A stretch of 64,000 nucleotides of DNA, taken from Ignavibacteriales bacterium (GTDB lineage Bacteria; Bacteroidota; Ignavibacteria; UBA10030). The position numbers and the translations under genes were made by a program. Location: NCBI GenBank assembly GCA_026390595.1, contig JAPLFQ010000021.1, forward strand, positions 1 to 64,000, given 5' to 3'. Positions 1 through 64,000 of this stretch are shown piece after piece. Below the pieces are notes generated by a model. It saw only the letters and a list, made by a program, of their open reading frames with translations. It did not search any database and had not been told where the DNA came from. Every line of letters starts with the position of its first letter. The stretch's first letter is position 1.

Positions 1-30
1 GCCGTCGGACAACATGTCCGACGGCCTTTT
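1..30. terminator. Perfect hairpin, likely terminator
   Basis: The bases form an 11-bp inverted repeat (GCCGTCGGACA / TGTCCGACGGC) with a 3-base loop. A short T run follows on the plus strand. It lies 3' of the minus-strand CoA-transferase gene and may terminate it, a plus-strand gene left of the window, or both. The plus-strand T run favours the latter. Confidence 0.7.
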
Positions 31-52
31 CATTTCTTATTGCGGAGTGACA

Positions 53-1339
53 CTATGACTTACGGAGCGCCTTTTCAAGATCGTTGTGGAACTTCGGGTG
101 CGCTATGGCCATGAGGGCTTCGGCCCTCTGGCGAAGATTACGGCCATGCAGCGATGCCACGCCAAACTCCGTCACAACGTAGTGCACGTCAGCCCGTGAC
201 GTCACCACACCGGCCCCTGGTTTGAGCTGCGAGACAATTCTGCTAGCCTCCCCATCCTTTACAGTCGAGGGAAGAGCGATGATCGGCTTGCCCCCCTTTG
301 AGTAGCCTGCCCCACGGATGAAATCGACCTGGCCCCCGAAGCCGCTGTAGATACGGCTTCCGATGGAATCTGAGCAGACCTGCCCGGTAATATCGACTTC
401 GATAGCCGAGTTGATGGCCACCATTTTCACGTTCTGGGAGACTATGAACGGATTGTTGGTGTAGTTACACGGGTGCATTTCGAACAGCGGATTGTTGTGC
501 ACGTAGTCATACAGACTCTCAGACCCAAGCACAAACGTCGCAATCACCTTGCCCGGATGAAGCGTCTTCTTCTGGTTGGTGATAATCCCCCTATCGATGG
601 CCTTGACAACACCGTCCGAGACCATCTCCGTATGGATGCCGAGGTCTTTCTTTCCTTCGAGAAGCGAAAGCACCGCGTCCGGAATGCCGCCGATTCCCAG
701 CTGCAGGGTCGCACCGTCCTCTACCAGGTCCGTGATATGAGACGCTATCCTGCGTTCCAGATCGGATGAAACCCCTTCTTTCAGGGTTTTCAGCGGCTCT
801 GAACATTCAACGACCTTGTGAACACGGGACACGTGAATGAACACGTCACCAAGCGTCCGCGGCATACGGTCGTTGACCTGTGCCACGACAAGTTTCGCGT
901 TTTCCGCCGCGGCTTTCGACGCAGCGCATTCAACGCCAAAACTCATGAAGCCGTGTTCGTCGGGTTGGGAAAGGTGGACCAACGCGACATCGATGGGAAT
1001 AATCTGATCCACGAAAAGTCCGGGGATCTCTGAGAGATGGACCGGGACATAGTCGGATCGCCCTTCCTGAATGGCACGGCGATCGGCGGCTCCGACGAAC
1101 AAGGAGTTGTGGCGGAAGTGGCTCTCCATTCCAGGCTCGGAAAGCGGATCTTCACCGAGCACAAGGATGTGGTTCACTTCAACATTGTGCAACTCGTCCT
1201 TTCTCCGGGCGAGGCCATTCGCCAGAAGCGTCGGCGTTGCCGCATTGCCGCTCAGGAAGATGCGATCTCCCGACTTGACAACGGAGACAGCCTCCTCGAG
1301 CGATACGACTTTCTTTTTGTATTGGTCTAACCAGTTCAT
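53..1339 (-). CDS. Acetyl-CoA hydrolase/transferase family CoA-transferase
   Basis: About 428 residues, the usual length for class I CoA-transferases of the 4-hydroxybutyrate/butyryl-CoA:acetate type. These move CoA between acyl-CoA and a free acid in the cytoplasm. The family signature GIGGIPDAV is followed by GIHTEMVSDG, whose Glu is the expected catalytic residue that forms the glutamyl-CoA thioester. The C-terminal half has the GFGGQVDFIRGA block typical of the family. I chose the ATG at 1339 (MNWLDQY) because GTGAGG just upstream acts as a ribosome site; an in-frame GTG three codons earlier overlaps that site. Alanine dehydrogenase lies just upstream on the same strand (28 bp), so co-transcription is likely. 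The acid substrate cannot be told from sequence alone. Confidence 0.9.
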   Translation of the reverse strand: MNWLDQYKKKVVSLEEAVSVVKSGDRIFLSGNAATPTLLANGLARRKDELHNVEVNHILVLGEDPLSEPGMESHFRHNSLFVGAADRRAIQEGRSDYVPVHLSEIPGLFVDQIIPIDVALVHLSQPDEHGFMSFGVECAASKAAAENAKLVVAQVNDRMPRTLGDVFIHVSRVHKVVECSEPLKTLKEGVSSDLERRIASHITDLVEDGATLQLGIGGIPDAVLSLLEGKKDLGIHTEMVSDGVVKAIDRGIITNQKKTLHPGKVIATFVLGSESLYDYVHNNPLFEMHPCNYTNNPFIVSQNVKMVAINSAIEVDITGQVCSDSIGSRIYSGFGGQVDFIRGAGYSKGGKPIIALPSTVKDGEASRIVSQLKPGAGVVTSRADVHYVVTEFGVASLHGRNLRQRAEALMAIAHPKFHNDLEKALRKS

Positions 1340-1366
1340 AATCCTCACTTGTGTCCGGATCTATGC

Positions 1367-2491
1367 TCAAGAGTTCTTAACGAGCGTGCCGATGGATTGG
1401 GACTTGAAATCGAAAATGCGCGCTATCACTTCATTCGTGCAGACACCCTGATATGTGCAGACCCCCTTGCCGAGACCGGCATTCTCCCGCAAGGCCTTGA
1501 CGATTCCTATCTCGCATACCTGCTGAATGTACGGCATCAGTGAGTTGGTCATGGCCATGGTTGCGGTGCGCGCGACAACGGCGGGCATGTTCGGAACACA
1601 GTAATGCGTCACACCGTGCATAACGAACACCGGGTCGTCGATCGTGGTGGGGCGGCTTGTCTCGACGCACCCTCCCTGGTCAATGGAGGCGTCAATGATG
1701 ACCGAACCGGGCTTCATCTCCTTCACCATGGCCTCCGTGATGACGTGCGGCGCTTTCTCGGCCTTGAGCAGGACGGCACCGATGACAACGTCGGCGAACC
1801 GGACCGACCGGGACACGTGGTAGCTGGTTGCGAGGCTCGTGCTGATCTTCCACTGGAAAAGATGTTCGAGTTCTCTGAGCCGCGAAAGGTCTTTGTCCAG
1901 CACCGTCACATTGGCACCCATGCCGAGCGCAATCCGGGCCGCAGTTCTCCCAACGGTTCCCGCGCCAAGAATCACAACATTTGCAGGTGGAATTCCCGGC
2001 AAGCTCCCGAGCAATGTTCCCCGTCCGCCCTGTCCCGCCTGCAGGTAATGTGCTCCCGCCTGTATTGCGATCTGTCCCGCGATCTCGCTCATCACCTGGA
2101 GCAGCGACAGATCCCCTTTTTCATTCTCGATGAGTTCAAAGGCGACGGCGGTGACTTTTGCCGCCAGCAATTTTTCGAGCACTTTGCGCCGTGAGACCGC
2201 AAGGTGCAGAGTCGAAAACATCGTCTGCCCTTCCCGCAGCATCTGCAGTTCCGCTTCCGTCGGAGGCGAGACCTTCAGCACGAGATCAGATCGGTTGATA
2301 ATCTCGTCAGGGCTGTAGGTAATCGTCGCCCCGGCAATCTGATAGTCCTCGTCCCTGAAAATCGCCCGAGCGCCGTCTTGATGAAGAACGTAGACGTTGT
2401 GCCCTTCTGATGTCAGATCCTGGACACCGGCCGGTGACAGCGCTACGCGTCGTTCGATGGCGGCTTCTTCTTTGAGAATGCCAATGTTCAT
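1367..2491 (-). CDS. ald: Alanine dehydrogenase
   Basis: 374 residues, normal length for L-alanine dehydrogenase, which interconverts alanine and pyruvate with NAD and ammonia. The N-terminal AlaDh/PNT domain begins with IGILKE...ERRVALSP. The substrate-binding Lys (LVLKVSPP, about residue 74) and His (STLHLA, about residue 96) are present. The Rossmann fold carries GAGTVGRTAA (about residues 176-185). The block HGVTHYCVPNMPAVVARTAT is diagnostic for Ald rather than for the transhydrogenase alpha subunit. The start at 2491 opens directly with the conserved N-terminus. It sits 28 bp upstream of the CoA-transferase, consistent with a small amino-acid/acyl-CoA operon. Confidence 0.95.
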   Translation of the reverse strand: MNIGILKEEAAIERRVALSPAGVQDLTSEGHNVYVLHQDGARAIFRDEDYQIAGATITYSPDEIINRSDLVLKVSPPTEAELQMLREGQTMFSTLHLAVSRRKVLEKLLAAKVTAVAFELIENEKGDLSLLQVMSEIAGQIAIQAGAHYLQAGQGGRGTLLGSLPGIPPANVVILGAGTVGRTAARIALGMGANVTVLDKDLSRLRELEHLFQWKISTSLATSYHVSRSVRFADVVIGAVLLKAEKAPHVITEAMVKEMKPGSVIIDASIDQGGCVETSRPTTIDDPVFVMHGVTHYCVPNMPAVVARTATMAMTNSLMPYIQQVCEIGIVKALRENAGLGKGVCTYQGVCTNEVIARIFDFKSQSIGTLVKNS

Positions 2492-2998
2492 AGCTTTCCA
2501 CGCAGAAATGTGATGGTGGTTAGGATTGATTCAAAGTCATTTCAATATCTACGGGAAACCAATCGCTCCGCTCTCGGCACCCTGGCTCTGCCCTCAATGG
2601 TCAAAAAGCGTGCCGCCTGGCCCTCTAAGACCTCGCACTCCCCAGCAGTGATTTCAACGAGGCGAAGTGACAGCTTTCTTACGCTTGCGAAGGCCCGGGT
2701 TCGCCTTCCCATACATGGCAAGCGAAAGTTGAACTTCCATCCCTCCTGAAAGAGCCACACCGTCTCGGACCATTTTACGGGTATTCCCACGGCTTCTGTC
2801 GAATCGTTCAAAAGAGGGGCAGAAAGCCCGACATTTTAGAGGATCCCGATTTCAGTCCTTTGTCCCCCGAGAAGCAGACGTGTGAATTTTGACAAATAGC
2901 ACTATCTTACGCTGTTCGATCCCCCGGCCTGACCAGGACAATGGGATTCATTTCTTACCGACGTGTGGAATCTGGCCGATGACTATCAGGAGAATGGC
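2492..2998. other. Intergenic region, about 500 bp
   Basis: This region separates the divergently read ald and receiver genes and must hold both promoters. An 89-codon minus-strand open frame lies at 2542-2811. It has no clear ribosome site and is very Arg/Ser-rich, and I recognise no domain. I do not call it a gene. No tRNA or strong hairpin was seen. Confidence 0.5.
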
Positions 2999-3706
2999 AT
3001 GGTAACCCGCAACATCCTCATCGTTGAAGACGAACCGGCAATAGCCCAATCGTTTCACCATATCCTGAAACGATCACTTGAGTACAACTATCAGGTCACG
3101 ATTGTGACTTCCGCCGAGGACGCTCTGGAATCTCTCAAGAAGCCAGGAGCGTTCGATGTAATCCTCCTGGATTTCTATCTTCCCGGCATCACCGGAGGCG
3201 ATCTTCTCAGGGCATTGCGAACCCGCGATTCCGACACAGTCGTCGTCGTGATCTCCGCCAGCCAGGACTACCGGATCGTACACGACGTCTTCAAACTTGG
3301 CGCTGACGATTACCTTACGAAAGAAGAGCTCGCGAATCCCTACGTTTTGGAGAAGGCCATCCTCGCCGGACTTGAGAAAAGGGAATACCAGAAATCACTG
3401 GGACGCAGCGAAATTGTCCGCCAACGCAGCGAAGCGATAACAACAATCATTCGCACCGTTCATCACGAGCTCAACAACCCGATGGCCATTATCGATCTGA
3501 CACTGAGCAAGATCCACGCGTCCCCGGAAAGACCAAGCGCTGAGCTCAATTCACATCTCAGGGAGATACAGGACAATGTCGACAGAATGTCTGACATTCT
3601 GCGCAGACTGATGAATTTCAGAGATGAGATGTACAATGAAGAGCTTCGCGGACTAAAGCTCTACGCAATTCCTGACAAACCCTCACCGAGAAGAGATCTT
3701 GTCTGA
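2999..3706 (+). CDS. Response-regulator receiver with HisKA-like dimerisation box, no ATPase domain
   Basis: About 235 residues. Residues 1-125 form a receiver domain: acidic pair EDE near residue 10, phospho-acceptor Asp in VILLDFYLPG (about residue 57), and the conserved Lys in DDYLTKEE. The C-terminal part contains TVHHELNNPMAIIDL (about residues 152-166), a histidine-kinase H-box with the phosphorylatable His, followed by a helix typical of the second dimerisation helix. The protein ends there, with no HATPase catalytic domain (no N, G1 or G2 boxes). It may take part in phosphotransfer or act as a scaffold. I chose ATG 2999 over an in-frame ATG at 2963 because AGGAG lies at the right distance before it. 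A terminator follows. Confidence 0.85.
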   Translation: MVTRNILIVEDEPAIAQSFHHILKRSLEYNYQVTIVTSAEDALESLKKPGAFDVILLDFYLPGITGGDLLRALRTRDSDTVVVVISASQDYRIVHDVFKLGADDYLTKEELANPYVLEKAILAGLEKREYQKSLGRSEIVRQRSEAITTIIRTVHHELNNPMAIIDLTLSKIHASPERPSAELNSHLREIQDNVDRMSDILRRLMNFRDEMYNEELRGLKLYAIPDKPSPRRDLV

Positions 3707-3750
3707 TCTTTCCAAGTAGTGAGAGTCATTCCTGCGACCCCAGGAAAATG

Positions 3751-3784
3751 AAATGCCCGCAGCCGGGAGCCGGGGCGGGCATTT
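3751..3784 (+). terminator. Hairpin terminator after receiver gene
   Basis: AAATGCCCGC pairs with GCGGGCATTT around a 14-base loop, 45 bp after the receiver stop codon. It probably separates this plus-strand gene from the convergent minus-strand cytochrome run. Confidence 0.75.
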
Positions 3785-3898
3785 ACTTCCTACGCTTCGT
3801 CGTACCACAGGGCATCGCTAACAGGACACACGGAGATATTTGCCCTCAACGACCTTCCTCTCTGCCGAAATGCCGTTGTTCGTCTTGCGGGAGTCTGG

Positions 3899-6151
3899 CT
3901 ATGCGGAAATGCTCAGGTTGAATTTCGTGGAGAGCGAAATCCCAAGCCCGACGATCATCAGAACGGCTCCTGCCCAGACCAGACTCATAAAAGGCTTGAT
4001 GCTCGCTTCTATCACCAGAAGCTCCGATCGCCCCGATGCTGCCACAGGCCCTGCGATGCCCGATATTTTCAGTTCGATCACACTGCCTTTGGCTTGAGTA
4101 TCGACATTCATTCCTGCGAGTTCGAAGCTGAGTGCCCCATCTTTCGTCTTGGCAGCCTGCACCTGGGTACTCTGAGCACCTTTGTAAAACGTAACCGGAA
4201 TAAGTTGTTCAATCGACATCCCGCGCTTCACATTCAGAACCACTCCGATGGGCATTCCGTCGCTGACGCTCGCAGGATCCATGCCTTTGTGGTCCATGTC
4301 GAACCGGACGAATGTGACCGTCGCGTCACCAACGGTCTTGGACTCCCCCTTCTTGAGCTGCAGGACCGTTCCTTCGGGCGATGACGGCGCGGCAGCGTTT
4401 TCTTCGAGCGAAACCGGTTCGATGTAGAAATCGCGCGTCAAGAATGAAGCGTAATCGGGATTTCTCATCAGGTTGTTATTATACTCGCTCTGGTACATGA
4501 CCGGGTCGAGTTCAAACGACGATCCATCCTTGACCACCTGAACGGAGAAGCGCCACTTGCCATCCGGCATCGGACTCGACCCTTTGTATGTCAGTTGATG
4601 ACCAAGGACCTCTTTTGGCTCGTTCAGCGCGAGCGAAGCGGTCTTTTTTTCGCCGTACCGTCCTGACCCGATGATGCCAAGGAACAGAACTGTCAGTCCG
4701 ATGTGCGCAATGACTCCCCCGGTGTAACGGATGCTATCCTTCGAGAGAGTATACAGGCGGATGAGATTGACGAAAAGAGCGAACAGTGAGGAAAAGGCAA
4801 ACAGACCGATCAGGAAATCATGAAGGCCCGACAGGACCAGGATCACAACCACGGCGACCGACGCGAGAAACGCCGCCGCAGCATTCTTCAGGATTTGGCG
4901 GGAAGACTCTTCCTTCCATTGGACAACGAGGCTGAGCGCCAGCAGAAATCCAAGAGCGATGGCAATCGGAAGATTCGTCTTGTCATAGAATGAAGGCTCG
5001 AGAGTGCCGGCCGAGAATAGCGGACGACTCGTGCCCACCAGGATCACGAATGCGCTGGCTCCCATAACCGCGGCGCTGATTGCGAGGAGTGATTCCCGCG
5101 TGAACAGCGGTGAGCGGGTCGAGAGATTCTTGAGATCCTTCCATCGGAGGAACAACATGCCGAACCCGAACAGGAGCGAGGCGACGATCCAGACGACAAG
5201 AAGGGCATAGGCGATCGCCCCGGGGTCGACAAACGAATGGACAGAGGCCGATCCAAGGATTCCACTTCGTGTCAAAAACGTGCTGTAGACCACGAGGACG
5301 TACGTCGAAATACCCAGGAAGAAATTTGTCTTCGCGAGTCCGCCCGTCTTCTTCTGAACCAGCATCGTGTGAAGCAGGATAATTCCGATGATCCAGGGGA
5401 TCAAGGATGAATTCTCGACAGGATCCCATCCCCACCATCCCCCCCATCCCAGAACACCGTATGCCCAGTAACCGCCGAGCATGATCCCTGATCCCAAAGC
5501 GATCGTTCCGGCAATGACCCACGGGAGAGCATTGGGAATCCAATCGAGGTATGCCTTCCGCCACAGGGCGGTCATGGCGAAGACGAACGGGACTGCCATC
5601 ATCGCGAATCCGGCGAACAGAATCGGCGGATGAATGATCATCCAGAAATTCTGCAGCAGCGGATTGAGGCCCCGACCGTCAGGGGGAACCATGCCCACGG
5701 AAGCATCCGCGTGCACATTCCAGATGTATTGAAAAGGAGATTTTGCAATCAGCAGCAACAGCAGGAAGCCCTGGACGATCCCGAACACCGTCATCGTCTC
5801 CGCTTCCATCCCCTTCCGGCGGGTGTACGCCATAAGGATAATACCGATGATGGAACCGCAGAGCGCCCAGAGGAGAAAACTTCCTTCCTGGCCGGCCCAG
5901 AAGGTCGTTATCAACAGGTGAAGCGGAAGTGACTTCGAGCTGTAGGCCCAGACATAATCGTATTCAAACTGGTGGCGCAGGATATACAGCATCAGCATCA
6001 AGGACGCTGCGATGACGCCAGCCGTCATGATTCCATAACTGTTCCTCGCGAGAGAAAGATATCGCTGATCTCCTCTGGTGCTCCGATAGTACGCGTAGGC
6101 GGAAATCGCCGAAGCGGCACATGACAAATAGACAATGAAAGTCCCTACCAT
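3899..6151 (-). CDS. ccmF: Cytochrome c haem lyase CcmF-type
   Basis: 750 residues, an inner-membrane protein with many hydrophobic helices. The tryptophan-rich WWD motif GWGGWWGWDPVENSSLIPW (about residues 233-250) binds haem in the CcmF/CcsA/CcmC superfamily. The block NPLLQNFWMIIHPPILF upstream and the long periplasmic segment near residues 490-720 are CcmF features. CcmF covalently attaches haem to CXXCH sites in the system I pathway. It is the last gene of the multihaem run, 69 bp after the 9-haem lipoprotein, and no other ccm genes are in the window. It may serve these cytochromes specifically, perhaps including their unusual CX3CH and CX4CH sites (inference). It is longer than the typical length of about 650. 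Confidence 0.92.
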   Translation of the reverse strand: MVGTFIVYLSCAASAISAYAYYRSTRGDQRYLSLARNSYGIMTAGVIAASLMLMLYILRHQFEYDYVWAYSSKSLPLHLLITTFWAGQEGSFLLWALCGSIIGIILMAYTRRKGMEAETMTVFGIVQGFLLLLLIAKSPFQYIWNVHADASVGMVPPDGRGLNPLLQNFWMIIHPPILFAGFAMMAVPFVFAMTALWRKAYLDWIPNALPWVIAGTIALGSGIMLGGYWAYGVLGWGGWWGWDPVENSSLIPWIIGIILLHTMLVQKKTGGLAKTNFFLGISTYVLVVYSTFLTRSGILGSASVHSFVDPGAIAYALLVVWIVASLLFGFGMLFLRWKDLKNLSTRSPLFTRESLLAISAAVMGASAFVILVGTSRPLFSAGTLEPSFYDKTNLPIAIALGFLLALSLVVQWKEESSRQILKNAAAAFLASVAVVVILVLSGLHDFLIGLFAFSSLFALFVNLIRLYTLSKDSIRYTGGVIAHIGLTVLFLGIIGSGRYGEKKTASLALNEPKEVLGHQLTYKGSSPMPDGKWRFSVQVVKDGSSFELDPVMYQSEYNNNLMRNPDYASFLTRDFYIEPVSLEENAAAPSSPEGTVLQLKKGESKTVGDATVTFVRFDMDHKGMDPASVSDGMPIGVVLNVKRGMSIEQLIPVTFYKGAQSTQVQAAKTKDGALSFELAGMNVDTQAKGSVIELKISGIAGPVAASGRSELLVIEASIKPFMSLVWAGAVLMIVGLGISLSTKFNLSISA

Positions 6152-6220
6152 CTTCTCTCTCAGCCTCTCCCTTCGTTCAATGGTTGATGATACAACTCGT
6201 GTGAAGAGTCAACTGCCCGA

Positions 6221-7306
6221 TCAGAATGCGTACTCCTGACCGAACACGTTGATCTTTCCATTACTATGTTTTGACTTGTCGACGATCTGCCCGTTGTTGT
6301 CGACGACGCCCACGTGGCACGTGCCGCATGACGAAACTGCCAGCACGAGGTGCCCTTTGGGGGGAATTCCGTGACACGTACCGCACGTCGACGCAGCCGA
6401 TCCGCCTGTCCACGAGGGAGAATCATTGGCGCCAACCATCACAGAATCCGTATACACGAACTGTGACGCCGAAGTGGCTTTCCTGACCTTCCAGTTGCCG
6501 TGGCAGAACGTATTGCTGCATTTGAGCGTCGCCGGATCATACGAAGGCCTCGGCACGAGCGATCCGTTGCCCGACTTCAGCTGCGCGAGCGTATCATTGA
6601 ATACAACTTCTGCCGGCAGTGATCCGAGGTGACCGGTGGAGGTGAGCTGCGATGGGACTGTATGACATTCCTGGCATTTCAGCGCTTTGCCCAGTGTTGC
6701 GGTGGCAAGGTGCTTCTGATGGGCGCCGACACCGCGCGTAGCCGGGTCGGTAAGTCCCAGGACAGACTTCGGCGGAGCTGCAGCGATGAGATCAGTCGCG
6801 GCCGCTTTGAAGTTGCCGTGGCATGCGCTGCAAGCCTCGGGCGATTTTGCAGCATTGTTCGCATCGACATGGCATCCCGACTTCATGCAGGAAAGATTCG
6901 CGTTTCCGCCTCCTGCATACGTTGCGCCATGACACGTCTTGCATTGGCTCAGAGGATAGTTCTGATTATAGAGGTACTGCGGGTGGCCTGTAGAAGCGCC
7001 GAATCCGGCCGGGTGCGGATAATACTGATGGCACTTGGAGCATGCCACGCCGCTTGTCCCGCCTGTGAATTGTCTCGAATGGCACGTCGCGCAGTTGTCA
7101 AGATTGTACTGGGCCTGTTTCAGTACCGTTCCGTGGAAATTCGACGCCGTGGTATCAAGCCAGCCGGCCTCGTGAATCTTCAGCGTTCCGGACGATGCCA
7201 TCGGCAGGTCCTGCACGCTCTTGAGATCACTGCAGGAATTCAACAGCGAAGCGATGACGACAAGCGCCGTCAGGAGTACGATCGTAGGGATATAGTGTTT
7301 TCTCAT
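6221..7306 (-). CDS. Nonahaem c-type cytochrome lipoprotein with CX4CH sites
   Basis: 361 residues. The N-terminus MRKHYIPTIVLLTALVVIASLLNSC is a lipoprotein signal with lipobox LNSC, so the protein is predicted to be membrane-anchored through its first Cys. Nine haem motifs are visible: seven CXXCH (CATCH, CSKCH, CKTCH, CSACH, CQECH, CGTCH, CGTCH) and two CX4CH (CMKSGCH, CSNTFCH). CX4CH paired with CXXCH is a pattern of Geobacter outer-membrane cytochromes of the OmcB type. The open frame extends upstream to 7693, but that part overlaps the preceding cytochrome gene, so I start at ATG 7306 with the signal peptide. It lies next to a 14-haem protein and a porin, suggesting a role at the outer membrane. 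Confidence 0.88.
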   Translation of the reverse strand: MRKHYIPTIVLLTALVVIASLLNSCSDLKSVQDLPMASSGTLKIHEAGWLDTTASNFHGTVLKQAQYNLDNCATCHSRQFTGGTSGVACSKCHQYYPHPAGFGASTGHPQYLYNQNYPLSQCKTCHGATYAGGGNANLSCMKSGCHVDANNAAKSPEACSACHGNFKAAATDLIAAAPPKSVLGLTDPATRGVGAHQKHLATATLGKALKCQECHTVPSQLTSTGHLGSLPAEVVFNDTLAQLKSGNGSLVPRPSYDPATLKCSNTFCHGNWKVRKATSASQFVYTDSVMVGANDSPSWTGGSAASTCGTCHGIPPKGHLVLAVSSCGTCHVGVVDNNGQIVDKSKHSNGKINVFGQEYAF

Positions 7307-7316
7307 AGGTCTCTGC

Positions 7317-8555
7317 TCACTTATGACAATAGCCACAGAACTTCTGTCCTTTGATTCCGCCGACACGAGCATTGGCGTCTGTATGGCACACATAACACGT
7401 GGCACCCGGATCAGTGTGCCATGAACCGTGCTCACCCGCCATGAATCCCGGCTGGTGAGTTCGGGCATTTGTACCCTTGATGCCGTCTGAATCCATATGG
7501 CATGTGATGCACGCTGGATCTGTCCCCTGAGTATCATGGCACGACGCGCAACTCTCGATATCCCGCCGTGCAAGTTTTGCGTGCGCACCTCCGCCGGATC
7601 CGACGCCGATCGTCGCAAATCCCGGCTTCCGATGGGACTCGGGCTGGAACCTGCCCTGATTGACGTTGCCGCCTGATTCGTGGCACGTTGCACAGAACGT
7701 CTGCTGATTGTGGCAGCTCTGGCAATCGGAGGTCTTCCCCTCCACCGCGAGGCCGTGCGTAAACTTGAAGTTGAGATCGTGAACCTTCGCCGTCCTCATT
7801 CCCTGGCCGCGATCGATAGACGTAAGTCTCGGCGACCGGAGTGACATCAGGTCTTTGCCGGCGACGTCGATTTTAAGAAGGTCTGAGCCGTTGTGGCAGT
7901 CTGCGCACGACTCCTGCGTGTGGCAGGAAGCGCAGGTCGACGTCGATATCCGGGCGACCATCTTGTGCTCGCGCACAAAATCCGTTCGGTTGTGCTCTCT
8001 CGGCCGGAGCGCCGCCATGTCCACGTGGCATCCTTCACACGCATTGGACGCTTTGACGTCGTTATGGCATGTATTGCATGACGGCATCGCCGGGATCGCG
8101 ACAGAAACTCCGATCTCCGCCTTGTCGACTCCTGTATGGCACTTTTCGCATTCCACTTTCAGCGTCTCGACGTGGCGCTTGTGCGAGAAGAGCAGGTTTC
8201 GCTTCGGCAGCGCGCTAGCCGCATACGTTGACGGGTCGTCATTCGTATGGCAGAATGCGCACTTGGAGTTCAATTGCTCCTCGTGACAGGACTTGCAGTT
8301 CTCGTGTGTCGCGAGCAGCGTGTCCGTGGCGAGTGTGCTCGTCGGCGCAGCGGTATGACAATCCGCACATGCGGCACCCGCGTCCCTGACGTGAAAGCGG
8401 TGTGAGAATTTGATTGTTGCCGGTCGGTCTTTCGACTGGGCAAACGCGCCGGAGTATGCAACCAGCGTGAAGGCCAGCAGACATGAAGCCACAGGCAAAA
8501 GCCTGTTGAAAACCCGCCGGACAGTCGTGGATGATGGAGGTTTTGGAGTTCTCAT
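7317..8555 (-). CDS. Periplasmic or outer-membrane 14-haem c-type cytochrome
   Basis: 412 residues with a signal peptide ending near SGAFAQ. Fourteen CXXCH motifs are spread over the whole protein (CADCH, CKSCH, CAFCH, CEKCH, CNTCH, CEGCH, CASCH, CADCH, CQSCH, CATCH, CASCH, CITCH, CYVCH, CGYCH). The recurring F-S-H-x-x-H segments (FSHRFH, FSHKRH) before CXXCH resemble cytochrome c7/c3-type modules, in which those His residues ligate neighbouring haems. The 9-haem lipoprotein starts 10 bp downstream, and the porin gene ends 10 bp upstream. A decahaem-like carrier feeding a porin-embedded conduit is plausible, but its exact location cannot be read from sequence. Confidence 0.9.
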   Translation of the reverse strand: MRTPKPPSSTTVRRVFNRLLPVASCLLAFTLVAYSGAFAQSKDRPATIKFSHRFHVRDAGAACADCHTAAPTSTLATDTLLATHENCKSCHEEQLNSKCAFCHTNDDPSTYAASALPKRNLLFSHKRHVETLKVECEKCHTGVDKAEIGVSVAIPAMPSCNTCHNDVKASNACEGCHVDMAALRPREHNRTDFVREHKMVARISTSTCASCHTQESCADCHNGSDLLKIDVAGKDLMSLRSPRLTSIDRGQGMRTAKVHDLNFKFTHGLAVEGKTSDCQSCHNQQTFCATCHESGGNVNQGRFQPESHRKPGFATIGVGSGGGAHAKLARRDIESCASCHDTQGTDPACITCHMDSDGIKGTNARTHQPGFMAGEHGSWHTDPGATCYVCHTDANARVGGIKGQKFCGYCHK

Positions 8556-8565
8556 TGGGTTTCTG

Positions 8566-9885
8566 CTAAAAGAGTCTGAGTTGTTGACTGAGGAGATAGT
8601 TTACCCTGACGAAAAACCGCATGTCGCTGTTATAGATCTTGTTCTGGATCCACTGCGCCTGCACATCGACCGAGAAAGCCCGTGAAGGACGATACACGGC
8701 ACCGACCGCAACGCTGAGAGCATCATCCAGCTTGGAGGAGTATTCACTCAACTTATAATGTGCGTAACCGAGAAGCAGAGTCGGCGTCAGTTTGTTCTCA
8801 AGCAGCGGATAACCAAGGTTCAGCGATGCGGCGCTCAACTCCCCGCCGTCTCCGTTATCCCGCGTGAGACTCATCGAAACATGTTCTCCGTTGACTCCGA
8901 CGGTGATTTGGTTCTGTGTCGCATCGTTGTAGGAAACGGTGCCGTATTTCGCAAACACCTGCCAGTACTGACCGATGGCGTATTCAGCTCCCGCCTCATA
9001 TTCTTTCAAAGAGTTGAACGTGAACACCGAAAAGATCGAATTATAAAGCAGCCGCGGATCACGCTGGATGTACTCGCCGGTCAGGCTCAGCGGTTGCAGT
9101 GCTTTGACGTTCAGGTTTACAAACGGACTGACCCGGGCAAATACCTGCATGCGGGAGTTCTTCTCCGACAGGAGATCATAGTCAAACCGTCCGTACCCCG
9201 AAACGACGTCGGTGTATTCCAGGTTGATGTCGCCGCTGAGATATTCTTCCGCCGCGGCAGAGGGCTTGATCTCGATCGGGTACGGATTGAAGAGGGAGTC
9301 CCGGCGAATGCCGATGTATGTTTCGGGTCTGAGATGCTTCTGCATGTAGCTCACCGAGACCTGAGCAAAGTCCGCTGGCGAAGCAACGAGCTGAGCACCC
9401 GTCATGTAGTTGTCCCCCGCGTTGTTGATCAACGCCATCTTGTAGCGTTCCGACGGAAGAGCACCGTAGTACCCGACGAGCTTGAGCCGGGAATCAAGGA
9501 ACTTGAGCGAGGCGAGTCCGCCGTCGATCGTTCCCGACCCGACGCCGGCAAAGATCGCCTGACGCCCCATGCTCACGTCCGCCATGTTCCCGATGTTGGA
9601 GGCTTTGAAAAAGAAATTGTAGACCCTCAGCGTCCCCTCATTCTTCGCAGGTCCGGTGAAATCATTGAAGCCCTGCATGTAGGTATTGAACGAGAGTTTC
9701 TCGCCTGCAAGCGAGAGCTGGATGGTCTGATATCCGAACAGGTGCTGTGAGGACGTACCGATTGAGTCCTGACGCTCCCAGGCATAGGCCGACGTAACAA
9801 ACCGGACCTGCAGTCGCTGGGCAAACGCACCCGAAACGGAAAGGGCGATGAGACAGGTGACAACCAGGAGTTTCTTCATAAGCAT
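8566..9885 (-). CDS. Outer-membrane beta-barrel porin-like protein
   Basis: 439 residues. A clean signal peptide (MKKLLVVTCLIALSVSGAFAQ) is followed by alternating polar/aromatic segments typical of transmembrane beta-strands. The protein ends with FVRVNYLLSQQLRLF, close to the usual aromatic C-terminal strand signature. No enzymatic motif was seen. It sits between multihaem cytochrome genes (14-haem and 9-haem downstream, small membrane protein upstream). That suggests the barrel part of a porin-cytochrome complex, which passes electrons through the outer membrane in Geobacter and Shewanella. The family assignment rests on overall pattern and context, not a recognised signature. Confidence 0.8.
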   Translation of the reverse strand: MLMKKLLVVTCLIALSVSGAFAQRLQVRFVTSAYAWERQDSIGTSSQHLFGYQTIQLSLAGEKLSFNTYMQGFNDFTGPAKNEGTLRVYNFFFKASNIGNMADVSMGRQAIFAGVGSGTIDGGLASLKFLDSRLKLVGYYGALPSERYKMALINNAGDNYMTGAQLVASPADFAQVSVSYMQKHLRPETYIGIRRDSLFNPYPIEIKPSAAAEEYLSGDINLEYTDVVSGYGRFDYDLLSEKNSRMQVFARVSPFVNLNVKALQPLSLTGEYIQRDPRLLYNSIFSVFTFNSLKEYEAGAEYAIGQYWQVFAKYGTVSYNDATQNQITVGVNGEHVSMSLTRDNGDGGELSAASLNLGYPLLENKLTPTLLLGYAHYKLSEYSSKLDDALSVAVGAVYRPSRAFSVDVQAQWIQNKIYNSDMRFFVRVNYLLSQQLRLF

Positions 9886-9991
9886 TCAGATTAGTAGTTG
9901 TTGAGATCCTTGCCGCTGGTTCAGAGAAAGAACAATCGTCGGAGGCGGGCACGGTGAAGTTCCCCTCCCGGAGGCCGGCGTTTCGGTGCTG

Positions 9992-10393
9992 TCAACGCCT
10001 GTTCGAAGCCATGAACCACGGTCCGATAATCTCCGTGGCCAGCACCATGATCCAGATTCTTCCGGAGAGCAGATTATAGTCGCTCAAAATCGATCTCCAA
10101 GGGATATCGAGGACATAGTGCTCAAACAAACAATCAACACTTACCGTCAATGCCGCCCAAAACGATCCGATGATGAACAAGTCGGTATTGTCATAGTCTC
10201 TAAGAAGCTTGTTGACCAGGACCGAGGACGACAGTAAAACAACAATCATCAGCATCAGCACGCTCAGCACGTGCGAGGTATGCTCTCCTATCCTTGGAAT
10301 CAAGAACAGGCTCCGGAACATGCCATTCATCGATGCCGCTATTGCGACAAACAGCCAAACTTCAAGAGATTTCTGGACCGCATTTCTGTCCAT
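9992..10393 (-). CDS. Small four-helix membrane protein of unknown function
   Basis: 133 residues with about four hydrophobic segments. The block FEHYVLDIPWRSILSDYNLLSGRIWIMVL resembles a conserved hypothetical membrane family that I remember from many bacteria (pattern F-x-H-Y-V...DYN...GR-x-W). I cannot name its function. The start is ATG 10393, preceded by GGGGAAGG; the open frame extends further only because it overlaps the upstream cytochrome gene. It lies between the tetrahaem protein and the porin in the same direction, so it is probably co-transcribed with the electron-transfer genes. Confidence 0.75.
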   Translation of the reverse strand: MDRNAVQKSLEVWLFVAIAASMNGMFRSLFLIPRIGEHTSHVLSVLMLMIVVLLSSSVLVNKLLRDYDNTDLFIIGSFWAALTVSVDCLFEHYVLDIPWRSILSDYNLLSGRIWIMVLATEIIGPWFMASNRR

Positions 10394-10493
10394 CACACCT
10401 TCCCCTCGCGCGTGAACCGAAAGGGAGAGCGGGCGCTGCGACGTCTGGTGCAGCGCCGCTCCTGAAGCAACCTGAGAACACTGCAGCGGGCTC

Positions 10494-11027
10494 TTAGCCC
10501 TTTGGAACTGAGTGCTTGATCTTTCCCCACATCTCCTCAACCTTGAAGGCTTTGTGGGTCGGACTCTTGTCGTTGTGGCAGGTCTTGCACAGTGTCTCGA
10601 CTGCTGCCATGTCTTTGAATTCATGCAGACCAGCGGCAATTGCTTTCGCTTTGTCTTTCATGACTGCCATGTTCTTGTATGCCGATCCTGCACCGTGACA
10701 CACTTCGCATTGCACGCCGTCTTTCACATCAAACGTCTTATCTGCAAGCTTCACATCCACTGCGCCATGGCACTCGAGACATTCCGGGGCTTCTGCAGCA
10801 TTCTTGATGCCTTTTGCTTTGGCAATTTCTGCAGCCTTTTCGCCCGTAAGGGTCTTGTATGCTCCGGCATGCTTGCTCTTCTGCCACACGCCAAACTGAT
10901 TTCCCGTCTTGTCCGCCTTATGGCACATGGAGCACATCTTGACGCCGATGTACTTATTCTGAGCCAATGACGTGAACCCGACGGCAACCATCAGAATCAA
11001 CAGCAGAGTGAGAAAACGGGTTACCAT
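10494..11027 (-). CDS. Tetrahaem cytochrome c554-like protein
   Basis: 177 residues with signal peptide MVTRFLTLLLILMVAVGFTSLAQ. Four CXXCH motifs (CSMCH, CLECH, CEVCH, CKTCH) are present, with the c554-type opening Y-I-G-x-x-x-C-x-x-C-H-K followed by W-x-x-S-x-H-A and the block GVQCEVCHGAGSAY. This family comprises periplasmic electron carriers. A strong AGGAGG precedes ATG 11027. It lies 42 bp after the 11-haem membrane cytochrome and probably shuttles electrons from the inner-membrane complexes to outer-membrane partners (inference). Confidence 0.9.
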   Translation of the reverse strand: MVTRFLTLLLILMVAVGFTSLAQNKYIGVKMCSMCHKADKTGNQFGVWQKSKHAGAYKTLTGEKAAEIAKAKGIKNAAEAPECLECHGAVDVKLADKTFDVKDGVQCEVCHGAGSAYKNMAVMKDKAKAIAAGLHEFKDMAAVETLCKTCHNDKSPTHKAFKVEEMWGKIKHSVPKG

Positions 11028-11069
11028 AGAGAACCTCCTGAGTAGTGGATCGTTGTGGAAATATGGGAG

Positions 11070-12542
11070 TTACTTTCCTCCCAAAGCCTGTCGCCGTTCG
11101 AGCCTTCGGATGAACACATAGAGCGAAACAGCCAGCACGGTGATGGCGAGCGTCGCAAGACCGAGGCCGACTCTGCGGAATACATATTCATCGAGTGCTT
11201 GTACTGCTTCCTGGTTCACCGCAGCCGAAACAACCAAACCCTTGGTCGCCACGTCCCGGAAGCGGGCTTCGTTGAACGCATGCACCATCGTTCTCGACTC
11301 GAGCCGGGCCTGGTGTGCATCCCTCAATTTGTATTTCGCTTCCGAAATCTCCATGCCCTTCTGTTCGGCTTCATCCACCAAAGCAATCGCGTGCTGTTCG
11401 GCTGTTTCAAGGCTGTCGATGAGACCGCGCATCGATCCCGCAGCCGCGAATCCTTTGACGTTCTGGCTCGCGTTGTGGCAGCGGCTGCACACTGCCTCCG
11501 ACGTCACGCCAAGGAGTTTATTGGTGGCAATGATGATCTCGTGATTCCCGTGACACGTCTCGCATTCAGGAAGTTTTCGATCGTCGAATGCCTTCTTATG
11601 CGGACTCGCCGAGAACAGGTCGGCATTAAGAGCGTGACAGGTGCCGCAGACCTTGGAAACCGATGTGATTCCCGGAGGCGTGGCCGCGTGGTTTCCATGA
11701 CAGCTGTTGCAGGCCGGCGCGCCGTTGTCATGTTTCTGCAGCAGCGCAACGCCATGGACGCTTTTCGAAAACTTGTCGAACTGATCTGTGGGAATCTTGT
11801 ATTCCTTCATATACTTCGCATCGCTGTGGCAATGCGCACACGTCGAAGGAATGTTCCCCGGGTATACAGAAGATCTGGTATCCTTTGCAGAAAGGATGTT
11901 GTGACTGCCGTGGCAGCTCGCGCATTGTGCTACCTTCGCATCTCCCTTGACATTTTTCGTCCCGTGGACACTCGTGCGATACTTGTCGAGCTGGTCGACA
12001 GGCAGCGAGGGATTGTAGCTCCTCATGAATGCGGCATCAGCGTGACATTTGGTGCACGTCTTGACAATGTTCAGGGGATAGACAGGTGAAGCAGGATTCT
12101 TTACGGAAACCACGCCATGAGCATTATGGCAGGTGATACACTGAACAATGTGTCCCTTCCCGTTCGTGGCCAGTTTTCCGTGAACACTGATCTCAAGGTT
12201 GGCGTACTGTGTAATCGGAAGCGCAGATCCGAGCTTCTTCATCTGTTCCGCGTCACCGTGGCATCGCGCACAGGCCTCGGAGATTTCATCCCCTTTCGGT
12301 ACTCCGATGAACCCGGCCTTCTTGTCCATCGCTTTTTCCATGTCATCCGTTTGTGCATTGCCGCCATGGCAACCTGCACAGGAAACTCCCTTCGCGTGGT
12401 GGACATCCCGCTTAAAGAGGTCCACGGCCTTGCCGCCGACGGTCTCGTGACACGTCAGGCATTTATCCTCTGTGAACGCCAGACTGAGGGAACAAGTCAG
12501 CAACACGATCGCTGCAGTCAACATACGGGTAGTCTTGCTCAT
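11070..12542 (-). CDS. 11-haem c-type cytochrome with C-terminal membrane anchor
   Basis: 490 residues. A signal peptide ends near SLSLAFTED, and eleven CXXCH motifs follow (CLTCH, CAGCH, CARCH, CITCH, CTKCH, CASCH, CAHCH, CNSCH, CGTCH, CETCH, CSRCH). A long helical segment and a C-terminal transmembrane helix ([18 protein letters not shown]) end in a basic tail. The start codon overlaps the cytochrome b stop codon by 4 bp (ATGA), which implies translational coupling. Its position directly after Rieske and cytochrome b suggests it replaces cytochrome c1/f as electron acceptor of that complex. The open frame upstream of 12542 is only overlap with the cytochrome b gene. Confidence 0.9.
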
Positions 12543-13618
12543 AGGAACCACCCGACGATTGTGAGTGCCAGGATATAGAAGACTACAAAAATCCCAATGT
12601 AATTGATAAGCCGATTGTCCTCGCCGCGTGCAGTTTTCTTGTCCAAGAAAGGAACAAGGAGCCAGAGCGCCCCGGCCACTCCGAAGACGAGGATGCCCAG
12701 CACTTCGCCGTCGAAGAATAGAATTTTCCCGGGGATGTATTTCAGCGTCTGGAACATGAACAGAAAATACCATTCAGGTTTTATGCCAGCAGGGGCCGAG
12801 GCAAATGGATCAGCTTTCTTCCCAAGCTCCCACGGAAAGAAGACAGCCAGAATCGCCAGAAGGTTGAGCACGATAAGCCAGAAGAGCATGTCCCGCAGCA
12901 GAAAGTTCGGGAAGAAGGGCATCGTCTTGCGTTCCGCCGGAGGCACCTTGTCATCGGTCAGAGCCTCGCTCATCCCCTGCCGCTGCACAAGAAGCAGATG
13001 GATGGCAAGAAGCACTGTGAAAATTCCCGGGAGCACAGCGACGTGAAATCCAAAGAACCTCGAAAGCGTGGCGCCCGTGACATCCTCGCCTCCCCGCAAA
13101 AAAACCATGATCGGTTTGCCCACAACCGGAACCGCACCTGCGATGTCCGTTCCGACTTTCGTGGCAAAAAACGCGAGCTCATTCCACGGAAGAAGATATC
13201 CGCTGAATCCAAAGCCCAGCAGGAGAAAGAACATGAGCATGCCCGTGACCCAGGTGATTTCCCTCGGTTTGCGATACGCCTTTTCGAAGAAGACGCTGAA
13301 CATGTGGATCATCGCCGTCAGGATGAACAGATTCGCCGTCCAGCTGTGGATCGACCTGATCAGCCAGCCGAACTGGACCTTTGCCATGATGAAATGAATG
13401 CTCTCGAAGGCAAGCTGTTCACCCCCCTTGTAATACAACAGCAGGAGAATTCCCGTCACTACCTGGATGATGAACAGGAAAAGTGAAACGCCGCCGAAGT
13501 AGTACCAAATCGAATGGCGGTTTACAGGGACGTACTTCTTGCCCATGTATTCCACCAGGCCGCCGAGTTTGACACGCTCGTCGACCCAGTCGTAGAGTTT
13601 GGACCAGAGCGTATTCAT
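12539..13618 (-). CDS. Cytochrome b of a Rieske/cytochrome b complex
   Basis: 359 residues carrying both the four-helix haem-binding part and the C-terminal quinol-site part in one chain. Haem ligand pairs are visible: [11 protein letters not shown]...MIHMF with 13 residues between the His, and GFHVAVL...LAIHLLL with 14 between, the b6f-type spacing. The quinol-oxidation motif appears as [18 protein letters not shown] (PEWY). It takes electrons from quinol at the inner membrane together with the Rieske protein encoded immediately upstream (4-bp ATGA overlap) and probably passes them to the 11-haem protein downstream. Confidence 0.95.
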
Positions 13619-14076
13619 GCTTTTTTCGAGATTGAGATTTCGTCACCTTGGACAACAACTCTGTATTCGTCGAGCGGGCGCGGCGGCGGGCCGGCGACGT
13701 TGCGTCCGTTCAGGTCATAGCGCCCGTTATGGCAGGCGCACCAGATCAACCCCATATCCTTCCGATACTGCACTGTGCAGTCCAGGTGTGTACACGTTGC
13801 TGAGAAAGCTCGAAACTCACCATTCGCGTTCCGGACGAGAATCACCGGCTTGTTACCAAATCGGACAATGGCGCCGCTGTCCTTCTCCATCGCGCTCACC
13901 TTGCCGGCTTTCACGCTGGTGACCTCAACCTCAGCCTGTTTGGGAGGATTCAGATATGCCAAAACAGGATAGAGTACCGCCCCAAGCCACGCAACAAGAC
14001 CACCACCCAGAATGTACTTCAGGAAGTTTCTCCTGTCACTCTCGGGCTGACCCGTGGGCGTTGATTCACTCTTCAT
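13615..14076 (-). CDS. Rieske [2Fe-2S] protein
   Basis: 153 residues. The N-terminus has a twin-arginine-like sequence ([14 protein letters not shown]) followed by a hydrophobic anchor, as in Rieske subunits. The two cluster-binding boxes are CTHLDC and CACHNGRYD, with the usual Cys and His ligands. [11 protein letters not shown] segment forms the Pro loop. The protein is the electron-extracting subunit of a quinol oxidase complex with the cytochrome b whose start codon overlaps its stop. The neighbouring 7-haem protein gene lies 58 bp upstream. Confidence 0.95.
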
Positions 14077-14134
14077 AGTTTCGTGCTTTCTATCGATCCG
14101 ACCAATGATCAGCCAGACATTGACAGCAAGGACA

Positions 14135-15625
14135 TTACTGACCGTTGTGACAGTCGCTGCAATTCATTTCTTTCCAGGCATCGCCAATATCGACGGGATG
14201 CTTATATTCGATTCCTCCCAAATCCAGGCGAAGCTTGTCTTTCTCGAACTGCTGGGCAAGAATCGTATGGCACACATTACAGTCCCGGGAAAGCACTTTT
14301 CCCTGGTCGGAAACATGCTTGCCGTCGTGACACCGGAAACACCCGGGATAGTACATATGACCGATGTTGTCGTTGAACTTCTTCCAGCTCACATGCATTT
14401 CCGGAAAGTAGTCACGGCTGTAGATCTTCTGCAGCTCGGTAACAGTCCGTCCAATCTGAGCGCTCTTCTGGGCCATGACGTCGGGATACGTCGTGCGATA
14501 ATACTCTTCGATCGTCAACTTGATGCTGTCCAGCGCGATTTTCTTCGTGGTGTATGACTTTTCGAGGGCTTTGACAGCGACGCTCTTCACATTGGGCAGC
14601 TCCGGATCGATCCATCCCAGTGACATGATGTGATTCACTGAACGGGCGGGCGGATGGTAGATATGGGACGGCCGGTTGTGACAATCGAGACAGTCCATCC
14701 GGCGCGTCTTCACCTTCTTGAGATCTTCATCGCTCAGCGGATTGTCGGTGGACTTGTACGTGACAACTTTTCCATCAGCCGATTTGATCTGCACCCAAGG
14801 GATCACCTGGCGCTGAGAGTCGAGCGCTGCATAGGTGACCGTATTGGCGATGTTCATGTGCCAGTGAATGCCCGAAGTCGGTCCTGCCTCTGAATTCCCC
14901 CCCCCCACCTTGACAAGCAAATTGAGCGTCCACTTCGAATTCTTTTCATCCGATGTGTAGTACGTGTTCTGGATCTGCTTCTCGCTGAAAAAGTGCTTGG
15001 GCCAGTGGCACTGTTCGCACGTTTCCTGAGCCGGGCGCAAGTTCTCGATCGGCGTCGGGATGGGCCGCGGGAATTTGTTGAAAATCGATGCATATACCTG
15101 ATATGCACCGGAGAGTTTCGAACGGACGAACCAGCCGGCACCGGGTCCGATATGACATTTCACGCACCCCACGCGGGCGTGAGGAGAATTCTGATACGCT
15201 GTGAACTCCGGCTCCATAACGGTATGGCATGTCGTACCGCAGAATGTGTCGGAGTCCGTATGCTCGTATGCCTGATAGCTTCCGAACGCTGAGAGCAAAA
15301 GCAACGCGATCGTAGCTGTCGAGAACACCGCGAAGGCCGTTCTGTGTTTTGGATTATTGAGGTCAATCTGAGGAAGCCTTGTCTCGGGCTTCCCATCGTG
15401 CACGCGTTTTCTCTCACGGAGGATTCCGAAAATCAGGATACACAAACCGATGAGCAGCACCGCCGGAAGCAGCACAAAAGCGATGATTCCCATATACGGC
15501 TTTGGCGATTCGGCCAGAGCTTCGAGCAGCATGAGAAAGAAGATCAGGCCAAGACTGACGAGAGCAACCGCCGCTCCAACAAGCGTGACCGGATTATAGA
15601 ATGACGACGGAAAGATACGTTTCAT
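14135..15625 (-). CDS. Seven-haem NapC/NirT-family quinol dehydrogenase (ImcH-like architecture)
   Basis: 496 residues. Two N-terminal hydrophobic segments (residues 12-37 and 43-68) are followed by a third at about 95-118, and then the haem domain. The first haem site is [13 protein letters not shown], a CX3CH variant of the NapC/NirT site C-x-x-C-H-x-M-x-x. Six CXXCH sites follow (CVKCH, CEQCH, CLDCH, CFRCH, CNVCH, CSDCH). Length and seven haems match Geobacter ImcH, an inner-membrane quinol oxidase for high-potential extracellular electron transfer. ImcH-likeness is judged from architecture only. A run of ten G (14897-14906 on the opposite strand as C) encodes part of VGGGN, a site prone to slippage. 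Confidence 0.88.
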
Positions 15626-15714
15626 GGGATTTGCGATTATTTTTCAGAAACAACGCTCTGTGACAACAACGATAATACCATCAACACCCTTCATTTGCAA
15701 TGGTTTTCTTGCCT

Positions 15715-16581
15715 TTATTGGTAGGCAAAAAGCATAGCGTAAATGATCCATAGGACTATGCTGAATCCCACAGACAACGCCGTCCAGCCGAAGATGCGAA
15801 TCACCCGGATGACGATCGGCGGATAGGGCTCGACGAGGTTTTCATCAAGCTTCCCTGCCTTCACCAACTCTTCGTACTCAGCCGGCTTGTCTTCCTTCAG
15901 ATCTTCCACAGTCATTCGACCCGTGAAGACGACGATATCCATCGGAAATTTCTCCGGTCGCAGATGGGTATTGAAGAAGTGCACAGTGAATATGAAACCC
16001 ACCGCCAGCAGAGCTTCGTCGCTGTGGATTATTGTCGCCACATTCAAGAGCCATCCCGGGAAGACCCTTGTAAAGAGTTCTGGAAACCAGAGGGTGAGAC
16101 CGGTCGACCCGATGACAGCCATTCCCCAGAACACGGCGAAGTAATCGAATTTCTCCCAATACGTCCATCGGCCATATTCGGGCCTTGGACCCTTCCCGAG
16201 GAACCACTTGAAGTTCCCGATCAGATCCTGGAGGTCTTTCTTGTTGAAGAGCATGGAATCGGGTCCCAGAATCAATGCACGCCACGAACCGTAGATCTTG
16301 TTCTTCATCCTGACGATGTCGACGATGTGTGCGATGAAGATGCCGATCATCGCAACAGCAGCGAGACGGTGAATGTATCCTGCAGATTCGAAACCACCAA
16401 AGAGATGAGAGAGAAACGCTGCCCACCCTGTATAGGCAAATTTCAACGTCATGCCGGTCAGAGCGAGGCTAATAAAGCTCACAATCATGATGACATGGAG
16501 AACGCGGTTCAGCCTCTTAAACCGAAGGAACTGGTGCTCCCCTGCGGCCTGCGCAGTTTCAGGTCCGGTCGCCTTATCCAT
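15715..16581 (-). CDS. Di-haem membrane cytochrome b (HydC/FdnI-like)
   Basis: 288 residues with four to five transmembrane helices. His residues in hydrophobic helices (RVLHVIMIV, YIHRLAAVAMIGIFIAHIVDIV, IHSDEALLAVGFIFTVHFFNTHL) are the expected ligands of two b haems, as in the cytochrome b561/hydrogenase b-type family. It is clearly related to the C-terminal domain of the 13-haem fusion protein encoded two genes upstream (shared pattern: RPEYGRWTYWEK versus KPQFGRFSYIEK). I start at ATG 16581; the first 8 bp overlap the 3' end of the 19-haem gene. It likely forms a quinol-oxidising pair with that 19-haem protein. Confidence 0.9.
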   Translation of the reverse strand: MDKATGPETAQAAGEHQFLRFKRLNRVLHVIMIVSFISLALTGMTLKFAYTGWAAFLSHLFGGFESAGYIHRLAAVAMIGIFIAHIVDIVRMKNKIYGSWRALILGPDSMLFNKKDLQDLIGNFKWFLGKGPRPEYGRWTYWEKFDYFAVFWGMAVIGSTGLTLWFPELFTRVFPGWLLNVATIIHSDEALLAVGFIFTVHFFNTHLRPEKFPMDIVVFTGRMTVEDLKEDKPAEYEELVKAGKLDENLVEPYPPIVIRVIRIFGWTALSVGFSIVLWIIYAMLFAYQ

Positions 16582-18586
16582 TCTTGCCTTCTTCCCCTTG
16601 TTTCCGGGAGTTTTTTCGCCGTTCGCGCTGCATCCTGAGCGCCCGCGGCAGCCAGAGAAGCGTATGAACACCTCCCAGGATGAATGTAACGACAAGCAAC
16701 GACGTCATGCCCCAGAATGTCCAGAACAGAAACGGATACTTCTGAGGATCGTGATGTGTCGCATGCGTCAGATATCCAGCGAAACGACGGGTGGCTCCCG
16801 CGTGGCATTTCTGGCATGTCCCAACGACATTCTCGCGGCTCAGGTGAGAACGCGAATCTGAGATAGGCAGGATGTCGTGCGCACCATGGCAATCGTAGCA
16901 CTTCGCCGTCTTCGCGTACCCGAGCTGTGACACTTTTCCGTGGTAGGTATCGAAGTACGTTTTCGCGATCGCCTCGTGGCACCGGCCGCATTGGGTCATG
17001 ATCTCCAGCTTGAATCCCGTTGCGTCGACGCGCCGGATCGTATGGGCCGTATGGCAATCGCTGCATACCGGCAGCGGCTTGTCCGTCTTTCCGATCATTT
17101 GCACATGAACGCTCGATTCAAACTGCCCTTCAATCCCATGGTGACACCGGCCGCACGTCTTCGGCACATTGCGCGGGTTCACGCTTGAAAGCGTATCACT
17201 CTTGGGAAGCACGCTGTGCGGCGTATGACAGTTCGTGCACGTCGCAGTCACCGTCAGCCCGCTTTTCATCAACCCTTTGCCATGAATGCTCTCAGTGTAA
17301 TGCTCGATGATTTCATGCTGTGAGCCACCGTACCGGGCGGCCGCTTTCTGACCTTCGCGATGGCATCGCGCGCAGAGGAGCGGAACATTCGTCGGAAACG
17401 TGGCAGAATTCGGACTCAGCTTCCCGAGGACGTCATGCGTGCCGTGACACTCCTTGCACGTGGGACCGTTGGAGTCGTTTTTCGCAACAAGCTTTCCATG
17501 AGTACTGACCTGGAATTGCTGTCCCACTTCTGCGTGACACGCCGTGCAATCCACTTTCTTTGAGATCGTTTCGCACGGGCGGACGTGGGAAACACTTACT
17601 TCAGAGTGGCACTGACTGCAGGAGACTTTTGAATGACGCGAGTAGCCGAGCTGCTCACCCTTCACGAACAACGAGCGGCCATCCTTCGATGACTTCATGT
17701 TCTTGTTCTCGTGACAACGGAGACAATCCTTGTCCGCCATCCCCTGCGTATAGAACACCTTTCGGATCTTGTGCGGCTGATGGCAGTCGACGCAGGCAGG
17801 AAGCACGTTCGCCTGCTTCTCCCAGAGTTCTCCGCGTATCACCTTGCGGTGAACGATTTCGATTTGCCCATGGCACTTCGTGCACGTCTTGGAGATGTTG
17901 CCCCGGGCTATCGAGGACGCCGGGTCAGTATGCGGCAGAATCGAGTGCGGGGTATGACACGAAGCACAGTTAGGAGCGACTGTCAGTCCCTTCTGAAAAA
18001 GCGCCTGGCCATGAATACTCTCTGAAAAATTCTCAAGGATATGATCCTGGTGAATCGTCCGCTGCGCAGTGACGGGAGATCCTTCCTTGTGACACTTTCC
18101 ACACAAGAACGGCACTTGAAGTACAGAAATGGGTGACTTTGGGTCCTTCGCAGACAAGATGTTATGGTTACCATGACAATCCTTGCAGCGTGGAGCGAGC
18201 TGGTCCCCGCGGGAGACAGCCTTCCCATGCAGCGACTTGGCATGAAGAGCTTCTTCCGACGAATGGCACGTTCCGCACTTCACCGGCTTCAAGCTCCCCT
18301 CATGCGGAAGCTCCTTTCCCGACAGGTCTTCGTGACATGACACGCACGTGAGAGCAGCGTGGACAGATCCTCCGAACTTCTTTTCGTCTACGAACACCGA
18401 GATCTTCCTGCCAGCGCGTGTCCCTTCCAGCGACTTGTCATTGTGGCAGCCGAGACAGTCGGTATTTTCCTGCGCACGAACCGGAGTGATCCAGAAACTC
18501 AATGCCAGCACCAGCGAGGCCGCCGTCACCAGCATCCTGCGGGTTCTCACTGACTGGCTATTGCTCCGTGTCGTTCGCGAATTCAT
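16574..18586 (-). CDS. 19-haem c-type cytochrome with C-terminal membrane anchor
   Basis: 670 residues, with a signal peptide ending near ITPVRAQ. I count nineteen CXXCH motifs (from CLGCH near residue 44 to CQKCH near 600). The protein looks internally duplicated: the segment with ESIHGQALFQKGLTV, CASCHTPHSILP and CTKCH recurs later as ESIHGKGLMKSGLTV, CTNCHTPHSVLP and CGRCH. A C-terminal transmembrane helix (FWGMTSLLVVTFILGG) and a very basic tail anchor it in the inner membrane. It overlaps the cytochrome b gene by 8 bp, so the two proteins are probably made together as a two-subunit version of the fused protein encoded just upstream. Confidence 0.92.
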   Translation of the reverse strand: MNSRTTRSNSQSVRTRRMLVTAASLVLALSFWITPVRAQENTDCLGCHNDKSLEGTRAGRKISVFVDEKKFGGSVHAALTCVSCHEDLSGKELPHEGSLKPVKCGTCHSSEEALHAKSLHGKAVSRGDQLAPRCKDCHGNHNILSAKDPKSPISVLQVPFLCGKCHKEGSPVTAQRTIHQDHILENFSESIHGQALFQKGLTVAPNCASCHTPHSILPHTDPASSIARGNISKTCTKCHGQIEIVHRKVIRGELWEKQANVLPACVDCHQPHKIRKVFYTQGMADKDCLRCHENKNMKSSKDGRSLFVKGEQLGYSRHSKVSCSQCHSEVSVSHVRPCETISKKVDCTACHAEVGQQFQVSTHGKLVAKNDSNGPTCKECHGTHDVLGKLSPNSATFPTNVPLLCARCHREGQKAAARYGGSQHEIIEHYTESIHGKGLMKSGLTVTATCTNCHTPHSVLPKSDTLSSVNPRNVPKTCGRCHHGIEGQFESSVHVQMIGKTDKPLPVCSDCHTAHTIRRVDATGFKLEIMTQCGRCHEAIAKTYFDTYHGKVSQLGYAKTAKCYDCHGAHDILPISDSRSHLSRENVVGTCQKCHAGATRRFAGYLTHATHHDPQKYPFLFWTFWGMTSLLVVTFILGGVHTLLWLPRALRMQRERRKNSRKQGEEGKNG

Positions 18587-18590
18587 AGAC

Positions 18591-20783
18591 TTACTTTTTT
18601 ACCTCTGGCGGAGTTGTCCCTGCTTTCTCTGATTCAATTTCCTTCGCCAACGCCGCGTTCATTTCGGCGTGACGGATTTGTTCCAACTCTTTCGGATGCT
18701 CCTCTTCCATCTCTTCTTCCGTTATTGTTCCCTTCCAAAACGCGAGATTGATCGGATAGATATCGGGATTGAACATGACGAAGTAGAAATGCCAGACAAT
18801 AATTGACAGGGTCGCGAGCCAGGCTTCATAGTAGTGGACCGCCCGGGCGACGTCCCACCACGTCTTCGTAAGGATGCCGAGGAACGTGTTGTCAAACCAG
18901 AGGATGAACCCGGTCGCTGCCATCACGGCCGTGCCCCAGATCAGCGCCCAGTATTCGCTCTTCTCGATGTAGCTGAATCGTCCGAATTGCGGCTTCACCC
19001 GTGAGATGCCGAGATTGTACTTCAGGACGCCGATGGCGTCCGTCGCATCGTCGAGCGTCGGGAGCAGGTCGCGGATCAATTGCTTTCCACGGGGGACAAA
19101 GAAAACATAGTAGATATGGTACAAGCTCGCAGCCACGAGCACAACGGCGGCAACGCGGTGCAGGATGCCGCGCAGTTCGAACATCAAAGGACTCATGTTG
19201 CGCACGGGCGCGACCCACCATGCATCCGGATATTTAAGCGCGAAACCGGTCAGCACAAGCGTGATGAAACTGGTGAGGAGAGATGCGTGCTGGAGCCGCT
19301 CACTGAGCGACATGCGCAAATACAGCCGGTGTGCTACCGGCGGCCGCGGGATCAGTCCACGCCGGTACATCAACTGACGCTTCGATTTTCTCCTGAAGTC
19401 GAGCACATTGTGGAAGAACATGCCGCCCACGACGACGATGATCAGAACGATGTAGGTCGTCGAAACGTAGTAGAGCGCAGAGTCCTGCTTGTCGGTCGCG
19501 ATGATGTGGACTGCACCTTTAGTGAAGTTCTCGTTCGCTCCGGGATGGCACGATCCACACGTCTTGATAAGATTGGCTTTGCTAATACGGGAAGTTGGAT
19601 CGCTGGACGGTTTGATATCATGCACGCCATGACAGCTGGCGCAGTTCGCGACCTGAACAGACCCCGCAGTACCTGCAAGCCCGTGATAGCTGTCGGCGAA
19701 ACTCTTGAACCGATCGTTTGCGAGCCCGTACTTCTGGTTGAGTTTCACCGAACTGTGGCACGGCGAACAGACCTGACTCGAAACGTTCGCAGCCGCGACG
19801 GGAGAACGAGGATCGGTTGTTTTGAGAATGTTGTGTTCACCATGGCAGTCCGTACACACAGGCGCCGAGTTGACGCCATTCTTGACTGCCATTCCATGAA
19901 CGCTTGACTCAAACGCCTTTGCCACCTCGGCGTGGCACTGCGCACAGGTCTGAGGAATCCTCGCCTTGGCAACGCGTGAAGTCGGGTCCGATCCCTTCTT
20001 CATCTCATGGCTGCCGTGACAATCCACGCAGTTTGCAGCTTTTCCGTTTCCACGCTGAAGCGCTGAACCATGGACGCTCGCATCGTATGCGGAGATGAAA
20101 CCCGCCGTCGGAGACATCCTTGCCTTCACGTTCGGATCATCCAGGTGACAGGAAAGGCAGAGTTTGTCCTGGGCAATCTTGAGCTGCGTCGTGTCCTGAG
20201 CCGCTGTCACGTGCACGATGGGATTCTTGTGGCAATCGATGCACGTTGGAGCGCCCTGAATACCCAATGCCTGGGCATGAGCATGTGACGACCGCAAGAA
20301 GGTCTGCTTCACCTCATTGTGGCACGATCCGCAGAACTCAGTCAACTTCGCGGAGTGAAATTTCGAGTCGGGAGATTTTGGAGAGTGAACGTCGTGAGTA
20401 CCGTGGCAATCTGTGCATGAACCTGAACCGGCCCCCTTGCCCCCTGCAGTGAGATTCATTTGAGGATGGAACTGGTGCTTCAGCGGAGCATCCTTGTGGC
20501 ACGTGAGGCACTTAACCGGCTCTATTTTCTCTTTGTGCGGAACGTTCTGAGCATCGAATCCGGAGTGGCATGCAACACACACCAACTTGCGGTGCGTCGA
20601 CTTGTCGAGTGTGCCTCCGTTGACGAACAGAGAAACTTGCTTCCCTTTCCGCTCCATCGCCAACGATGAGTCGCTGTGACAAGCGAGACAGTCTTCTTTC
20701 GTCTGTGCCGCAGCACTCGTGGCTGCAAGGCCAATCACGACCAACCAGAAAAAAGCCCGAAGAATGTTGAAATGGGTTCCCAT
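18591..20783 (-). CDS. 13-haem cytochrome c fused to a membrane cytochrome b (CbcL-like architecture)
   Basis: About 730 residues. A signal peptide (FFWLVVIGLAATSAAAQ) is followed by thirteen CXXCH motifs in roughly the first 430 residues (CLACH to CGSCH). Then come a transmembrane helix and a cytochrome b561/HydC-like domain with membrane His residues (ILHRVAAVVLVAASLYHIYYVFF, AVHYYEAWLATLSIIVWHFYF). Fusion of a multihaem domain to a di-haem b domain is the architecture of Geobacter CbcL, a quinol oxidase for low-potential extracellular acceptors; CbcL has fewer c haems. I start at ATG 20783; an in-frame GTG at 20819 is possible. It is the first gene of the run, with a sigma-54 promoter 70 bp upstream. 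Confidence 0.9.
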   Translation of the reverse strand: MGTHFNILRAFFWLVVIGLAATSAAAQTKEDCLACHSDSSLAMERKGKQVSLFVNGGTLDKSTHRKLVCVACHSGFDAQNVPHKEKIEPVKCLTCHKDAPLKHQFHPQMNLTAGGKGAGSGSCTDCHGTHDVHSPKSPDSKFHSAKLTEFCGSCHNEVKQTFLRSSHAHAQALGIQGAPTCIDCHKNPIVHVTAAQDTTQLKIAQDKLCLSCHLDDPNVKARMSPTAGFISAYDASVHGSALQRGNGKAANCVDCHGSHEMKKGSDPTSRVAKARIPQTCAQCHAEVAKAFESSVHGMAVKNGVNSAPVCTDCHGEHNILKTTDPRSPVAAANVSSQVCSPCHSSVKLNQKYGLANDRFKSFADSYHGLAGTAGSVQVANCASCHGVHDIKPSSDPTSRISKANLIKTCGSCHPGANENFTKGAVHIIATDKQDSALYYVSTTYIVLIIVVVGGMFFHNVLDFRRKSKRQLMYRRGLIPRPPVAHRLYLRMSLSERLQHASLLTSFITLVLTGFALKYPDAWWVAPVRNMSPLMFELRGILHRVAAVVLVAASLYHIYYVFFVPRGKQLIRDLLPTLDDATDAIGVLKYNLGISRVKPQFGRFSYIEKSEYWALIWGTAVMAATGFILWFDNTFLGILTKTWWDVARAVHYYEAWLATLSIIVWHFYFVMFNPDIYPINLAFWKGTITEEEMEEEHPKELEQIRHAEMNAALAKEIESEKAGTTPPEVKK

Positions 20784-20852
20784 TTTCTTGGATCTTCTAA
20801 CTGCTGAATTTATCAACACTTGAGAAAAGCATATATATTCAACTGAAAACTC

Positions 20853-20868
20853 GCAACTCTCGTGCCAG
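20853..20868 (-). promoter_or_regulatory. Sigma-54 promoter of the multihaem operon
   Basis: On the minus strand the sequence reads CTGGCACGAGAGTTGC, matching the sigma-54 consensus YTGGCACG-N4-TTGC exactly with correct -24/-12 spacing. The predicted start of transcription is near 20841, about 58 bases before ATG 20783. An inverted repeat, a candidate activator site, lies about 100 bp upstream. Confidence 0.82.
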
Positions 20869-20938
20869 CAATGACAATTTGGAAGAAGTCAAAAACCTTA
20901 ACAAATAGCAACATACGCGATCAATATGAGTTGGCCCA

Positions 20939-20954
20939 TTCTCCCGGGCGAGAA
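20939..20954. promoter_or_regulatory. Candidate activator-binding dyad
   Basis: TTCTCCCGGGCGAGAA is an inverted repeat (TTCTC / GAGAA with a 6-base centre). It lies about 100 bp upstream of the predicted sigma-54 start site, where NtrC-type activators usually bind. Assignment is by position and symmetry only. Confidence 0.4.
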
Positions 20955-21495
20955 CAAGAATGCGGTGGTTCTCAGATTGGGGAAAGTGAATAAACTCACC
21001 AATCATTGGGATTTCTTGCGCCAACGCTTCCTACAGACGTGCCGGAGCGACCTTCGGTGAATCCATCAAGCGGGAGGAATGAGAGATGAGAGGATCAAAC
21101 TCGGGGGACGTCAAATCCACCTTCCCACCGAGAATCACGAAGAGCTGTTGTTCAGGATACTGTTGCCCCGTACTCCCCTAGCAGGTAGTTGAAATTCAAG
21201 TTTCAAATCCAAAGATGAACCGCCAAGGCCGCCAAGAGCGCCAAATATTTTAAATTTCGGCCGAGGAGAATTTCTCAACAATTCCTTTGCGGTTCTTGGC
21301 GTGCTTCGCGGTTTGTTTTTCAACATCCTGCTAGAGAGCCGGTCGGAAAGTGGCGCCACCAAATCACCGAGCCAAAGGCTCATGCGCCTCTGGCGCATAA
21401 AGACACCAAGGTGTATGAAAACTCAACTTTTCAGCGTCCTTCTTCTTTTGTGATTTAGTGCCTTCGTGGCAAATGACGGGTTTTCAATCGCGCTT

Positions 21496-21855
21496 CTAGT
21501 CGTTCGCTTTTCCCTGGCAGAGCGCACAGCACGGCAGCGTCGGATCACGGAGCAGCGCCTCAGCCGATATCTCTCTGCCACATCGGACGCACAATCCGAA
21601 TTTTCCGCGCGCCATTCGTTCCAGCGCTTCCCTCAGCTGCTGAACTGAGCGTGAAGGTTTGTATGTCAGCAAGTGGGTCTGCAGGATCACCGAGAATACT
21701 TTGTCGGGGGACGGATCGGGTTGGGAAACAACGCTCCTCATGCGGAGCTCGTTCAAGACTTCGACGAGGGTTTGGTGGTAGTTCTGACGCAGGGTGAAAT
21801 CAAGCTGGCGAAGCATGGCAAGCTTGATCCGGCTCAAATCTGCAACGCTTGTCAC
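21496..21855 (-). CDS. DksA/TraR-type zinc-finger protein
   Basis: 119 residues if started at GTG 21855, which is preceded at 8 bp by a strong GGAGGG; longer in-frame starts (up to 21951) would overlap the upstream receiver gene. The C-terminus has the C4 zinc-finger pattern CVRCGREI...LPCCALCQG, and the segment LREALERMARGKFGLCVRCG is typical of DksA/TraR proteins, which bind RNA polymerase in the secondary channel. The N-terminal helical part (LRQLDFTLRQNYHQTLVEVLNELR) would be the coiled coil. It probably modulates transcription; the target genes are unknown. Confidence 0.85.
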   Translation of the reverse strand: MTSVADLSRIKLAMLRQLDFTLRQNYHQTLVEVLNELRMRSVVSQPDPSPDKVFSVILQTHLLTYKPSRSVQQLREALERMARGKFGLCVRCGREISAEALLRDPTLPCCALCQGKAND

Positions 21856-21916
21856 GGTGCCTGCCCTCCTTCCAGAGAGTTGAGGAGGCAACAGCGAAAA
21901 GCGCGAATCCGTCCAC

Positions 21917-22357
21917 TCAGGACTGTCCGTCGAGAAGCTTGTGAACGGCATCCGCTACGGCGTTGACATCAAACGGCTTGTAGAAAACAAAATCCGCAAG
22001 GTCCTTGATCGTTTCTTCAATCTCCGGGGAAAGCTGACGGTACACACGAAGAAGAACGACAGGAATCTTGAGCTTGCTCGTCCGAAGAACGGTGACCTCT
22101 TTGAGAATGTCGGAAGGGAACGAGAAGAGATCCACCAGCAGCAATGCAGGGGATGCTTTGCCGAGGGCGGTCTTCAGATTGTCAAGCTGCGTCTCGCATG
22201 CAATCTCATACTTGTCTTCCAGCAAGAGTGAAAGGCTCTTCGCCAGCGCGGCGTCAGGACTGAAAACCAGAACCTTCTTCTGTGCTTCACGCTGCAAGAG
22301 GCCCTCCCGAAAGGTACTCTCCGCTGGAATTGTTCTCATGGCGACCATCGATCTCAC
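21917..22357 (-). CDS. Receiver-domain protein
   Basis: Up to 146 residues; the ATG at 22348 is an equally good start. The core is a single response-regulator-like domain: KKVLVFSPDAALAKSLSLLL, the presumed acceptor Asp in LLLVDLFSF, and the conserved Lys in DFVFYKPFD. The first acidic pair is reduced to one Asp (SPD), so phosphorylation may be weak. There is no output domain. It is followed on the same strand by the DksA-like gene, and the pair could be one regulatory unit. Confidence 0.75.
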   Translation of the reverse strand: MRSMVAMRTIPAESTFREGLLQREAQKKVLVFSPDAALAKSLSLLLEDKYEIACETQLDNLKTALGKASPALLLVDLFSFPSDILKEVTVLRTSKLKIPVVLLRVYRQLSPEIEETIKDLADFVFYKPFDVNAVADAVHKLLDGQS

Positions 22358-22661
22358 TTTCTCTGAGTAAACCGCTCAAGATGTATGCCACCTTGATTCC
22401 GTTGAGATTTTCATCGCCGACAGACTGTAAGTACCCAGCCTGCGTTGTTTTATGGCTTTGAGAGTTGCTTGCTGTCAACTGTTTTCCCGAATTCCAATAA
22501 CTGCTTTCTCAATTTCTCAAAAGAAGAAATCCCACGAGAAAGCCTGCCGTCAAGTGGTTTCCCCGCCTGCAAGAACTCGTGGGCTGAGAGTAAATACAAA
22601 GGCAGGGTTCCCAGACGCTTATGGTATCCGCCTGAGAACTCCTGCCTAATGAACCGATTGA
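22358..22661. other. Intergenic region, about 300 bp
   Basis: This lies between the secreted cytochrome copy 1 (upstream on the minus strand) and the receiver gene. It should hold the receiver gene's promoter. I see no hairpin terminator, RNA gene or repeat in it. Confidence 0.4.
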
Positions 22662-24920
22662 TTACTTCAACAATGTCATTTTCTTCGTCGCAGTGAATCC
22701 TTCTGCCTGCAGATGGTAGAAGTATGCACCGCTGGCGACTGAGCGACCATCATCGGTCTTGCCGTTCCAGGTAACACGGTAGTTGCCTGCCGACATCGTC
22801 AGATTGACGACGGTGGCAACCACGTCTCCGGACAGACCATAGATAACGATCTTCACAGGCGTCTGCTTCGGCACCGAGAATGCGATTTCGGTAGACGGAT
22901 TGAACGGGTTCGGATAGTTCTGATTCAGCGCGAACACTGTCGGAATTCCGCTCCCGGTCTCGACGCTGGTGACAACACTGACAGCGGCGTATCCGCTTTC
23001 GTTGCCGGCCTGGTCGATTGCAGAGATCTTGTAGTAGTACGCAACGCCGCTCTGGGAAACTGCGTCCCGATACAGAGGCGTTGTGACCTTCGCCACCGGA
23101 GCTGTGCCGGCCGGATCGAAGTTCGGTGTCGTTCCGCGATACACTGCATATGCTGCGATATCGCTCTCCTCGTTCGCCTTCCACTGGAGGTTGACCACGT
23201 TGTTCAGGAACGAGGCGGTCGTCCCTGCCGGAGATGCCGGGGCGATGTTGTCCACGGAGTATCCGCTGTCGGGCTGAGTTGCGAATGCCACGGTATTCGC
23301 TGCCGTATATCCGGCGATGTAGAATGTCGTCCAGCGCTGGCCGGAAGTCTTCGTTGAGTCAAAGATCGTCGGAGCCACGTACGAGTACTGCTGCATTGCA
23401 GACGCAGGGACTGAGCCGACATACGTCCAAACGGTTCCAGCCATAAGGGCCGATCCACCGACCGCTGTCGTTTGCATCAGCTCCGTGAAGTTTCCGACCT
23501 TCTTGATTGAATTCAGGCTCGGGAGCATCGGGTCTTTTCTGAAGACGCCGTACGTGACAACCTTGTTATAGCTGTACATCTCAGCCGGGAAGGCGGTCCA
23601 AACAACCTGGACCTTCTTGCCGTTGTCAACCGGCACGTCCTTGATCGAGGAGATTGAGGATGCTCCGGCGCCGAGTTTCACCTGCTCCAGTGAAGAAGTG
23701 AGCAGTCCCTTTGCGTAGTTGTAGTTGTGAACTCCGCCGCTGCCGTCGTTACGCACGAACTGCAGATTGTAGGCCGCCGCGCGCTCGACAACTGAAAGCT
23801 TGCGCTTCGACGTCACCGGCATCTTTGAGTTGTTCTGCCACGTGATTGTGTCGGTAAAGAGAATTGGCGTGCCGGTTGGATTGATCGTGCTGATGATCGT
23901 ATCCCGTTTCGGCAGTGCTGCATACAATGCTGCCAGCAACTTGTCTGTCTTCCCCTTCGTCAATTCCACAAACTCGATCGAGGCCTCGCCATGGCATTCT
24001 TCGCATCCGGTAGGATTGAGAATGGTCTTGGTGACGCCGCCGACGGTGTTATCATATGCAACTCTGAACGTGTGCCCGCCCATTTTCGTCATCATGGTAT
24101 CGGGCTTGGTGAAGTTTGATGCCGCGGAGGCCAGGAATGACGGCGAACTGGCCATATGACACACCGCGCAACGTTCTTTGATATCGCTATGGGAGGAATT
24201 CTCATACATATAGCCCGGCAGCTCCCATCCACCCCACGTGCCGACCGCAGCGCTGTTCTGCTGGACTGATCCGGATGGGGCCAAGAGGTATGCGTTCGCA
24301 ACGTCCATGGTGAACGGAGCGGTGTTGGTTCCCATCAGCATTGTTCCCTGATGTGCAGTGTGTAAGCCGCGGGTGCTCATGCGTGTGATGTGGCAACCGA
24401 TACAGACATCGCCGACGGTCTTCGCACGAAGCTGTTTCTCATTTGATCCGTCATGCGGATCATGGCAGGTGGCGCAACCGACTGGCATCGGGTCATTGTA
24501 CACCAGCAGACCTGTCGTTGCCGGGACCGGCTGGGCTTTTCCACCGATAACTTCATTGACATATCCTTGTGACGTATGGCAGCGTGCGCATACGGGGCGG
24601 GATGTGTATTGAGGCTGACGCTCGGTTTCGGTTGTGGAAATTGCGTGAGCGGATGCGCTCCACGCATAACCGATGCCGTGCCGATCGCTCGAGAAGTGAC
24701 ACGGTGCGCAAACTTCAGACGACAGCGTCTCATCAAGCTTGTTGTTGCCCGCGACCGGCATGCCTGCGACGTGCTGTCCGGCTGGTCCGTGGCAATTTTC
24801 GCACTGGATGCCTGTTCGTGCCATCGATTTGGGGTACTTCGTCACCAACGTGTCGAACACGCCAGGTGCATTCGTCGGAACCGTTGTGAAATTCTCCGCC
24901 TTCGCTACATCATCCATCAT
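22662..24920 (-). CDS. Type IX-secreted multihaem cytochrome, copy 1, C-terminal part (frameshifted)
   Basis: About 752 residues, in a different frame from the N-terminal part that ends at 24910. Seven CXXCH sites are visible (CENCH, CAPCH, CARCH, CATCH, CIGCH, CAVCH, CEECH), then a fibronectin-III-like domain (about residues 570-660) and a C-terminal type IX secretion signal with FALNQNYPNPFNPST and final KKMTLLK. It has no signal peptide of its own, so alone it could not be exported. It opens with MMDDVAKAENF, which continues the sequence of the upstream part after a one-base step forward. An intact relative would be a cell-surface cytochrome, possibly a terminal reductase. Confidence 0.85.
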   Translation of the reverse strand: MMDDVAKAENFTTVPTNAPGVFDTLVTKYPKSMARTGIQCENCHGPAGQHVAGMPVAGNNKLDETLSSEVCAPCHFSSDRHGIGYAWSASAHAISTTETERQPQYTSRPVCARCHTSQGYVNEVIGGKAQPVPATTGLLVYNDPMPVGCATCHDPHDGSNEKQLRAKTVGDVCIGCHITRMSTRGLHTAHQGTMLMGTNTAPFTMDVANAYLLAPSGSVQQNSAAVGTWGGWELPGYMYENSSHSDIKERCAVCHMASSPSFLASAASNFTKPDTMMTKMGGHTFRVAYDNTVGGVTKTILNPTGCEECHGEASIEFVELTKGKTDKLLAALYAALPKRDTIISTINPTGTPILFTDTITWQNNSKMPVTSKRKLSVVERAAAYNLQFVRNDGSGGVHNYNYAKGLLTSSLEQVKLGAGASSISSIKDVPVDNGKKVQVVWTAFPAEMYSYNKVVTYGVFRKDPMLPSLNSIKKVGNFTELMQTTAVGGSALMAGTVWTYVGSVPASAMQQYSYVAPTIFDSTKTSGQRWTTFYIAGYTAANTVAFATQPDSGYSVDNIAPASPAGTTASFLNNVVNLQWKANEESDIAAYAVYRGTTPNFDPAGTAPVAKVTTPLYRDAVSQSGVAYYYKISAIDQAGNESGYAAVSVVTSVETGSGIPTVFALNQNYPNPFNPSTEIAFSVPKQTPVKIVIYGLSGDVVATVVNLTMSAGNYRVTWNGKTDDGRSVASGAYFYHLQAEGFTATKKMTLLK

Positions 24921-25566
24921 TGCCGCTCGTTGTCAATCCATCATACCCAACGGAGTGACACGAGAAGCAGCTGAAGGAAAAGTGTCCACCTGTTTCTGTG
25001 ACTTTCCGCTTCACGGCTGTAGCATGATTCGACTTCGACCATGTTGTGAAATTAGACGGATTGACAAGATGGCATGCGCAACCGGTGGGAACGGCTTGCG
25101 TGGACTGCATCGAGATTCCAGCGCCGATGAACTTGGCGGCGACGATTTTCGTTTGCACCGAAGCGGCAGCACCGAGAGGTGTTGTTGCCGTCATCGTCAC
25201 AGTCCAATCGCCAACCGTGTCAGCAACGAAATACACCACTTTACCGTTGAGTCCAGTTGCCGTGTCCTGAATCGGCTTTGAGACGCCATACGGGCTTGTC
25301 AACGTCCACGTTGCGCTGTTCACAACAACCGTCGTGTCGCTGTATTTGTTTCCCAATCCGGAGAGGGCCTTCGGAGCCAACACAACGCGGCTCCCGACTC
25401 CGACCGACTTGAGGCCTGTCGTTGCCTGGTTCTTGTTTGCTGACTTGAACCTGTCAGGCACACCTACGATATCGATCTTGGCAGTCTGGGTCTGCGCAAG
25501 AACCGGCATGGCCAGAACGAAGATCAGAACAACCAACACTGTAGCGGTGAGTAGAAATCTCTTCAT
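24910..25566 (-). CDS. Type IX-secreted multihaem cytochrome, copy 1, N-terminal part (frameshifted)
   Basis: 218 residues from ATG 25566, preceded by GGGAGG. A signal peptide (MKRFLLTATVLVVLIFVLAMPVLAQ) leads to an Ig-like beta domain (about residues 30-150). Then comes the start of a c554-like haem domain: GCACHLVNPSNF, an unusual C-x-C-H, and SCFSCHSVGYDG. The frame closes with TGA right after SGNDG. The next frame begins 11 bases before that point with sequence that reads on naturally. Losing two T from a GGA-TTT-GAT context would explain the break (inference). Confidence 0.85.
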   Translation of the reverse strand: MKRFLLTATVLVVLIFVLAMPVLAQTQTAKIDIVGVPDRFKSANKNQATTGLKSVGVGSRVVLAPKALSGLGNKYSDTTVVVNSATWTLTSPYGVSKPIQDTATGLNGKVVYFVADTVGDWTVTMTATTPLGAAASVQTKIVAAKFIGAGISMQSTQAVPTGCACHLVNPSNFTTWSKSNHATAVKRKVTETGGHFSFSCFSCHSVGYDGLTTSGNDG

Positions 25567-25625
25567 ACAACCTCCCTCTTGGGTATTCGATTTGAGGTGC
25601 GACACAAAATTCCTTTGTCACTAAG

Positions 25626-25656
25626 CGTTGCCCCGCCCGGCTCGGGCGGGGCAACG
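25626..25656. terminator. Perfect GC-rich hairpin between the tandem cytochromes
   Basis: CGTTGCCCCGCCCG pairs with CGGGCGGGGCAACG around three bases, 14 bp perfect. It lies just after the stop of copy 2 and before copy 1 on the minus strand. No T run follows, so it may reduce read-through or stabilise the upstream mRNA rather than fully terminate. Confidence 0.6.
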
Positions 25657-25665
25657 GTGATCAGA

Positions 25666-27918
25666 TTACTTCAGCAATGTCATTTTCTTCGTCGCGGTGA
25701 ATCCTTCCGCCTGCAGATGGTAGAAGTAGACACCGCTTGCCACGGCACGACCGTCGTCGGTTTTGCCATTCCACGTGACGCGGTAGTTACCGGCTGACAT
25801 CGTCTGGTTCACAACCGTCGCAACAACCTCACCGGACAAGCCATAGATCACGACCTTCACCGCAGTCTGTTTCGGCACCGAGAACGCGATTTCGGTAGAC
25901 GGGTTGAACGGATTCGGATAGTTCTGATTCAGTGCAAACTCCGTCGGAACGCTCTTGCCGTTTTCCACATCGGTCAAGACGCTGACACTTGCATAGCCGC
26001 TTTCGTTGCCGGCGACATCAAGTGCAGAGACTTTGTAATAGTAGGTCACGCCGCTCTGGGAAACCGGATCCTGATAGAGAGGTGTCCGGACCTTCGCCAC
26101 CGGCGTGGTGCCTGCCGGGTTGAAGGTCGCTGTCGTTCCACGATAGATTGCGTACTGGTACACATCACTCTCAACATTCGCTGTCCACTTCAATGTGACA
26201 GCATTTTGTTTGAACGCTGCGTTCAGACCTGAAGGGACCATCGGTGCGAGGTTATCCACCGAGTATCCGCTGTCGGGCTGGCTGGAATACATGACCTGGT
26301 TGTCTTTCGTGTAGCCGGCGACGTAGAACACCGTCCAACGCTGACCAGAGGTCTTCGTAGAATCGAACAACGTCGGAGCAAGGAATGAGTACTGCGCCAT
26401 CCCCGATGCTGGAACTGCGCCTACGTACGACCAGACGCTTCCGCCCATGACAACCTGGCCGCCCTGGCTCGTCGTGCTCATCATTTCCGTGAAGCTGCCA
26501 ACCTTCTTAATAGAGTTCAGACTGGGCAGGATAGGATCTTTTCTCCACACGCCGTAGTTGATTACCTGGCCAAAGCTATACATCTCAGCCGGGAATGCGG
26601 TCCACACAACCTGGACCTTTTTGCCGTTGTCAACCGGTACGTCCTTGATCGAGGAGATTGAGGATGCTCCGGCGCCGAGTTTCACCTGCTCGAGCGAGGA
26701 GGTGAGAAGGCCCTTCGTGTAATTGTAGTTGTGGACGCCACCGCTGCCATCGTTCCGAACGAACTGCAGATTGTAGGCAGCTGCGCGCTCGACAACTGAA
26801 AGCTTGCGCTTCGACGTCACCGGCAGCTTTGAGTTGTTCTGCCACGTGATTGTGTCGGTAAAGAGAATCGGCGTGCCGGTGGGGTTGATATCGCTGACGA
26901 TCGTATCCCGCTTCGGCAGTGCTGCATACAATGCCGCCAGCAACTTGTCCGTCTTCCCCTTTGTCAATTCCACAAACTCGATCGAGGCTTTACCGTGGCA
27001 CTCCTCGCAACCTGTGGGATTGAGGATCGTCGTGGTGACACCGCCGACGGTATTATCATATGCAACTCTGAACGTGTGCCCGCCCATTTTCGTCATCATA
27101 GTATCGGGCTTGGTGAAGTTTGATGCCGCGGAGGCCAGGAATGATGGTGAGCTGGCCATATGACACACCGCGCAACGCTCTTTGATGTCGCTGTGAGAGG
27201 AATTCTCATACATATAACCCGGGAGTTCCCATCCACCCCATGTGCCGACCGCAGCGTCGTTCTGCTGCACTGAACCGGAAGGAGCCTTAAGGTACGCGTT
27301 TGCCACGTCCATCGTGAACGGAGCAGTGTTCGTGCCCATCAACATCGTTCCCTGATGTGCGGTGTGCAGGCCGCGGCTGCTCATGCGTGTGATGTGGCAA
27401 CCGATGCAAACATCGCCGACGGTCTTCGCACGGAGCTGTTTCTCATTTGATCCGTCATGCGGATCATGGCAGGTGGCGCAGCCGACTGGCATCGGGTCAT
27501 TGTACACCAGCAGACCTGTCGTTGCCGGGACCGGCTGGGCTTTTCCACCGATAACTTCATTGACATATCCTTGTGACGTATGGCAGCGTGCGCATACGGG
27601 GCGGGACGTGTATTGAGGCTGACGCTCGGTTTCGGTTGTGGAAATCGCGTGAGCAGATGCGCTCCACGCATAACCGATACCATGCCGGTCGCTCGAGAAG
27701 TGACACGGTGCGCAAACTTCAGACGACAACGTCTCATCAAGCTTGTTGTTCCCGGCTTGCGGGAAGGCCGCGATGTGCTGTCCGGCTGGTCCGTGGCAAT
27801 TTTCGCACTGGATGCCTGTTCGTGCCATCGATTTGGGGTACTTCGTCACCAACGTGTCGAACACGCCAGGTGCATTCGTCGGAACCGTTGTGAAATTCTC
27901 CGCCTTCGCTACATCGTG
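25666..27918 (-). CDS. Type IX-secreted multihaem cytochrome, copy 2, C-terminal part (frameshifted)
   Basis: About 750 residues in the homologous region, beginning HDVAKAENF. Seven CXXCH sites, a fibronectin-III-like domain and a type IX secretion signal (FALNQNYPNPFNPST, ending KKMTLLK) match copy 1 almost residue for residue. The open frame continues upstream to 28125, but that part is only the other frame of the N-terminal coding region. There is no start codon close to the homologous start, so this part depends on the frame break being crossed or repaired. Confidence 0.85.
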   Translation of the reverse strand, partial: HDVAKAENFTTVPTNAPGVFDTLVTKYPKSMARTGIQCENCHGPAGQHIAAFPQAGNNKLDETLSSEVCAPCHFSSDRHGIGYAWSASAHAISTTETERQPQYTSRPVCARCHTSQGYVNEVIGGKAQPVPATTGLLVYNDPMPVGCATCHDPHDGSNEKQLRAKTVGDVCIGCHITRMSSRGLHTAHQGTMLMGTNTAPFTMDVANAYLKAPSGSVQQNDAAVGTWGGWELPGYMYENSSHSDIKERCAVCHMASSPSFLASAASNFTKPDTMMTKMGGHTFRVAYDNTVGGVTTTILNPTGCEECHGKASIEFVELTKGKTDKLLAALYAALPKRDTIVSDINPTGTPILFTDTITWQNNSKLPVTSKRKLSVVERAAAYNLQFVRNDGSGGVHNYNYTKGLLTSSLEQVKLGAGASSISSIKDVPVDNGKKVQVVWTAFPAEMYSFGQVINYGVWRKDPILPSLNSIKKVGSFTEMMSTTSQGGQVVMGGSVWSYVGAVPASGMAQYSFLAPTLFDSTKTSGQRWTVFYVAGYTKDNQVMYSSQPDSGYSVDNLAPMVPSGLNAAFKQNAVTLKWTANVESDVYQYAIYRGTTATFNPAGTTPVAKVRTPLYQDPVSQSGVTYYYKVSALDVAGNESGYASVSVLTDVENGKSVPTEFALNQNYPNPFNPSTEIAFSVPKQTAVKVVIYGLSGEVVATVVNQTMSAGNYRVTWNGKTDDGRAVASGVYFYHLQAEGFTATKKMTLLK

Positions 27919-28484
27919 ACTTTGCGCTTCACGGCTGTAGCATGATTCGTCTTTGACCATGAGGTGAATTGACTGGGGTTCACGAGGTGGCACGCACAAC
28001 CCATCGGGACGTTTTGGTTCGCTGTCATCGAGATTCCGGCGCCGATGAACTTGGCGGCGACGATTTTCGTTTGCACCGAAGCGGCAGCACCGAGAGGTGT
28101 TGTTGCCGTCATCGTCACAGTCCAATCGCCAACCGTGTCAGCAACGAAATACACTACTTTACCGTTGAGGCCCGCTGCAGTGTCCTGAATCGGCTTCGAG
28201 ACGCCATACGGGCTTGTCAACGTCCACGTCGCGCTGTTCACAACAACCAATGTGTCCGTGTATTTGTTTCCCAATCCGGAGAGGGCCTTCGGAGCCAACA
28301 CAACGCGGCTCCCGACTCCGACTGACTTGAGGCCTGTCGTTGCCTGGTTCTTGTTTGCTGACTTGAACCTGTCAGGCACACCTACGATATCGATCTTGGC
28401 AGTCTGAGTCTGTGCAAGGACGGGCACAGCCAGAACGAAGATCAAGACGACGAGGATGGATAAGCCAAGTAGAAATTTCTTCAT
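27909..28484 (-). CDS. Type IX-secreted multihaem cytochrome, copy 2, N-terminal part (frameshifted, haem site deleted)
   Basis: 191 residues from ATG 28484, preceded by GGGAGG. The signal peptide (MKKFLLGLSILVVLIFVLAVPVLAQ) and Ig-like domain are almost identical to copy 1, as is the C-x-C-H site (MGCACHLVNPSQF). The frame ends at KRKVTM-stop. Compared with copy 1, 86 bases are missing at this point, removing the CFSCH haem site and shifting the frame. A sigma-54 promoter lies about 125 bases upstream. Confidence 0.85.
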   Translation of the reverse strand: MKKFLLGLSILVVLIFVLAVPVLAQTQTAKIDIVGVPDRFKSANKNQATTGLKSVGVGSRVVLAPKALSGLGNKYTDTLVVVNSATWTLTSPYGVSKPIQDTAAGLNGKVVYFVADTVGDWTVTMTATTPLGAAASVQTKIVAAKFIGAGISMTANQNVPMGCACHLVNPSQFTSWSKTNHATAVKRKVTM

Positions 28485-28619
28485 GGTACCTCCCTGTGAA
28501 GTATTTTGGAGCTTCGTTGTATTGAGGGGTCTTTCGTTCAACATAACCGTTACATCGTCAATTTCTGTGATTCAGCTCAGCGAGAGCCGGCAAGTCAGTC
28601 ATTCGTATGTTTGGGAACG

Positions 28620-28635
28620 GCAACTCGTGTGCCAA
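28620..28635 (-). promoter_or_regulatory. Sigma-54 promoter of the secreted cytochromes
   Basis: On the minus strand TTGGCACACGAGTTGC fits the sigma-54 consensus (TGGCAC, five bases, TTGC). The predicted start of transcription is near 28608, giving a leader of about 124 bases to ATG 28484. Copy 1 has no such promoter and may be read from this one. Confidence 0.78.
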
Positions 28636-29160
28636 AAACGCGAAAAATCAAAGCATCTTTTTGGGCTGAAATCAAATGAATTTGTCGATCGTATGGCAAC
28701 TTCGGTCACAGATTCCCATCTTTGCTAATGTGAAGCAGTCGTAGTTCCGAATTCTGGAGAAACCCTGATGCCTGGAATTCTTCAAAAAAGCGATCCCGAC
28801 CGGATTGTCCGTTGAAAAGTTCAACAATATCAGCCGGTATTCAGTATCACTGCTGAATGTTTTCAACAAGCGTGCCGACGAATTGTTGCACACCTTAGCC
28901 AATGAAATCCAGCAATTTCAACAGAATTCATCGATTTCCATCCTCCAGACAAAACCTAAATTACTGTTTTTGATTCGATGATCCGTTTGAATTCTTATGG
29001 CAGGAATCGCGAAGGGAGCTCACTGGACTCTGGCAGACGGTGCCTTTGTGGCTTTCCGGGGGCGTACGGGGAGAACAATAAGGTGGTGAACTGAAGTTTG
29101 AGGATCCTGGCCGCGAACCGGCCTGCGGAAAAAAGATGGCCGTGAAGAAGTGAAGCGGGA
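28636..29160. other. Intergenic region upstream of the secreted cytochromes
   Basis: AT-rich DNA holding the possible upstream sites of the sigma-54 promoter. Dyads include TTCTGGAGAA at 28752-28761 and GTTGAA-AAG-TTCAAC at 28811-28825. A 76-codon minus-strand open frame (28672-28902) has no recognisable domain or good ribosome site and is not called. Confidence 0.4.
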
Positions 29161-29610
29161 CTATTCCTTGACCCACTCCTGGGTTGCCTGACGCAGTTTC
29201 TCCATTGCCTGTATGACTGATTCCCCCGCGTCCGATGGGAGAAGGTTGATGATGTCTTCGTGCACAGATACGTACATTGCTTTGAGCTGCGAGCGAGAAG
29301 CGATACCAACTTGGGTCAAACCGATGTCGACGATCCTCCGGTCATTGCCTCCTGCCTCCTTTTTCACCATTCCTTTCTTGAGGAGCCCGTCAATGATGCG
29401 CGTAATGCGGCTGCTGGAAAGACTCATCCTCTTCGCCAAAGCCCCGGCCGAGAGCATTTCGTCCTCTTGCAACGAGCGGAGGAGCTTGAATTCAGCCACC
29501 GTAAGATTGAGCTTTTCCGCGGTGCGTTCGATTTTCAGTTGGCAGTTCTCCAGCAGCTCGTAAGTCAGGTCTGCCATGTGTTCTGCCAGTTCGTTCTTTT
29601 GGACGGCCAT
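29161..29610 (-). CDS. MarR-family transcriptional regulator
   Basis: 149 residues, typical of MarR regulators. The winged helix-turn-helix is visible: LTVAEFKLLRSLQEDEMLSAGALAKRM, then SLSSSRITRIIDGLLKKGMVKK as recognition helix and wing, followed by NDRRIVDIGLTQVG, the classic D-R-R wing. Flanking helices at both ends form the dimer interface. ATG 29610 has AAGAGG upstream; the longer open frame is not supported. The ligand and targets are unknown; it lies between the cytochrome genes and the sigma-54 regulators. Confidence 0.92.
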   Translation of the reverse strand: MAVQKNELAEHMADLTYELLENCQLKIERTAEKLNLTVAEFKLLRSLQEDEMLSAGALAKRMSLSSSRITRIIDGLLKKGMVKKEAGGNDRRIVDIGLTQVGIASRSQLKAMYVSVHEDIINLLPSDAGESVIQAMEKLRQATQEWVKE

Positions 29611-29925
29611 AATTCCTCTTTGGGGACATGGTGGATATTCGCCGGAAGATTCTCGGGCCGACAATCACGGGCTCATACGAATGACGCAAACCGCTCGGGC
29701 ATAGCCATCGTTCCTGCCTGCAGGCGGATCCGCAAGATGGTCTGGCAAAAAAAACGCCCACAGGCAGCAAGGCTCTCATGCGAATGCAAAGCACACCTGT
29801 GGGCAGATTCTTCTTATTGATGTTTCCAAGGGAATTGGCTCTCCTCCCGCGAACGGTATTGCGGGAAAGAGAACACGATTCGCTCTGTAGATCACTCGTT
29901 TCTGAGAGGATTTGAAACCGGGAAC
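29611..29925. other. Intergenic region with MarR promoter and a terminator
   Basis: This 315-bp gap holds the minus-strand terminator described separately and must hold the promoter of the MarR gene. Nothing else recognisable was seen. Confidence 0.4.
29746..29804 (-). terminator. Terminator after the small membrane protein gene
   Basis: GCCCACAGG and CCTGTGGGC form a 9-bp stem with a long (31-base) loop, followed on the minus strand by a run of T (nine A on the plus strand, 29746-29754). It would end transcripts from the fis-like/small membrane protein unit. Confidence 0.65.
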
Positions 29926-30123
29926 TCAGAAAATAAAGTTCACGCCCTCAAATTCGTCCTCAGGCACCTCATGCGGGAATGCTCCAAAATTCTTCAACGC
30001 GCTTTCGTTCTCGACGAAATACGGTCCTTCCCCTTCATCCAGTCCAAGTCGGCGAAGATACAACAACGTTCCCCCAACAGCTAAGGCAGCGAGTATTCCG
30101 GCAACCCACCAGCCCGGTTTCAT
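29926..30123 (-). CDS. Small single-pass membrane protein, unknown function
   Basis: 65 residues from ATG 30123, which has AAGGAG at a good distance. One hydrophobic helix (WWVAGILAALAVGGTLLYL) near the N-terminus is followed by an acidic tail (DEGEGPYFVENE...VPEDEFEGVNFIF). No family recognised. It lies 85 bp downstream of the fis-like gene on the same strand with a terminator after it, so both probably come from the sigma-54 promoter at 30529. Confidence 0.65.
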   Translation of the reverse strand: MKPGWWVAGILAALAVGGTLLYLRRLGLDEGEGPYFVENESALKNFGAFPHEVPEDEFEGVNFIF

Positions 30124-30208
30124 AGACAGTACTCCTTTAACTGCAGCAGCGATGCACCAATAACTTTCCCCCAGCGACCGGTGCATCAATGAAACAAATG
30201 CCAACTTC

Positions 30209-30457
30209 CTAGTTCATCGCGGGATGCATTTCGGCCGCGTGTTCGGCCTCGTGACCTTCTTCGGTATCTTCAATCGAAAGTTCGCGCAGCTTCCTGTACA
30301 ACGATGAGAGACTGATTCCTAACAGCTTTGCAACTTTGCGTTTGTCATTGCCGTTGACGCGCAGCGCATCGATGATCAAGGCACGTTCATATGTGCGGAC
30401 GGATTCTTTCAGATTACCCGCAACTAACCCCTCTTGTTGCATTCTAGCTCGCTCCAT
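30209..30457 (-). CDS. Stand-alone Fis-type (HTH_8) DNA-binding protein
   Basis: 82 residues. The helix-turn-helix segment (about residues 22-60) reads ERALIIDALRVNGNDKRKVAKLLGISLSSLYRKLREL. The last part is very like the C-terminal DNA-binding domain of the NtrC-family activator encoded next door (KEATAQALGVSLSSLYRKMEEL). The protein lacks receiver and AAA+ domains and ends in a Glu/His-rich tail (EEGHEAEHAAEMH). A strong AGGAGG precedes the ATG, and a sigma-54 promoter lies about 70-90 bases upstream. It may compete with or assist the activator at shared sites (inference). Confidence 0.88.
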   Translation of the reverse strand: MERARMQQEGLVAGNLKESVRTYERALIIDALRVNGNDKRKVAKLLGISLSSLYRKLRELSIEDTEEGHEAEHAAEMHPAMN

Positions 30458-30528
30458 TGTTTCCTCCTGGGTTTCAAGTCTGGTAGTAGCTTCGGTGCAG
30501 GGATGTGAAATTATCCCATTTGCGAAAA

Positions 30529-30544
30529 TGCAAGGAACGTGCCA
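30529..30544 (-). promoter_or_regulatory. Sigma-54 promoter of the fis-like gene
   Basis: On the minus strand TGGCACGTTCCTTGCA matches the sigma-54 consensus (TGGCAC, five bases, TTGCA). The predicted start of transcription is near 30518, 61 bases before the fis-like ATG at 30457. The -12 region overlaps TGCGAAAATGCA (30521-30532, plus strand), which resembles the dyad at 30576-30589. Confidence 0.8.
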
Positions 30545-30575
30545 CCAGAAAAAATATGCATGGCGTCCGCTTGCG

Positions 30576-30589
30576 TGCGAATTTTCGCA
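30576..30589. promoter_or_regulatory. Candidate operator dyad upstream of fis-like gene
   Basis: TGCGAATTTTCGCA has inverted arms TGCGAA/TTCGCA. A similar half-palindrome, TGCGAAAATGCA, overlaps the sigma-54 -12 box at 30521-30532. The pair could be one activating and one repressing site for the neighbouring NtrC-type or Fis-type protein. Confidence 0.35.
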
Positions 30590-30742
30590 AAAATGGCCAT
30601 CACTCTAGGGGAGCGATTTGCCGCTTGCTTACTATTGGGAAGGGGGGAAGAAGGGAATTCTCAAAGATTAGAAAGGAGGAAAAAAAGACGGAAAACTTGT
30701 CAAAAGGCAAGCATTTCTTCCTCAATGGCCGAGGTCTGGAAC

Positions 30743-32110
30743 TCATCGTGTCGGAATTTCGAGTTCCTCCATTTTGCGATAGAGCGATGACAAGCTGACG
30801 CCAAGCGCCTGCGCCGTCGCCTCTTTGTTTCTGTCGTGCTGCGTCAGGACCTGTTCAATGTACGTCCGCTCGAATGCCTTCACCGCATCCCGCAGAGTCT
30901 GATGCCCTCCTGCCGGCATCGCCGCGTGCTGCGAGGTCATCATCCGGAAGTACTCGGGCAGATGCTCAAGACCGATAAATTCCTTGTCACAGAAAATGAC
31001 CGCGCGCTCGAGCACGTTCTCCAGTTCGCGGACCTCGCCCTTCCACTGGTACTGCATCATCGCGCTCATTGCCTCGTTGGAGATCCCCTGGATCGGCCGC
31101 CCCATGTGCTTTCTGAAGGCTTCAAGGAAATGCTGGCACAGGAGCGGGATGTCTTCTTTTCTTTCGGCAAGCGAAGGGAGATCGATCTCCACCACATTCA
31201 ACCGGTAGAACAAATCTTCCCTGAATTTTCCGTTCTCCACTTCCTGGCGAAGGTCCCTGTTTGTCGCCGCGATGATTCGCACATCGGTCGTCATCGGATC
31301 AGTGTACCCGACAGGGATGACCTCCTTCTGTTCAATGGCCCGTAGGAGTTTCACCTGCAGGTGTAACGGGATTTCGCTCACCTCGTCGAGAAACACGCTT
31401 CCACCATCGGCTACTTTGAAGAGTCCCTCTTTGTCCGTCGTCGCTCCCGTGAACGACCCCTTCTTGTGACCGAAGAGTTCGCTCTCGAACAGCGTCTCAA
31501 CGATTGCGCCGCAGTTGATAGCAACGAACCGTTTCGTTTTCCGCCTGCTGTTGTAGTGGAGTGCGCGGGCGACGAGCTCCTTCCCCGTCCCGCTCTTTCC
31601 CGTGATGAGCACCGTCCCGTCGCTTTCGGCCACGGTCCGGATGATCTGGAACACGTTCTTCATGCTCTGGCTCTGACCGATGATCTGGTCGAAATCGTAC
31701 GTCCGGTTAATCTCCTGCCGAAGAAGCGAGTTTTCCAGCGACAGCGCCCTGTGATCAAGCAGCTTGCGGACCCGGTGCAGAATGTCGTCGAAGTCGATCG
31801 GTTTAAGAACGTAGTCGTACGCTCCCTTTCTCAGTGCTGCCACCGCTGTTTCGATCGACGCGAACGCCGTGATCATGATGACAAACGTCTGCGGCGTCCG
31901 CTTGGTGATGTGTTCCAGCAGCTCCATGCCGCGCATCTCGGGCATTTCGATATCGGAGATGACCACATCGAACGGCCGTGCCTCCTGTTTCGCGAGCGCC
32001 TCCTTTCCGTTCGGAGCTTCTTCGACCTGGTATCCTTCCTTCTTCAGAACAAACCCAAGCGATTCGCGGATAATCTGTTCATCATCAACAACAAGTATGC
32101 GCTCTGTCAT
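30743..32110 (-). CDS. NtrC-family sigma-54-dependent response regulator
   Basis: 455 residues in the classic order receiver, AAA+ and Fis-type helix-turn-helix. The receiver has DDE at 9-11, phospho-acceptor Asp53 (VVISDIEMPEM) and Lys103 (VLKPID). The AAA+ domain (about residues 140-370) has Walker A GKSGTGKE, the sigma-54 contact loop as GSFTGA (GAFTGA variant) and Walker B VFLDEVSEI. The C-terminus (NKEATAQALGVSLSSLYRK) binds DNA. It starts 8 bp after the kinase gene, forming a two-component operon, and is the obvious candidate to drive the three sigma-54 promoters in this window (inference). Confidence 0.96.
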   Translation of the reverse strand: MTERILVVDDEQIIRESLGFVLKKEGYQVEEAPNGKEALAKQEARPFDVVISDIEMPEMRGMELLEHITKRTPQTFVIMITAFASIETAVAALRKGAYDYVLKPIDFDDILHRVRKLLDHRALSLENSLLRQEINRTYDFDQIIGQSQSMKNVFQIIRTVAESDGTVLITGKSGTGKELVARALHYNSRRKTKRFVAINCGAIVETLFESELFGHKKGSFTGATTDKEGLFKVADGGSVFLDEVSEIPLHLQVKLLRAIEQKEVIPVGYTDPMTTDVRIIAATNRDLRQEVENGKFREDLFYRLNVVEIDLPSLAERKEDIPLLCQHFLEAFRKHMGRPIQGISNEAMSAMMQYQWKGEVRELENVLERAVIFCDKEFIGLEHLPEYFRMMTSQHAAMPAGGHQTLRDAVKAFERTYIEQVLTQHDRNKEATAQALGVSLSSLYRKMEELEIPTR

Positions 32111-32118
32111 CAGCCCTC

Positions 32119-33528
32119 TTACTCCTCTTTGATCGGTAACTTGATCTTGAACGTACTCCCTTTGCCAAGTTCACTTTCCACTTCGATGTCGCCATTGAAA
32201 CTCTCGACAATCCCGTAGCTGACCCAGAGCCCGAGTCCCGTCCCCTGCCCCACCGTCTTGGTGGTAAAGAACGGCTCGAAGATTTTTTCGCGGTCTCCGG
32301 GATCAATTCCCCGTCCCGTGTCTTTCACCAGCACTTCCGCATGATCCTCATGTGCGCGCGACTGTATCCAGATCGATCCCGGTTTCCCCTCGAGTGAATC
32401 AACCGCGTTCATCAGGATGTTGATGAACACCTGCGCGAGCTGGTCTGGGACAACAGGCAAACTCGGCAGGTCGTCTGCCAGTTCCAGCGTAAACGCGATG
32501 TCTTTCACTTTCTTCCCGTACTGCACGATGTTCAGCGCTTCACGGACAACCTTGTTCAGGTCCGTGGGCTTGATGACGTACGAAGACGGACGCGAGAAAT
32601 CGACAAGGTCGCGGATAATGCGTGCGATCCGGTTGATCTGGTCTTTGATCAGACCAAGCTTGTCCTTTGCGAACTCATCGGCTGTCGTCCGCTGGATCAC
32701 CTGGACCAGCGAAGAGATCGAGGTCAGCGGATTCCCGACCTCGTGCGCGATACCGGCTGCCAGAGTTCCGATGCTTTCCATTTTTTGAGAACGGAACAAC
32801 TGCTGTTCCAATATCCGCTGTTCGGTGATGTCCCTGTGGGCTCCCATGAAGCCTACGATATGGTCGTTGCCATCGACGATCGGCGAAATAACGAGTTCCG
32901 TGTGGAATGGGCTCCCGTCTTTTCGACGATTCTCAAGTTCGCCAACCCATACCTTCCTTTGCACAATGTATTCCCAGACTTTCTTCCAGAATTCCGTCCC
33001 GTGCCTGCCACTGTTCAGGATCCTGGGGTTCCTGCCGATGAGTTCTTCCTTCGAATATCCGCTTGCTGTCTCGAATGCGGGATTGACGTAGACCATCTTC
33101 CCGCTGGCATCGGTGATCTGAATCGGATTGACGGTATGCTGAATGACGTTCGAGAACCTGAGATAATCGAGTTCCCGCTTCTTCTGCTCGGTGATATCTT
33201 TCGCAATAAGGACGGAGTAGAATCTCTCGGCCGAGTAGAGTCTCCGAAGGTCGATCTGGACATCCAATACCGCCTTGTCGGATCTGACAAATTTCGTCTC
33301 GAGCGATTGATCGCCGTAATTTGTCTTCAGGATACTCATGAGCACCCGGCGCTGCTCGGCAGGGAGCAGGAGATCCAACGAGCTATGCAGGAGCTCGTTC
33401 GACGGGTATCCCGTCCCTTCGGCGGCGGCCGTGTTATGGTCCACGATCTTCTGCTCAGCGTCCACGATGAGGATCATCTCGGGCAGAAGGTCGAAAACCC
33501 GGCCATATTTCGAATAATGGACTGTCAT
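32119..33528 (-). CDS. PAS-PAS sensor histidine kinase
   Basis: 469 residues from ATG 33528 (an in-frame TTG lies six codons upstream). Two PAS domains occupy about residues 5-115 and 125-240; the second has the [21 protein letters not shown] signature and the PAC segment [12 protein letters not shown]. The dimerisation box is [16 protein letters not shown] (His near 260). The ATPase domain has the N box ([11 protein letters not shown]) and G boxes [10 protein letters not shown] and [15 protein letters not shown]. No transmembrane helix, so it senses a cytoplasmic signal, possibly redox or a small molecule through PAS. It pairs with the NtrC-type regulator just downstream. Confidence 0.95.
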
Positions 33529-33593
33529 GAGTGTCTTTGGCCTCAAAGGTACTCCAACTTCGCCTCATTGGCAAGGAAAGAGATAGTGGTGAC

Positions 33594-33854
33594 CCCGTGA
33601 ACGAGGTGTAATGGTGAATGGCCAATTGTCAATTGATAGTTGATTGTTCACGAGTGACTATTATAAGCGGCGTCGAAGAATGATCCCGGCATAGCTCGAG
33701 CATCGGATCGCGAGCAGAACTCACGAACAGCAGGTTTTAGTATTCGGAGTTTGGCTCAATCGCAGGGCAAAATGATTGTGCCCCCGTGAACAGGGCAGAA
33801 TAGCGAACGTCCAATTGTCAATTCTCAATTAGTCGTTCACAATTGACCATTATA
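33594..33854. repeat. Pair of imperfect direct repeats (about 73 bp each)
   Basis: The units at 33594-33666 and 33781-33854 begin ccccgtgaac and share the palindrome-like core ccaattgtcaatt. Both end with gttcac...tgac-attata. Spacing is about 187 bp. They look like remnants of a dispersed non-coding element rather than regulator sites. Confidence 0.5.
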
Positions 33855-33890
33855 CGGGATGTGGAAACAGCGTGAGATCAGCCGCTCAAT

Positions 33891-33918
33891 AAAAAAGCCA
33901 CGCAAAGGATGCGTGGCT
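33891..33918 (-). terminator. Terminator of the PDZ protein gene
   Basis: AGCCACGC and GCGTGGCT form an 8-bp stem with a 7-base loop, followed on the minus strand by six T. It lies 29 bp after the stop codon of the PDZ gene. Confidence 0.85.
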
Positions 33919-33946
33919 CTCGGTCAGGCCTCGTATTGCATCATGT

Positions 33947-34963
33947 CTAGATGCCCTGCAGCACGCGCACCCTCACACGGGGCCTTACTTCTCTTTCGAT
34001 TTTCTCGCGCAGTTCGAGCGATTGATCTTTCAGTCGCCCCTTGAGATGGTTCATCTCGATCTTCAGCTTGTCCATATCGGGCTCAAGAGACTCGATGTGA
34101 ATGTCCGGCATATCGAACTCCATCGGACCCTCGTTGAAGAAGACGCCGCCGCGGTGTTTCGGCATGGACGGAGCGTCGAAATAGTAGTGTGAGCCCGCGT
34201 TTCCCTCGCTCTCCTGCACTTCGAGCGTCAACGTCTGATGAGTCCCCTTCCGCACGACATCGAGCTCCGCCTTCTCTCCGTCATCGTAGATTCCGAGAGC
34301 TCTTCCGACATCACGCATGCCTTTGATTTTCTTCTTTCCAACCGTCGAGATCACATCACCCGCCTTGACACCGGCTTTGTCTGCCGCGCTTCCCTTTTCA
34401 ACTTCCCACACAAGAACGCCCGCTCCTTCGGCCACGCCAAAATACTGTCCAAGCTGCTCATTCAGCTCCCGAAGGGTCATTCCCTGGTAATCCTGCGCAC
34501 CAAAGAAGACATTGAAATTACCAGTTCCACGCGGTGCCACCGTTACGATTTTCGATTTTGATGGCTGTTTCCCTACGACAACATCCAGAGACTTCTTTTC
34601 GCCTTTTCGCATCACAACCGCCGTCACCTTGCTCTCCGGCTTCGTATCGGCGACAGCTTTCTGCAGATCGCTCGCGTCATCGACCTTCTTTCCGTTGAAC
34701 TCAATGATGATGTCTCCTTCTTTGATTCCAGCCGCTTCCGCCGGGCTCTTGCGCGTGACCTCACCAACGAGCGCTCCATCCTTTGATTTCAGATCCATCG
34801 CTTTTTCCATTTGCGATGTGATATCCTGAATGGCGACTCCCAGCCACCCTTTTTGAGTGCTGGCTTTTTCCTTGACCTGCTGCGCGCTCGCGTCGCCTGC
34901 TGCCATGATCAAGAGACAAAAGGCAGACAGGATTGATACCGCAAGAATTATTCGATTTTTCAC
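33947..34963 (-). CDS. Exported protein with two PDZ domains, no protease domain
   Basis: 338 residues from GTG 34963, which has AGGAG upstream and opens directly with a signal peptide (RIILAVSILSAFCLLIMAAGDASAQ). The first PDZ domain (about residues 38-130) has WLGVAIQD, SPAEAAGIKEGDIIIEFNGKKV and the usual strand pattern. The second (about 160-260) has GVLVWEVEKGSAADKAGVKAGDVIS. It ends in an acidic segment and a helical, highly charged C-terminus. The trypsin-like domain of DegP/HtrA is absent, so it is probably a periplasmic binding or scaffold protein. The terminator follows immediately. Confidence 0.85.
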   Translation of the reverse strand: MKNRIILAVSILSAFCLLIMAAGDASAQQVKEKASTQKGWLGVAIQDITSQMEKAMDLKSKDGALVGEVTRKSPAEAAGIKEGDIIIEFNGKKVDDASDLQKAVADTKPESKVTAVVMRKGEKKSLDVVVGKQPSKSKIVTVAPRGTGNFNVFFGAQDYQGMTLRELNEQLGQYFGVAEGAGVLVWEVEKGSAADKAGVKAGDVISTVGKKKIKGMRDVGRALGIYDDGEKAELDVVRKGTHQTLTLEVQESEGNAGSHYYFDAPSMPKHRGGVFFNEGPMEFDMPDIHIESLEPDMDKLKIEMNHLKGRLKDQSLELREKIEREVRPRVRVRVLQGI

Positions 34964-35275
34964 AATGGTCGCTCCTTCTCTTGTTTTGGAATATGTCGTC
35001 AATTGCCTTTCCCCGTTAGACGCCGCCCCACATCCAGAGGTTCCGTGAGTTCTGAGAGTCTCGCAGGTACACACCATTTAGCTGGGACGAACTGCAGGGG
35101 ATCTGTGACGAACGGGCTTCAGGCAACGGATGCAGGTGATCGAAGGGGTCTGAGGATATTCATGGAGTTCCAACGCAAAGGAGACAAAGAAGACTGAAAT
35201 GAGAACGCGCGAAGATGCTTCGGGACTCTGCGTTGCGGGCCCGGGATCTGAATCGGAATCGAGCAGCGAGGAAGT
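34964..35275. other. Intergenic region with one CGCAAAGG-type repeat fragment
   Basis: It holds the PDZ gene promoter and the 3' flank of the giant repeat protein gene. Positions 35171-35195 (caacgcaaaggagacaaag) resemble the short dispersed repeat also seen at 43863 and 52264. No terminator hairpin for the giant gene was recognised. Confidence 0.4.
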
Positions 35276-38200
35276 TTATTTCAGAAGGACGAGGCGCCTG
35301 GTTTCGACAAACGTGTCGGTTTGTATACGGTAGAAATACACGCCGCTCGGCTGCGAAGACGCATTCCACGTCGTGCTGTACTGACCCGGAGCGTAGCGGC
35401 CGTTCACCAAGAGGTGGACAAGATTGCCGAGCGCGTCGTAGATTGCGAGCTTGACGTTCGATGATGAAGGAATCGAGAACCGAATGGTCGTGGAGGGATT
35501 GAATGGATTTGGGTAGTTTTGCATCAATGAATATTCAGAGGGGAGCCCGCTCTCGAACAGTTCCACGCCAGTCGTCCTAACAATGCTGAAACTACGGGTT
35601 TTTGAAAACGCTCCTTCACCGCCGGGGTTGATGGCTGATACTCTCCAGTAGTACGTCGTATTGTAATCGAAAGAGACCGACATCGTGAGCGAAGTGATAT
35701 CTCTCAAGTCGAGGATGTTGGTTGAGAACAACGGGTCTTCTGAGACCTGGAGGTGATACGCGACTGCGTTCGTTGCTGCTGCCCAGCCGAACGTGACAAG
35801 GCGGGGCAGATTTGCGGCCCCATCCGCCGGCGCTGAAAGGGTCGGTGCGGTTGGAAGCACCGGTTCGATCGTGAAATTCCAGACAGAAGACCAGGCGCTC
35901 GTTCCGCCCGGGTTGGATGCACTCACTCTCCAGAAATACTGTGTATTTTGTATGAGCCCGGACAGATCGAACGACGTCGCTGTGATTGCACTCTGGGTAA
36001 ACATGAACGAAGAGAAGTTCGACGATAAGGAAACCTGAAGAGTGTAGGTCGCTGCCCCCGCGACGGCATTCCATGAGAGCGTAGGATTTGATCTGATTCC
36101 TTTCATCCCATTTGCCGGAGAACTCAGCACGGGAGCGGCAGGTGCCGGCGCCGATGTCGTAAATGAAAACGCGGTAGAGAATGCAGTGGTCCCACCCGAG
36201 TTCGTAGCACTCACTCTCCAGAAGTACTGCGTGCTGGCTGCAAGTCCGGAGAGAGTATAGAACGTCGAGGTGACCCCGCTTTGGTTCAACACATAGCTTG
36301 AGAAGCCCGACGATGTCGAGACCTGCACAGTGTAACTCGACGCGCCGCTCGATGAGTTCCAGCTCAAGGTCGGAGCCGTCGAGAGATCGGTGGCCCCATT
36401 TGCCGGTAGTGCGAGAGTCGGAGGTCCGGGAGCCGCGATGACCGTGGTAAATGAGAACGTCGCGGAGAATGCACTGGTGCCTCCCGCGTTCGTTGCGCTG
36501 ACGCGCCAGAAGTACTGCGTACTGTTGGACAAACCGACGGCGGTAAATGATGTGCCAGTGATCCCCGTTTGATTGACGTGCAGCGATGAGAAATCGGATG
36601 CAGTGGAAAGCTGCAGGTTGTAACTGTCAGCCCCGGGAGAACTGTTCCAGCTGAGTCCCGGATTGATTGGCGCGTTCACCGAGCCGTTCGAAGGAGACGC
36701 GAGTGTCGGCGCGGAAGGAGCGGTAACAACCGTCGTAAACGAAAATGCCATGGAGTAGGGACTTGTCCCGCCGACATTCGTGGCACTTACTCTCCAGTAG
36801 TACTGCGTGTTGTTCGTCAAACCCACGACGTTAAATGATGTTCCGGTCACTCCGCTCTGGTTCACGACAGTGGAAGAAAAATCAGATGCTGTGGAAACCT
36901 GCAGCGTGTAGCTCGAGGCGCCGGACGAACCATTCCAGCTGAGCGTTGGGTTACTCTGCACGCTCGCGGAGCCATTCAAGGGAGATGCGAGCGCCGGTGC
37001 CGCCGGGGGAGAGACGACCGTGGTAAATGAGAAAGCCGCCGAATACGGACTTGTCCCTCCGGCGTTGGTGGCACTCACTCGCCAATAGTATTGTGTGTTG
37101 GCGGATAATCCCGCAGCCCCGTACGATGTTGCTGTAACACCGGCCTGCGTAGACAGAATCGTTGAGAAATCGGAGGACGCGGAGACCTGCACGGTGTAGC
37201 TCGCGGCGCCAGCTGAAGCGATCCACGTCAGCGCGGGATTGACCGGGATACCGGTGGAGCCATTCGCTGGCGAAGAAAGCGAAGGCGTCGGCGGCCCGGC
37301 GAGGACGGTGGTGAACGAAAAAGTGGTCGAGAAGGAGCTTGTGCCTCCGTCATTTGCGGCGCTCACCCGCCAGTAGTACGCCGTGTTGTTGGACAGCGGT
37401 CCGACCTGACGCGATGGTGACGCGAGTGCATCATCATCCAGAATTGTCGGGTTGAATGTCGAAGACGTTGAAAGCTGGAGACGGTATCGTGTCGCTCCTG
37501 CCGGCGAGGTCCACGCGAGCGTCGGCGTCGTTCCAACGCCGGTCGTGTTATCCGCCGGGGATGTTGGCGTGGGCGCACCCGGAGGTGCAACGATTGTGGT
37601 AAACGAAAACGCAGAAGAATAAAGACCCGTGCCTCCAACGTTTGTCCCCCGGACCCGCCAGTAGTACCGCGTGTTGTTGGAGAGAGCTGCTGCGCCGTAC
37701 GAAGTTCCCGTGATGCCGCTCTGAGTTGCGACAAGTGTTGAGAAGTCGGCAAGTGTGGAGACCTGTATCGTGTAGCTCGCCGCACCTTCCGAGGCATCCC
37801 ACGTAAAGGCTGGACTTATGGAGACGTTTGCTGCATTGTTCTGAGGTGCTGCCAGTCTCGGAGCCGGTGGCGGTGCGACAATCGTCGTGAAGGAAAATAC
37901 GGTCGAGTATGAACTTGAGCCTCCGACATTGGAAGCCATCACCCTCCAGAAATACTGTGTGTTGTTGGACAACGGACCCGCCTGAAGCGATGTGCCGGTT
38001 ACCGCAGGGTCGTCAACCACAAATGACGAGAAGTTTGTCGAGGTCGATAGCTGCACACGGTATTTGGTGGCTCCCTGGGCTGCATTCCAGCCCAACGTCA
38101 GGCTGAGGGGTTGGTCAACTGAATTATTCAGAGGCAGGGAGAGAGTCGGAGCAGGCGGAGCAGCGACGATTGTTGTGAAACTCCATACCGTCGAATACTG

Positions 38201-41200
38201 GCTCGTCCCACCTGCATTGGCGGCACTCACCCTCCAATAATACTGCGTGTTGTTAGCGAGCGGTCCGACTGAGCGCGAAGTCCCTGTCACTGTGGGATCG
38301 TCCATTACAAGTGAAGCGAAGTTCGTCGAGGTCGAGACCTGCACGCGGTAGTTGGTGGCTCCCTGGGCTGCATTCCAACCCAACGTCAGGTTGACAGGTT
38401 GATCACCAGAATTGTTTGCAGGCAAAGAGAGAGTCGGAGCGGGCGGAGCGGCCACGATTGTTGTGAAACTCCATACAGTCGAATACGGGCTCGTCCCACC
38501 TGCGTTGGCAGCACTCACCCTCCAATAATACTGCGTGTTGTTAGCGAGCGGTCCGATCGAGCGCGAAGTTCCGCCCAGGGTTGAATCATCGACAACAGTT
38601 GTCGAGAACGTCGGTGACGTCGAAAGCTGCAAGCGGTACGAGGTTCCCCCGGAGGCTGCGTTCCAGGTCAAGGTCGTGGATATCGCAACATCAGATGTGC
38701 CATTCGCCGGGGATGCAAGTGTCGGCGCGGATGGAGGATTTGGCAATGACGAAGATGTCGTGAAACTGGAGATCGTCCACCCGCTTGCACCGCCAGAATT
38801 GATCGCCTGGACTCTCCAATAGTACTTCGTGGCAGAGGAGAGCGTTCTCACGATCGAAGGAGGCGAAGCAAGGCTGTCCTTGAATACTCGGGTCGTGAAT
38901 GTGAAGTCGGTGTACACTTCGACGATGTACGACGTAGATCCGGTCACCAGAGCCCAACTCATCGATGCGCCGGAGGTGCTGGGAGTAGATGCGAGATTCC
39001 CCGGTGCAACCGGTATTGCGGTGGGGGTCCTGAACGCAGCATTTGTCCAGCCGCCCGATCCGGCAGAATTCGCCCCCTGGACCCTCCAGGCATAATCGGT
39101 GCCCGGCGACAATCCTCCAACCGTCAAAGCGGCAGAAACCACACTATCCCGAGACAGCCGGGAAGTGAAACTTGCATTGTAGACTTCGACGATATACCAG
39201 GCCGCACCGCTGACGCTCCCCCACGTAAGCGCAGCGCCGTTTGTTGTAGGCGTTGCCGCGAGGCCTGAGACTCCGCCCGGAACGGCGATGATTGTAGTGA
39301 ACGAGAAGTTTGATGAGTACGAACTCGTCCCTCCCGCATTCTTCGCTCTCACTCTCCAATAATATTTCGTGCCATTGGCCAGCGGTCCGCCAAGCCGGGA
39401 CGTTCCGGTGAGCGATGAGTCATCAAGAACCGTTGATGAGAATTGTGACGATGTCGAGAGCTGGAGACGATAGGATGTTGCTCCCGATGAAGTACCCCAG
39501 GTGATTGTGGGACTTGTGGAGACGCCTGTTGCGTTGTCCGCCGGCGATGTCAACGATGGTGCCGGAGGAGCGGCAACGATTGTCGTGAAGGTCCATGCCG
39601 ATGAATACTGGCTCGTTCCACCTGCGTTGGTGGCGCTCACTCTCCAGTAATACGTCGTGTTATTCGTCAAACCGCTCGCGGTGCCTGACGTTGTGGTGAG
39701 GCCGCTTTGATTAAAGGTGAACGAAGTAAACGCGGAGGTCGTGGAAACCTGGAGAGTGAATGACGTCGCTCCACTGACTTGATTCCATGTCAACGAAGGA
39801 GTAACAGAAACTGAGGTTGCGTTATTTGCAGGCAAAGTGAGCGTTGGAGCCGTGGGCGCCGCAATTATTGTCGTAAAAGAGTACGTCGAAGAGTACGAGC
39901 TCGTGCCCCCCGAGTTCTTCGCGTTCACCCTCCAGTAGTAGAGAGTGCCGTTGTTCAAAGGTCCGACGGTCTGTGAAGTCCCCGTCAGCGTGGAATCATT
40001 GACGACCGTTGTCGAAAACGAAGACGATGTCGAAACTTGCAGGCGGTACGATGTCGCCCCCGAGGAGGAAGTCCAGCTCAACGTTGACGTCGTCGCTATT
40101 CCGGTGGCTCCGTTCGATGGAGAACTCAGCGAAGGGGCCGAAGGCGGATTGACAGGTGGCGAGCCCGAAGTTGTGAAACTGGAAGTTGCCCAACTCCCAA
40201 AAAAACCCTCATTGGATGCTCTGACCCGCCAATAGTACCTGGTGCCGTCCTGCAGATTCCTGAGAAGTGAAAACCCCCAGTATGACGTCGTAGTATCGCC
40301 GTAGAACAGGCTATTCGCACTATAGGAGACATCAGTGTACACTTCGACCGCGTAAGAGTCCGCCCCGGTCACTTGACTCCAATGCAAGACGTCCCATCCG
40401 AAAATCTTCGAATACCCAAGATCCGTTGGAGTTCTTACAATAGTCGTAAAGGAAAAGAAATTCGAGTAGGCGCCCGTTCCTCCGGCGTTTGTTGCGCTCA
40501 CGTGCCAATAGTATTTCGTGGCATTGGCCAAGCCGGTGACATTGTATGAAGTTGACGGCAGCCCGCTTTGAGTGACGAGGTCTGATCTGAAATCCGAGGA
40601 TGTAGAATACTGCAAAGTATAACTTGTCGCACCGCTGACCGGGTTCCAGCTGACCGTCTGACTTACCGGCGTTCCGTTGCTGCCACTCGCCGGCGTGGAG
40701 AGTGTCGGAGCAGATGGCGCGGGTACCAACGTGGCGAAGCTTGACGTAGTCCAACCGCTCGAGCCGCCAGCATTGACCGCTTGTACACGCCAATAATAAG
40801 TCGTTCCACTCAGAAGACCACTCGCAGATGCTGAGGCTGATGTCGGACTGCCACTCCAATTAAGGGAAGTGAAGTTCGCATTGGAATGGACCTCAACGAC
40901 ATAGGAAGTTGCGCCGCTCACGCTTCCCCAACTCAGTGCAGCGCCCGTCGTTGTCGGTGATGCAGCGAGGCCACTAGGAGCGGCCGGAGCGGGAACTAAT
41001 GTGGCGAAGCTTGACGTAGTCCAACCGCTCGAACCGCTAGCATTGACTGCCTTCACACGCCAATAATAAGTCGTTCCACTCAGAAGACCACTCGCAGATG
41101 CTGAGGCTGATGTCGGACTGCCACTCCACTTAAGGGAAGTGAAGTTCGCATTGGAATGGACCTCAACGACATAGGAAGTTGCGCCGCTCACGCTTCCCCA

Positions 41201-41395
41201 ACTCAGTGCAGCGCCCGTCGTTGTCGGTGATGCAACGAGGCCACTAGGAGCGGCCGGAGCGGGAACCAATGCGGCGAAGCTTGACGTAGTCCAACCGCTC
41301 GAGCCGCCAGCATTGAGTTCCGTCGGTGGAGGTTGCGACAGCGCGAGAGCAACACAGATGAACTGCACGGTCAATATCTTAGCAACGAACTTCAT
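35276..41395 (-). CDS. Giant fibronectin-III repeat surface protein with type IX secretion signal
   Basis: 2039 residues. A short signal peptide (MKFVAKILTVQFICVALALSQ) is followed by one partial and about 20 complete fibronectin-III-like repeats of 90-100 residues. Each is marked by Y-x-L/V-x-V-S...TxYYWRVxAxNxGG and ends near FSFTT. The C-terminus (about the last 90 residues) has the type IX sorting signal EYSLMQNYPNPFNPST and ends RRLVLLK. Such proteins are exported by the type IX system and attached to or released from the cell surface, often as adhesins. The first repeat is only its last third, joined directly to the signal peptide. The next two are 270-bp near-identical DNA copies. No catalytic domain was seen. 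Confidence 0.93.
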   Translation of the reverse strand: MKFVAKILTVQFICVALALSQPPPTELNAGGSSGWTTSSFAALVPAPAAPSGLVASPTTTGAALSWGSVSGATSYVVEVHSNANFTSLKWSGSPTSASASASGLLSGTTYYWRVKAVNASGSSGWTTSSFATLVPAPAAPSGLAASPTTTGAALSWGSVSGATSYVVEVHSNANFTSLNWSGSPTSASASASGLLSGTTYYWRVQAVNAGGSSGWTTSSFATLVPAPSAPTLSTPASGSNGTPVSQTVSWNPVSGATSYTLQYSTSSDFRSDLVTQSGLPSTSYNVTGLANATKYYWHVSATNAGGTGAYSNFFSFTTIVRTPTDLGYSKIFGWDVLHWSQVTGADSYAVEVYTDVSYSANSLFYGDTTTSYWGFSLLRNLQDGTRYYWRVRASNEGFFGSWATSSFTTSGSPPVNPPSAPSLSSPSNGATGIATTSTLSWTSSSGATSYRLQVSTSSSFSTTVVNDSTLTGTSQTVGPLNNGTLYYWRVNAKNSGGTSSYSSTYSFTTIIAAPTAPTLTLPANNATSVSVTPSLTWNQVSGATSFTLQVSTTSAFTSFTFNQSGLTTTSGTASGLTNNTTYYWRVSATNAGGTSQYSSAWTFTTIVAAPPAPSLTSPADNATGVSTSPTITWGTSSGATSYRLQLSTSSQFSSTVLDDSSLTGTSRLGGPLANGTKYYWRVRAKNAGGTSSYSSNFSFTTIIAVPGGVSGLAATPTTNGAALTWGSVSGAAWYIVEVYNASFTSRLSRDSVVSAALTVGGLSPGTDYAWRVQGANSAGSGGWTNAAFRTPTAIPVAPGNLASTPSTSGASMSWALVTGSTSYIVEVYTDFTFTTRVFKDSLASPPSIVRTLSSATKYYWRVQAINSGGASGWTISSFTTSSSLPNPPSAPTLASPANGTSDVAISTTLTWNAASGGTSYRLQLSTSPTFSTTVVDDSTLGGTSRSIGPLANNTQYYWRVSAANAGGTSPYSTVWSFTTIVAAPPAPTLSLPANNSGDQPVNLTLGWNAAQGATNYRVQVSTSTNFASLVMDDPTVTGTSRSVGPLANNTQYYWRVSAANAGGTSQYSTVWSFTTIVAAPPAPTLSLPLNNSVDQPLSLTLGWNAAQGATKYRVQLSTSTNFSSFVVDDPAVTGTSLQAGPLSNNTQYFWRVMASNVGGSSSYSTVFSFTTIVAPPPAPRLAAPQNNAANVSISPAFTWDASEGAASYTIQVSTLADFSTLVATQSGITGTSYGAAALSNNTRYYWRVRGTNVGGTGLYSSAFSFTTIVAPPGAPTPTSPADNTTGVGTTPTLAWTSPAGATRYRLQLSTSSTFNPTILDDDALASPSRQVGPLSNNTAYYWRVSAANDGGTSSFSTTFSFTTVLAGPPTPSLSSPANGSTGIPVNPALTWIASAGAASYTVQVSASSDFSTILSTQAGVTATSYGAAGLSANTQYYWRVSATNAGGTSPYSAAFSFTTVVSPPAAPALASPLNGSASVQSNPTLSWNGSSGASSYTLQVSTASDFSSTVVNQSGVTGTSFNVVGLTNNTQYYWRVSATNVGGTSPYSMAFSFTTVVTAPSAPTLASPSNGSVNAPINPGLSWNSSPGADSYNLQLSTASDFSSLHVNQTGITGTSFTAVGLSNSTQYFWRVSATNAGGTSAFSATFSFTTVIAAPGPPTLALPANGATDLSTAPTLSWNSSSGASSYTVQVSTSSGFSSYVLNQSGVTSTFYTLSGLAASTQYFWRVSATNSGGTTAFSTAFSFTTSAPAPAAPVLSSPANGMKGIRSNPTLSWNAVAGAATYTLQVSLSSNFSSFMFTQSAITATSFDLSGLIQNTQYFWRVSASNPGGTSAWSSVWNFTIEPVLPTAPTLSAPADGAANLPRLVTFGWAAATNAVAYHLQVSEDPLFSTNILDLRDITSLTMSVSFDYNTTYYWRVSAINPGGEGAFSKTRSFSIVRTTGVELFESGLPSEYSLMQNYPNPFNPSTTIRFSIPSSSNVKLAIYDALGNLVHLLVNGRYAPGQYSTTWNASSQPSGVYFYRIQTDTFVETRRLVLLK
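40731..41317 (-). repeat. Tandem 270-bp coding repeats
   Basis: The word ggcgaagcttgacgtagtcc recurs at about 40733, 41003 and 41273, a period of 270 bp (90 codons, one fibronectin-III unit). Two units are nearly identical at DNA level. The third breaks off after about 45 bp near 41317, where it joins the signal-peptide coding region. This indicates recent unequal recombination. Confidence 0.85.
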
Positions 41396-42046
41396 TCGGT
41401 AGAAAGAGTAGGCGAAGTTATGACCTGTTCAGATGAACCAATAGCTTTGGCGACTAAGGAATGGGTGATTCACACTTTACCCGAAAGGTAACGGTGCTCG
41501 CACACCAATCGGGTGCCACTGGAATCTCGGCTGCCGATGTACGTGTAAGCAATTCCGGCTGGTGTTCTACCCGGAGCAGTCACTTGCAAGCTACTCCCGT
41601 CGCCAAAACGAGAATTTGTCGTTATTAAGATAGGTTCGTCTGAATAGAAAATCAATGCAGGGGCCCCTGCAATCGGTGACATGTGCTGGCCATCACAGAA
41701 AAGGCGTGGTCTGGGGGGAGGCGCAGACGGACCAGAAAGTCAACGTAGGGCTGTTCCGGGAGGGTCTTCTCGGTCAGGGAGGAAATAAGCGCACGCAGTC
41801 GTGTCGTCAGGAGCAGAGCTCGTGACGAGCTTGGGGGGGGGGATGGAGCGGATTTACAGTGTGGGGGGCGTTTGCGAGACAGAAGCCAGCGGGAGGCAGA
41901 TCCGGGCCGTTTTCGCGGGAGGGAAGAAACAAACTTCGTCGCTGGGAGTTCGGCGTTCGAGATTGAAAATTCACACCGCCTTGAAACCGGTCAAGGTCCA
42001 ATATCCAACTCCCAATATCCAATTACCAAGTCTGGGCGCGGTCAGT
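41396..42046. other. Intergenic region, about 650 bp
   Basis: It contains a 70-codon minus-strand open frame (41470-41682) with no recognised domain, a run of ten G at 41833-41842, a 29-base element (41808-41836) with a relative at 45576-45604, and short direct repeats of ccaatatccaa near 41998-42025. I see no supported gene. Confidence 0.45.
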
Positions 42047-43138
42047 TCATGGTGCCTGTTTGAGCTGCTTTGCAAGTTGATCCGGAAGAACGGGAGGCAA
42101 CCGGTAACCGATTCTCTGGTTACCCAGCAGAAGAACCACGGAGTCTTTGCGGATCGTTTGAAGGCGGGCCTCACTTAGGTCGTTTCTTGTGAAGAGGGAA
42201 TCCGAATAGAGGGACATCGTAAGCCCTCCTGAATCGGAGCAGAACAAAGTCTGCACCTGGGAAAGACTTTGCTTTCTGCGCATCTGGCTTTTCGGAAGAT
42301 CGGATATGGGATGCTGCGTAACCACCACCGGCGGGCCATCGGATTGCTGAGCACGGGAACGAGCTGCGAAGGACATCAGAGCTGTTGGCTCCTTCTTTCC
42401 CTTCGGAGCCATCTCACGCAAATCCTCAGACGTTTTGTCCATCGCCTTCCCCGCAGCGCGAACGTTTTCCTCCCCGGAAACTACGGTTCCCTCCACCCAG
42501 ATCCCTTCTGCATTTGGTTCGGCCATCACCTGATCTTTTTTAGAGAGAATGTTCCCGGAGTTATCAGGCACAGGCACGTTCATCACGTCGCGCTTCCCCC
42601 CCTCCGCCTCCCCTTTCTTCCTGTCAAGCTCGGAACCCCCTGCTCCTGCCCCCTTCGATTCTGCGAGATCGCGCTCAGCCACCGAAGATGGCTTCGACAC
42701 ATCTGCGAGTTGTGTCTTTTCAGGTGATTGCTGACCCGGAGACGGCGGCTGAGGAATCACTTCGGTCTTCGGTGCGATGCTGTCGGACTTCAGACGAGAA
42801 TCGGCGACCTTTGTCTCGCCGGAAAAGAACCACTTGTTGTTTATCCCGATCGTGAGGAGCACAACGATGGCGGCAGCCACCGCCGCCACGCGATACCAGT
42901 TTGTCCCGGTCCCCTGTTGTTCGATCCGCTTTGTGAGCCGTTGCTTCAGTGCGTCACGGCCGGCGCGGCGAACGCCGGCGGCGAGCTGCTGTTCAGCCTC
43001 CACGGCGTCGCGGCATGGAGCGCACTGCCGAAGATGGTTGTCCAGCTCGGATGCATGTGATGCATCGAGTCGGCCGAGGACGTACTGCGAGAGCAGGTGC
43101 TCGTCGGTGGTCCAGTGTGTGTTTTGTGAATTAGCCAT
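42047..43138 (-). CDS. Anti-sigma factor with zinc-finger (zf-HC2-like) domain
   Basis: 363 residues. The N-terminus has the anti-sigma zinc motif LDNHLRQCAPCRD (H-x3-C-x2-C) at about residues 33-45. One transmembrane helix (VAAVAAAIVVLLTIGI, about residues 84-99) follows, and then a long, low-complexity, charged extracytoplasmic region. This is the standard layout of membrane anti-sigma factors that hold an ECF sigma factor. It follows the sigma gene by 93 bp on the same strand. The extracytoplasmic part has no recognised sensor domain. Confidence 0.88.
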   Translation of the reverse strand: MANSQNTHWTTDEHLLSQYVLGRLDASHASELDNHLRQCAPCRDAVEAEQQLAAGVRRAGRDALKQRLTKRIEQQGTGTNWYRVAAVAAAIVVLLTIGINNKWFFSGETKVADSRLKSDSIAPKTEVIPQPPSPGQQSPEKTQLADVSKPSSVAERDLAESKGAGAGGSELDRKKGEAEGGKRDVMNVPVPDNSGNILSKKDQVMAEPNAEGIWVEGTVVSGEENVRAAGKAMDKTSEDLREMAPKGKKEPTALMSFAARSRAQQSDGPPVVVTQHPISDLPKSQMRRKQSLSQVQTLFCSDSGGLTMSLYSDSLFTRNDLSEARLQTIRKDSVVLLLGNQRIGYRLPPVLPDQLAKQLKQAP

Positions 43139-43231
43139 GTCTTAGCTCAATTTGAGCGGGAAGCGAATCCAGGTATTTGTTAATTGGTTAAATAGTTAAT
43201 TAACCAGTTAACCAATTAACCAACTAACCGT
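43139..43231. repeat. Short repeats of TTAACCA words
   Basis: The gap between the sigma and anti-sigma genes contains ttaattggttaaatagttaa followed by four to five close copies of (t)taaccag/a spaced 8-9 bases apart (about 43175-43240). The array folds on itself, since ttggttaa pairs with ttaaccaa. It may affect expression of the anti-sigma gene or be a neutral expansion. Confidence 0.55.
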
Positions 43232-43801
43232 CTAACCACTCTTCTTCCTCAACACTTCCTCCAGCGCCTTCTTGCACTGGTATTTCTTCGCCTTGGCGGT
43301 GTCGGCGTTTGCGAAGCCCAGCTCCACGGCGATTTCGTCCATTGACAATTCATCCCAATAGAAGAGAAGCAGGAGTTTCCGGCATTGCTCGCCAATCTTC
43401 CCAAGTGCGTCACTTACCTTGAGCGCTTGTTCAGATGCGATCAGGTTCTCCAGCGCAGAAGGAGCCGGGTCTTCCGCTCCATCCGGGTCGAGATTTCCAG
43501 AGACCTCCCTCCCTTTCCTACGCAACGTCTGCGACCACACGTTCTTCGCTGTCGCATACACAAAGGTGCTCAGTTTCGCTTTGTACTCAAATTTCCCGGC
43601 CCTGACCCGTTCCCAGAGGACAATGAGGGATTCCTGGAGAACATCCTCTGCGTCGTCCGAGCTGCCGCTATTCCGCATCACCAGGTTCACGATTGGCCTC
43701 CGGGTGGAATCGTACAACAAGACCAGCGCTTCCTCGTCCCCCTTCCGGATGAGATCCAGGATCCTCGCATCAGTAGTAAGAAAAAGGAGGGGAGACTTCA
43801 T
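43232..43801 (-). CDS. ECF RNA polymerase sigma factor
   Basis: 189 residues. Region 2 is visible as DAEDVLQESLIVLWERVRAGKFEYKAKLSTFVYATAKNVWSQTLRR (about residues 48-95). Region 4 is ELSMDEIAVELGFANADTAKAKKYQCKKALEEVLRK at the C-terminus. Together they match the sigma-70 ECF family. The anti-sigma gene lies directly downstream. The divergently placed DUF4139-like gene at 43999 is a possible target, but I cannot identify an ECF promoter with confidence. Confidence 0.93.
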   Translation of the reverse strand: MKSPLLFLTTDARILDLIRKGDEEALVLLYDSTRRPIVNLVMRNSGSSDDAEDVLQESLIVLWERVRAGKFEYKAKLSTFVYATAKNVWSQTLRRKGREVSGNLDPDGAEDPAPSALENLIASEQALKVSDALGKIGEQCRKLLLLFYWDELSMDEIAVELGFANADTAKAKKYQCKKALEEVLRKKSG

Positions 43802-43862
43802 TTACCTTTCTCGGGTTAATGTCATAAACAGGCAAAAGGTGAACGGAGAAGATGAAAATCGA

Positions 43863-43893
43863 TTCACGCAAAGGCGCAAAGAACGCGAAGAGC
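43863..43893. repeat. CACGCAAAGGCGCAAAG dispersed repeat
   Basis: The sequence cacgcaaaggcgcaaagaac is one of several related short elements (also 52266-52283 and, more degenerate, 35171-35195 and 21217-21244). They all lie between genes. The origin is unknown. Confidence 0.5.
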
Positions 43894-43998
43894 AGATGAA
43901 CGCTGGTTCTTTTGAGCGTGACATTTGCGTGTGACTTTAACGATCCAGCATCCAAAAAATACACATTAACGGACCATTAAACAATCAAGGGGGCAACC

Positions 43999-45516
43999 AT
44001 GAAAGACCATCGCAAAGCACTTATGATCCTGCTGCTTTTGGCGTTCGGCGCAGACCTGTTCGCACAGGGGAATCAGCAGACAATGGCCGGGGATCGGACA
44101 TCCGTCGATCTTACGATCTACAGCCAAAATCTGTCGCTCATCCGCGAGGAGCGGGGAATCCGGCTCGTCAGGGGGATGAACCGTGTCATCCTGCCGGACA
44201 TCCCTGCAACCATCGACGGGACATCGCTCCACTTCCTCAGCCTCACGGACCCGTCCGGCGTGCGTGTGCTGGAACAGAACTATCAGTACGACCTGGTCCA
44301 CCAGGCAAAGCTGCTCGAGAAGTACGTCGGCAAAGAGGTCGAATTCATCCGCGAAGACCCTGTCACCCACAAGGAATACACGGTGCGGGGGAAACTTATT
44401 GCAACGGGGTATTCTTTTCAGCCGCAGTATGGCAACCCGGTTCCAAACTACTACTCCACCGGAGGGATGATCGCAGAGATCGATGGCAAGATCGAGATCA
44501 GTCCCAGTGGAAGACTGATTCTGCCTGCGATCTCAGAAGGACTTATTCTCCGCCCGCAGCTTGAGTGGCTGCTGTCTTCCAACCGCGATGGAAATCAGAA
44601 AACGGAAATCAGCTATCTGGCCGGACAGTTGAGCTGGAGCTGCAACTATGTGGCATTGCTGAACAGTGCTGATTCGAAGATCGATGTAACCGGATGGGTA
44701 ACCGTCACGAACAACTCGGGGACCAGTTTCAGAAACGCAGGTTTGAAACTTGTCGCAGGCGACGTGAACGTTGTGAAGAACGCGATGGAGTATGACGCGC
44801 GGCTCAGCGCCAAGATGGACATGGCTCAGAATATGGCGGCTCCGCAATTCCAGCAAACCAGCTTGTTTGAGTACAAGCTTTATTCGCTGCAACGGCGCAC
44901 GGATGTCAATAATAACGAGACAAAACAGATTGAGCTGGCTTCAGCGACCGGTGTGCCTGCACATAAGGTTTTCATCTACGACGGACTTTCAGACCAGTGG
45001 CGTTACTGGTATCGCAACTACTCCTACAGGACGCAAGGAAGTTTCGGGCAGCAGTCGAACGCCAAGGTCGGCGTGTACGTGACATTCAGGAACGATCTGG
45101 CCTCGGGAATCGGCATCCCGCTGCCGAAGGGGAAGGTTCGCGTCTACAAGCGTGATGATGACGGGAAAGAGCAATTCATCGGAGAGGACCAGATCGACCA
45201 TACACCCAAGGACGAAGAGGTTCGTCTATATTTGGGGAATGCGTTTGACATCGTCGGAGAAAGGGCACAGAAGGATTTCAAGACGCTGGCGTCGGGACAC
45301 GTCGTGGAGGAGACGATCGAGATAAAAGTGCGCAATCACAAAGACGAGAAGGCGGATGTCCAGGTGTACGAGCATCCGTGGCGCTGGAGCCAATGGGAGA
45401 TCGTGAAGAGCTCGAGCGATTGGGTGAAGGTCGACCAGACCACGCTGAGGTTTCCGGTGAAGCTGGACAAAGGTGACGAGAAGACGGTGTCTTACACGAT
45501 CCGGTACACGTGGTAG
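43999..45516 (+). CDS. Exported DUF4139-like protein
   Basis: 505 residues with a signal peptide (MILLLLAFGADLFAQ). The opening TSVDLTIYSQNLSLIREERGIRLVRGMNRVILPDIPATID, the central ISYLAGQLSWSCNYVALLN and the C-terminal VEETIEIKVRNHKDEKADVQVYEHPWRWSQWEI are features I associate with DUF4139 domain-containing proteins. Those are bacterial secreted proteins of unknown function, mostly beta-structured. The start has AAGGGGG upstream. A VWA-domain gene follows on the same strand after 195 bp. Confidence 0.8.
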   Translation: MKDHRKALMILLLLAFGADLFAQGNQQTMAGDRTSVDLTIYSQNLSLIREERGIRLVRGMNRVILPDIPATIDGTSLHFLSLTDPSGVRVLEQNYQYDLVHQAKLLEKYVGKEVEFIREDPVTHKEYTVRGKLIATGYSFQPQYGNPVPNYYSTGGMIAEIDGKIEISPSGRLILPAISEGLILRPQLEWLLSSNRDGNQKTEISYLAGQLSWSCNYVALLNSADSKIDVTGWVTVTNNSGTSFRNAGLKLVAGDVNVVKNAMEYDARLSAKMDMAQNMAAPQFQQTSLFEYKLYSLQRRTDVNNNETKQIELASATGVPAHKVFIYDGLSDQWRYWYRNYSYRTQGSFGQQSNAKVGVYVTFRNDLASGIGIPLPKGKVRVYKRDDDGKEQFIGEDQIDHTPKDEEVRLYLGNAFDIVGERAQKDFKTLASGHVVEETIEIKVRNHKDEKADVQVYEHPWRWSQWEIVKSSSDWVKVDQTTLRFPVKLDKGDEKTVSYTIRYTW

Positions 45517-45711
45517 CGTGGAGTGACCGTCACCTTCCCGGTTCTTCGATTGGGTGCCGGTCACTTCCAGGAGGTTAGGAGCAGATCTCCTGACGAGCTT
45601 GAGGCAGGTGGACGATAAGACAATTTCTGCGCTGGAGGCGCATCCGCTCTTAGCGGACAATATCGAACACCGAATAACGAATGTTGAAGTCATTATAAGG
45701 AGGACAGAATC

Positions 45712-47031
45712 ATGAAAGCACGAATCGCATTTACACTCGTCGTTGCGGCGGTGCTGGGGTTGGGGCTGGCAACAGGATCAGACAAGGGAACAACCATAAA
45801 TGGACGATTCGGCAGCTCTTACATTTCCCACAACGGCGGGACGGCATATCTGCAGATCTGCATTACGACGCCGCCTGCCGAAAATCGCGAGCGCCAGCCG
45901 ATGAATCTCGCGGTCGTTCTCGATCGCAGCGGCTCGATGGCTGACGAAGGGAAGATCGAGTATGCGAAAAAGGCAGTCCGCTCTCTCATGGACCAACTGC
46001 AGGAAGGCGATTACTTCTCTTTTGTGATCTATGACGACGTCGTTCAGGTGTTGCGTGAATCCAGGCGGGTCAGTGACAAGCGGGACCTCCGGAATCTCCT
46101 GGATGAGGTCTATCCCCGGGGGGCGACGAATCTCGGCGGCGGTCTGGTGGCAGGATTGGAACAGGTCGAGCGGCATCGGGACAGGGAATATCTCAACAGA
46201 GTCATCCTGCTCTCTGACGGACTCGCAAATCGTGGTATCACAAGCCCTCTTGAGCTCAAGCACATCGCCCGGCGGTACCGGTCAAATTCGATTTCCGTGA
46301 CGACGATGGGTGTCGGACTCGACTACAATGAGAACCTCATGATGGGGCTCTCCCAGAGCGGCGGAGGCAACTACTATTTCATCGAGAGTCCGAACAGCCT
46401 GGCTTCGATTTTCAGGAAAGAGCTCACAAGGCTCTCGAGCATCGCAGCGCGGAACGCTTCGATCGAGCTGACACTGGCCGACGGCATTCACGTTCGTGAT
46501 GTGATCGGATGCGAACGGGACCATGAAGGCAAACGGATCAAGATCCCCCTCGGCGATCTCTTCTCCGGCGAACAGCGACACCTCACCGTGGAGCTCGAGA
46601 TCCCTGAGGGTTCGGGAACGCTGCAGGCGGTCAAAGGGGTGCTCCGGTATGAAGAGAAGCGCGGCTGGTTTGAGTCGTGGCCCTCGTTCAGCGCGTCTCT
46701 CCACTACACACGGATACTGGCTGACGTCGACAAGAACCGTGACAACGAAATCCAGGCGCTCGTCGATGTCGCTCTCTCGACGCGTAGTGTGGACAAAGCC
46801 CTGAGGGCACTCGACGAAGGCCGGAAGGATGACGCGGCAAGGGAGCTGAAGGCAGCTCAGTCGGCTATGATGTTGTCGCCGGCGGCTTTTTCAAAGGGAG
46901 CCGGTGGAGCGATGCTCGGTGAACAGCGTGTGCGGCTGGAGAGCTTTCAGAAATTGCTTGAGGACAGCGTAGATTTCAGGAAGGCAAAGAAGTCGATGCA
47001 GTACGAAAACTACCAGGCGCAGAAGAAGTAG
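45712..47031 (+). CDS. Exported von Willebrand factor A domain protein
   Basis: 439 residues with a signal peptide (IAFTLVVAAVLGLGLATG) and a strong AGGAGG before the ATG. The VWA domain (about residues 60-240) has the metal-site motif VVLDRSGSM, later ATNLGGG and ILLSDGLAN, the three loops of a complete MIDAS. Residues 240-380 form a beta-rich segment as in VWA proteins of the YfbK type, and the C-terminal part is helical. It is probably a periplasmic or surface protein that binds a partner through a divalent metal. It is co-directional with the DUF4139-like gene and ends at a shared terminator. Confidence 0.88.
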   Translation: MKARIAFTLVVAAVLGLGLATGSDKGTTINGRFGSSYISHNGGTAYLQICITTPPAENRERQPMNLAVVLDRSGSMADEGKIEYAKKAVRSLMDQLQEGDYFSFVIYDDVVQVLRESRRVSDKRDLRNLLDEVYPRGATNLGGGLVAGLEQVERHRDREYLNRVILLSDGLANRGITSPLELKHIARRYRSNSISVTTMGVGLDYNENLMMGLSQSGGGNYYFIESPNSLASIFRKELTRLSSIAARNASIELTLADGIHVRDVIGCERDHEGKRIKIPLGDLFSGEQRHLTVELEIPEGSGTLQAVKGVLRYEEKRGWFESWPSFSASLHYTRILADVDKNRDNEIQALVDVALSTRSVDKALRALDEGRKDDAARELKAAQSAMMLSPAAFSKGAGGAMLGEQRVRLESFQKLLEDSVDFRKAKKSMQYENYQAQKK

Positions 47032-47044
47032 GGATGGCGAAGTG

Positions 47045-47090
47045 AAACCCCCGAGGTCCTGAGGAGATACCTTTCAGACCTCGGGGGTTT
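47045..47090. terminator. Bidirectional terminator
   Basis: AAACCCCCGAGGTC pairs with GACCTCGGGGGTTT, a 14-bp perfect stem with an 18-base loop, between the convergent VWA and DUF4097-like genes. A/T flanks on both sides suit termination in both directions. Confidence 0.88.
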
Positions 47091-47098
47091 ACACCGTT

Positions 47099-47944
47099 CT
47101 ATTTTCCTTTTCGGATATAGATATCGCCATTGAAGTTTGTGAGCTGGATATCTTGTCCACCCCCATTGATACTCGCGCGCACAGTCTTTTCAACCGAAAT
47201 GCGGAATTTCCCTTTCTTTCCTTTGTTGTCCTGCACTCTCGAGGATGGGGAGACATCCTCCGTCAGCATTTTCATGTCGAAGTCGCTATAGATCTCACCC
47301 TGGTCCGATTTCATAGAGACGATCGCCTTGACGTCGGACGGGAAGGTCACGTCAATCTTACCGTTGAGCGAGCTGAAAGACATCGATTTCTGCGGATTGA
47401 CTTTTGCGAACGATGCCGTGATGTCTTCATTGAGCGCATTGGCAACTGCAGAACCGGATATCCCCGTCAGTTTGACGTAGCCATTCGTGCAATTAATTTC
47501 CAAGTCGCCGTTGACATTCTCCACTTCGATGTTGCCGTCATTCACCGTGCTCAGGTGCATCGAGCAATTCGTCGGAACGCGCAGCGTGAGGTCCACGGTG
47601 CGCGACCCTCCACGCATCCCGGTACTCACAGAAACAACGTTGTCATCTTCCTCGACCGTCAGACTCGTACTATTGTTTGTGATGAGTTTCAAACCCCGCG
47701 GCTTCTCGGCCTTCTCTTCATCATCCTCCGTGGCCCGAATTCGTGCCTCGACAGTGACGTCTTTCACGGTTCCCCCCTTGACCGTGATGCTTCCGCTGAT
47801 GAGGCCAATCTTCAGCATCACCGGGCGGGATGGATCTGAAAGCGGGACGTTTACTTTGTCCGCGGGCGCACTCTGTGCCAAGGCCAGCGCAAATGAGCAC
47901 ACTGTAAACACTCCCACCAGCCATATCATTCGTGCGTGTTTCAT
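47099..47944 (-). CDS. Exported DUF4097-like beta-repeat protein (1)
   Basis: 281 residues with a signal peptide (MIWLVGVFTVCSFALALAQ). The body has short repeated strands: GLISGSITVKGG, VNDGNIEVENVNGDLEINCTNGYVKLTGISGS, FSSLNGKIDVTFPSDVKAIVSMKSDQGEIYSDF. This N-G-x-I/V-x-V pattern is typical of DUF4097/putative adhesin beta-solenoid proteins. It is paralogous to the next gene upstream and is the last of a four-gene run (sigma, anti-sigma, two DUF4097-like). Its function is not established; a role at the cell envelope is likely. Confidence 0.85.
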   Translation of the reverse strand: MKHARMIWLVGVFTVCSFALALAQSAPADKVNVPLSDPSRPVMLKIGLISGSITVKGGTVKDVTVEARIRATEDDEEKAEKPRGLKLITNNSTSLTVEEDDNVVSVSTGMRGGSRTVDLTLRVPTNCSMHLSTVNDGNIEVENVNGDLEINCTNGYVKLTGISGSAVANALNEDITASFAKVNPQKSMSFSSLNGKIDVTFPSDVKAIVSMKSDQGEIYSDFDMKMLTEDVSPSSRVQDNKGKKGKFRISVEKTVRASINGGGQDIQLTNFNGDIYIRKGK

Positions 47945-48051
47945 TTCAGGTACTCCTCTTTATCTTAATTTCGGTTGTTCAATATGCAATCGTTTTGGAA
48001 ACCTCAGTGTGGTCGGAATGGCATTCAGGCCACCACTCGGAGCAGACCAAC

Positions 48052-48921
48052 TCAGTCGTGCTTAAGGACGTAGATGCTGCCGTTCAGCGTATCAAACGAA
48101 AACTCCGGTCCCCCTTTTCCAACCCGAACGGTCTGGGAACCACCGCGCCGGTAGATTCTGCGGGATCCTTTGCGCTCTTCCACGGTCCTGTTCTCCCGAG
48201 GCACCGAGGAGACGTCAAAGTCGGTGTACACCTTGCCGTTGAACGTTTTCAGCTTCATATCGGCATTCAACCCGTCGTGCAACACCACCTCGATCTTGCC
48301 GTTGACCGTCTTGAAGGAGCAATCGGAGCCGGGATTTTTCGTAAAAGAGGCTTTAATAGGGCCATTCACGGTCCTGATGATGGCCGGTCCGTTGATATCG
48401 CTCATCTCGATTCCCGCGTTCACGTTGTTCACCTCAAACTCACCTTCGATGCTCTGAACCAGGACCTTGCCGTGGTTTATGGTCTTCAAATAGAGGCTGA
48501 TTTTGCGAGGCACTTTCAGGTCGAAATCATACGTCACGTCATACCCGTAGTAGTGCCATCCCCTGTAGTGGATCCCGTCGCCTCTTCGCCACGGGGCATC
48601 AACGTAGAGTATGATCTTGTTCTTCTCTTCCCTGATCTCCAGCGTCACTTCCCGCTTCGCTTCTTCGATTTTCTCGCCTGACTCTGCCTTGATTTCCTTA
48701 TGAGCAACGAGCTCAATGCTGTCTCCGTCATAACCGACCACGTTGATCTCGCCATTGATGTTGTCGACGACGAGTTGCCTGTGACCGTTGTCGGACAACC
48801 GGAAGCTCTTCTTGATCTCTTCTCTTTCGGAAAGTGCGTTCCTCTGTCCAACAGCGCAGCCGACCGGCAGCATCATCAACCCGCAGCCAATCAACAGTAT
48901 CTCAATCCACCGATGTCTCAT
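48052..48921 (-). CDS. Exported DUF4097-like beta-repeat protein (2), possible lipoprotein
   Basis: 289 residues. The N-terminus MRHRWIEILLIGCGLMMLPVGCAVG has lipobox-like Cys residues (LPVGC), so lipid anchoring is possible. The body repeats strands such as VDNINGEINVVGYDG, KTINHGKVLVQSIEGEFEVNNVNAGIEMSDINGPAIIRTVNGPIKASF and KTVNGKIEVVLHDGLNADMKLKTFNGKVYTDF. It shares the layout and the end ...LNGSIYVLKHD with its neighbour (FNGDIYIRKGK). It lies 24 bp downstream of the HEAT-repeat anti-sigma gene and is probably controlled by that sigma system. Confidence 0.85.
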   Translation of the reverse strand: MRHRWIEILLIGCGLMMLPVGCAVGQRNALSEREEIKKSFRLSDNGHRQLVVDNINGEINVVGYDGDSIELVAHKEIKAESGEKIEEAKREVTLEIREEKNKIILYVDAPWRRGDGIHYRGWHYYGYDVTYDFDLKVPRKISLYLKTINHGKVLVQSIEGEFEVNNVNAGIEMSDINGPAIIRTVNGPIKASFTKNPGSDCSFKTVNGKIEVVLHDGLNADMKLKTFNGKVYTDFDVSSVPRENRTVEERKGSRRIYRRGGSQTVRVGKGGPEFSFDTLNGSIYVLKHD

Positions 48922-48945
48922 GTGTACGACTCCTTGATTGATGAG

Positions 48946-49770
48946 CTATGATCCCATTTCTTTGATGCGTTTCTCCACTCGCTCCCGGACAGTCTTGTTG
49001 AGATCTTTATTCTTCAGGAGCTCCATTAATGCGGCCACGCCTTCAGCGTCATGAACGGTTGTGATGACCTGAATGAGAGCCAGTTGAACGAGCGGAGAGG
49101 TCTGACGCAACAATGAACCAATGATCCCCTTTTTGACTTCTGCTTCGGCGTAATATTTCGTCAGTGCCTCGAGCGCTGCCAGCCGTACGTTGACCACGGG
49201 ATCATAGTTGAGCGACTCGAAAAGCGCAGAGAAGACGTCTGTGTCCGGCTGGTTGATCCGCTCGGACCAATTCGCTCCACGAATCCGTTCGCTGGCAGAT
49301 TCCGTTTTCAAGAGCGAGACCATGACGAGTCGCTGCATGTTGACGACTTCGCTCCGAAGCCGGGCAACATCGCCATTGGAACCGTTCCCGCCATCTATCC
49401 TGAAACCGATGACATATCCAACGAGGAGGCAAACTAGCGCGATTGCGATCTGAACAGCCGGTTGTTTTGGCCAGAGTCGCTCGACCAGGTTGTTCATCCG
49501 ATCGATCAACCGCATCTCCGGCGCCACGCGGGGTTCGCTGGGAGCCTTCAGCGTCTCGAGTTTGGAGTAGAATTGCTCCTGCAATTGCGGACCCGGCCTC
49601 TCATCAGGCAAGCGACCAAGCTCCGCCCAGACCTTCGCGAGGACTGTGTACTCCGATCGGCATGACTTGCAGGACTTGAGATGGTGCGCAATCGATGTCC
49701 TTTCGGCCTTGCTCACACTTCCCGCAAGGTAATCAGGGAGTTGAATCAGAATATGAATCGTCTTCTTCAT
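48946..49770 (-). CDS. Anti-sigma factor with HEAT-like repeat C-terminus
   Basis: 274 residues. The N-terminal zinc-finger anti-sigma motif is HHLKSCKSCRSEY (H-x3-C-x2-C, about residues 28-40). One transmembrane helix (VQIAIALVCLLVGYVIGF, about residues 104-121) follows. The C-terminal region (about 170-270) has helical repeats: DPVVNVRLAALEALTKYY, TSPLVQLALIQVITTVHDAEGVAALMELLKN, a HEAT-type pattern. A HEAT domain outside the membrane would be a protein-interaction sensor. It lies 61 bp after an ECF sigma gene. Confidence 0.88.
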   Translation of the reverse strand: MKKTIHILIQLPDYLAGSVSKAERTSIAHHLKSCKSCRSEYTVLAKVWAELGRLPDERPGPQLQEQFYSKLETLKAPSEPRVAPEMRLIDRMNNLVERLWPKQPAVQIAIALVCLLVGYVIGFRIDGGNGSNGDVARLRSEVVNMQRLVMVSLLKTESASERIRGANWSERINQPDTDVFSALFESLNYDPVVNVRLAALEALTKYYAEAEVKKGIIGSLLRQTSPLVQLALIQVITTVHDAEGVAALMELLKNKDLNKTVRERVEKRIKEMGS

Positions 49771-49831
49771 GATGTCACCTTGATATCTGTCTGTCGCATA
49801 TGCAAATAACGATATTACGATGTCGCGTGCC

Positions 49832-50389
49832 TCAGAACCTCTCGCCGGTCAACTTTTGATATTCCCGTTTCAGATCTTTCAGCGCCCTGTGAACTCTCGC
49901 CTTGACGGTGCCAACCGGACAATTGAGTATGGCGCCAATCTCTTCATACTTCAGTTCCTGGTACCTGCTCAGAATCAGCACTTCCTTCTTGTCAACCGAA
50001 AGCAATGCCAGTGCTTTCCTTAAATGCTCCGCCCTCTCATCGCGCAGAAGTGAATCGTCGGGTGCCGAGTCCCGATCGGGCGCATCCTCGGCTCCTTCCA
50101 TGGGCGTTTCGTTCTTCCACTTCCTGTAGTGGTCAGTTGCAGCGTTGCGCGCCAGCTGATACATCCACACCGTGAACGGCGCCTCACCGCGGAACGAATG
50201 CCCGTACTTCAGCATGCGGAAGAATACTTCTTGCACCAGGTCCTCGCTGGAGTCGCGCCTGTTCGTGACACGCGCGAGAAAGTTGTAAAGCTTCACATGG
50301 TGCCGTTCGAACAGTATGCCCAATTTCGCGACATCGCCCTCGCGAACCTGCAACATGAGCTCATTGTCTGTAGCTAAGAGTGAATTCAC
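49832..50389 (-). CDS. ECF RNA polymerase sigma factor
   Basis: 185 residues. Region 2: NFLARVTNRRDSSEDLVQEVFFRMLKYGHSFRGEAPFTVWMYQLARNAATDHYRK. Region 4: LALLSVDKKEVLILSRYQELKYEEIGAILNCPVGTVKARVHRALKDLKREY, with the typical C-P-V-G-T-V-K-A-R-V-H-R-A. It begins a four-gene minus-strand run with its anti-sigma factor and two DUF4097-like proteins. Confidence 0.95.
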   Translation of the reverse strand: MNSLLATDNELMLQVREGDVAKLGILFERHHVKLYNFLARVTNRRDSSEDLVQEVFFRMLKYGHSFRGEAPFTVWMYQLARNAATDHYRKWKNETPMEGAEDAPDRDSAPDDSLLRDERAEHLRKALALLSVDKKEVLILSRYQELKYEEIGAILNCPVGTVKARVHRALKDLKREYQKLTGERF

Positions 50390-50589
50390 TCGACTCCGAT
50401 TAGGGTCCCCGGCCGGTGTGGTGATTTGGATCTCAACCGGCCATAACTAGAGACCGGCCTCGTGGAAAAAGGTTGCGTCAACTGAGTGCACACAATTCCA
50501 CAGCGACTACCCTTTGAAAATGCATCGAAATCGCAGTAATTTCCAGTGTTTCGCACTATCTGGAATGACAGAATAGTTGGAAATTTAAC

Positions 50590-50618
50590 TTGACTTTGTG
50601 ATATCGCTATGATATCAT
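50590..50618 (+). promoter_or_regulatory. Possible promoter of the SPFH operon
   Basis: TTGACT (50590-50595) and TATCAT (50613-50618) are 17 bases apart, a sigma-70-like layout. The -10 word and spacer lie inside the repeat operator at 50598-50630. Lineage-specific promoter rules may differ, so this is tentative. Confidence 0.4.
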
Positions 50619-50630
50619 TATGCTATCACA
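50598..50630. promoter_or_regulatory. Operator-like array of three 11-bp repeats with overall dyad symmetry
   Basis: GTGATATCGCT, ATGATATCATT and ATGCTATCACA follow each other without gap. The centre ATGATATCAT is a palindrome and the outer ends GTGATA/TATCAC are inverted. An 11-bp period places each unit on the same DNA face, as expected for a ribbon-helix-helix repressor; one is encoded in the operon that starts 22 bp downstream. Confidence 0.6.
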
Positions 50631-50651
50631 CATCTGGAAAGGAGTCATTCA

Positions 50652-51527
50652 ATGAATACAGTTACTGAATTCAAAGCCAAAGGAATGAATGGATATTCTG
50701 CCTTCGTTCTTCAGGTAATCCTTATCGCCCTGAACGCCTACCTGGTCTATTTCATCGCGGTGAACGAAGCGCTCATGTATCTGTGGCTGGAAATTCCGCT
50801 GTTCGTCGCCACGCTGCTTTTCCCCGCCGGGTTTTTCGTTGTGCAGCCAAACGAAGCCCGCGTGCTGGTGCTCTTTGGAAAGTACATCGGGACAGTCCGG
50901 GAGTCGGGATTCTGGTATGCGAATCCGTTTGCGATCAAGCGGCACGTTTCGCTGCGGATACGGAACTTCAACAGTGAAAAGATCAAAGTGAACGATCTCC
51001 ACGGCAACCCGATTGAGATCGCGGCCGTTGTTGTCTGGTCCGTCACCGATTCCGCCCGAGCTCTCTTCGATGTCGAGCACTATGAGAACTTCGTCGCAAT
51101 TCAGAGTGAAACCGCCATCCGCGCTCTTGCGTCGGAATACCCCTATGACGCCGAGGAGGAAACAGTCCCTTCGCTCCGCGGCAGGCCGCAGGAGATCTCG
51201 GAGCGCATGAAGCACCAGGTGCAGACGCGGCTCGAGATTGCAGGCGTTGAGGTGAAAGATGCGCGCATCAGTCACCTGGCGTACTCGCCGGAAATCGCCC
51301 AGACCATGTTACGTCGCCAGCAGGCGCAGGCTGTTATCGCCGCACGCAAGAAGATCGTTGAAGGCGCAGTCGGCATGGTCGATCAGGCTCTCCGTACGCT
51401 GAGCGAGCAGCACATCGTCGAGCTCGACGAGGAGAAGAAAGCAACGATGGTGAACAACCTCCTGGTTGCGCTCGTTTCCGAGTCCGCGGCGCAGCCCGTC
51501 ATCAATACCGGAACATTGTATCAATGA
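50652..51527 (+). CDS. SPFH/band 7 (stomatin-prohibitin-type) membrane protein
   Basis: 291 residues. Two hydrophobic helices (about residues 17-38 and 43-63) are followed by the SPFH domain: [46 protein letters not shown], then [19 protein letters not shown] and the helical [51 protein letters not shown], all typical of SPFH proteins. They form large membrane-bound rings or microdomain scaffolds. A GGAAAGGAG site precedes the ATG. The stop codon overlaps the start of the ribbon-helix-helix gene by 4 bp. Confidence 0.93.
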
Positions 51528-51730
51528 GCGAAAAGAAGAAATTCCTGCTCCGGCTTGACGAGAGCCATTATACGAGTCTCGAAAAGTGGGCCGCACACGA
51601 TCTGCGCAGCGTCAACGCGCAGATCGAATTCATCCTCACGGATGCGCTGCGGAAATCGGGCAGGCTGAAATCACAGGAAGAGAACAGTGATAACAGAGAG
51701 AATACGGACATATCCTCTCCCGCTTCCTGA
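51524..51730 (+). CDS. Arc-type ribbon-helix-helix protein
   Basis: 68 residues. [42 protein letters not shown] shows the expected strand (KKFLLRLD) and two helices, with [10 protein letters not shown] as helix B, matching Arc/MetJ-type DNA-binding proteins. The tail is hydrophilic. It is coupled to the SPFH gene by an ATGA overlap. SPFH followed by an Arc-type protein is a recurring pair in bacteria as I recall. It is the natural candidate to bind the repeat operator at 50598-50630. Confidence 0.88.
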
Positions 51731-52241
51731 CCTTTCGGCACGACCCGTTCGTGAGGAACGATCGGCCCCGCAAGCCGGGAGTCTGAGATGGGTCAAGCCG
51801 AGAATGTTCGGGAACGATTACGAGCTCCGGTCGGCAGGCGACTGCGTCGCAACGCTTACGGTCAGCGGCTTCTTCCACCCCGCCGGACACGGCAAGGGGA
51901 TCGGCGGTTCCTGGGAGATGGAGCCGCTGGCGCGGGAGTCGGGAAGGATCGTTGTACGGGCCGACGGTTCGTTCCGGGAGGTTGGTGTCTTCGAAATGAT
52001 TTTCCCCGACGGAGGCGGCATTCTCCGCACGAACGAGGGTCAGGCGCTCGTGCTGCGATCTGATTTCTGGAAAGGGCGCGCTGAATTCGAGACTCCGTCA
52101 GGAGAACCGTTGATCCGGTTCCGCTTTCGAGGGCTCTTCCGTCCATCGGCTGACGTCGAGATACTGGGTAAAGGGAAAGACCTGCGTGAACTCCCATGGA
52201 TCTTGATGCTCGGCTGGTGTGTTATCGTTGGATATTTGTGA
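51687..52241 (+). CDS. Unknown protein, paralogue of the next gene
   Basis: 184 residues from GTG 51687, with AGGAAG upstream; it overlaps the ribbon-helix-helix gene by 44 bp. The body is beta-rich: PRMFGNDYELRSAGDCVATLTV, GGSWEMEPLARESGRIVVRADG, GILRTNEGQALVLRSDFWKGRAEFETPSG. The protein ends with a short hydrophobic stretch (ELPWILMLGWCVIVGYL). The same order of blocks occurs in the gene at 52395 (SEFELRFGDDLVGTM, GGGILELSEGRKLELR, ELPWLVALMFYQMIMM). I recognise no named family. It probably works with the SPFH protein. Confidence 0.78.
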   Translation: MITERIRTYPLPLPDLSARPVREERSAPQAGSLRWVKPRMFGNDYELRSAGDCVATLTVSGFFHPAGHGKGIGGSWEMEPLARESGRIVVRADGSFREVGVFEMIFPDGGGILRTNEGQALVLRSDFWKGRAEFETPSGEPLIRFRFRGLFRPSADVEILGKGKDLRELPWILMLGWCVIVGYL

Positions 52242-52263
52242 TCGAGGAGTCATATCAAGAATC

Positions 52264-52290
52264 TTCACGCAAAGGCGCCAAGCAAGAACA
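52264..52290. repeat. CACGCAAAGGCGCCAAG dispersed repeat
   Basis: cttcacgcaaaggcgccaagc lies between the two paralogous genes and matches the element at 43863 in its first 13 bases. It probably belongs to the same family of short intergenic elements. Confidence 0.5.
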
Positions 52291-52394
52291 TAGAAAACAC
52301 TTCTTAGAGGCTCGGCACGGCATTCTGATTTCTTGAGCAGGCGGTTTCGACAAGTTTTTGATCATCTGATTCGGAAATAACGAGGAAACGATCG

Positions 52395-52916
52395 ATGCGA
52401 AAAATCAGTGCACTTGTAGACCATGAAATTGTGTGGCAGCAGCTCCAGGGCTTCAAATCCGAGTTCGAACTGCGCTTCGGTGACGACCTTGTTGGGACCA
52501 TGAAGCTCCCCAAGATGCTCAGCTCCGCCGCGGTGTTTCACTGCGAGGAAGGAAACTGGACGATTGAGAGAGTCGGATTTCTCAGTTCGAAAACAGTCGT
52601 ACGGAATGCGGCCTCGGGGGCAGAAATTGCGACGTATGTTGCGCGTGCGTGGAAAGGGGGAGGAATTCTCGAACTTTCGGAAGGACGCAAGCTGGAGCTC
52701 CGAATAAATATGTGGAGAAGCACGTTTGAATGGTACACGGATGCAGGTGAATCACTCGTGCATATGAAGGGGCGGGGATTCCTGAAGTACTTCGTCGACG
52801 TCAAGATGAACCGGGCGGCCCTGAAATGGCCTGAACTCCCATGGCTGGTGGCGCTTATGTTCTATCAGATGATCATGATGCGGAGAGACACGGCGACACA
52901 TTCGGCCGTACATTGA
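52395..52916 (+). CDS. Unknown protein, paralogue of the preceding gene
   Basis: 173 residues with ATG 52395 preceded by GAGGAAA. Predicted beta-rich (FELRFGDDLVGTMKL, NWTIERVGFLSSKTVVRNAASGAEIATYVA, GILELSEGRKLELRINMWRSTFEWYTDAGESLVHMKG), then an ELPWLVALMFYQMIMMRR hydrophobic end. Layout and several blocks match the protein encoded at 51687, so the two arose by duplication. No function is known to me. The hydrophobic end could dock at a membrane. Confidence 0.8.
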   Translation: MRKISALVDHEIVWQQLQGFKSEFELRFGDDLVGTMKLPKMLSSAAVFHCEEGNWTIERVGFLSSKTVVRNAASGAEIATYVARAWKGGGILELSEGRKLELRINMWRSTFEWYTDAGESLVHMKGRGFLKYFVDVKMNRAALKWPELPWLVALMFYQMIMMRRDTATHSAVH

Positions 52917-52986
52917 AAGACATGTAATTGTCGATCGGCGATTGCAGATTGTCGAATGGGTGAGTTCAGTTGGCCTGAAAAAACCG

Positions 52987-54153
52987 TCAGGCTTGAAGCA
53001 CTTTCTGGGAAGCGGCGAGGGCTGCTCCCGATTCGAACTTATAGCCAGCCCGCTTCAATCCGCTTTCGATCGCACCAACCGTTGCGAGGATGTCTGCAGC
53101 CGTCACGGCTCCCATATGGCCGACACGGAAGTATTGATCCCGGATGGCAGGATGCAGCCCACCGGCCACGATAACACCCGCCTCATCGATGTACTTCAAC
53201 ACCCCTTTGTCGACTCCCTGAGGATAGTAGACGGCGCTCAGAGTTGTGGCAAGGAGATCTGTTCTCACGGGAAGCTGCTTCAATCCCAAGGCACCAATAC
53301 CGGCTTTGAACGCATCACTCAGTTTGCGATGCCTGGAAAATCGAACGTCCATTCCTTCTGACACAATCCCCTGCAGACTGACGTTGAGTGCCCACACCAG
53401 GTTCACAGCAGGCGTCGCGAAGTAGCTCGGCTTTCGCCCTTCATACGATTGCATGATCGGCAACCATTCCGTCCAGTCGGAGTAGAAGCTTCCGACCGGC
53501 GTTGTGCGCTTCCGGAATGCCTCCATCGCGCGCGGTCCTGCAACCACGATGGCAAGTCCCGGCGGTACACCAATCGCCTTCTGCGACGCTGTCAATGCGA
53601 TGTCAATCCCCCACTCATCCTGACGCATCTCCTCCCCCGCCGTCGCGCACACTCCGTCAACGATGACGAGAGCGCCATGCTTGCGTCCAAGTGCCGACAG
53701 ATCTTTCACGCTTGTCGCCACCGCCGTGGAGGTATCGACGTGAGTAATCGTCATCACTTTCGGCTTGATGGTTTGCAGCGCTGCTTTGACCTCACTCAAT
53801 GACGGGGCGTCCCCGACCGTCAGGGCGTGCACGTGTGTGACATGTGCACCATACCGCTCGAGAACCTTTCCAAACCGATCGCTGAAGTACCCCGAGTTGA
53901 CGACGAGAGCTCGGTCGCCGCGTTCGATAACGTTCGCGGCTGCCATATCCATTGCCAGCGTTCCGGACCCTGGCACCACGAACGGCTGACCCGAAGGAGA
54001 AAGGAAGACCTTCCGGAGATTCTCGAGCGCCTGACCGAAAACCTCGATGAAGTTTGCGGCGACGTGACTGGTGGTAGGCATTCCCATCGCGCGCAAGACA
54101 TCTGGCGTGAATTCGATGGGTCCGGGAATCATCAGGAGCTTTCGGTTCTTCAT
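52987..54153 (-). CDS. Class V aminotransferase (alanine-glyoxylate/serine-pyruvate type)
   Basis: 388 residues. The opening LLMIPGPIEFTPDVLRAMGMPTTSH, the PLP-site segment VVDGVCATAGEEMRQDEWGIDIALTASQKAIGVPPGLA (Lys in ASQKA as Schiff base, about residue 190) and the C-terminal FRVGHMGAVTAADIL fit the alanine-glyoxylate/serine-pyruvate aminotransferase group of fold type I. The enzyme transfers an amino group between alanine or serine and glyoxylate or a related keto acid in the cytoplasm. Substrate choice is not readable. Confidence 0.93.
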   Translation of the reverse strand: MKNRKLLMIPGPIEFTPDVLRAMGMPTTSHVAANFIEVFGQALENLRKVFLSPSGQPFVVPGSGTLAMDMAAANVIERGDRALVVNSGYFSDRFGKVLERYGAHVTHVHALTVGDAPSLSEVKAALQTIKPKVMTITHVDTSTAVATSVKDLSALGRKHGALVIVDGVCATAGEEMRQDEWGIDIALTASQKAIGVPPGLAIVVAGPRAMEAFRKRTTPVGSFYSDWTEWLPIMQSYEGRKPSYFATPAVNLVWALNVSLQGIVSEGMDVRFSRHRKLSDAFKAGIGALGLKQLPVRTDLLATTLSAVYYPQGVDKGVLKYIDEAGVIVAGGLHPAIRDQYFRVGHMGAVTAADILATVGAIESGLKRAGYKFESGAALAASQKVLQA

Positions 54154-54493
54154 TGTGCGATCCTCATTCTAAGTTCAGATTCGGCTCAAGGTAAAGACTC
54201 TTTTTGTGTTCGGCAACCACAGAGGAGATGAACATCAATCAGGAGAAGATACGTAAAAGTATTGAAAAAGCAGTTCTGTTGGTGAGCGGGGGGATTGAAT
54301 TCCGTCGGGACCCATGTCAGTTGAGACAGCGTGTTGACTGACAGTCGGGCTCAATTGTCGCGGGTTTGAAACTGTGAGGAAAAAAAAGCGCCGGGGATTG
54401 CCCGGCGCTTCGCTCGAAATTCATGTTGCTCGGCTTGACATCCCCGCCGGCCGTCGTGGAACTACGATGGCCGGCAGGAGGGCCGAAAGCGGT
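54154..54493. other. Intergenic region with thioredoxin terminator
   Basis: It holds the aminotransferase promoter and, at its right end, the terminator of the thioredoxin gene. Nothing else was recognised. Confidence 0.4.
54381..54410 (-). terminator. Terminator of the thioredoxin gene
   Basis: AAGCGCCGGG and CCCGGCGCTT form a 10-bp stem with a 5-base loop; on the minus strand a run of T follows. It lies about 85 bp after the thioredoxin stop codon. Confidence 0.85.
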
Positions 54494-54856
54494 TTAGTTG
54501 ACTCCGGTGAGCAGTTCTTTGTCGATTGCTTCCTTCATGGCGTTTTTCGGAATGGCACCGACCGCCATCTTCGGCTGACCGGACTTCGGCACAAAGAGGA
54601 GCGATGGGATGCTGCGTATGCCGAATGCACCGGCAAGTTCCTGCTCCTCATCCGTGTTGATCTTATAGAAGTTGACTTTACCGGCATATTCTTTGGAGAG
54701 CTCGTCGATGACGGGACCTACGGCGCGACACGGACCGCACCACGGCGCCCAGAAGTCGATGACGCAAGGAAGTTCGCCTTCATACTTCCACTCGGGGTTG
54801 TTTTCAAAGTCGAACACTTTTTCGACGAACGTCTGTTTTGTGAGATTCTCTGCCAT
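54494..54856 (-). CDS. Thioredoxin
   Basis: 120 residues from ATG 54856; the longer open frame upstream is not supported by a ribosome site. The active site is FWAPWCGPCRAVGP (WCGPC, about residues 38-42), and the conserved cis-Pro segment is IRSIPSLLFVPKSG. No signal peptide, so it is a cytoplasmic dithiol-disulphide oxidoreductase. It is slightly longer than E. coli TrxA at the N-terminus (FDFENNPEWKYEGELP). The M1 peptidase gene lies 190 bp upstream on the same strand. Confidence 0.94.
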   Translation of the reverse strand: MAENLTKQTFVEKVFDFENNPEWKYEGELPCVIDFWAPWCGPCRAVGPVIDELSKEYAGKVNFYKINTDEEQELAGAFGIRSIPSLLFVPKSGQPKMAVGAIPKNAMKEAIDKELLTGVN

Positions 54857-55046
54857 AATTTGCTCCGAACAGTTTGATGGTTGTTTTGGTGTTTCAATTC
54901 CGATTTGGTCTTGTTCCGACCATGCTGCAAATGTGATGCGGGAATTCCAAGAAGGATTCGGATTATCAAAAAAGGCGAATAAACATGGGCAGAATTGGGC
55001 TTTTCCATAGCGCAAGACGACAACAACCGGACTGATTCTCCGGGGT

Positions 55047-56687
55047 CTAGTTCGATTTGATTGATGCGAGGAGAGCAACCTGAGGATCGAACACCAGTTT
55101 CAGCGGCTTCGATTCAAGGATGAGCGGAAGCTGGATCCGTGCGGATTCCAGGGCCGGAACATCTATGGACACGATGTGGACCTTGCCTTCATGGGAATGC
55201 ACTTCAAGAGCCAACGGGAACCTGTACGCAGAAGCGCTTTGTCTCTGGGAGATGTCCACGGTAACACGATGCAGCGCTTCATCGTACGACCAAGCAGTCC
55301 TCAGTTCGGGAAGTCCGGGTCTGCGGAGCCATTGATCGAAAAACCATCGAAGCTTCGAACGGGAGACCTGCTCAAAAGACTCGCACAGATCATCGGTCGT
55401 CGCCGTGCCGTGACGGTGGTGATCATAGTATGTTCTGATTCCCGCGAAGAAGAGACTATCCCCAAGCATCGAGCGCATCATATGCAGGACCCAGGCGCCC
55501 TTCTGGTAGCTGTTTGAATTCAGAAGCTGCATGAGATTTGCCTGCAGCGTGTCGATGACAGGGTGGTTGTAGGTCACTTTTGAATCGATGATCTCATTCC
55601 GCAGTCTGATCATCCCCTTCCGGAATGCATCCGTACCCTCGCTCTTTTGTACCCACAGCTGCTCGAAATACGACGCGAAGCCTTCCGAAAGCCAGAGATG
55701 TCCCCAACTGCGCGGCGTCACCGCATCGCCGAACCACTGATGAGCCGTCTCGTGTGCGATGATGCCGGTGTTGGTGCTCCGGCTCTCGAAGAGATCGTTC
55801 GCGTAAAAGATCGCGCTCGCGTTTTCCATTCCGCCGTACCGCGTGAAACTCTGCACATGCGCCAGCTTTTCGAACGGAAACGGCGCTACTGTGCGGGAAT
55901 AGTACTCGACAATCTCTCCCGCTTTCTTGAACGGCCCCGGCGGATAGTCCGCCAACTCCGGGACAACAAAAACCGACTGTCTGACACCCGGGGGGAACTC
56001 ACTGAGACCCCGGGCGGTCAAACCGAGGTCGTACGCGACAAGCGGCCCAGCTGCTATCACCATGAGATACGGAGGAATCGGCCGAGTCGTGGTCCACGTG
56101 GTGGATGTTTGACTCGCTACGCCGGATTTGAGAGGAAGCGTTTTTTGTTCGACCAATGTTCCGTTGGCGACGACGGTACGATTGCTGGGCGCTACGATAG
56201 TCCACGTCACGGTGGCCTTGTCGCCGGGCTGGTCGACAGTCGGAAGCCAGCACCTGGCCCGCGTCGGCCAATTGTCGCCAAACGCATACCAGCGCCCCTT
56301 CTCATCGGTGTGGATGATCAGTCCATCCTTCACCTCGCCGCCATACCGGACCGCGATGAGCAGTGTATCCGGCGAAGAATCCCGGGATGGGATCAAAGGG
56401 ATGTCCAACAAGCCAGGCCTTCGTTCAAATCCGACCGGCTTCTGGTTCACCCACACGGTGTCGACACGCAAGCCGACGAGGTCAAGCATGAGATGATCGA
56501 CAGGCAGTGTTCGACGGACGGTGAGACGGGCGAGCCCTTCGATGTGGCGGCCCTCCTCAGGAAGTAACAGAGAGAATTCATAGTGGAGCACGTCCATGCC
56601 CGGTTGGAGCGGGCGCTCCTGTGCCGTCAACCTTGTCGTAGAAGCAAATGCGGCAAGGAGAAGCAGGAAGAAAGACCGGGTCGTCAT
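55047..56687 (-). CDS. M1-family metallopeptidase, exported
   Basis: 546 residues with a signal peptide (FFLLLLAAFASTTRLTAQ). The N-terminal beta domain is followed by the catalytic domain with the exopeptidase-type RYGGMENASAIFY and the zinc motif HETAHQWFGDAVTPRSWGHLWLSEGFASYFE (H-E-x-x-H plus a Glu 18 residues later, about residues 315-345). Gluzincins of this type cut N-terminal residues from peptides. Its length lacks the large C-terminal domain of PepN, as in many bacterial short M1 enzymes. It lies 11 bp after an M28 peptidase gene, suggesting a shared role in extracellular or periplasmic peptide breakdown. Confidence 0.95.
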   Translation of the reverse strand: MTTRSFFLLLLAAFASTTRLTAQERPLQPGMDVLHYEFSLLLPEEGRHIEGLARLTVRRTLPVDHLMLDLVGLRVDTVWVNQKPVGFERRPGLLDIPLIPSRDSSPDTLLIAVRYGGEVKDGLIIHTDEKGRWYAFGDNWPTRARCWLPTVDQPGDKATVTWTIVAPSNRTVVANGTLVEQKTLPLKSGVASQTSTTWTTTRPIPPYLMVIAAGPLVAYDLGLTARGLSEFPPGVRQSVFVVPELADYPPGPFKKAGEIVEYYSRTVAPFPFEKLAHVQSFTRYGGMENASAIFYANDLFESRSTNTGIIAHETAHQWFGDAVTPRSWGHLWLSEGFASYFEQLWVQKSEGTDAFRKGMIRLRNEIIDSKVTYNHPVIDTLQANLMQLLNSNSYQKGAWVLHMMRSMLGDSLFFAGIRTYYDHHRHGTATTDDLCESFEQVSRSKLRWFFDQWLRRPGLPELRTAWSYDEALHRVTVDISQRQSASAYRFPLALEVHSHEGKVHIVSIDVPALESARIQLPLILESKPLKLVFDPQVALLASIKSN

Positions 56688-56698
56688 CCGTCTCAGCT

Positions 56699-58216
56699 TT
56701 ATTGAATCCGATAGAGTTTTTTACCCGCGGGTTCGTACTTGTCCCCGGGTTTCCAGAACGGCTTCTCTTTCATGTCTGCGATGAGCCGGGCAGAGTGGAC
56801 GTAGGCCTTGCAGAATCTGAGGAAGTAGGAGAAATTGAACGAATCGTCGACCTGATCTTCCGCTTTGTGGTAGTACTTCAAGATTTCATCACCAAACGAT
56901 CGGAAGCCGGCGCTGTATGTAGGCGCCGGAACACCGACGGCTGCGAAGTTCGCATTGTCCGATCTGTCGAACAGATGTTGTTCGGGGACCGGGTCTGCGA
57001 TCGCCGTCAAACCATACCGCTTGGATCCCTCCTGCATGGGACCCTCAGCCGTTGTGCGCTCCAACCCGACCACTGTCACGATCGTCGTGTCATCGAAGCC
57101 GGCGCCGTCGCTGTTCAGGTCGAACACAATATGATCCATCGGGACGGGAGGATTGAGAGACAGATGCCGGCTGCCGAACTCTCCCACTTCCTCTCCCGTG
57201 ACCGCGGCGATGATGACCGAGCGTTTGGGCGGCTGGATAGAAAACGCCTGCGCTGCCTCAATGAGGGCAACGATTCCCATTGCGTTGTCGCGCGCACCGT
57301 TGAAGATCGTGTCCGCCGACGAGCTCCTCCCTTTGCCCGTCCCTATGTGATCGTAGTGAGCGGTGAGGAGAACGTACTCGTCGCGGAGTTTTGGATCGGA
57401 GCCCCTAACGAAGCCGATCACATTGCGAGCCTGAATAGGTTCACGCCGAATCCCTCCTGATTGGATAGAGACAGGCCCTTTGCCCTGAGCCTGCAGCTTC
57501 GCACCGATAGCGAAGGATGTATCTTCAATCATGAAATGCGGAAGATCCGGTCCGGCTGCGCCGAGTTCCATGCCCGGCCGGCTCAGAAACGAAGCCAGTC
57601 CACGCCAGGCGAACGTTCCTTTATAAAGCTCGATGAATGCGACGGCCCCATGATCTGCAGCGAATTTCCGTTTCGTCGCCGAGAGCTCGAGTGCCGCCAT
57701 GGGGTTGAGGTCCGCCTTCGATCCGAATCTGGCGACGACCGTTTTCCCTTTGGCATCGATCCCCTTGTAGTCATCGATTTTCGCTGCCGGATCGATCAAC
57801 CCGTAACCGACGAAGATGTATTCCCCTTTCCACTCCAGAGGGGCACCACTCCGCGTTGCCATCTTCTTCCCCTGCAGAAGCGTATCGCCGAGAAGGACGA
57901 GTTGGCCGCTCGCCGAAGGAACGCGGCGCTGCAGCGGCACTGACTGGAAATAACCTTCCATACCTGGAAACACTTCGAGACCCCACGCACGGAACTGCTC
58001 TGCGATGTAGCGGGCAGCGACATCGATGCCGGGCGATCCGGTCATGCGCCCCATGAGCTCATCCGAGGCGAGGAAACGGAGATGGGCGGCTGCGTCCTGC
58101 TGGCGCAACTGATCTTCCGGGTACTGGACATTTTTCTGAGCCACGCAAAGCGAGGCGTAGACGACAACGGAGACAAACACAAGAATGGGGCGAGACAATC
58201 GCGTGATGGCAGCCAT
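56699..58216 (-). CDS. M28-family metallopeptidase, exported
   Basis: 505 residues from ATG 58216 with a signal peptide (RPILVFVSVVVYASLCVAQ). Residues 120-260 form a PA-like insert (YIFVGYGLIDPAAKIDDYKGIDAKGKTVVARFG). The M28 zinc domain has VLLTAHYDHIG, FNGARDNAMGIVALIEAA, AVTGEEVGEFGSRH and VFDLNSDGAG, the usual His/Asp/Glu ligands. It is an aminopeptidase or carboxypeptidase acting outside the cytoplasm. The longer open frame overlaps the next gene and is not supported. Confidence 0.94.
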   Translation of the reverse strand: MAAITRLSRPILVFVSVVVYASLCVAQKNVQYPEDQLRQQDAAAHLRFLASDELMGRMTGSPGIDVAARYIAEQFRAWGLEVFPGMEGYFQSVPLQRRVPSASGQLVLLGDTLLQGKKMATRSGAPLEWKGEYIFVGYGLIDPAAKIDDYKGIDAKGKTVVARFGSKADLNPMAALELSATKRKFAADHGAVAFIELYKGTFAWRGLASFLSRPGMELGAAGPDLPHFMIEDTSFAIGAKLQAQGKGPVSIQSGGIRREPIQARNVIGFVRGSDPKLRDEYVLLTAHYDHIGTGKGRSSSADTIFNGARDNAMGIVALIEAAQAFSIQPPKRSVIIAAVTGEEVGEFGSRHLSLNPPVPMDHIVFDLNSDGAGFDDTTIVTVVGLERTTAEGPMQEGSKRYGLTAIADPVPEQHLFDRSDNANFAAVGVPAPTYSAGFRSFGDEILKYYHKAEDQVDDSFNFSYFLRFCKAYVHSARLIADMKEKPFWKPGDKYEPAGKKLYRIQ

Positions 58217-58293
58217 CAGAAAACCACCTTTCTGTAGAATGAATGAGGTTCGAGACGTTCGATGTCCCGACGCATGTTCACAATCATGGATCT

Positions 58294-59184
58294 TCAACGA
58301 AGGAAGAGAATCGCTACTCCCCCCACCGCAACGACGGCTCCAGCGAGCGCACGCCAGGAGACTTTCTCTTTCAAGACGTATTTTACGAGAGGGAGCATAA
58401 GAATCGGTACTGTCGCCATAAGCGTGGCCGCTATTCCCACTGTCGTATACGTCACGGCAACGAGACTCAGCGTGATGCCCAGGAACGGTCCGAGGAACGA
58501 ACCGAGTATGGTCAGCCAGAGCGCGCGGCGATCTTTCGTATAGATCTCTATTGAATTGCTGTACTCACCGGCCAGCCGGGCGAGCGGGAAAATGATGATG
58601 ACGGCGGACGAGATCCTGATCAGGGATGCGACAAAACCATTGACAGGTCCTTCGTTAAACGCCATCTTCGCCAGGACAAGGGCCGCACCCTGCCCCGCGG
58701 CGGCAATGAATCCGTAGAGGATTCCCAGCGCGTGCGTTCTCCGAGTTCCTCTGACGGCTTCACGCCGTTCAAGGACAACGACCGCGATACCCAGCAGCGT
58801 CACTCCCATGCCAATCGCACCCATCGATCCGAGCACTTCGCCGAGAAGCACATACGCAAGGAGAGCGCTTATCGCCGGGGCAAAGGACATGATGAGCATG
58901 CCACTCCGCGCTCCGATATTCTCGTACGCCTTGAAAAGGTAGGTGTCACCGATGACCAGGCCGATGATTCCGCTGATTGCCAGGTTCCGGAGCTGGGACG
59001 AGGAGAGATGAATTTCGACACCGGCGAGTATGACGGTGACAAACAAGAGAAGAGCCGCCATGAGGAGACGAGTGACATTGAGCCGGATTGGGCCGACCCT
59101 CAGGGTTGCCGCAGAAAATGCAAGCGCGCTGCCGGACCAGCAACACGCAGTCAGCAGCGCGCACATTTCGCCGATATAGCTCAT
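58294..59184 (-). CDS. EamA/DMT-family transporter
   Basis: 296 residues with about ten hydrophobic helices in two five-helix EamA repeats. The first repeat has ISGIIGLVIGDTYLFKAYENIGARSGMLIMSFAPAISALLAYVLLGEVLGSMGAIGMGVTLLGIAVVVLE. The second has VTYTTVGIAATLMATVPILMLPLVKYVLKEKVSWRALAGAVVAVGGVAILFL. These inner-membrane carriers move metabolites such as amino acids; the substrate is unknown. It is on the same strand as the peptidases downstream. Confidence 0.93.
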   Translation of the reverse strand: MSYIGEMCALLTACCWSGSALAFSAATLRVGPIRLNVTRLLMAALLLFVTVILAGVEIHLSSSQLRNLAISGIIGLVIGDTYLFKAYENIGARSGMLIMSFAPAISALLAYVLLGEVLGSMGAIGMGVTLLGIAVVVLERREAVRGTRRTHALGILYGFIAAAGQGAALVLAKMAFNEGPVNGFVASLIRISSAVIIIFPLARLAGEYSNSIEIYTKDRRALWLTILGSFLGPFLGITLSLVAVTYTTVGIAATLMATVPILMLPLVKYVLKEKVSWRALAGAVVAVGGVAILFLR

Positions 59185-59230
59185 TCTCTCCTGTCCACCC
59201 GTCGATCAAAAGAAAATGAACGCACCATAC

Positions 59231-59689
59231 TTAGACTCCTTCCGTGCCTGAAAACAGAGATTGAAGGTTGAGAGACCCTGTCTTCGATTTGCTTGCCAGG
59301 GTCACGTACCTCCTTGCAAGGGAGTCCTTTCCCGCACCAAGCACTGTTGCGACAAGTCCCAGAGCTTCGCCGTACTCCGCAGGAGGAAGCACCTTGAGGA
59401 CACGAGTCCAGATGGCTTCTTCGAGGACGTTGAACGCAGTTTGTACCTCCGAGAGATCGTATCCTGCGGCGAAGCGTTCCTGCGCGATGGTCTCAGCATG
59501 GGCAATCATCGGACCAAGGTTGCGTTCTTTGACTCCACGCGTGGTCAGGACCAGGAGCGCTTTCAGGCGCTGGTGGGTGTGTTCCTTCCCAGCTCGTTCA
59601 TAATTCTTCAGATGCGTTCTCTCGACCGCCTCCATTGCCGCGGCGAGGATTTCATCAGAAGAGTCGTGCAAAAGTGATACAATTTCCAT
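59231..59689 (-). CDS. RsbR N-terminal-type (RsbRD_N) helical sensor protein
   Basis: 152 residues, almost all helical: LLHDSSDEILAAAMEAVERTHLKNYERAG, LKALLVLTTRGVKERNLGPMIAHAETIAQERFAAGYDLSEVQTAFNVLEEAIW. The word order matches the N-terminal domain of RsbR-type stressosome proteins (R-F-A-A-G-Y-D-L-x-E-V-Q-x-A-F-N), here without the STAS domain. It may sense a signal and bind a partner. It lies alone between unrelated genes. Confidence 0.75.
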   Translation of the reverse strand: MEIVSLLHDSSDEILAAAMEAVERTHLKNYERAGKEHTHQRLKALLVLTTRGVKERNLGPMIAHAETIAQERFAAGYDLSEVQTAFNVLEEAIWTRVLKVLPPAEYGEALGLVATVLGAGKDSLARRYVTLASKSKTGSLNLQSLFSGTEGV

Positions 59690-59716
59690 ACGTCAGCTCC
59701 GGCGTCCATCGTGCGT

Positions 59717-60871
59717 CTATTTTACTTCAAGGTAATCCCGATCCGGCAGTTTAGGAAACGGGGCGTGTGGTTCGGTCTGGTACCAGAACGCCACCGAAGC
59801 TATGTCATCCATCAGCGGGAGATACCGTCCTTCGGATCTCCAACCAAGAGCCTGAATGTTGATCTTGAGGTCCTTTTCAAACCGGACGGGATCCATGATA
59901 TGCCATCGGTAGAGTCCGAACCGCTGCTGTGAATTGTACACACCATCGGGCCTGATGACCTGCGCCAGACCGCTATACGGCGTCGTGAATTCCTGGTACT
60001 GGTGCGTCGTCTGGTTTTCGAAATTGTACGAGCCGCAGAAATAATCCTCAGTGCCCGTCCCGCAAATGGTCGGGAATTCGGTGTCACCGTCGAGGAAGAA
60101 CTTTATCTCCCCTTCGCCCCACCATCCGTTGTTGTTCACGCCCCAGGCAAGGTATGTGCCGACGTACTGTCCCCACCCTTTCACTCCGTCCAGGATTGTG
60201 TAGATGGACTTGTACGGAAGCGGGTTGACTCTTCGGAACTGGGAATGGAAATAGGCAAGATCCGGCGGGATATCTGTAAGGGTATAGTCGATCTGGTAAT
60301 ACAGCGTCATGTCGTTCTCGCCGATATTCTCCATCGTAATCCGGCACGATTTCCGGAATGGCATTTCCCAGTAGCAATTGAATGCACTGCCGGGGTTGAC
60401 GGCAACCGGCAGAGAGGTGATGTGTGAGTACGTGCCCCAGCCATTTGCGAAGAAATCGCCCACAGGCACTTCCACCGACGGATCTTTTTCGCCATCCCAA
60501 TATACGCGCAGGATCGAATAACGCCAGGTTCCCGTTGGCGTCATCCAGATGTGTTGAATGGCCCCGGGGCCGTCGATTTCTGCCAGCGTGTATGTGCTTC
60601 GCTTTTCGATTTTGATTGAGGGCGAAATCTTCCACCCCTTCCCGAGATCCCGTGCGGCCTTCTCGCCCGTGCCGCTCGTTGCTTTTCCCGCTTCACCTTT
60701 CTCGCCTGTGAAGTTTTCCGGCGAAATTGATCGGGTCTTCGCTTTGGAGAGTCGCGACAAGTTGCCCAGACCCAAATTGAGTCCATTGTACGATGTTCCC
60801 TGTGCGTCGAGTTCGTGAGCCATAAAGCCTCCAGCCAGTAAGAGACAGAGAATTCGGATGGTTCGATTCAT
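59717..60871 (-). CDS. DUF2961/GH172-like protein, exported
   Basis: 384 residues from ATG 60871, preceded by AAGGAGG. A signal peptide (ILCLLLAGGFMAHELDAQG) comes first. Recognisable blocks are GPGAIQHIWMTPTGTWRYSILRVYWDGEKDPSVEVPVGDFFANGWGTY, LPVAVNPGSAFNCYWEMPFRKSCRITMENIG and FPTICGTGTEDYFCGSYNFENQTTHQYQEFTTPYSGLAQV. These are typical of DUF2961 proteins, now glycoside hydrolase family 172 (difructose dianhydride-forming and alpha-fructofuranosidase activities are known). It probably acts on a glycan outside the cell. Confidence 0.9.
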   Translation of the reverse strand: MNRTIRILCLLLAGGFMAHELDAQGTSYNGLNLGLGNLSRLSKAKTRSISPENFTGEKGEAGKATSGTGEKAARDLGKGWKISPSIKIEKRSTYTLAEIDGPGAIQHIWMTPTGTWRYSILRVYWDGEKDPSVEVPVGDFFANGWGTYSHITSLPVAVNPGSAFNCYWEMPFRKSCRITMENIGENDMTLYYQIDYTLTDIPPDLAYFHSQFRRVNPLPYKSIYTILDGVKGWGQYVGTYLAWGVNNNGWWGEGEIKFFLDGDTEFPTICGTGTEDYFCGSYNFENQTTHQYQEFTTPYSGLAQVIRPDGVYNSQQRFGLYRWHIMDPVRFEKDLKINIQALGWRSEGRYLPLMDDIASVAFWYQTEPHAPFPKLPDRDYLEVK

Positions 60872-60988
60872 GGGGAAGACCTCCTTATGACGTGAGATGT
60901 GCTTCTCATGGAAGGATGGATCTGAACGAAGGTAGCGGATATGTCTCACATTATCAAGACGAGCGGGTTGTGCTGCCCGCGAATGGAA

Positions 60989-61011
60989 AAGCCCTCTGGC
61001 ATAGAGGGCTT
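60989..61011 (-). terminator. Terminator of the carbonic anhydrase gene
   Basis: AAGCCCTCT and AGAGGGCTT form a 9-bp stem with a 5-base loop, about 55 bp after the carbonic anhydrase stop on the minus strand, with a short T run following. Confidence 0.75.
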
Positions 61012-61064
61012 GAAGGAATGAGCGATGTCAAAGCACCAACTCCATGAAGGAGATGCAGGAAATA

Positions 61065-61628
61065 CTACAGCAGGCCGCCGCTGACCGTGTCTTCCCGGAT
61101 CAAGTACAATCGGTTGTCTTCCACACGGTACATGAGCGGGGCAACCAGAATTTTCGGGTACCGCAGACGAAGTCGTTTGACCTCGCTAAGGATGAAGTCA
61201 GCTTCATTGCCAATCTCGAACATTGGCGCGAAATGATGGAAATGCTCTTCTGCAGCCTGAGCTTGCCATCCGGCGCTTTGCACAAGGCCGCTGATGAACT
61301 GCTCCTTCCGGCTGATGAGGTTGACCATTCCGCACTGGTTGTGACCAACGAGCGCTATGCAGTGCACATTACCGACAGCGATGGCGTACGATACTTTGAA
61401 TTCGCTGTACCGCAGATTTGCACCGCCGGACCGTATGATGAACGCAAAATTGTCGGGGATGTGAAGATGCTTTCGATTGTCCATGCACATTCCGACGAGC
61501 AACTGCGCAGCTGCGTAGATTTCATGCGCGCGATCAAGGTTATGGTATTCGAGCAGCAGCCCGATAGGGGTTCCACGGTATTGCGGAGGAATGTCGCTCT
61601 CCGTGGATATCGTCAGAAGTTCATTCAT
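61065..61628 (-). CDS. Beta-carbonic anhydrase-like protein
   Basis: 187 residues. The zinc-binding residues of beta-class enzymes are present: Cys48 and the Asp50-Arg52 pair in GMCMDNR, then His96 and Cys99 in VGHNQCGM. The block IIRSGGANLRYSE corresponds to the usual IxRNAGG segment. It should interconvert CO2 and bicarbonate in the cytoplasm. It is shorter than many beta-CAs, and the C-terminus has a single-domain end (VAPLMYRVEDNRLYLI). Confidence 0.9.
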   Translation of the reverse strand: MNELLTISTESDIPPQYRGTPIGLLLEYHNLDRAHEIYAAAQLLVGMCMDNRKHLHIPDNFAFIIRSGGANLRYSEFKVSYAIAVGNVHCIALVGHNQCGMVNLISRKEQFISGLVQSAGWQAQAAEEHFHHFAPMFEIGNEADFILSEVKRLRLRYPKILVAPLMYRVEDNRLYLIREDTVSGGLL

Positions 61629-61822
61629 TTGGAGGCGACCCTTCTTTCAGTGCAGCGGCTGCAATGCCGGAGGAGACATTTGGTCGAGCGGCAGCGTCAA
61701 CGGTATGACTATCACAGGTTTCTTCTGGTCCAGCCCCAGACCGCCGGCGTCGACCCGTCATGAAAATACCACTCGGGAGAACGTGATGCAAATAGCCGAT
61801 ACTCCCGATCTGATGCGAGATT

Positions 61823-62185
61823 CTACGCTTTCGTCTCGGCCGGTTTGTCTGCGTGTTCTCCCCATCCGTGGCCGCAGCGCCGATTCCATTCTTCTCTGAA
61901 CTTTTCCCTTTCCTCGGGAGCCATCGCAGCGAGCTTCTCCTCGAACTTGCGGCGCCAGCGATCGTGGCGCCAGCCATTCGCATAGCGCCATCTTCCCCAG
62001 CCGCGCAGCAGAATATGGGATAGTGCGAGCAGCCCCACTGCCTGCCAGAACGTGAGCGCCGGCCCCCTGAACAGATCCGGGATCAGCGCGTTCCAGAGCA
62101 GCATGACAACGAGCCCCAGCACTGCTCCACCGAACACAACAAACGCCACCATCGTTCCAACTTTTTTTATCCACCATGGTCTCAT
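61823..62185 (-). CDS. Small membrane protein next to an ECF sigma factor
   Basis: 120 residues with two hydrophobic helices (VAFVVFGGAVLGLVVMLLWNALIPDLF and LTFWQAVGLLALSHILL). A highly charged C-terminal helix (WRRKFEEKLAAMAPEEREKFREEW) follows, ending CGHGWGEHADKPAETKA. It resembles small proteins that I remember next to ECF sigma genes in Bacteroidota. It starts 11 bp after the sigma gene and may act as its membrane partner, although no zinc-finger anti-sigma motif is present. Confidence 0.78.
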   Translation of the reverse strand: MRPWWIKKVGTMVAFVVFGGAVLGLVVMLLWNALIPDLFRGPALTFWQAVGLLALSHILLRGWGRWRYANGWRHDRWRRKFEEKLAAMAPEEREKFREEWNRRCGHGWGEHADKPAETKA

Positions 62186-62196
62186 AGCAATACTCC

Positions 62197-62778
62197 TTAT
62201 GTGGTTGTTTCGAATTCATCATAGAGATCCTGCAGCCGCTCGCGCAGAGCCAGGACCGCGTATCGCTTGCGGGACAACAGCGTGTTGACGGCTTCGCCTG
62301 TCTCCGCCGCAATCTCCTTGAAACTCTTTCCTTCCAATTCATGCATCACGAACGCTTCGCGTTGCTCCTCGGGGAGGTCTTCGAGGGCATCAGATAATTC
62401 ACTCCACACGACCGACCTCGCATACAGGCTGTCCGGACTCATGGAATTGTCATAGAGAATGTCTTCGAGGTTGATCGGCTCGCCGGGATTCGCTTCATCC
62501 CGGGGGAGCGAATCGGGCCTCTTTTTCCTGTACCAATCGATAATCTTGTTGCGTGCAACACGGAACAACCAAGCAGTCAGTTTCTCAATCGGCTCCGTCA
62601 CACTGTAGCTGGCAACGAACTGAAAGAGCACATCCTGCAGGATGTCTTCGGCGTCCTCCGTTGTTCGGACTCTCCTTCGGATGAAATCGAAAAGATGACG
62701 GTGTTCGGCGCCGACCGCGTCTTCGAGCGATTTGATATCCTGGACCGGTATGCTCTGTATTCCTATCAAGAATCCCAT
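62197..62778 (-). CDS. ECF RNA polymerase sigma factor
   Basis: 193 residues from ATG 62778; the longer frame upstream is rich in Arg and not supported. Region 2: RRVRTTEDAEDILQDVLFQFVASYSVTEPIEKLTAWLFRVARNKIIDWYRKKRPD. Region 4: EDLPEEQREAFVMHELEGKSFKEIAAETGEAVNTLLSRKRYAVLALRERL. It forms a two-gene unit with the small membrane protein. Confidence 0.93.
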   Translation of the reverse strand: MGFLIGIQSIPVQDIKSLEDAVGAEHRHLFDFIRRRVRTTEDAEDILQDVLFQFVASYSVTEPIEKLTAWLFRVARNKIIDWYRKKRPDSLPRDEANPGEPINLEDILYDNSMSPDSLYARSVVWSELSDALEDLPEEQREAFVMHELEGKSFKEIAAETGEAVNTLLSRKRYAVLALRERLQDLYDEFETTT

Positions 62779-62986
62779 TCTCTTAGTATGACGAATGACC
62801 AACCGAAATATTGTCCGGCGCAGCAGCCTTCTGAGAACACGAACCGCCCGTGATCCGCTGCTCACGAGGGCGTGTGCGGAAAGGCCTTTGGATTATATGT
62901 TTCGGTTTGGGCGAAAAAGCTGTACTATTCAACATTGAGCGCTATTCAATAATTCCCTTACAAATACCTATAGAAAGGGTGCATCG

Positions 62987-63673
62987 TTGAAATCACATCT
63001 CAAGATCATAGGGATATTCCTTCTCGTGCCTGCGCTACTCTCCTCGCAGGGAAAAGAACCAATCAAGTCTCAGAAAGACAAAGTGAGCTACAGTATCGGC
63101 CTCGACTTTGGAAAGAACATGAAGAGCCAGTCGGTGGAACTCAATCTGGATCTCCTTCTCCGCGGCATACGTGACGGGCTTGCCGAAGCGGCCCCGGCTT
63201 TGACGGATGCGGAGATGAGGGAAGCTATGACTACATTCCAGAAGGAGATGATGGCGAAGATGCAGGAAAAGCAGAAAGTCTCGGGCGAAAAGAACAAGAA
63301 AGAAGGCGAGGCATTTCTTGCCGAGAACAAGAAAAAACCCGGCATCGTGACGCTCCCAAGCGGACTGCAATACAAGATTCTGAAAGACGGGATCGGAAAG
63401 TCACCGAAGGCGACTGACACGGTTACGGTGCACTACCGCGGCACGCTGGTCAGCGGGAAGGAATTTGAAAGTTCATACAAGGGGGGCGCACCCACGACGT
63501 ACCCGTTGAAGGGCTTTATTCCGGGCTGGGTTGAGGCTCTTCAGAAAATGAAGGTCGGCTCGAAATGGCAGTTATTCGTCCCCTCGAACCTTGCCTATGG
63601 TGAAAACGGCCCAGGAGATATCGGACCGAATGCGACATTGATCTTTGAAGTGGAGCTTCTCGGAGCGAAATAG
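62987..63673 (+). CDS. FKBP-type peptidyl-prolyl isomerase, exported
   Basis: 228 residues from a TTG at 62987 with GAAAGGG upstream. Signal peptide (IIGIFLLVPALLSSQ), then the Mip/FkpA-type N-terminal dimerisation helices (VSYSIGLDFGKNMKSQSVELNLDLLLRGIRDGLA...EKNKKEGEAFLAENKKKPGIVTLPSGLQYKI). The FKBP catalytic domain follows (DTVTVHYRGTLVSGKEFESSYKGGAPTTYPLKGFIPGWVEALQKMKVGSKWQLFVPSNLAYGENGPGDIGPNATLIFEVELL). It assists protein folding in the periplasm. Confidence 0.95.
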   Translation: MKSHLKIIGIFLLVPALLSSQGKEPIKSQKDKVSYSIGLDFGKNMKSQSVELNLDLLLRGIRDGLAEAAPALTDAEMREAMTTFQKEMMAKMQEKQKVSGEKNKKEGEAFLAENKKKPGIVTLPSGLQYKILKDGIGKSPKATDTVTVHYRGTLVSGKEFESSYKGGAPTTYPLKGFIPGWVEALQKMKVGSKWQLFVPSNLAYGENGPGDIGPNATLIFEVELLGAK

Positions 63674-63688
63674 AGATGGGTCATTGGG

Positions 63689-63806
63689 AGGCTGTCCAAA
63701 GAGTACTTGCAGCAGGCAGAAAGATAGAGGAAAGACTTTGAACTCAGGTCATTGGTGAATCTCAGTCAGGTCTGAATATCATTTCGTCCTGCATTTTGGA
63801 CAGCCT
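63689..63806. mobile_element. MITE-like segment with 12-bp terminal inverted repeats
   Basis: AGGCTGTCCAAA at 63689-63700 is repeated in inverted form as TTTGGACAGCCT at 63795-63806, enclosing 94 bp without a gene. GGCTGTCC-type ends are known from some insertion sequences. No transposase and no obvious target duplication were seen, so this is tentative. Confidence 0.4.
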
Positions 63807-63829
63807 TCATAATTGGCATAAGAAATTCG

Positions 63830-64000
63830 TCAACCGGCCTGTGGTGTCGAACGCAGGGAGAAATCGACGGCAAACGTCGAGCCTTTCCCCAACTCGCTCG
63901 TTGTGCGGAGACTGTAACCCATCAACTTGCACAAAGCCCTCGAAATCGTCAATCCCAGTCCTGTTCCCTCGATGTACTGACCAACGGCTTGTTCTCCTCT
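63830..64000 (-). CDS. Histidine kinase, C-terminal end only (runs off the window)
   Basis: Fifty-six residues are visible before a TGA stop. They show the G2 box of a kinase ATPase domain, [23 protein letters not shown], followed by [13 protein letters not shown], the usual last strands of HATPase_c. The rest of the gene lies beyond base 64000. Confidence 0.85.

Follow-up and report, generated by a model that had tools for sequence, protein, structure and literature searches.

The window analysed here is a stretch of 64 000 nucleotides from an Ignavibacteriales genome. One strand of it carries a long series of genes for multihaem cytochromes and membrane proteins, a gene for an NtrC-type response regulator together with that for a histidine kinase, and a small gene that we call fisL (Table 1). 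Ahead of these genes lie three sigma-54 promoter elements, P1, P2 and P3, and upstream of each is a pair of palindromes that we interpret as enhancers. The first protein of the P1 operon combines 13 CXXCH motifs with a PF01292 domain, and is 'CbcL-like' in architecture (no direct alignment to Geobacter CbcL underlies this term); its gene has matches in 118 of 150 related genomes. Further along, the genes may follow the plan of a porin–cytochrome conduit. The flanking cytochromes are clear; the barrel is suggested only by a weak PF13505 match and by its position. Simple terminator scans within the operon gave results at chance level, and its end is thus not set.

Table 1. Promoter elements, enhancers and genes of the region (positions are those of the window; enhancer distances are from the -24 element)
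Feature	Position	Strand	Evidence and remarks
Lipoprotein cytochrome (CxxxxCH/CxxCH), possible outer-surface partner	6221..7400	-	PF09698, TIGR01904; true start uncertain
14-haem cytochrome, MtrA position	7317..8555	-	Profile search, haem motifs
Possible outer-membrane beta-barrel (porin of conduit)	8566..9885	-	Weak PF13505, E 3e-4; conserved position between cytochromes
Cytochrome c554-like	10494..11027	-	PF13435
11-haem cytochrome	11070..12773	-	Profile search, haem motifs
Cytochrome b (bc1/b6f type)	12539..13618	-	PF00033
Rieske protein	13615..14076	-	PF00355
NapC/NirT-type multihaem quinol dehydrogenase-like protein	14135..15625	-	PF03264
Cytochrome b561-type membrane protein	15715..16695	-	PF01292
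19-haem cytochrome	16574..18586	-	Pfam, haem motifs
13-haem cytochrome fused to cytochrome b561-type membrane domain (CbcL-like architecture)	18591..20819	-	Pfam, haem motifs; likely start 20783
P1 sigma-54 -24/-12 element	20853..20867	-	TGGCACGAGAGTTGC, exact; heads multihaem/b–c operon
P1 proximal enhancer	20939..20954	.	Palindrome TTCTCCCGGGCGAGAA, -87; sequence and position kept in genus
P1 distal enhancer	20969..20984	.	TTCTCAGATTGGGGAA, -117; 30 bp from proximal enhancer
T9SS-tailed multihaem cytochrome, copy 1	22662..25565	-	Frameshifted
T9SS-tailed multihaem cytochrome, copy 2	25666..28484	-	Frameshifted
P2 sigma-54 element	28620..28634	-	TGGCACACGAGTTGC, exact; ahead of T9SS-tailed cytochromes
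P2 proximal enhancer, weak	28713..28728	.	TTAGCAAAGATGGGAA on minus strand, -94
P2 distal enhancer, weak	28746..28761	.	TTCTCCAGAATTCGGA on minus strand, -127
fisL, 82-aa stand-alone Fis/NtrC-type DNA-binding protein	30209..30457	-	PF02954, E 1e-12
P3 sigma-54 element	30530..30544	-	TGGCACGTTCCTTGC, exact; ahead of fisL
P3 proximal enhancer	30626..30641	.	TTCCCAATAGTAAGCA, minus strand, -97
P3 distal enhancer	30658..30673	.	TTCTCAAAGATTAGAA, -129
ntrC, response regulator: receiver, AAA+ (GSFTGA), HTH_8; proposed activator	30743..32110	-	PF00072, PF00158, PF02954
Two-PAS histidine kinase, proposed ntrC partner	32119..33546	-	PF00989, PF00512, PF02518

A first-pass annotation of this DNA had proposed three near-consensus sigma-54 promoters. 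All three prove to be exact, matching TGGCAC-N5-TTGC, and with it the GG-N10-GC core at -24/-12, at 10 of 10 positions. They are the only exact matches in the window, for which shuffling predicts 0.21 sites, and none of 100 shuffles attained three. All are on the minus strand and, as had been claimed, at a suitable distance from their genes: transcription is predicted to start near 20841, 28608 and 30518, so that the likely ATGs, at 20783, 28484 and 30457, follow leaders of about 58, 124 and 61 nt. A scan of the whole genome (4.77 Mb), which the same annotation had suggested, finds 16 exact matches versus 11 for the pattern read backwards, and single sites are for this reason taken as weak evidence. 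Three of the 16 nevertheless fall inside one 9.7 kb stretch, on one strand and ahead of genes, ~100-fold above the genome rate. The TTGA form of the -12 element shows no clear enrichment in this genome (8 versus 5 in the control). Other exact sites have flagellar genes downstream, fliL-like (L015) and flgB-like (L016), as a working sigma-54 system would be expected to show. Absence of rpoN would have refuted the proposal; the genome has one such gene (C16, 488-aa frame, E 2e-53).

What sets P1, P2 and P3 apart is the DNA upstream. Each is preceded by the same tandem enhancer, two 16-bp palindromes of the form TTCTC-N6-GAGAA, 30–33 bp apart and about 80–130 bp before the -24 element. Scored with a matrix built without P2, the tandem reaches 33.9 at P1, 28.3 at P3 and 10.9 at P2; it was not found by this score at the genome's 13 remaining exact sites, where no value exceeds -2.5. 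The enhancer positions fit best to a 10.5-bp period (resultant 0.79). When the promoter is left out, a loose tandem pattern lacks specificity (40 versus 21 in the control). The combined enhancer and promoter pattern has just two matches genome-wide, at P1 and at P3, and its reversed control has none in 32 genomes. A different palindrome beside P3, TGCGAA-N2-TTCGCA, was considered as an enhancer and rejected, being absent from the other promoters. Comparison with relatives extends these observations. P1 is kept with no more than one mismatch in each of the five genomes from the same genus and also outside it, in further genera, and its enhancers are fixed at -117 and -87 within the genus; in several genomes of the f1 family no recognisable site lies ahead of the P1 gene. 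Among fisL genes, 17 of 17 genomes have a sigma-54 site with 0–1 mismatches (15 of them exact), and the order ntrC, promoter, fisL is retained in other genera.

The regulatory proteins expected nearby, an NtrC-family activator with the sigma-54 contact loop and a PAS kinase, are both present; the loop, read from the translation, is GSFTGA, a variant of GAFTGA. NtrC has AtoC as its best NCBIfam match and the NtrC-family structures 4l4u and 1ny5 as its best PDB matches, and it falls under the cut-off of every NCBIfam equivalog among the matches listed. It shares its receiver, AAA+ and HTH_8 domains with AtoC, ZraR and NtrC1/NtrC4, but differs from them in its GSFTGA loop, its distinct recognition helix (SLSSLYRK) and its own proposed enhancer. 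Besides NtrC and FisL, the genome encodes 21 further HTH_8 domains. Among all 23, the SLSSLYRK helix occurs only in FisL and the adjacent NtrC, and in a tree of these domains, from which E. coli Fis was left out, the two form one clade with 98/95 support. By this measure of kinship, the gene previously described as 'fis-like' is a stand-alone copy of the neighbouring activator's DNA-binding domain, without the ATPase. In fisL, dS is far above dN. Fis, too, is a small stand-alone NtrC-type HTH protein, and Morett and Bork have reportedly proposed that it originated in the DNA-binding domain of an NtrC protein. FisL differs in that it groups with the domain of its neighbour, adjoins that activator and has a predicted sigma-54 promoter ahead of it; the clade argues against descent from Fis, with the reservation that Fis itself is not in the tree.

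We consider it probable, on sequence evidence only and without transcription data, that the promoters and genes of the region make up a single sigma-54 regulon devoted to extracellular electron transfer. A regulon of this kind had been suggested in the first-pass annotation, and the suggestion gains support from the tandem enhancer specific to the three promoters and from the conservation of P1 and P3, enhancer included, within the genus and in other genera; expression is untested. The two-PAS kinase would sense an unidentified, perhaps redox, signal and phosphorylate the NtrC-type activator. The activator would bind the two palindromes, three helical turns apart, upstream of each promoter, and would drive P1 (the operon of CbcL-like, NapC-like, Rieske–cytochrome b, multihaem and possible conduit genes), P2 (the T9SS-secreted cytochromes) and P3 (fisL). 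Most likely, FisL would occupy the same enhancers and damp the response, a form of negative feedback. The promoters, their common enhancer and its conservation, rpoN and the kinship of FisL with the activator rest directly on the sequence; the binding of the activator to the enhancers, the pairing of kinase with regulator, the signal and the direction of the FisL effect are inferred. Whether FisL competes with the activator for the enhancers we judge to be evenly balanced. Somewhat more tentative is the fuller idea, that a conserved regulon includes, behind a promoter of its activator's own type, a paralogue of that activator reduced to the DNA-binding domain, which competes for the same tandem enhancers and sets a built-in ceiling or pulse.

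FisL might instead be a helper within a real regulon, a DNA-bending protein or co-activator acting as IHF or Fis do at promoters of the sigma-54 type, or else an independent regulator. Its C-terminal tail is not present in the activator, and Fis-type proteins are generally known to bend DNA. IHF commonly aids RpoN promoters through bending (PMC7962754). This reading is unlikely, if not negligibly so, since the recognition helix is the activator's own and unique to the pair, one enhancer type is common to the promoters and fisL is under the activator's own promoter type.

P2 might be a vestige, with P1 and P3 the working pair and P2 decaying along with its genes. The first-pass annotation was right to place a promoter ahead of secreted cytochromes, but these form a near-identical pair, and in this assembly a frameshift breaks the reading frame of each. 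The P2 enhancer is weak, and P2 is less conserved: G002, G003 and G004 have a two-mismatch site at the same place, which in G002 and G003 reads CGGCAC-N5-TTGA, with a different -12 element. An equally good enhancer pair occurs in 3 of 1000 shuffles, and relatives have the P2 enhancer at -96/-98. Decay is nevertheless rather unlikely: the P2 element matches exactly and its enhancers are in register, the gene is intact in relatives, and, the assembly being a draft and the copies nearly identical and in tandem, the frameshifts may be errors of assembly.

The promoters could also depend on sigma-54 while another of the genome's ~20 NtrC-family activators reads the enhancer; with 23 HTH_8 domains encoded and no binding measurements, the adjacent protein is not the only candidate. 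This is improbable, however, because in many genera the P3 enhancer is found immediately behind ntrC, because even in distant families ntrC orthologues adjoin the cytochrome operon and similar palindromes occur, and because FisL has its recognition helix in common with this NtrC only. The link between activator and enhancer remains an inference from proximity, co-conservation and the shared helix. That the sites are chance matches and the genes use other promoters, as the small genome-wide excess might suggest, is very improbable and is rejected on their clustering and common strand, their conservation and a shared enhancer absent from the other 13 sites.

Elsewhere, Joshi et al. are said to have described BccR, in 2021, as a sigma-54 activator of cbcBA. 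The involvement of sigma-54 in cytochrome expression is known in Geobacter (PMC2725144), and the RpoN regulon of Geobacter sulfurreducens is alike in linking the cytochromes of extracellular electron transfer to enhancer-binding proteins and to promoters of the sigma-54 type (consensus TTGGCACGGTTTTTGCT), and in that flagellar genes belong to the same kind of regulon. The Ignavibacteriales circuit differs in belonging to another phylum, in placing one conserved activator, enhancer and promoter circuit beside a whole inner-membrane-to-surface gene set, and in also encoding the activator's DNA-binding domain as a separate small protein. CbcL/MtrH/MtoC-type quinol oxidases, in which a multihaem N-terminus is fused to a b-type membrane domain, and porin–cytochrome conduits, in which a beta-barrel lies between multihaem cytochromes, have both already been reported in Ignavibacteria (PMC6295460, PMC4245776, PMC7399161); here a CbcL-like architecture and a possible conduit, for which the barrel match is weak, stand together with a Rieske/cytochrome b pair, all behind a single sigma-54 promoter. 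The earlier statement that sigma-54 control of such a respiratory cluster was undescribed is consistent, for the lineage, with an open-access literature search that found no paper with both 'Ignavibacteri' and 'sigma-54'; it does not hold in principle, given the Geobacter precedent. What appears to be new is the lineage, together with the enhancer and the DNA-binding-domain paralogue that the circuit itself encodes.

Ignavibacteria are mostly uncultured. They occur commonly in anode biofilms and in sediments rich in iron (PMC7399161), and we found no description in the literature of how they control electron export. The proposal names an activator, an enhancer sequence, a promoter and a set of targets; DNA-binding and reporter assays can test these with no need for a culture of the organism, and the same elements can serve to predict the regulon in other genomes. 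If the proposal is true, a self-encoded copy of the DNA-binding domain of an enhancer-binding protein would constitute a simple feedback design, a brake made from a duplicated DNA-reading domain, and FisL would parallel the origin that has been proposed for Fis.

The window contains three exact copies of TGGCAC-N5-TTGC; each is on the minus strand, where the first-pass annotation had placed a sigma-54 promoter. Window shuffles contain 0.21 matches on average, and three were reached in 0 of 100. A single match carries little weight, because the genome-wide scan found 16 exact matches versus 11 for the reversed pattern; three within 9.7 kb, each before a minus-strand gene, are meaningful in a way that a single match is not. 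Two other exact sites lie upstream of flagellar genes (fliL-like and flgB-like), and the genome contains one rpoN gene, whose absence would have refuted the proposal; the organism therefore very probably uses sigma-54. The nearest named relatives are Ignavibacteriales, Ignavibacteria and Bacteroidetes MAGs, and the whole analysis is computation on draft assemblies. An exact site also follows directly on each of two further NtrC-family genes of this genome (loci L001 and L004). Next come the genes for a secreted-looking protein of 121 aa and for a response regulator, so that these are possible further activator-adjacent circuits.

The surrounding genes largely match their first description: the multihaem series follows P1, a Fis-like protein (FisL) follows P3, and the NtrC-type regulator and PAS kinase lie upstream of P3. 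The P1 run looks like a quinol-to-cell-surface route, with the barrel as its weakest assignment. The secreted cytochromes said to follow P2 are present as two near-identical tandem multihaem copies with T9SS tails, but a frameshift interrupts each of them at roughly the same point, where copy 2 lacks about 90 bp. Relatives G001–G004 have intact frames of about 980–1050 aa, and the frameshifts reflect either misassembly of a repeat or genuine decay of the genes. Two small genes lie between P1 and these cytochromes, an arrangement kept in the genus.

Predicted promoters and associated features of the window
Feature	Position	Strand	Description
P1	20853-20867	minus	sigma-54 element
P1 run, 1st		minus	13-haem cytochrome fused to b561-type membrane domain (CbcL-like architecture)
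2nd		minus	19-haem cytochrome
3rd		minus	b561-type protein
4th		minus	NapC-like multihaem protein
5th-6th		minus	Rieske, then cytochrome b
7th-8th		minus	11-haem cytochrome, then c554
9th		minus	possible beta-barrel
10th		minus	14-haem MtrA-position cytochrome
11th		minus	CxxxxCH lipoprotein cytochrome
12th		minus	CcmF; 3' end of operon not set
Small genes	21496-22357	minus	DksA/TraR-like zinc finger; receiver-like protein
P2 cytochromes	22662-25565, 25666-28484	minus	copies 1 and 2
P2	28620-28634	minus	sigma-54 element
fisL	30209-30457	minus	82 aa
Inverted repeat	30517-30592		on either side of P3
P3	30530-30544	minus	sigma-54 element
ntrC	30743-32110		response regulator, contact loop GSFTGA
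Kinase	32119-33546		two PAS domains

Genus alignments around P1 and P3 reveal two conserved 16-bp palindromes, TTCTC-N6-GAGAA, termed here the enhancer. They start 117 and 87 bp upstream of the -24 element at P1, in every genus member, and mostly 129 and 97 bp upstream at P3. Their spacing of 30–32 bp corresponds to three helical turns. Pooled over promoters and genomes, the enhancer positions are best fitted by a period of 10.5 bp (resultant 0.79), with the caveat that related genomes do not count as independent. When only the P1 and P3 sites are used to build a matrix, the tandem pair scores 33.9 at P1, 28.3 at P3 and 10.9 at P2, the last equalled or bettered in 3 of 1000 shuffles. The counterparts of P2 in G002 and G003 score 17–18; the genome's remaining 13 exact sites all score -2.5 or less. 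P2 is the weakest leg of the three-promoter case. A single pattern that joins half an enhancer, a full enhancer, the gap and the promoter matches this genome at exactly two places, P1 and P3. It is found as well in the five remaining genomes of the genus and in another four genomes, whereas its reversed control has no match in 32 genomes.

The P1 site precedes the orthologous gene in all five same-genus genomes (four exact, one with one mismatch), is exact in three genomes of other genera (G020, G040, G082) and has one mismatch in several more. With approximate consensus frequencies as weights, 24 of 101 loci reach a sigma-54 score of at least 14 upstream of the orthologue, compared with one on the opposite strand and one inside the gene. 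Some of these loci are duplicates, in which one genome appears in both of two collections; roughly 15 distinct genomes stand above the high threshold, and some genomes lack the site.

Stand-alone FisL occurs in 17 genomes of one family (f1), among 61 searched. An NtrC domain is encoded just upstream in 14, all those in which the retrieved stretch allowed a reading; in G008 gene-order comparison separately gives the same order. A sigma-54 site precedes fisL in all 17 (15 without mismatch, two with one), mostly with enhancers in register. The recognition helix SLSSLYRK is confined, among the genome's 23 HTH_8 domains, to FisL and its neighbour NtrC. In a 44-domain tree FisL forms a single group (96/83) and joins the neighbouring NtrC domains (98/95), apart from the genome's 21 others; fine branching is unsure, since only 49 columns were available. 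Relatives of solved structure are NtrC-family DNA-binding domains (3e7l, 4fth). In fisL dS exceeds dN more than tenfold, and FisL is therefore under purifying selection. The inverted repeat around P3 (TTTGCGAAAAT / ATTTTCGCAAA), possibly a second operator, includes the palindrome TGCGAA-N2-TTCGCA; the arm of the repeat that directly follows the -12 element is mostly conserved among genus members.

Families without FisL still have ntrC orthologues (56–62%) near the operon of cytochromes, and behind these orthologues there are often palindromes of similar type and a TGGCAC-N5-TTGA element. This suggests that NtrC control of the operon predates FisL. Across other Ignavibacteria families TGGCAC/T-N5-TTGA, in which the GC of the -12 element becomes GA, often has enhancer-like palindromes upstream and lies behind ntrC (L109, L110, L114, L126, L157) or before the CbcL-like gene (L126, L039, L110, L109, L114, L161, L157). 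This is possibly a lineage-specific form of the sigma-54 -12 element. In G016 the gene for the PAS kinase has an exact sigma-54 site of its own in front of it (L088:11876), suggesting autoactivation of the sensor in that genome.

RpoN involvement in Geobacter cytochrome expression is established (PMC2725144), and for Ignavibacteria both porin-cytochrome clusters and oxidases of the CbcL type have been reported before (PMC6295460, PMC4245776, PMC7399161). That sigma-54 control is undescribed in this lineage holds provisionally, since subscription journals lay largely outside the search: no open-access paper searched joins 'Ignavibacteri' and 'sigma-54', or combines Bacteroidetes, sigma-54, NtrC, promoter and RpoN.

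The promoters, enhancers, their conservation and the kinship of FisL are read from sequence itself; adjacency alone is the ground for pairing the kinase with the regulator, an inference, and binding, the signal and the sign of FisL action are likewise inferred. On the simplest reading, the kinase–NtrC pair would activate P1, P2 and P3 through the common enhancer, and FisL would compete for the same enhancers, limiting the response.

Follow-up and report, generated by a model that had tools for sequence, protein, structure and literature searches.

Tandem nine-haem cytochrome genes with type IX secretion tails in an Ignavibacteriales genome: candidate surface reductases of the OcwA kind

The window (the whole stretch of 64,000 nucleotides that was analysed, from an Ignavibacteriales genome) carries two copies of a multihaem cytochrome gene on the minus strand, copy A (22662-25605) and copy B (25666-28544). 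They lie about 3 kb apart and are tandem duplicates of one gene, in agreement with the first-pass annotation of this DNA. The domain order in each copy is a signal segment, a beta-rich N-terminal part, a nine-haem core, an FN3-like part and a type A tail of the type IX secretion system (T9SS). These parts had been described as lying in one polypeptide. In the window they do not: two ORFs in different frames make up each copy (Table 1), and it is among relatives that the frame is found open over its full length. The signal peptide proposed earlier is there, as a hydrophobic N-terminal segment ending in LAQ in both copies. The Ig-like N-terminus is weak, with no Pfam match on either N-terminal ORF and only sub-cut-off PKD matches in relatives, and the fibronectin-III assignment holds through the family profile only (3mpc, 1k85).

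Table 1. Features of the cytochrome genes and of their surroundings, by position in the window
Feature	Positions	Strand	Remarks
CcmF/NrfE-like haem lyase	3899..6151	-	second copy elsewhere in genome
ORF, downstream part a lipobox-like multihaem cytochrome, candidate outer-face cytochrome	6221..7693	-	7 CXXCH, 2 CX4CH
14-haem cytochrome with signal segment, candidate conduit cytochrome	7317..8555	-	
Predicted outer-membrane beta-barrel, candidate conduit porin	8566..9885	-	sub-cut-off Pfam match, signal segment, terminal Phe
Tetrahaem c554-type cytochrome	10494..11027	-	
11-haem cytochrome, C-terminal membrane segment	11070..12773	-	
Cytochrome b	12539..13618	-	
Rieske protein	13615..14076	-	
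NapC/NrfH-like multihaem protein	14135..15625	-	
Cytochrome b561-type membrane protein	15715..16695	-	
19-haem cytochrome, C-terminal membrane segment	16574..18586	-	
13-haem cytochrome fused to cytochrome b561-type membrane part	18591..20819	-	
Sigma-54-type promoter match	20853..20867	-	48 nt upstream of 13-haem/b561 gene
DksA/TraR-type zinc-finger protein	21496..21951	-	weak
Receiver-domain-like protein	21917..22357	-	between cytochrome gene and 13-haem gene; weak family matches, conserved position
Copy A C-terminal ORF	22662..24920	-	haem sites 3-9, FN3-like part, T9SS type A tail
Copy A N-terminal ORF	24910..25605	-	signal segment, beta-rich part, site 1 CACH, site 2 CFSCH; frame break near 24911
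Copy B C-terminal ORF	25666..28125	-	haem sites 3-9, FN3-like part, T9SS tail; family sequence from near 27918
Copy B N-terminal ORF	27909..28544	-	signal segment, beta-rich part, site 1 CACH; site 2 inside missing 86 nt
Sigma-54-type promoter match	28620..28634	-	90 nt upstream of copy B ORF
MarR-family regulator	29161..29664	-	also upstream of orthologues in three genus genomes
Sigma-54-type promoter match	30530..30544	-	upstream of small Fis-like ORF (30209-30457)
NtrC-type sigma-54 response regulator	30743..32110	-	
PAS histidine kinase	32119..33546	-	

The haem domain had been called c554-like. It is indeed a haem domain, but the label is too narrow: there are nine sites, and the best solved structure is 6i5b (E 4.7e-22, with the A1 profile of 16 members against the PDB), 6qvm scoring E 1.4e-21 with the same profile. 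We take 6i5b to be OcwA, a nonahaem surface reductase of Thermincola potens, and 6qvm to be OmhA of Carboxydothermus ferrireducens. Nine haem sites are present in 56/56 members, with spacing that varies at sites 1 and 9, and their order agrees with the aligned segments of 6i5b, in which site 2 is unaligned. Within the window, copy A has all nine, over two frames, and copy B lacks site 2. The ligand candidates H189, H275, H379, H410, H506, H621 and M479 are kept in 44/44 aligned members and H317 in 43/44. These His and Met candidates, as read from the alignment, fit the pattern that PMC6703420 gives for OcwA, with bis-His ligation of six haems and His/Met ligation of one. The His-His pairs over the open haems 2 and 5 of OcwA are not kept as pairs, but one His of each has a counterpart: H306, kept in 33/44, for the first and probably the invariant H410 for the second, a mapping from which the HMMER placement for 6i5b differs. 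A predicted model from the copy A C-terminal ORF plus four other rows was uninformative (pLDDT 32).

Site 1 is CACH in both copies, a departure from a canonical c-type cytochrome with CXXCH throughout. Among the 56 relatives this site reads CXCH in nine and CXXXCH in four, whereas CXXCH is without exception the motif of sites 2-8. The machineries for haem attachment that others have tested accept CXXCH or motifs with wider spacing, and the largely open-access literature searched did not hold CXCH as a haem-attachment motif. It is thus quite conceivable, if not what we would bet on, that CXCH binds no haem and that such proteins are octahaem. Yet the two Cys and the His that form site 1, together with the distal H189, are kept in 44/44 members, including all six CXCH rows among them, and CXCH arose more than once in the family. 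Our tentative reading, which comes close to an even bet, is that of a large family of Gram-negative nine-haem surface reductases, putatively exported by the T9SS, in which attachment of the first haem through CXCH (and CXXXCH) evolved repeatedly, and whose haem maturation would accept a motif one residue below CXXCH. A lyase dedicated to CXCH was considered since there is a CcmF in the cluster. We rejected it: orthologues whose site 1 is CXXCH (L041, L042, L044) also have a CcmF relative nearby, and the second CcmF of the genome counts against it as well. The CXCH site offers a direct way to test how far cytochrome c maturation can go, and any count of haems that relies on CXXCH alone overlooks it.

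The haem-core family occurs in 66 of the 395 genomes sampled from the phylum, sometimes as tandem or triple gene copies. The count of 56 members leaves out L031c, L034c and L228b (8, 8 and 6 motifs), L029x, which could not be aligned to the core, and L229 and L230, which have no ORF with at least six motifs. The scan of genome contigs returned mostly T9SS tails, and among the best 80 of its 561 loci core relatives were used from L056 and L058 only. In viral contigs the profile scan matched nothing over the haem core, and Rfam gave no match. Intact orthologues, the search for which had been proposed with the first-pass annotation, do exist: full-length relatives with an open frame measure about 910-1050 aa and include one tandem pair in the same genus, where orthologues with 64-80% identity are found in four other genomes and one truncated by the contig in a fifth. 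The observation stands above chance because of these genus orthologues and of the purifying selection between the copies (dN/dS of A versus B is 0.136). That both copies are true pseudogenes, the system being active in relatives only, seems unlikely to us. Frames are broken in both, and copy B lacks 86 nt relative to copy A, the second haem motif among them. But both breaks fall at the same spot, the exact start of the longest run identical between A and B (141 nt), and a k-mer of 141 is the largest that a common assembler uses by default. Furthermore, dN/dS towards the G004 copies is 0.06-0.12. Since open full-length relatives exist, the tandem pair of the genus included, assembly error is a likelier cause of the frame breaks than decay.

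The sorting signal reported earlier, NYPNPFNPST, was confirmed. The type A model TIGR04183 scores 32.5 and 38 bits in the two copies (NCBIfam cut-off 23), while Pfam PF18962 gives 22.9 and 26, under its cut-off of 27. By motif, the tail is present in 54/56 relatives. The same genome encodes the outer-membrane core of the T9SS, with SprA at 1116 bits, PorU at 985 bits and, adjoining PorU, PorV at 334 bits, and has 133 matches to the type A tail. The motor protein GldM/PorM was not found in the genome with TIGR03517 or PF12081, models that were run without positive control. Because the tail is over its cut-off, is shared by 54 relatives and is accompanied by SprA, PorU and PorV, placement of these cytochromes on the surface by the T9SS is the best reading of the sequences.

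These genes belong to a conserved electron-transfer cluster that includes putatively quinol-oxidising cytochromes. Two genomes of the genus preserve it as far as CcmF, and its first part is also present in another family. The predicted barrel matches PF13505 under the cut-off (E 2.7e-4), ends in Phe in 3/3 complete homologues, and gave neither an NCBIfam match nor a useful match in the PDB search; its predicted model was uninformative (pLDDT 31). Beside it stand the 14-haem cytochrome, putatively periplasmic, and the lipobox-like cytochrome, putatively on the outer face, which scores 44.8 bits with TIGR01904 (cut-off 27). The three proteins are a candidate porin-cytochrome conduit. To our knowledge, outer-surface cytochromes of Gram-negatives have been described as lipoproteins or as type II cargo. 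The contrast drawn earlier between the type IX route and lipoprotein anchoring was nevertheless overstated, as the candidate conduit with its lipoprotein-like cytochrome belongs to the same cluster.

Sigma-54-type matches were found at three places of the window, and the one at the 13-haem/b561 gene recurs in 4 of the 5 other genus genomes examined. Across the family such motifs are enriched, lying upstream of 10/49 genes for an expectation of 0.42.

Taken together, we give about two chances in three to the view that these are T9SS-exported nonahaem terminal reductases of the OcwA kind, fed via a conduit and controlled by sigma-54. The product of the intact gene would be a c-type cytochrome exported by Sec and loaded with haem in the periplasm, presumably at CXCH as well. 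It would then cross the outer membrane through the T9SS, be fixed to the cell surface or released from it, and reduce external acceptors. Electrons may come from quinol via the 13-haem/b561, NapC-like and Rieske/cytochrome b modules, be carried over the periplasm by the 19- and 14-haem cytochromes and exit through the barrel-cytochrome conduit, while the neighbouring NtrC-type two-component pair might drive sigma-54 transcription. By analogy, the terminal-reductase role gains support because the best solved relatives of the core are 6i5b and 6qvm and because of the function of OcwA given in PMC6703420. OcwA itself, according to the same paper, reduces nitrite and hydroxylamine. Since the family profile also matches octahaem nitrite reductases, NrfA and MccA in the PDB search, and the cluster has an NrfE-like lyase, one might instead propose that the exported enzymes serve soluble acceptors (nitrite, hydroxylamine, sulfur oxyanions) and do not reduce minerals or electrodes. 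We hold this to be improbable, as the best solved relatives are of OcwA/OmhA type and the candidate conduit would be needless for soluble periplasmic reduction. That the tail directs the protein to a matrix or filament outside the cell, to conduct electrons rather than act as terminal reductase, is very hard to sustain: beta-rich and FN3-type parts do flank the core, and copies do come in twos and threes, but no filament-forming cytochrome family is matched.

If surface terminal reduction by T9SS-borne nonahaem proteins is true, it would constitute a third export route for Gram-negative surface cytochromes. It would also form a bridge between the OcwA fold, seen in Gram-positives, and diderm cells, in a phylum where about one sampled genome in six has the core.

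The proteins share with known T9SS type A cargo (TIGR04183) the signal segment, a tail over the cut-off and the presence of SprA, PorU and PorV in the genome. Here, the cargo is a multihaem cytochrome, for which there was no precedent in the largely open-access literature searched (spellings multiheme and multi-heme). The candidate conduit resembles those of Geobacter and Ignavibacteria, as PMC7399161 describes them, in having an adjoining barrel-like protein, a multihaem cytochrome and a lipoprotein-like CX4CH/CXXCH cytochrome, and differs from them in its barrel, for which NCBIfam and PDB offered no match. OmhA (6qvm) has a related haem core, but eleven haems, going by a table in PMC7829351, and is from a Gram-positive without T9SS. 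OcwA (PMC6703420) has in common with the window family nine collinear haem sites, six His candidates and one Met, and, towards the C-terminal end of the core, the motif DGSxGVHN. Yet OcwA comes from a Gram-positive, whereas the window family varies the spacing of site 1 and adds a beta-rich N-terminal part, an FN3-like part and a T9SS tail.

The tandem multihaem cytochromes proposed by the first-pass annotation are one gene present twice (copies A and B, 83-88% identical over 300-nt reference stretches), but that description has to be completed with the frame breaks of both copies and with a relation to OcwA, the surface reductase of Thermincola potens. Each copy begins with a signal segment and a beta-rich part; behind its haem core come an FN3-like part and, at the C-terminus, a domain containing NYPNPFNPST. 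As type A tails of the type IX secretion system (T9SS), these domains pass the cut-off of 23 bits of TIGR04183 (NCBIfam; 32.5 and 38 bits) and remain below that of PF18962 (Pfam; 22.9 and 26 bits, cut-off 27).

Both copies switch frame, and copy B is without 86 nt whose counterpart in copy A contains the second haem motif. With gene decay as the rival reading, we attribute the breaks to misassembly of a near-identical repeat, because intact relatives have open frames of 916-1047 aa, because the longest run identical between the copies (141 nt) begins exactly at both breaks, and because their dN/dS is 0.136 (214.8 synonymous and 127.2 non-synonymous changes). The largest default k of a common assembler is also 141, a match that is suggestive of assembly error and nothing stronger. 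The proposed search for intact orthologues thus succeeded, and it includes an open tandem pair in another genome of the genus (G004; its members are 80% and 73% identical to copy A). A third tandem paralogue of G004 has no full-length match in the window's genome.

Features and their positions (in the window unless a locus is named)
Feature	Position	Strand	Remarks
Copy A	22662-25605	minus	
Copy A, end of N-terminal ORF	24910		
Copy A, start of C-terminal ORF	24920		different frame
Copy B	25666-28544	minus	
Copy B, frame switch	near 27909-27918		
Small Fis-like HTH ORF	30209-30457	minus	between NtrC-type regulator and MarR genes
Sigma-54-type promoter match of this ORF	30530-30544		
2039-aa protein	35276-41395	minus	nine fn3 stretches, T9SS tail
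Third tandem paralogue, G004	L026:4738-6918		CPCH at site 1
Multihaem protein, 961 aa	L029:599-3484		7 CXXCH; directly upstream of orthologue; C-terminus matches T9SS tail part; haem part not alignable to family
Two tandem family members	L056:9869-14365		no T9SS tail
902-aa protein, Neomarinimicrobiota	L072:7577-10285		16 CXXCH, motif series present twice, T9SS-like tail
Family member	L227:521-2719		CX1CH at both terminal sites (1 and 9)

The core profile of the nine-haem family (A2, 18 rows) matches in 66 of 395 genomes sampled from the phylum (E <= 1e-15). In all 30 loci listed among these matches, which include the window itself and seven orthologues found before, the core ORF carries the tail motif. 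Paralogues included, so do 54 of 56 members (19 orthologues, 22 A2-profile loci, 3 from a contig scan and 12 paralogues). Only L056a and L056b lack it, the latter being cut by a contig end; DTDGDG-type repeats near both C-termini suggest a different sorting route for this pair. One member, L058, comes from an 'Ignavibacteriae bacterium' and groups in the tree with family rows of the same class, which suggests an Ignavibacteria-like host. The window's genome has SprA (1116 bits), PorU (985 bits) and an adjoining PorV (334 bits), together with 133 type A tail matches (E <= 0.001). GldM/PorM was not found there with TIGR03517 or PF12081, searches in which control genomes also fell below cut-off, so that it may have been missed. 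In the openly licensed literature, we found no publication associating T9SS or type IX with a multiheme cytochrome.

Site 1, the first haem motif, is CACH in both copies. Of 56 relatives, 43 have CX2CH there, 9 CX1CH and 4 CX3CH. At site 9, 53 have CX2CH, 2 CX4CH and 1 CX1CH, and sites 2-8 are always CX2CH (56/56). Since CX1CH is present in independent assemblies, a sequencing error can be dismissed as its source. In a careful tree with 44 rows, CX1CH and CX3CH each require no fewer than two changes. On a quick tree with 56 rows these minima rise to four and three, respectively; that tree, however, contains a long branch (L039c) and, contrary to the careful one, puts two of the CX2CH rows within the clade of the genus. 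All CX1CH rows among the 44 retain the distal His of site 1, where haem attachment is putative. No publication on CXCH in connection with heme and cytochrome c turned up in the literature searched.

In gene order, the copies are followed by receiver-like, DksA-like, 13-haem/b561, 19-haem, b561, NapC/NrfH-like, Rieske, cytochrome b, 11-haem, c554-type, barrel-like and 14-haem proteins, then by a lipobox-like protein with 7 CXXCH and 2 CX4CH, which exceeds the TIGR01904 cut-off of 27 with 44.8 bits; a CcmF/NrfE-like lyase comes next. The run down to CcmF is conserved in G004 and G002, and largely so in G001, G003 and G005 as far as the fetched stretches extend. Four genomes of another family also have the 13-haem gene near the orthologue, two of them with the 19-haem partner (62-63% identity). 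The earlier interpretation as surface-placed terminal reductases is supported in part. Membrane cytochromes would oxidise quinol and pass electrons to periplasmic cytochromes and a barrel-cytochrome conduit; nonahaem proteins placed by T9SS would receive them and might reduce an external acceptor.

Immediately upstream, the window encodes an NtrC-type regulator together with a PAS kinase. In the window as a whole, TGGCAC-N5-TTGC occurs three times (0.21 expected), upstream of the 13-haem gene, copy B and the Fis-like ORF; if one mismatch is permitted, the 5 occurrences are at chance level (4.92). The site of the 13-haem gene recurs at the same gene in four of the five further genomes examined from the genus (L026, L027, L028, L038; absent in L029). 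Of 49 family genes, 10 have TGGCAY-N5-TTGC upstream, against 0.42 expected from these loci, but no such site stands close upstream of core genes in L026-L029. In L026, L027 and L028, MarR too has a sigma-54 match, about 900 nt upstream.

The points worth following are the T9SS-tailed OcwA-like family and its recurrent CXCH site. Searched against the PDB, the A1 profile, built from 16 open orthologues, has as its best solved relatives 6i5b (E 4.7e-22) and 6qvm (E 1.4e-21), named there 'Uncharacterized protein' and 'Multiheme cytochrome cf', followed by octahaem nitrite reductases, NrfA and MccA. We take them to be OcwA and OmhA, respectively; the former is supported by an equal offset of 29 between 6i5b chain positions and published OcwA numbering at both His-His pairs. 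In 44/44 family members sites 2-8 are CXXCH, and H189, H275, H379, H410, H506, H621 and M479 are invariant; H317 (43/44), H306 (33/44) and H467 (27/44) are less strictly conserved.

OmbB-like porin-cytochrome complexes have been described in Ignavibacteria (PMC7399161), and a conduit would therefore be no novelty in a host of this kind; the barrel-like protein here is a weakly supported candidate porin. Gram-negative relatives of OcwA were already known, since PMC7829351, where 'type IX' has 0 occurrences, places OcwA as the sole monoderm protein in a subclade of Gram-negative nonahaems. OcwA itself, as described in PMC6703420, is a nonahaem surface reductase built from c554 and NrfA-like parts; six of its haems are bis-His, one is His/Met-ligated and two are open. 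The ligand candidates of the family are compatible with this arrangement, and the conserved His and Met residues would fit, without proving, the same ligation pattern.
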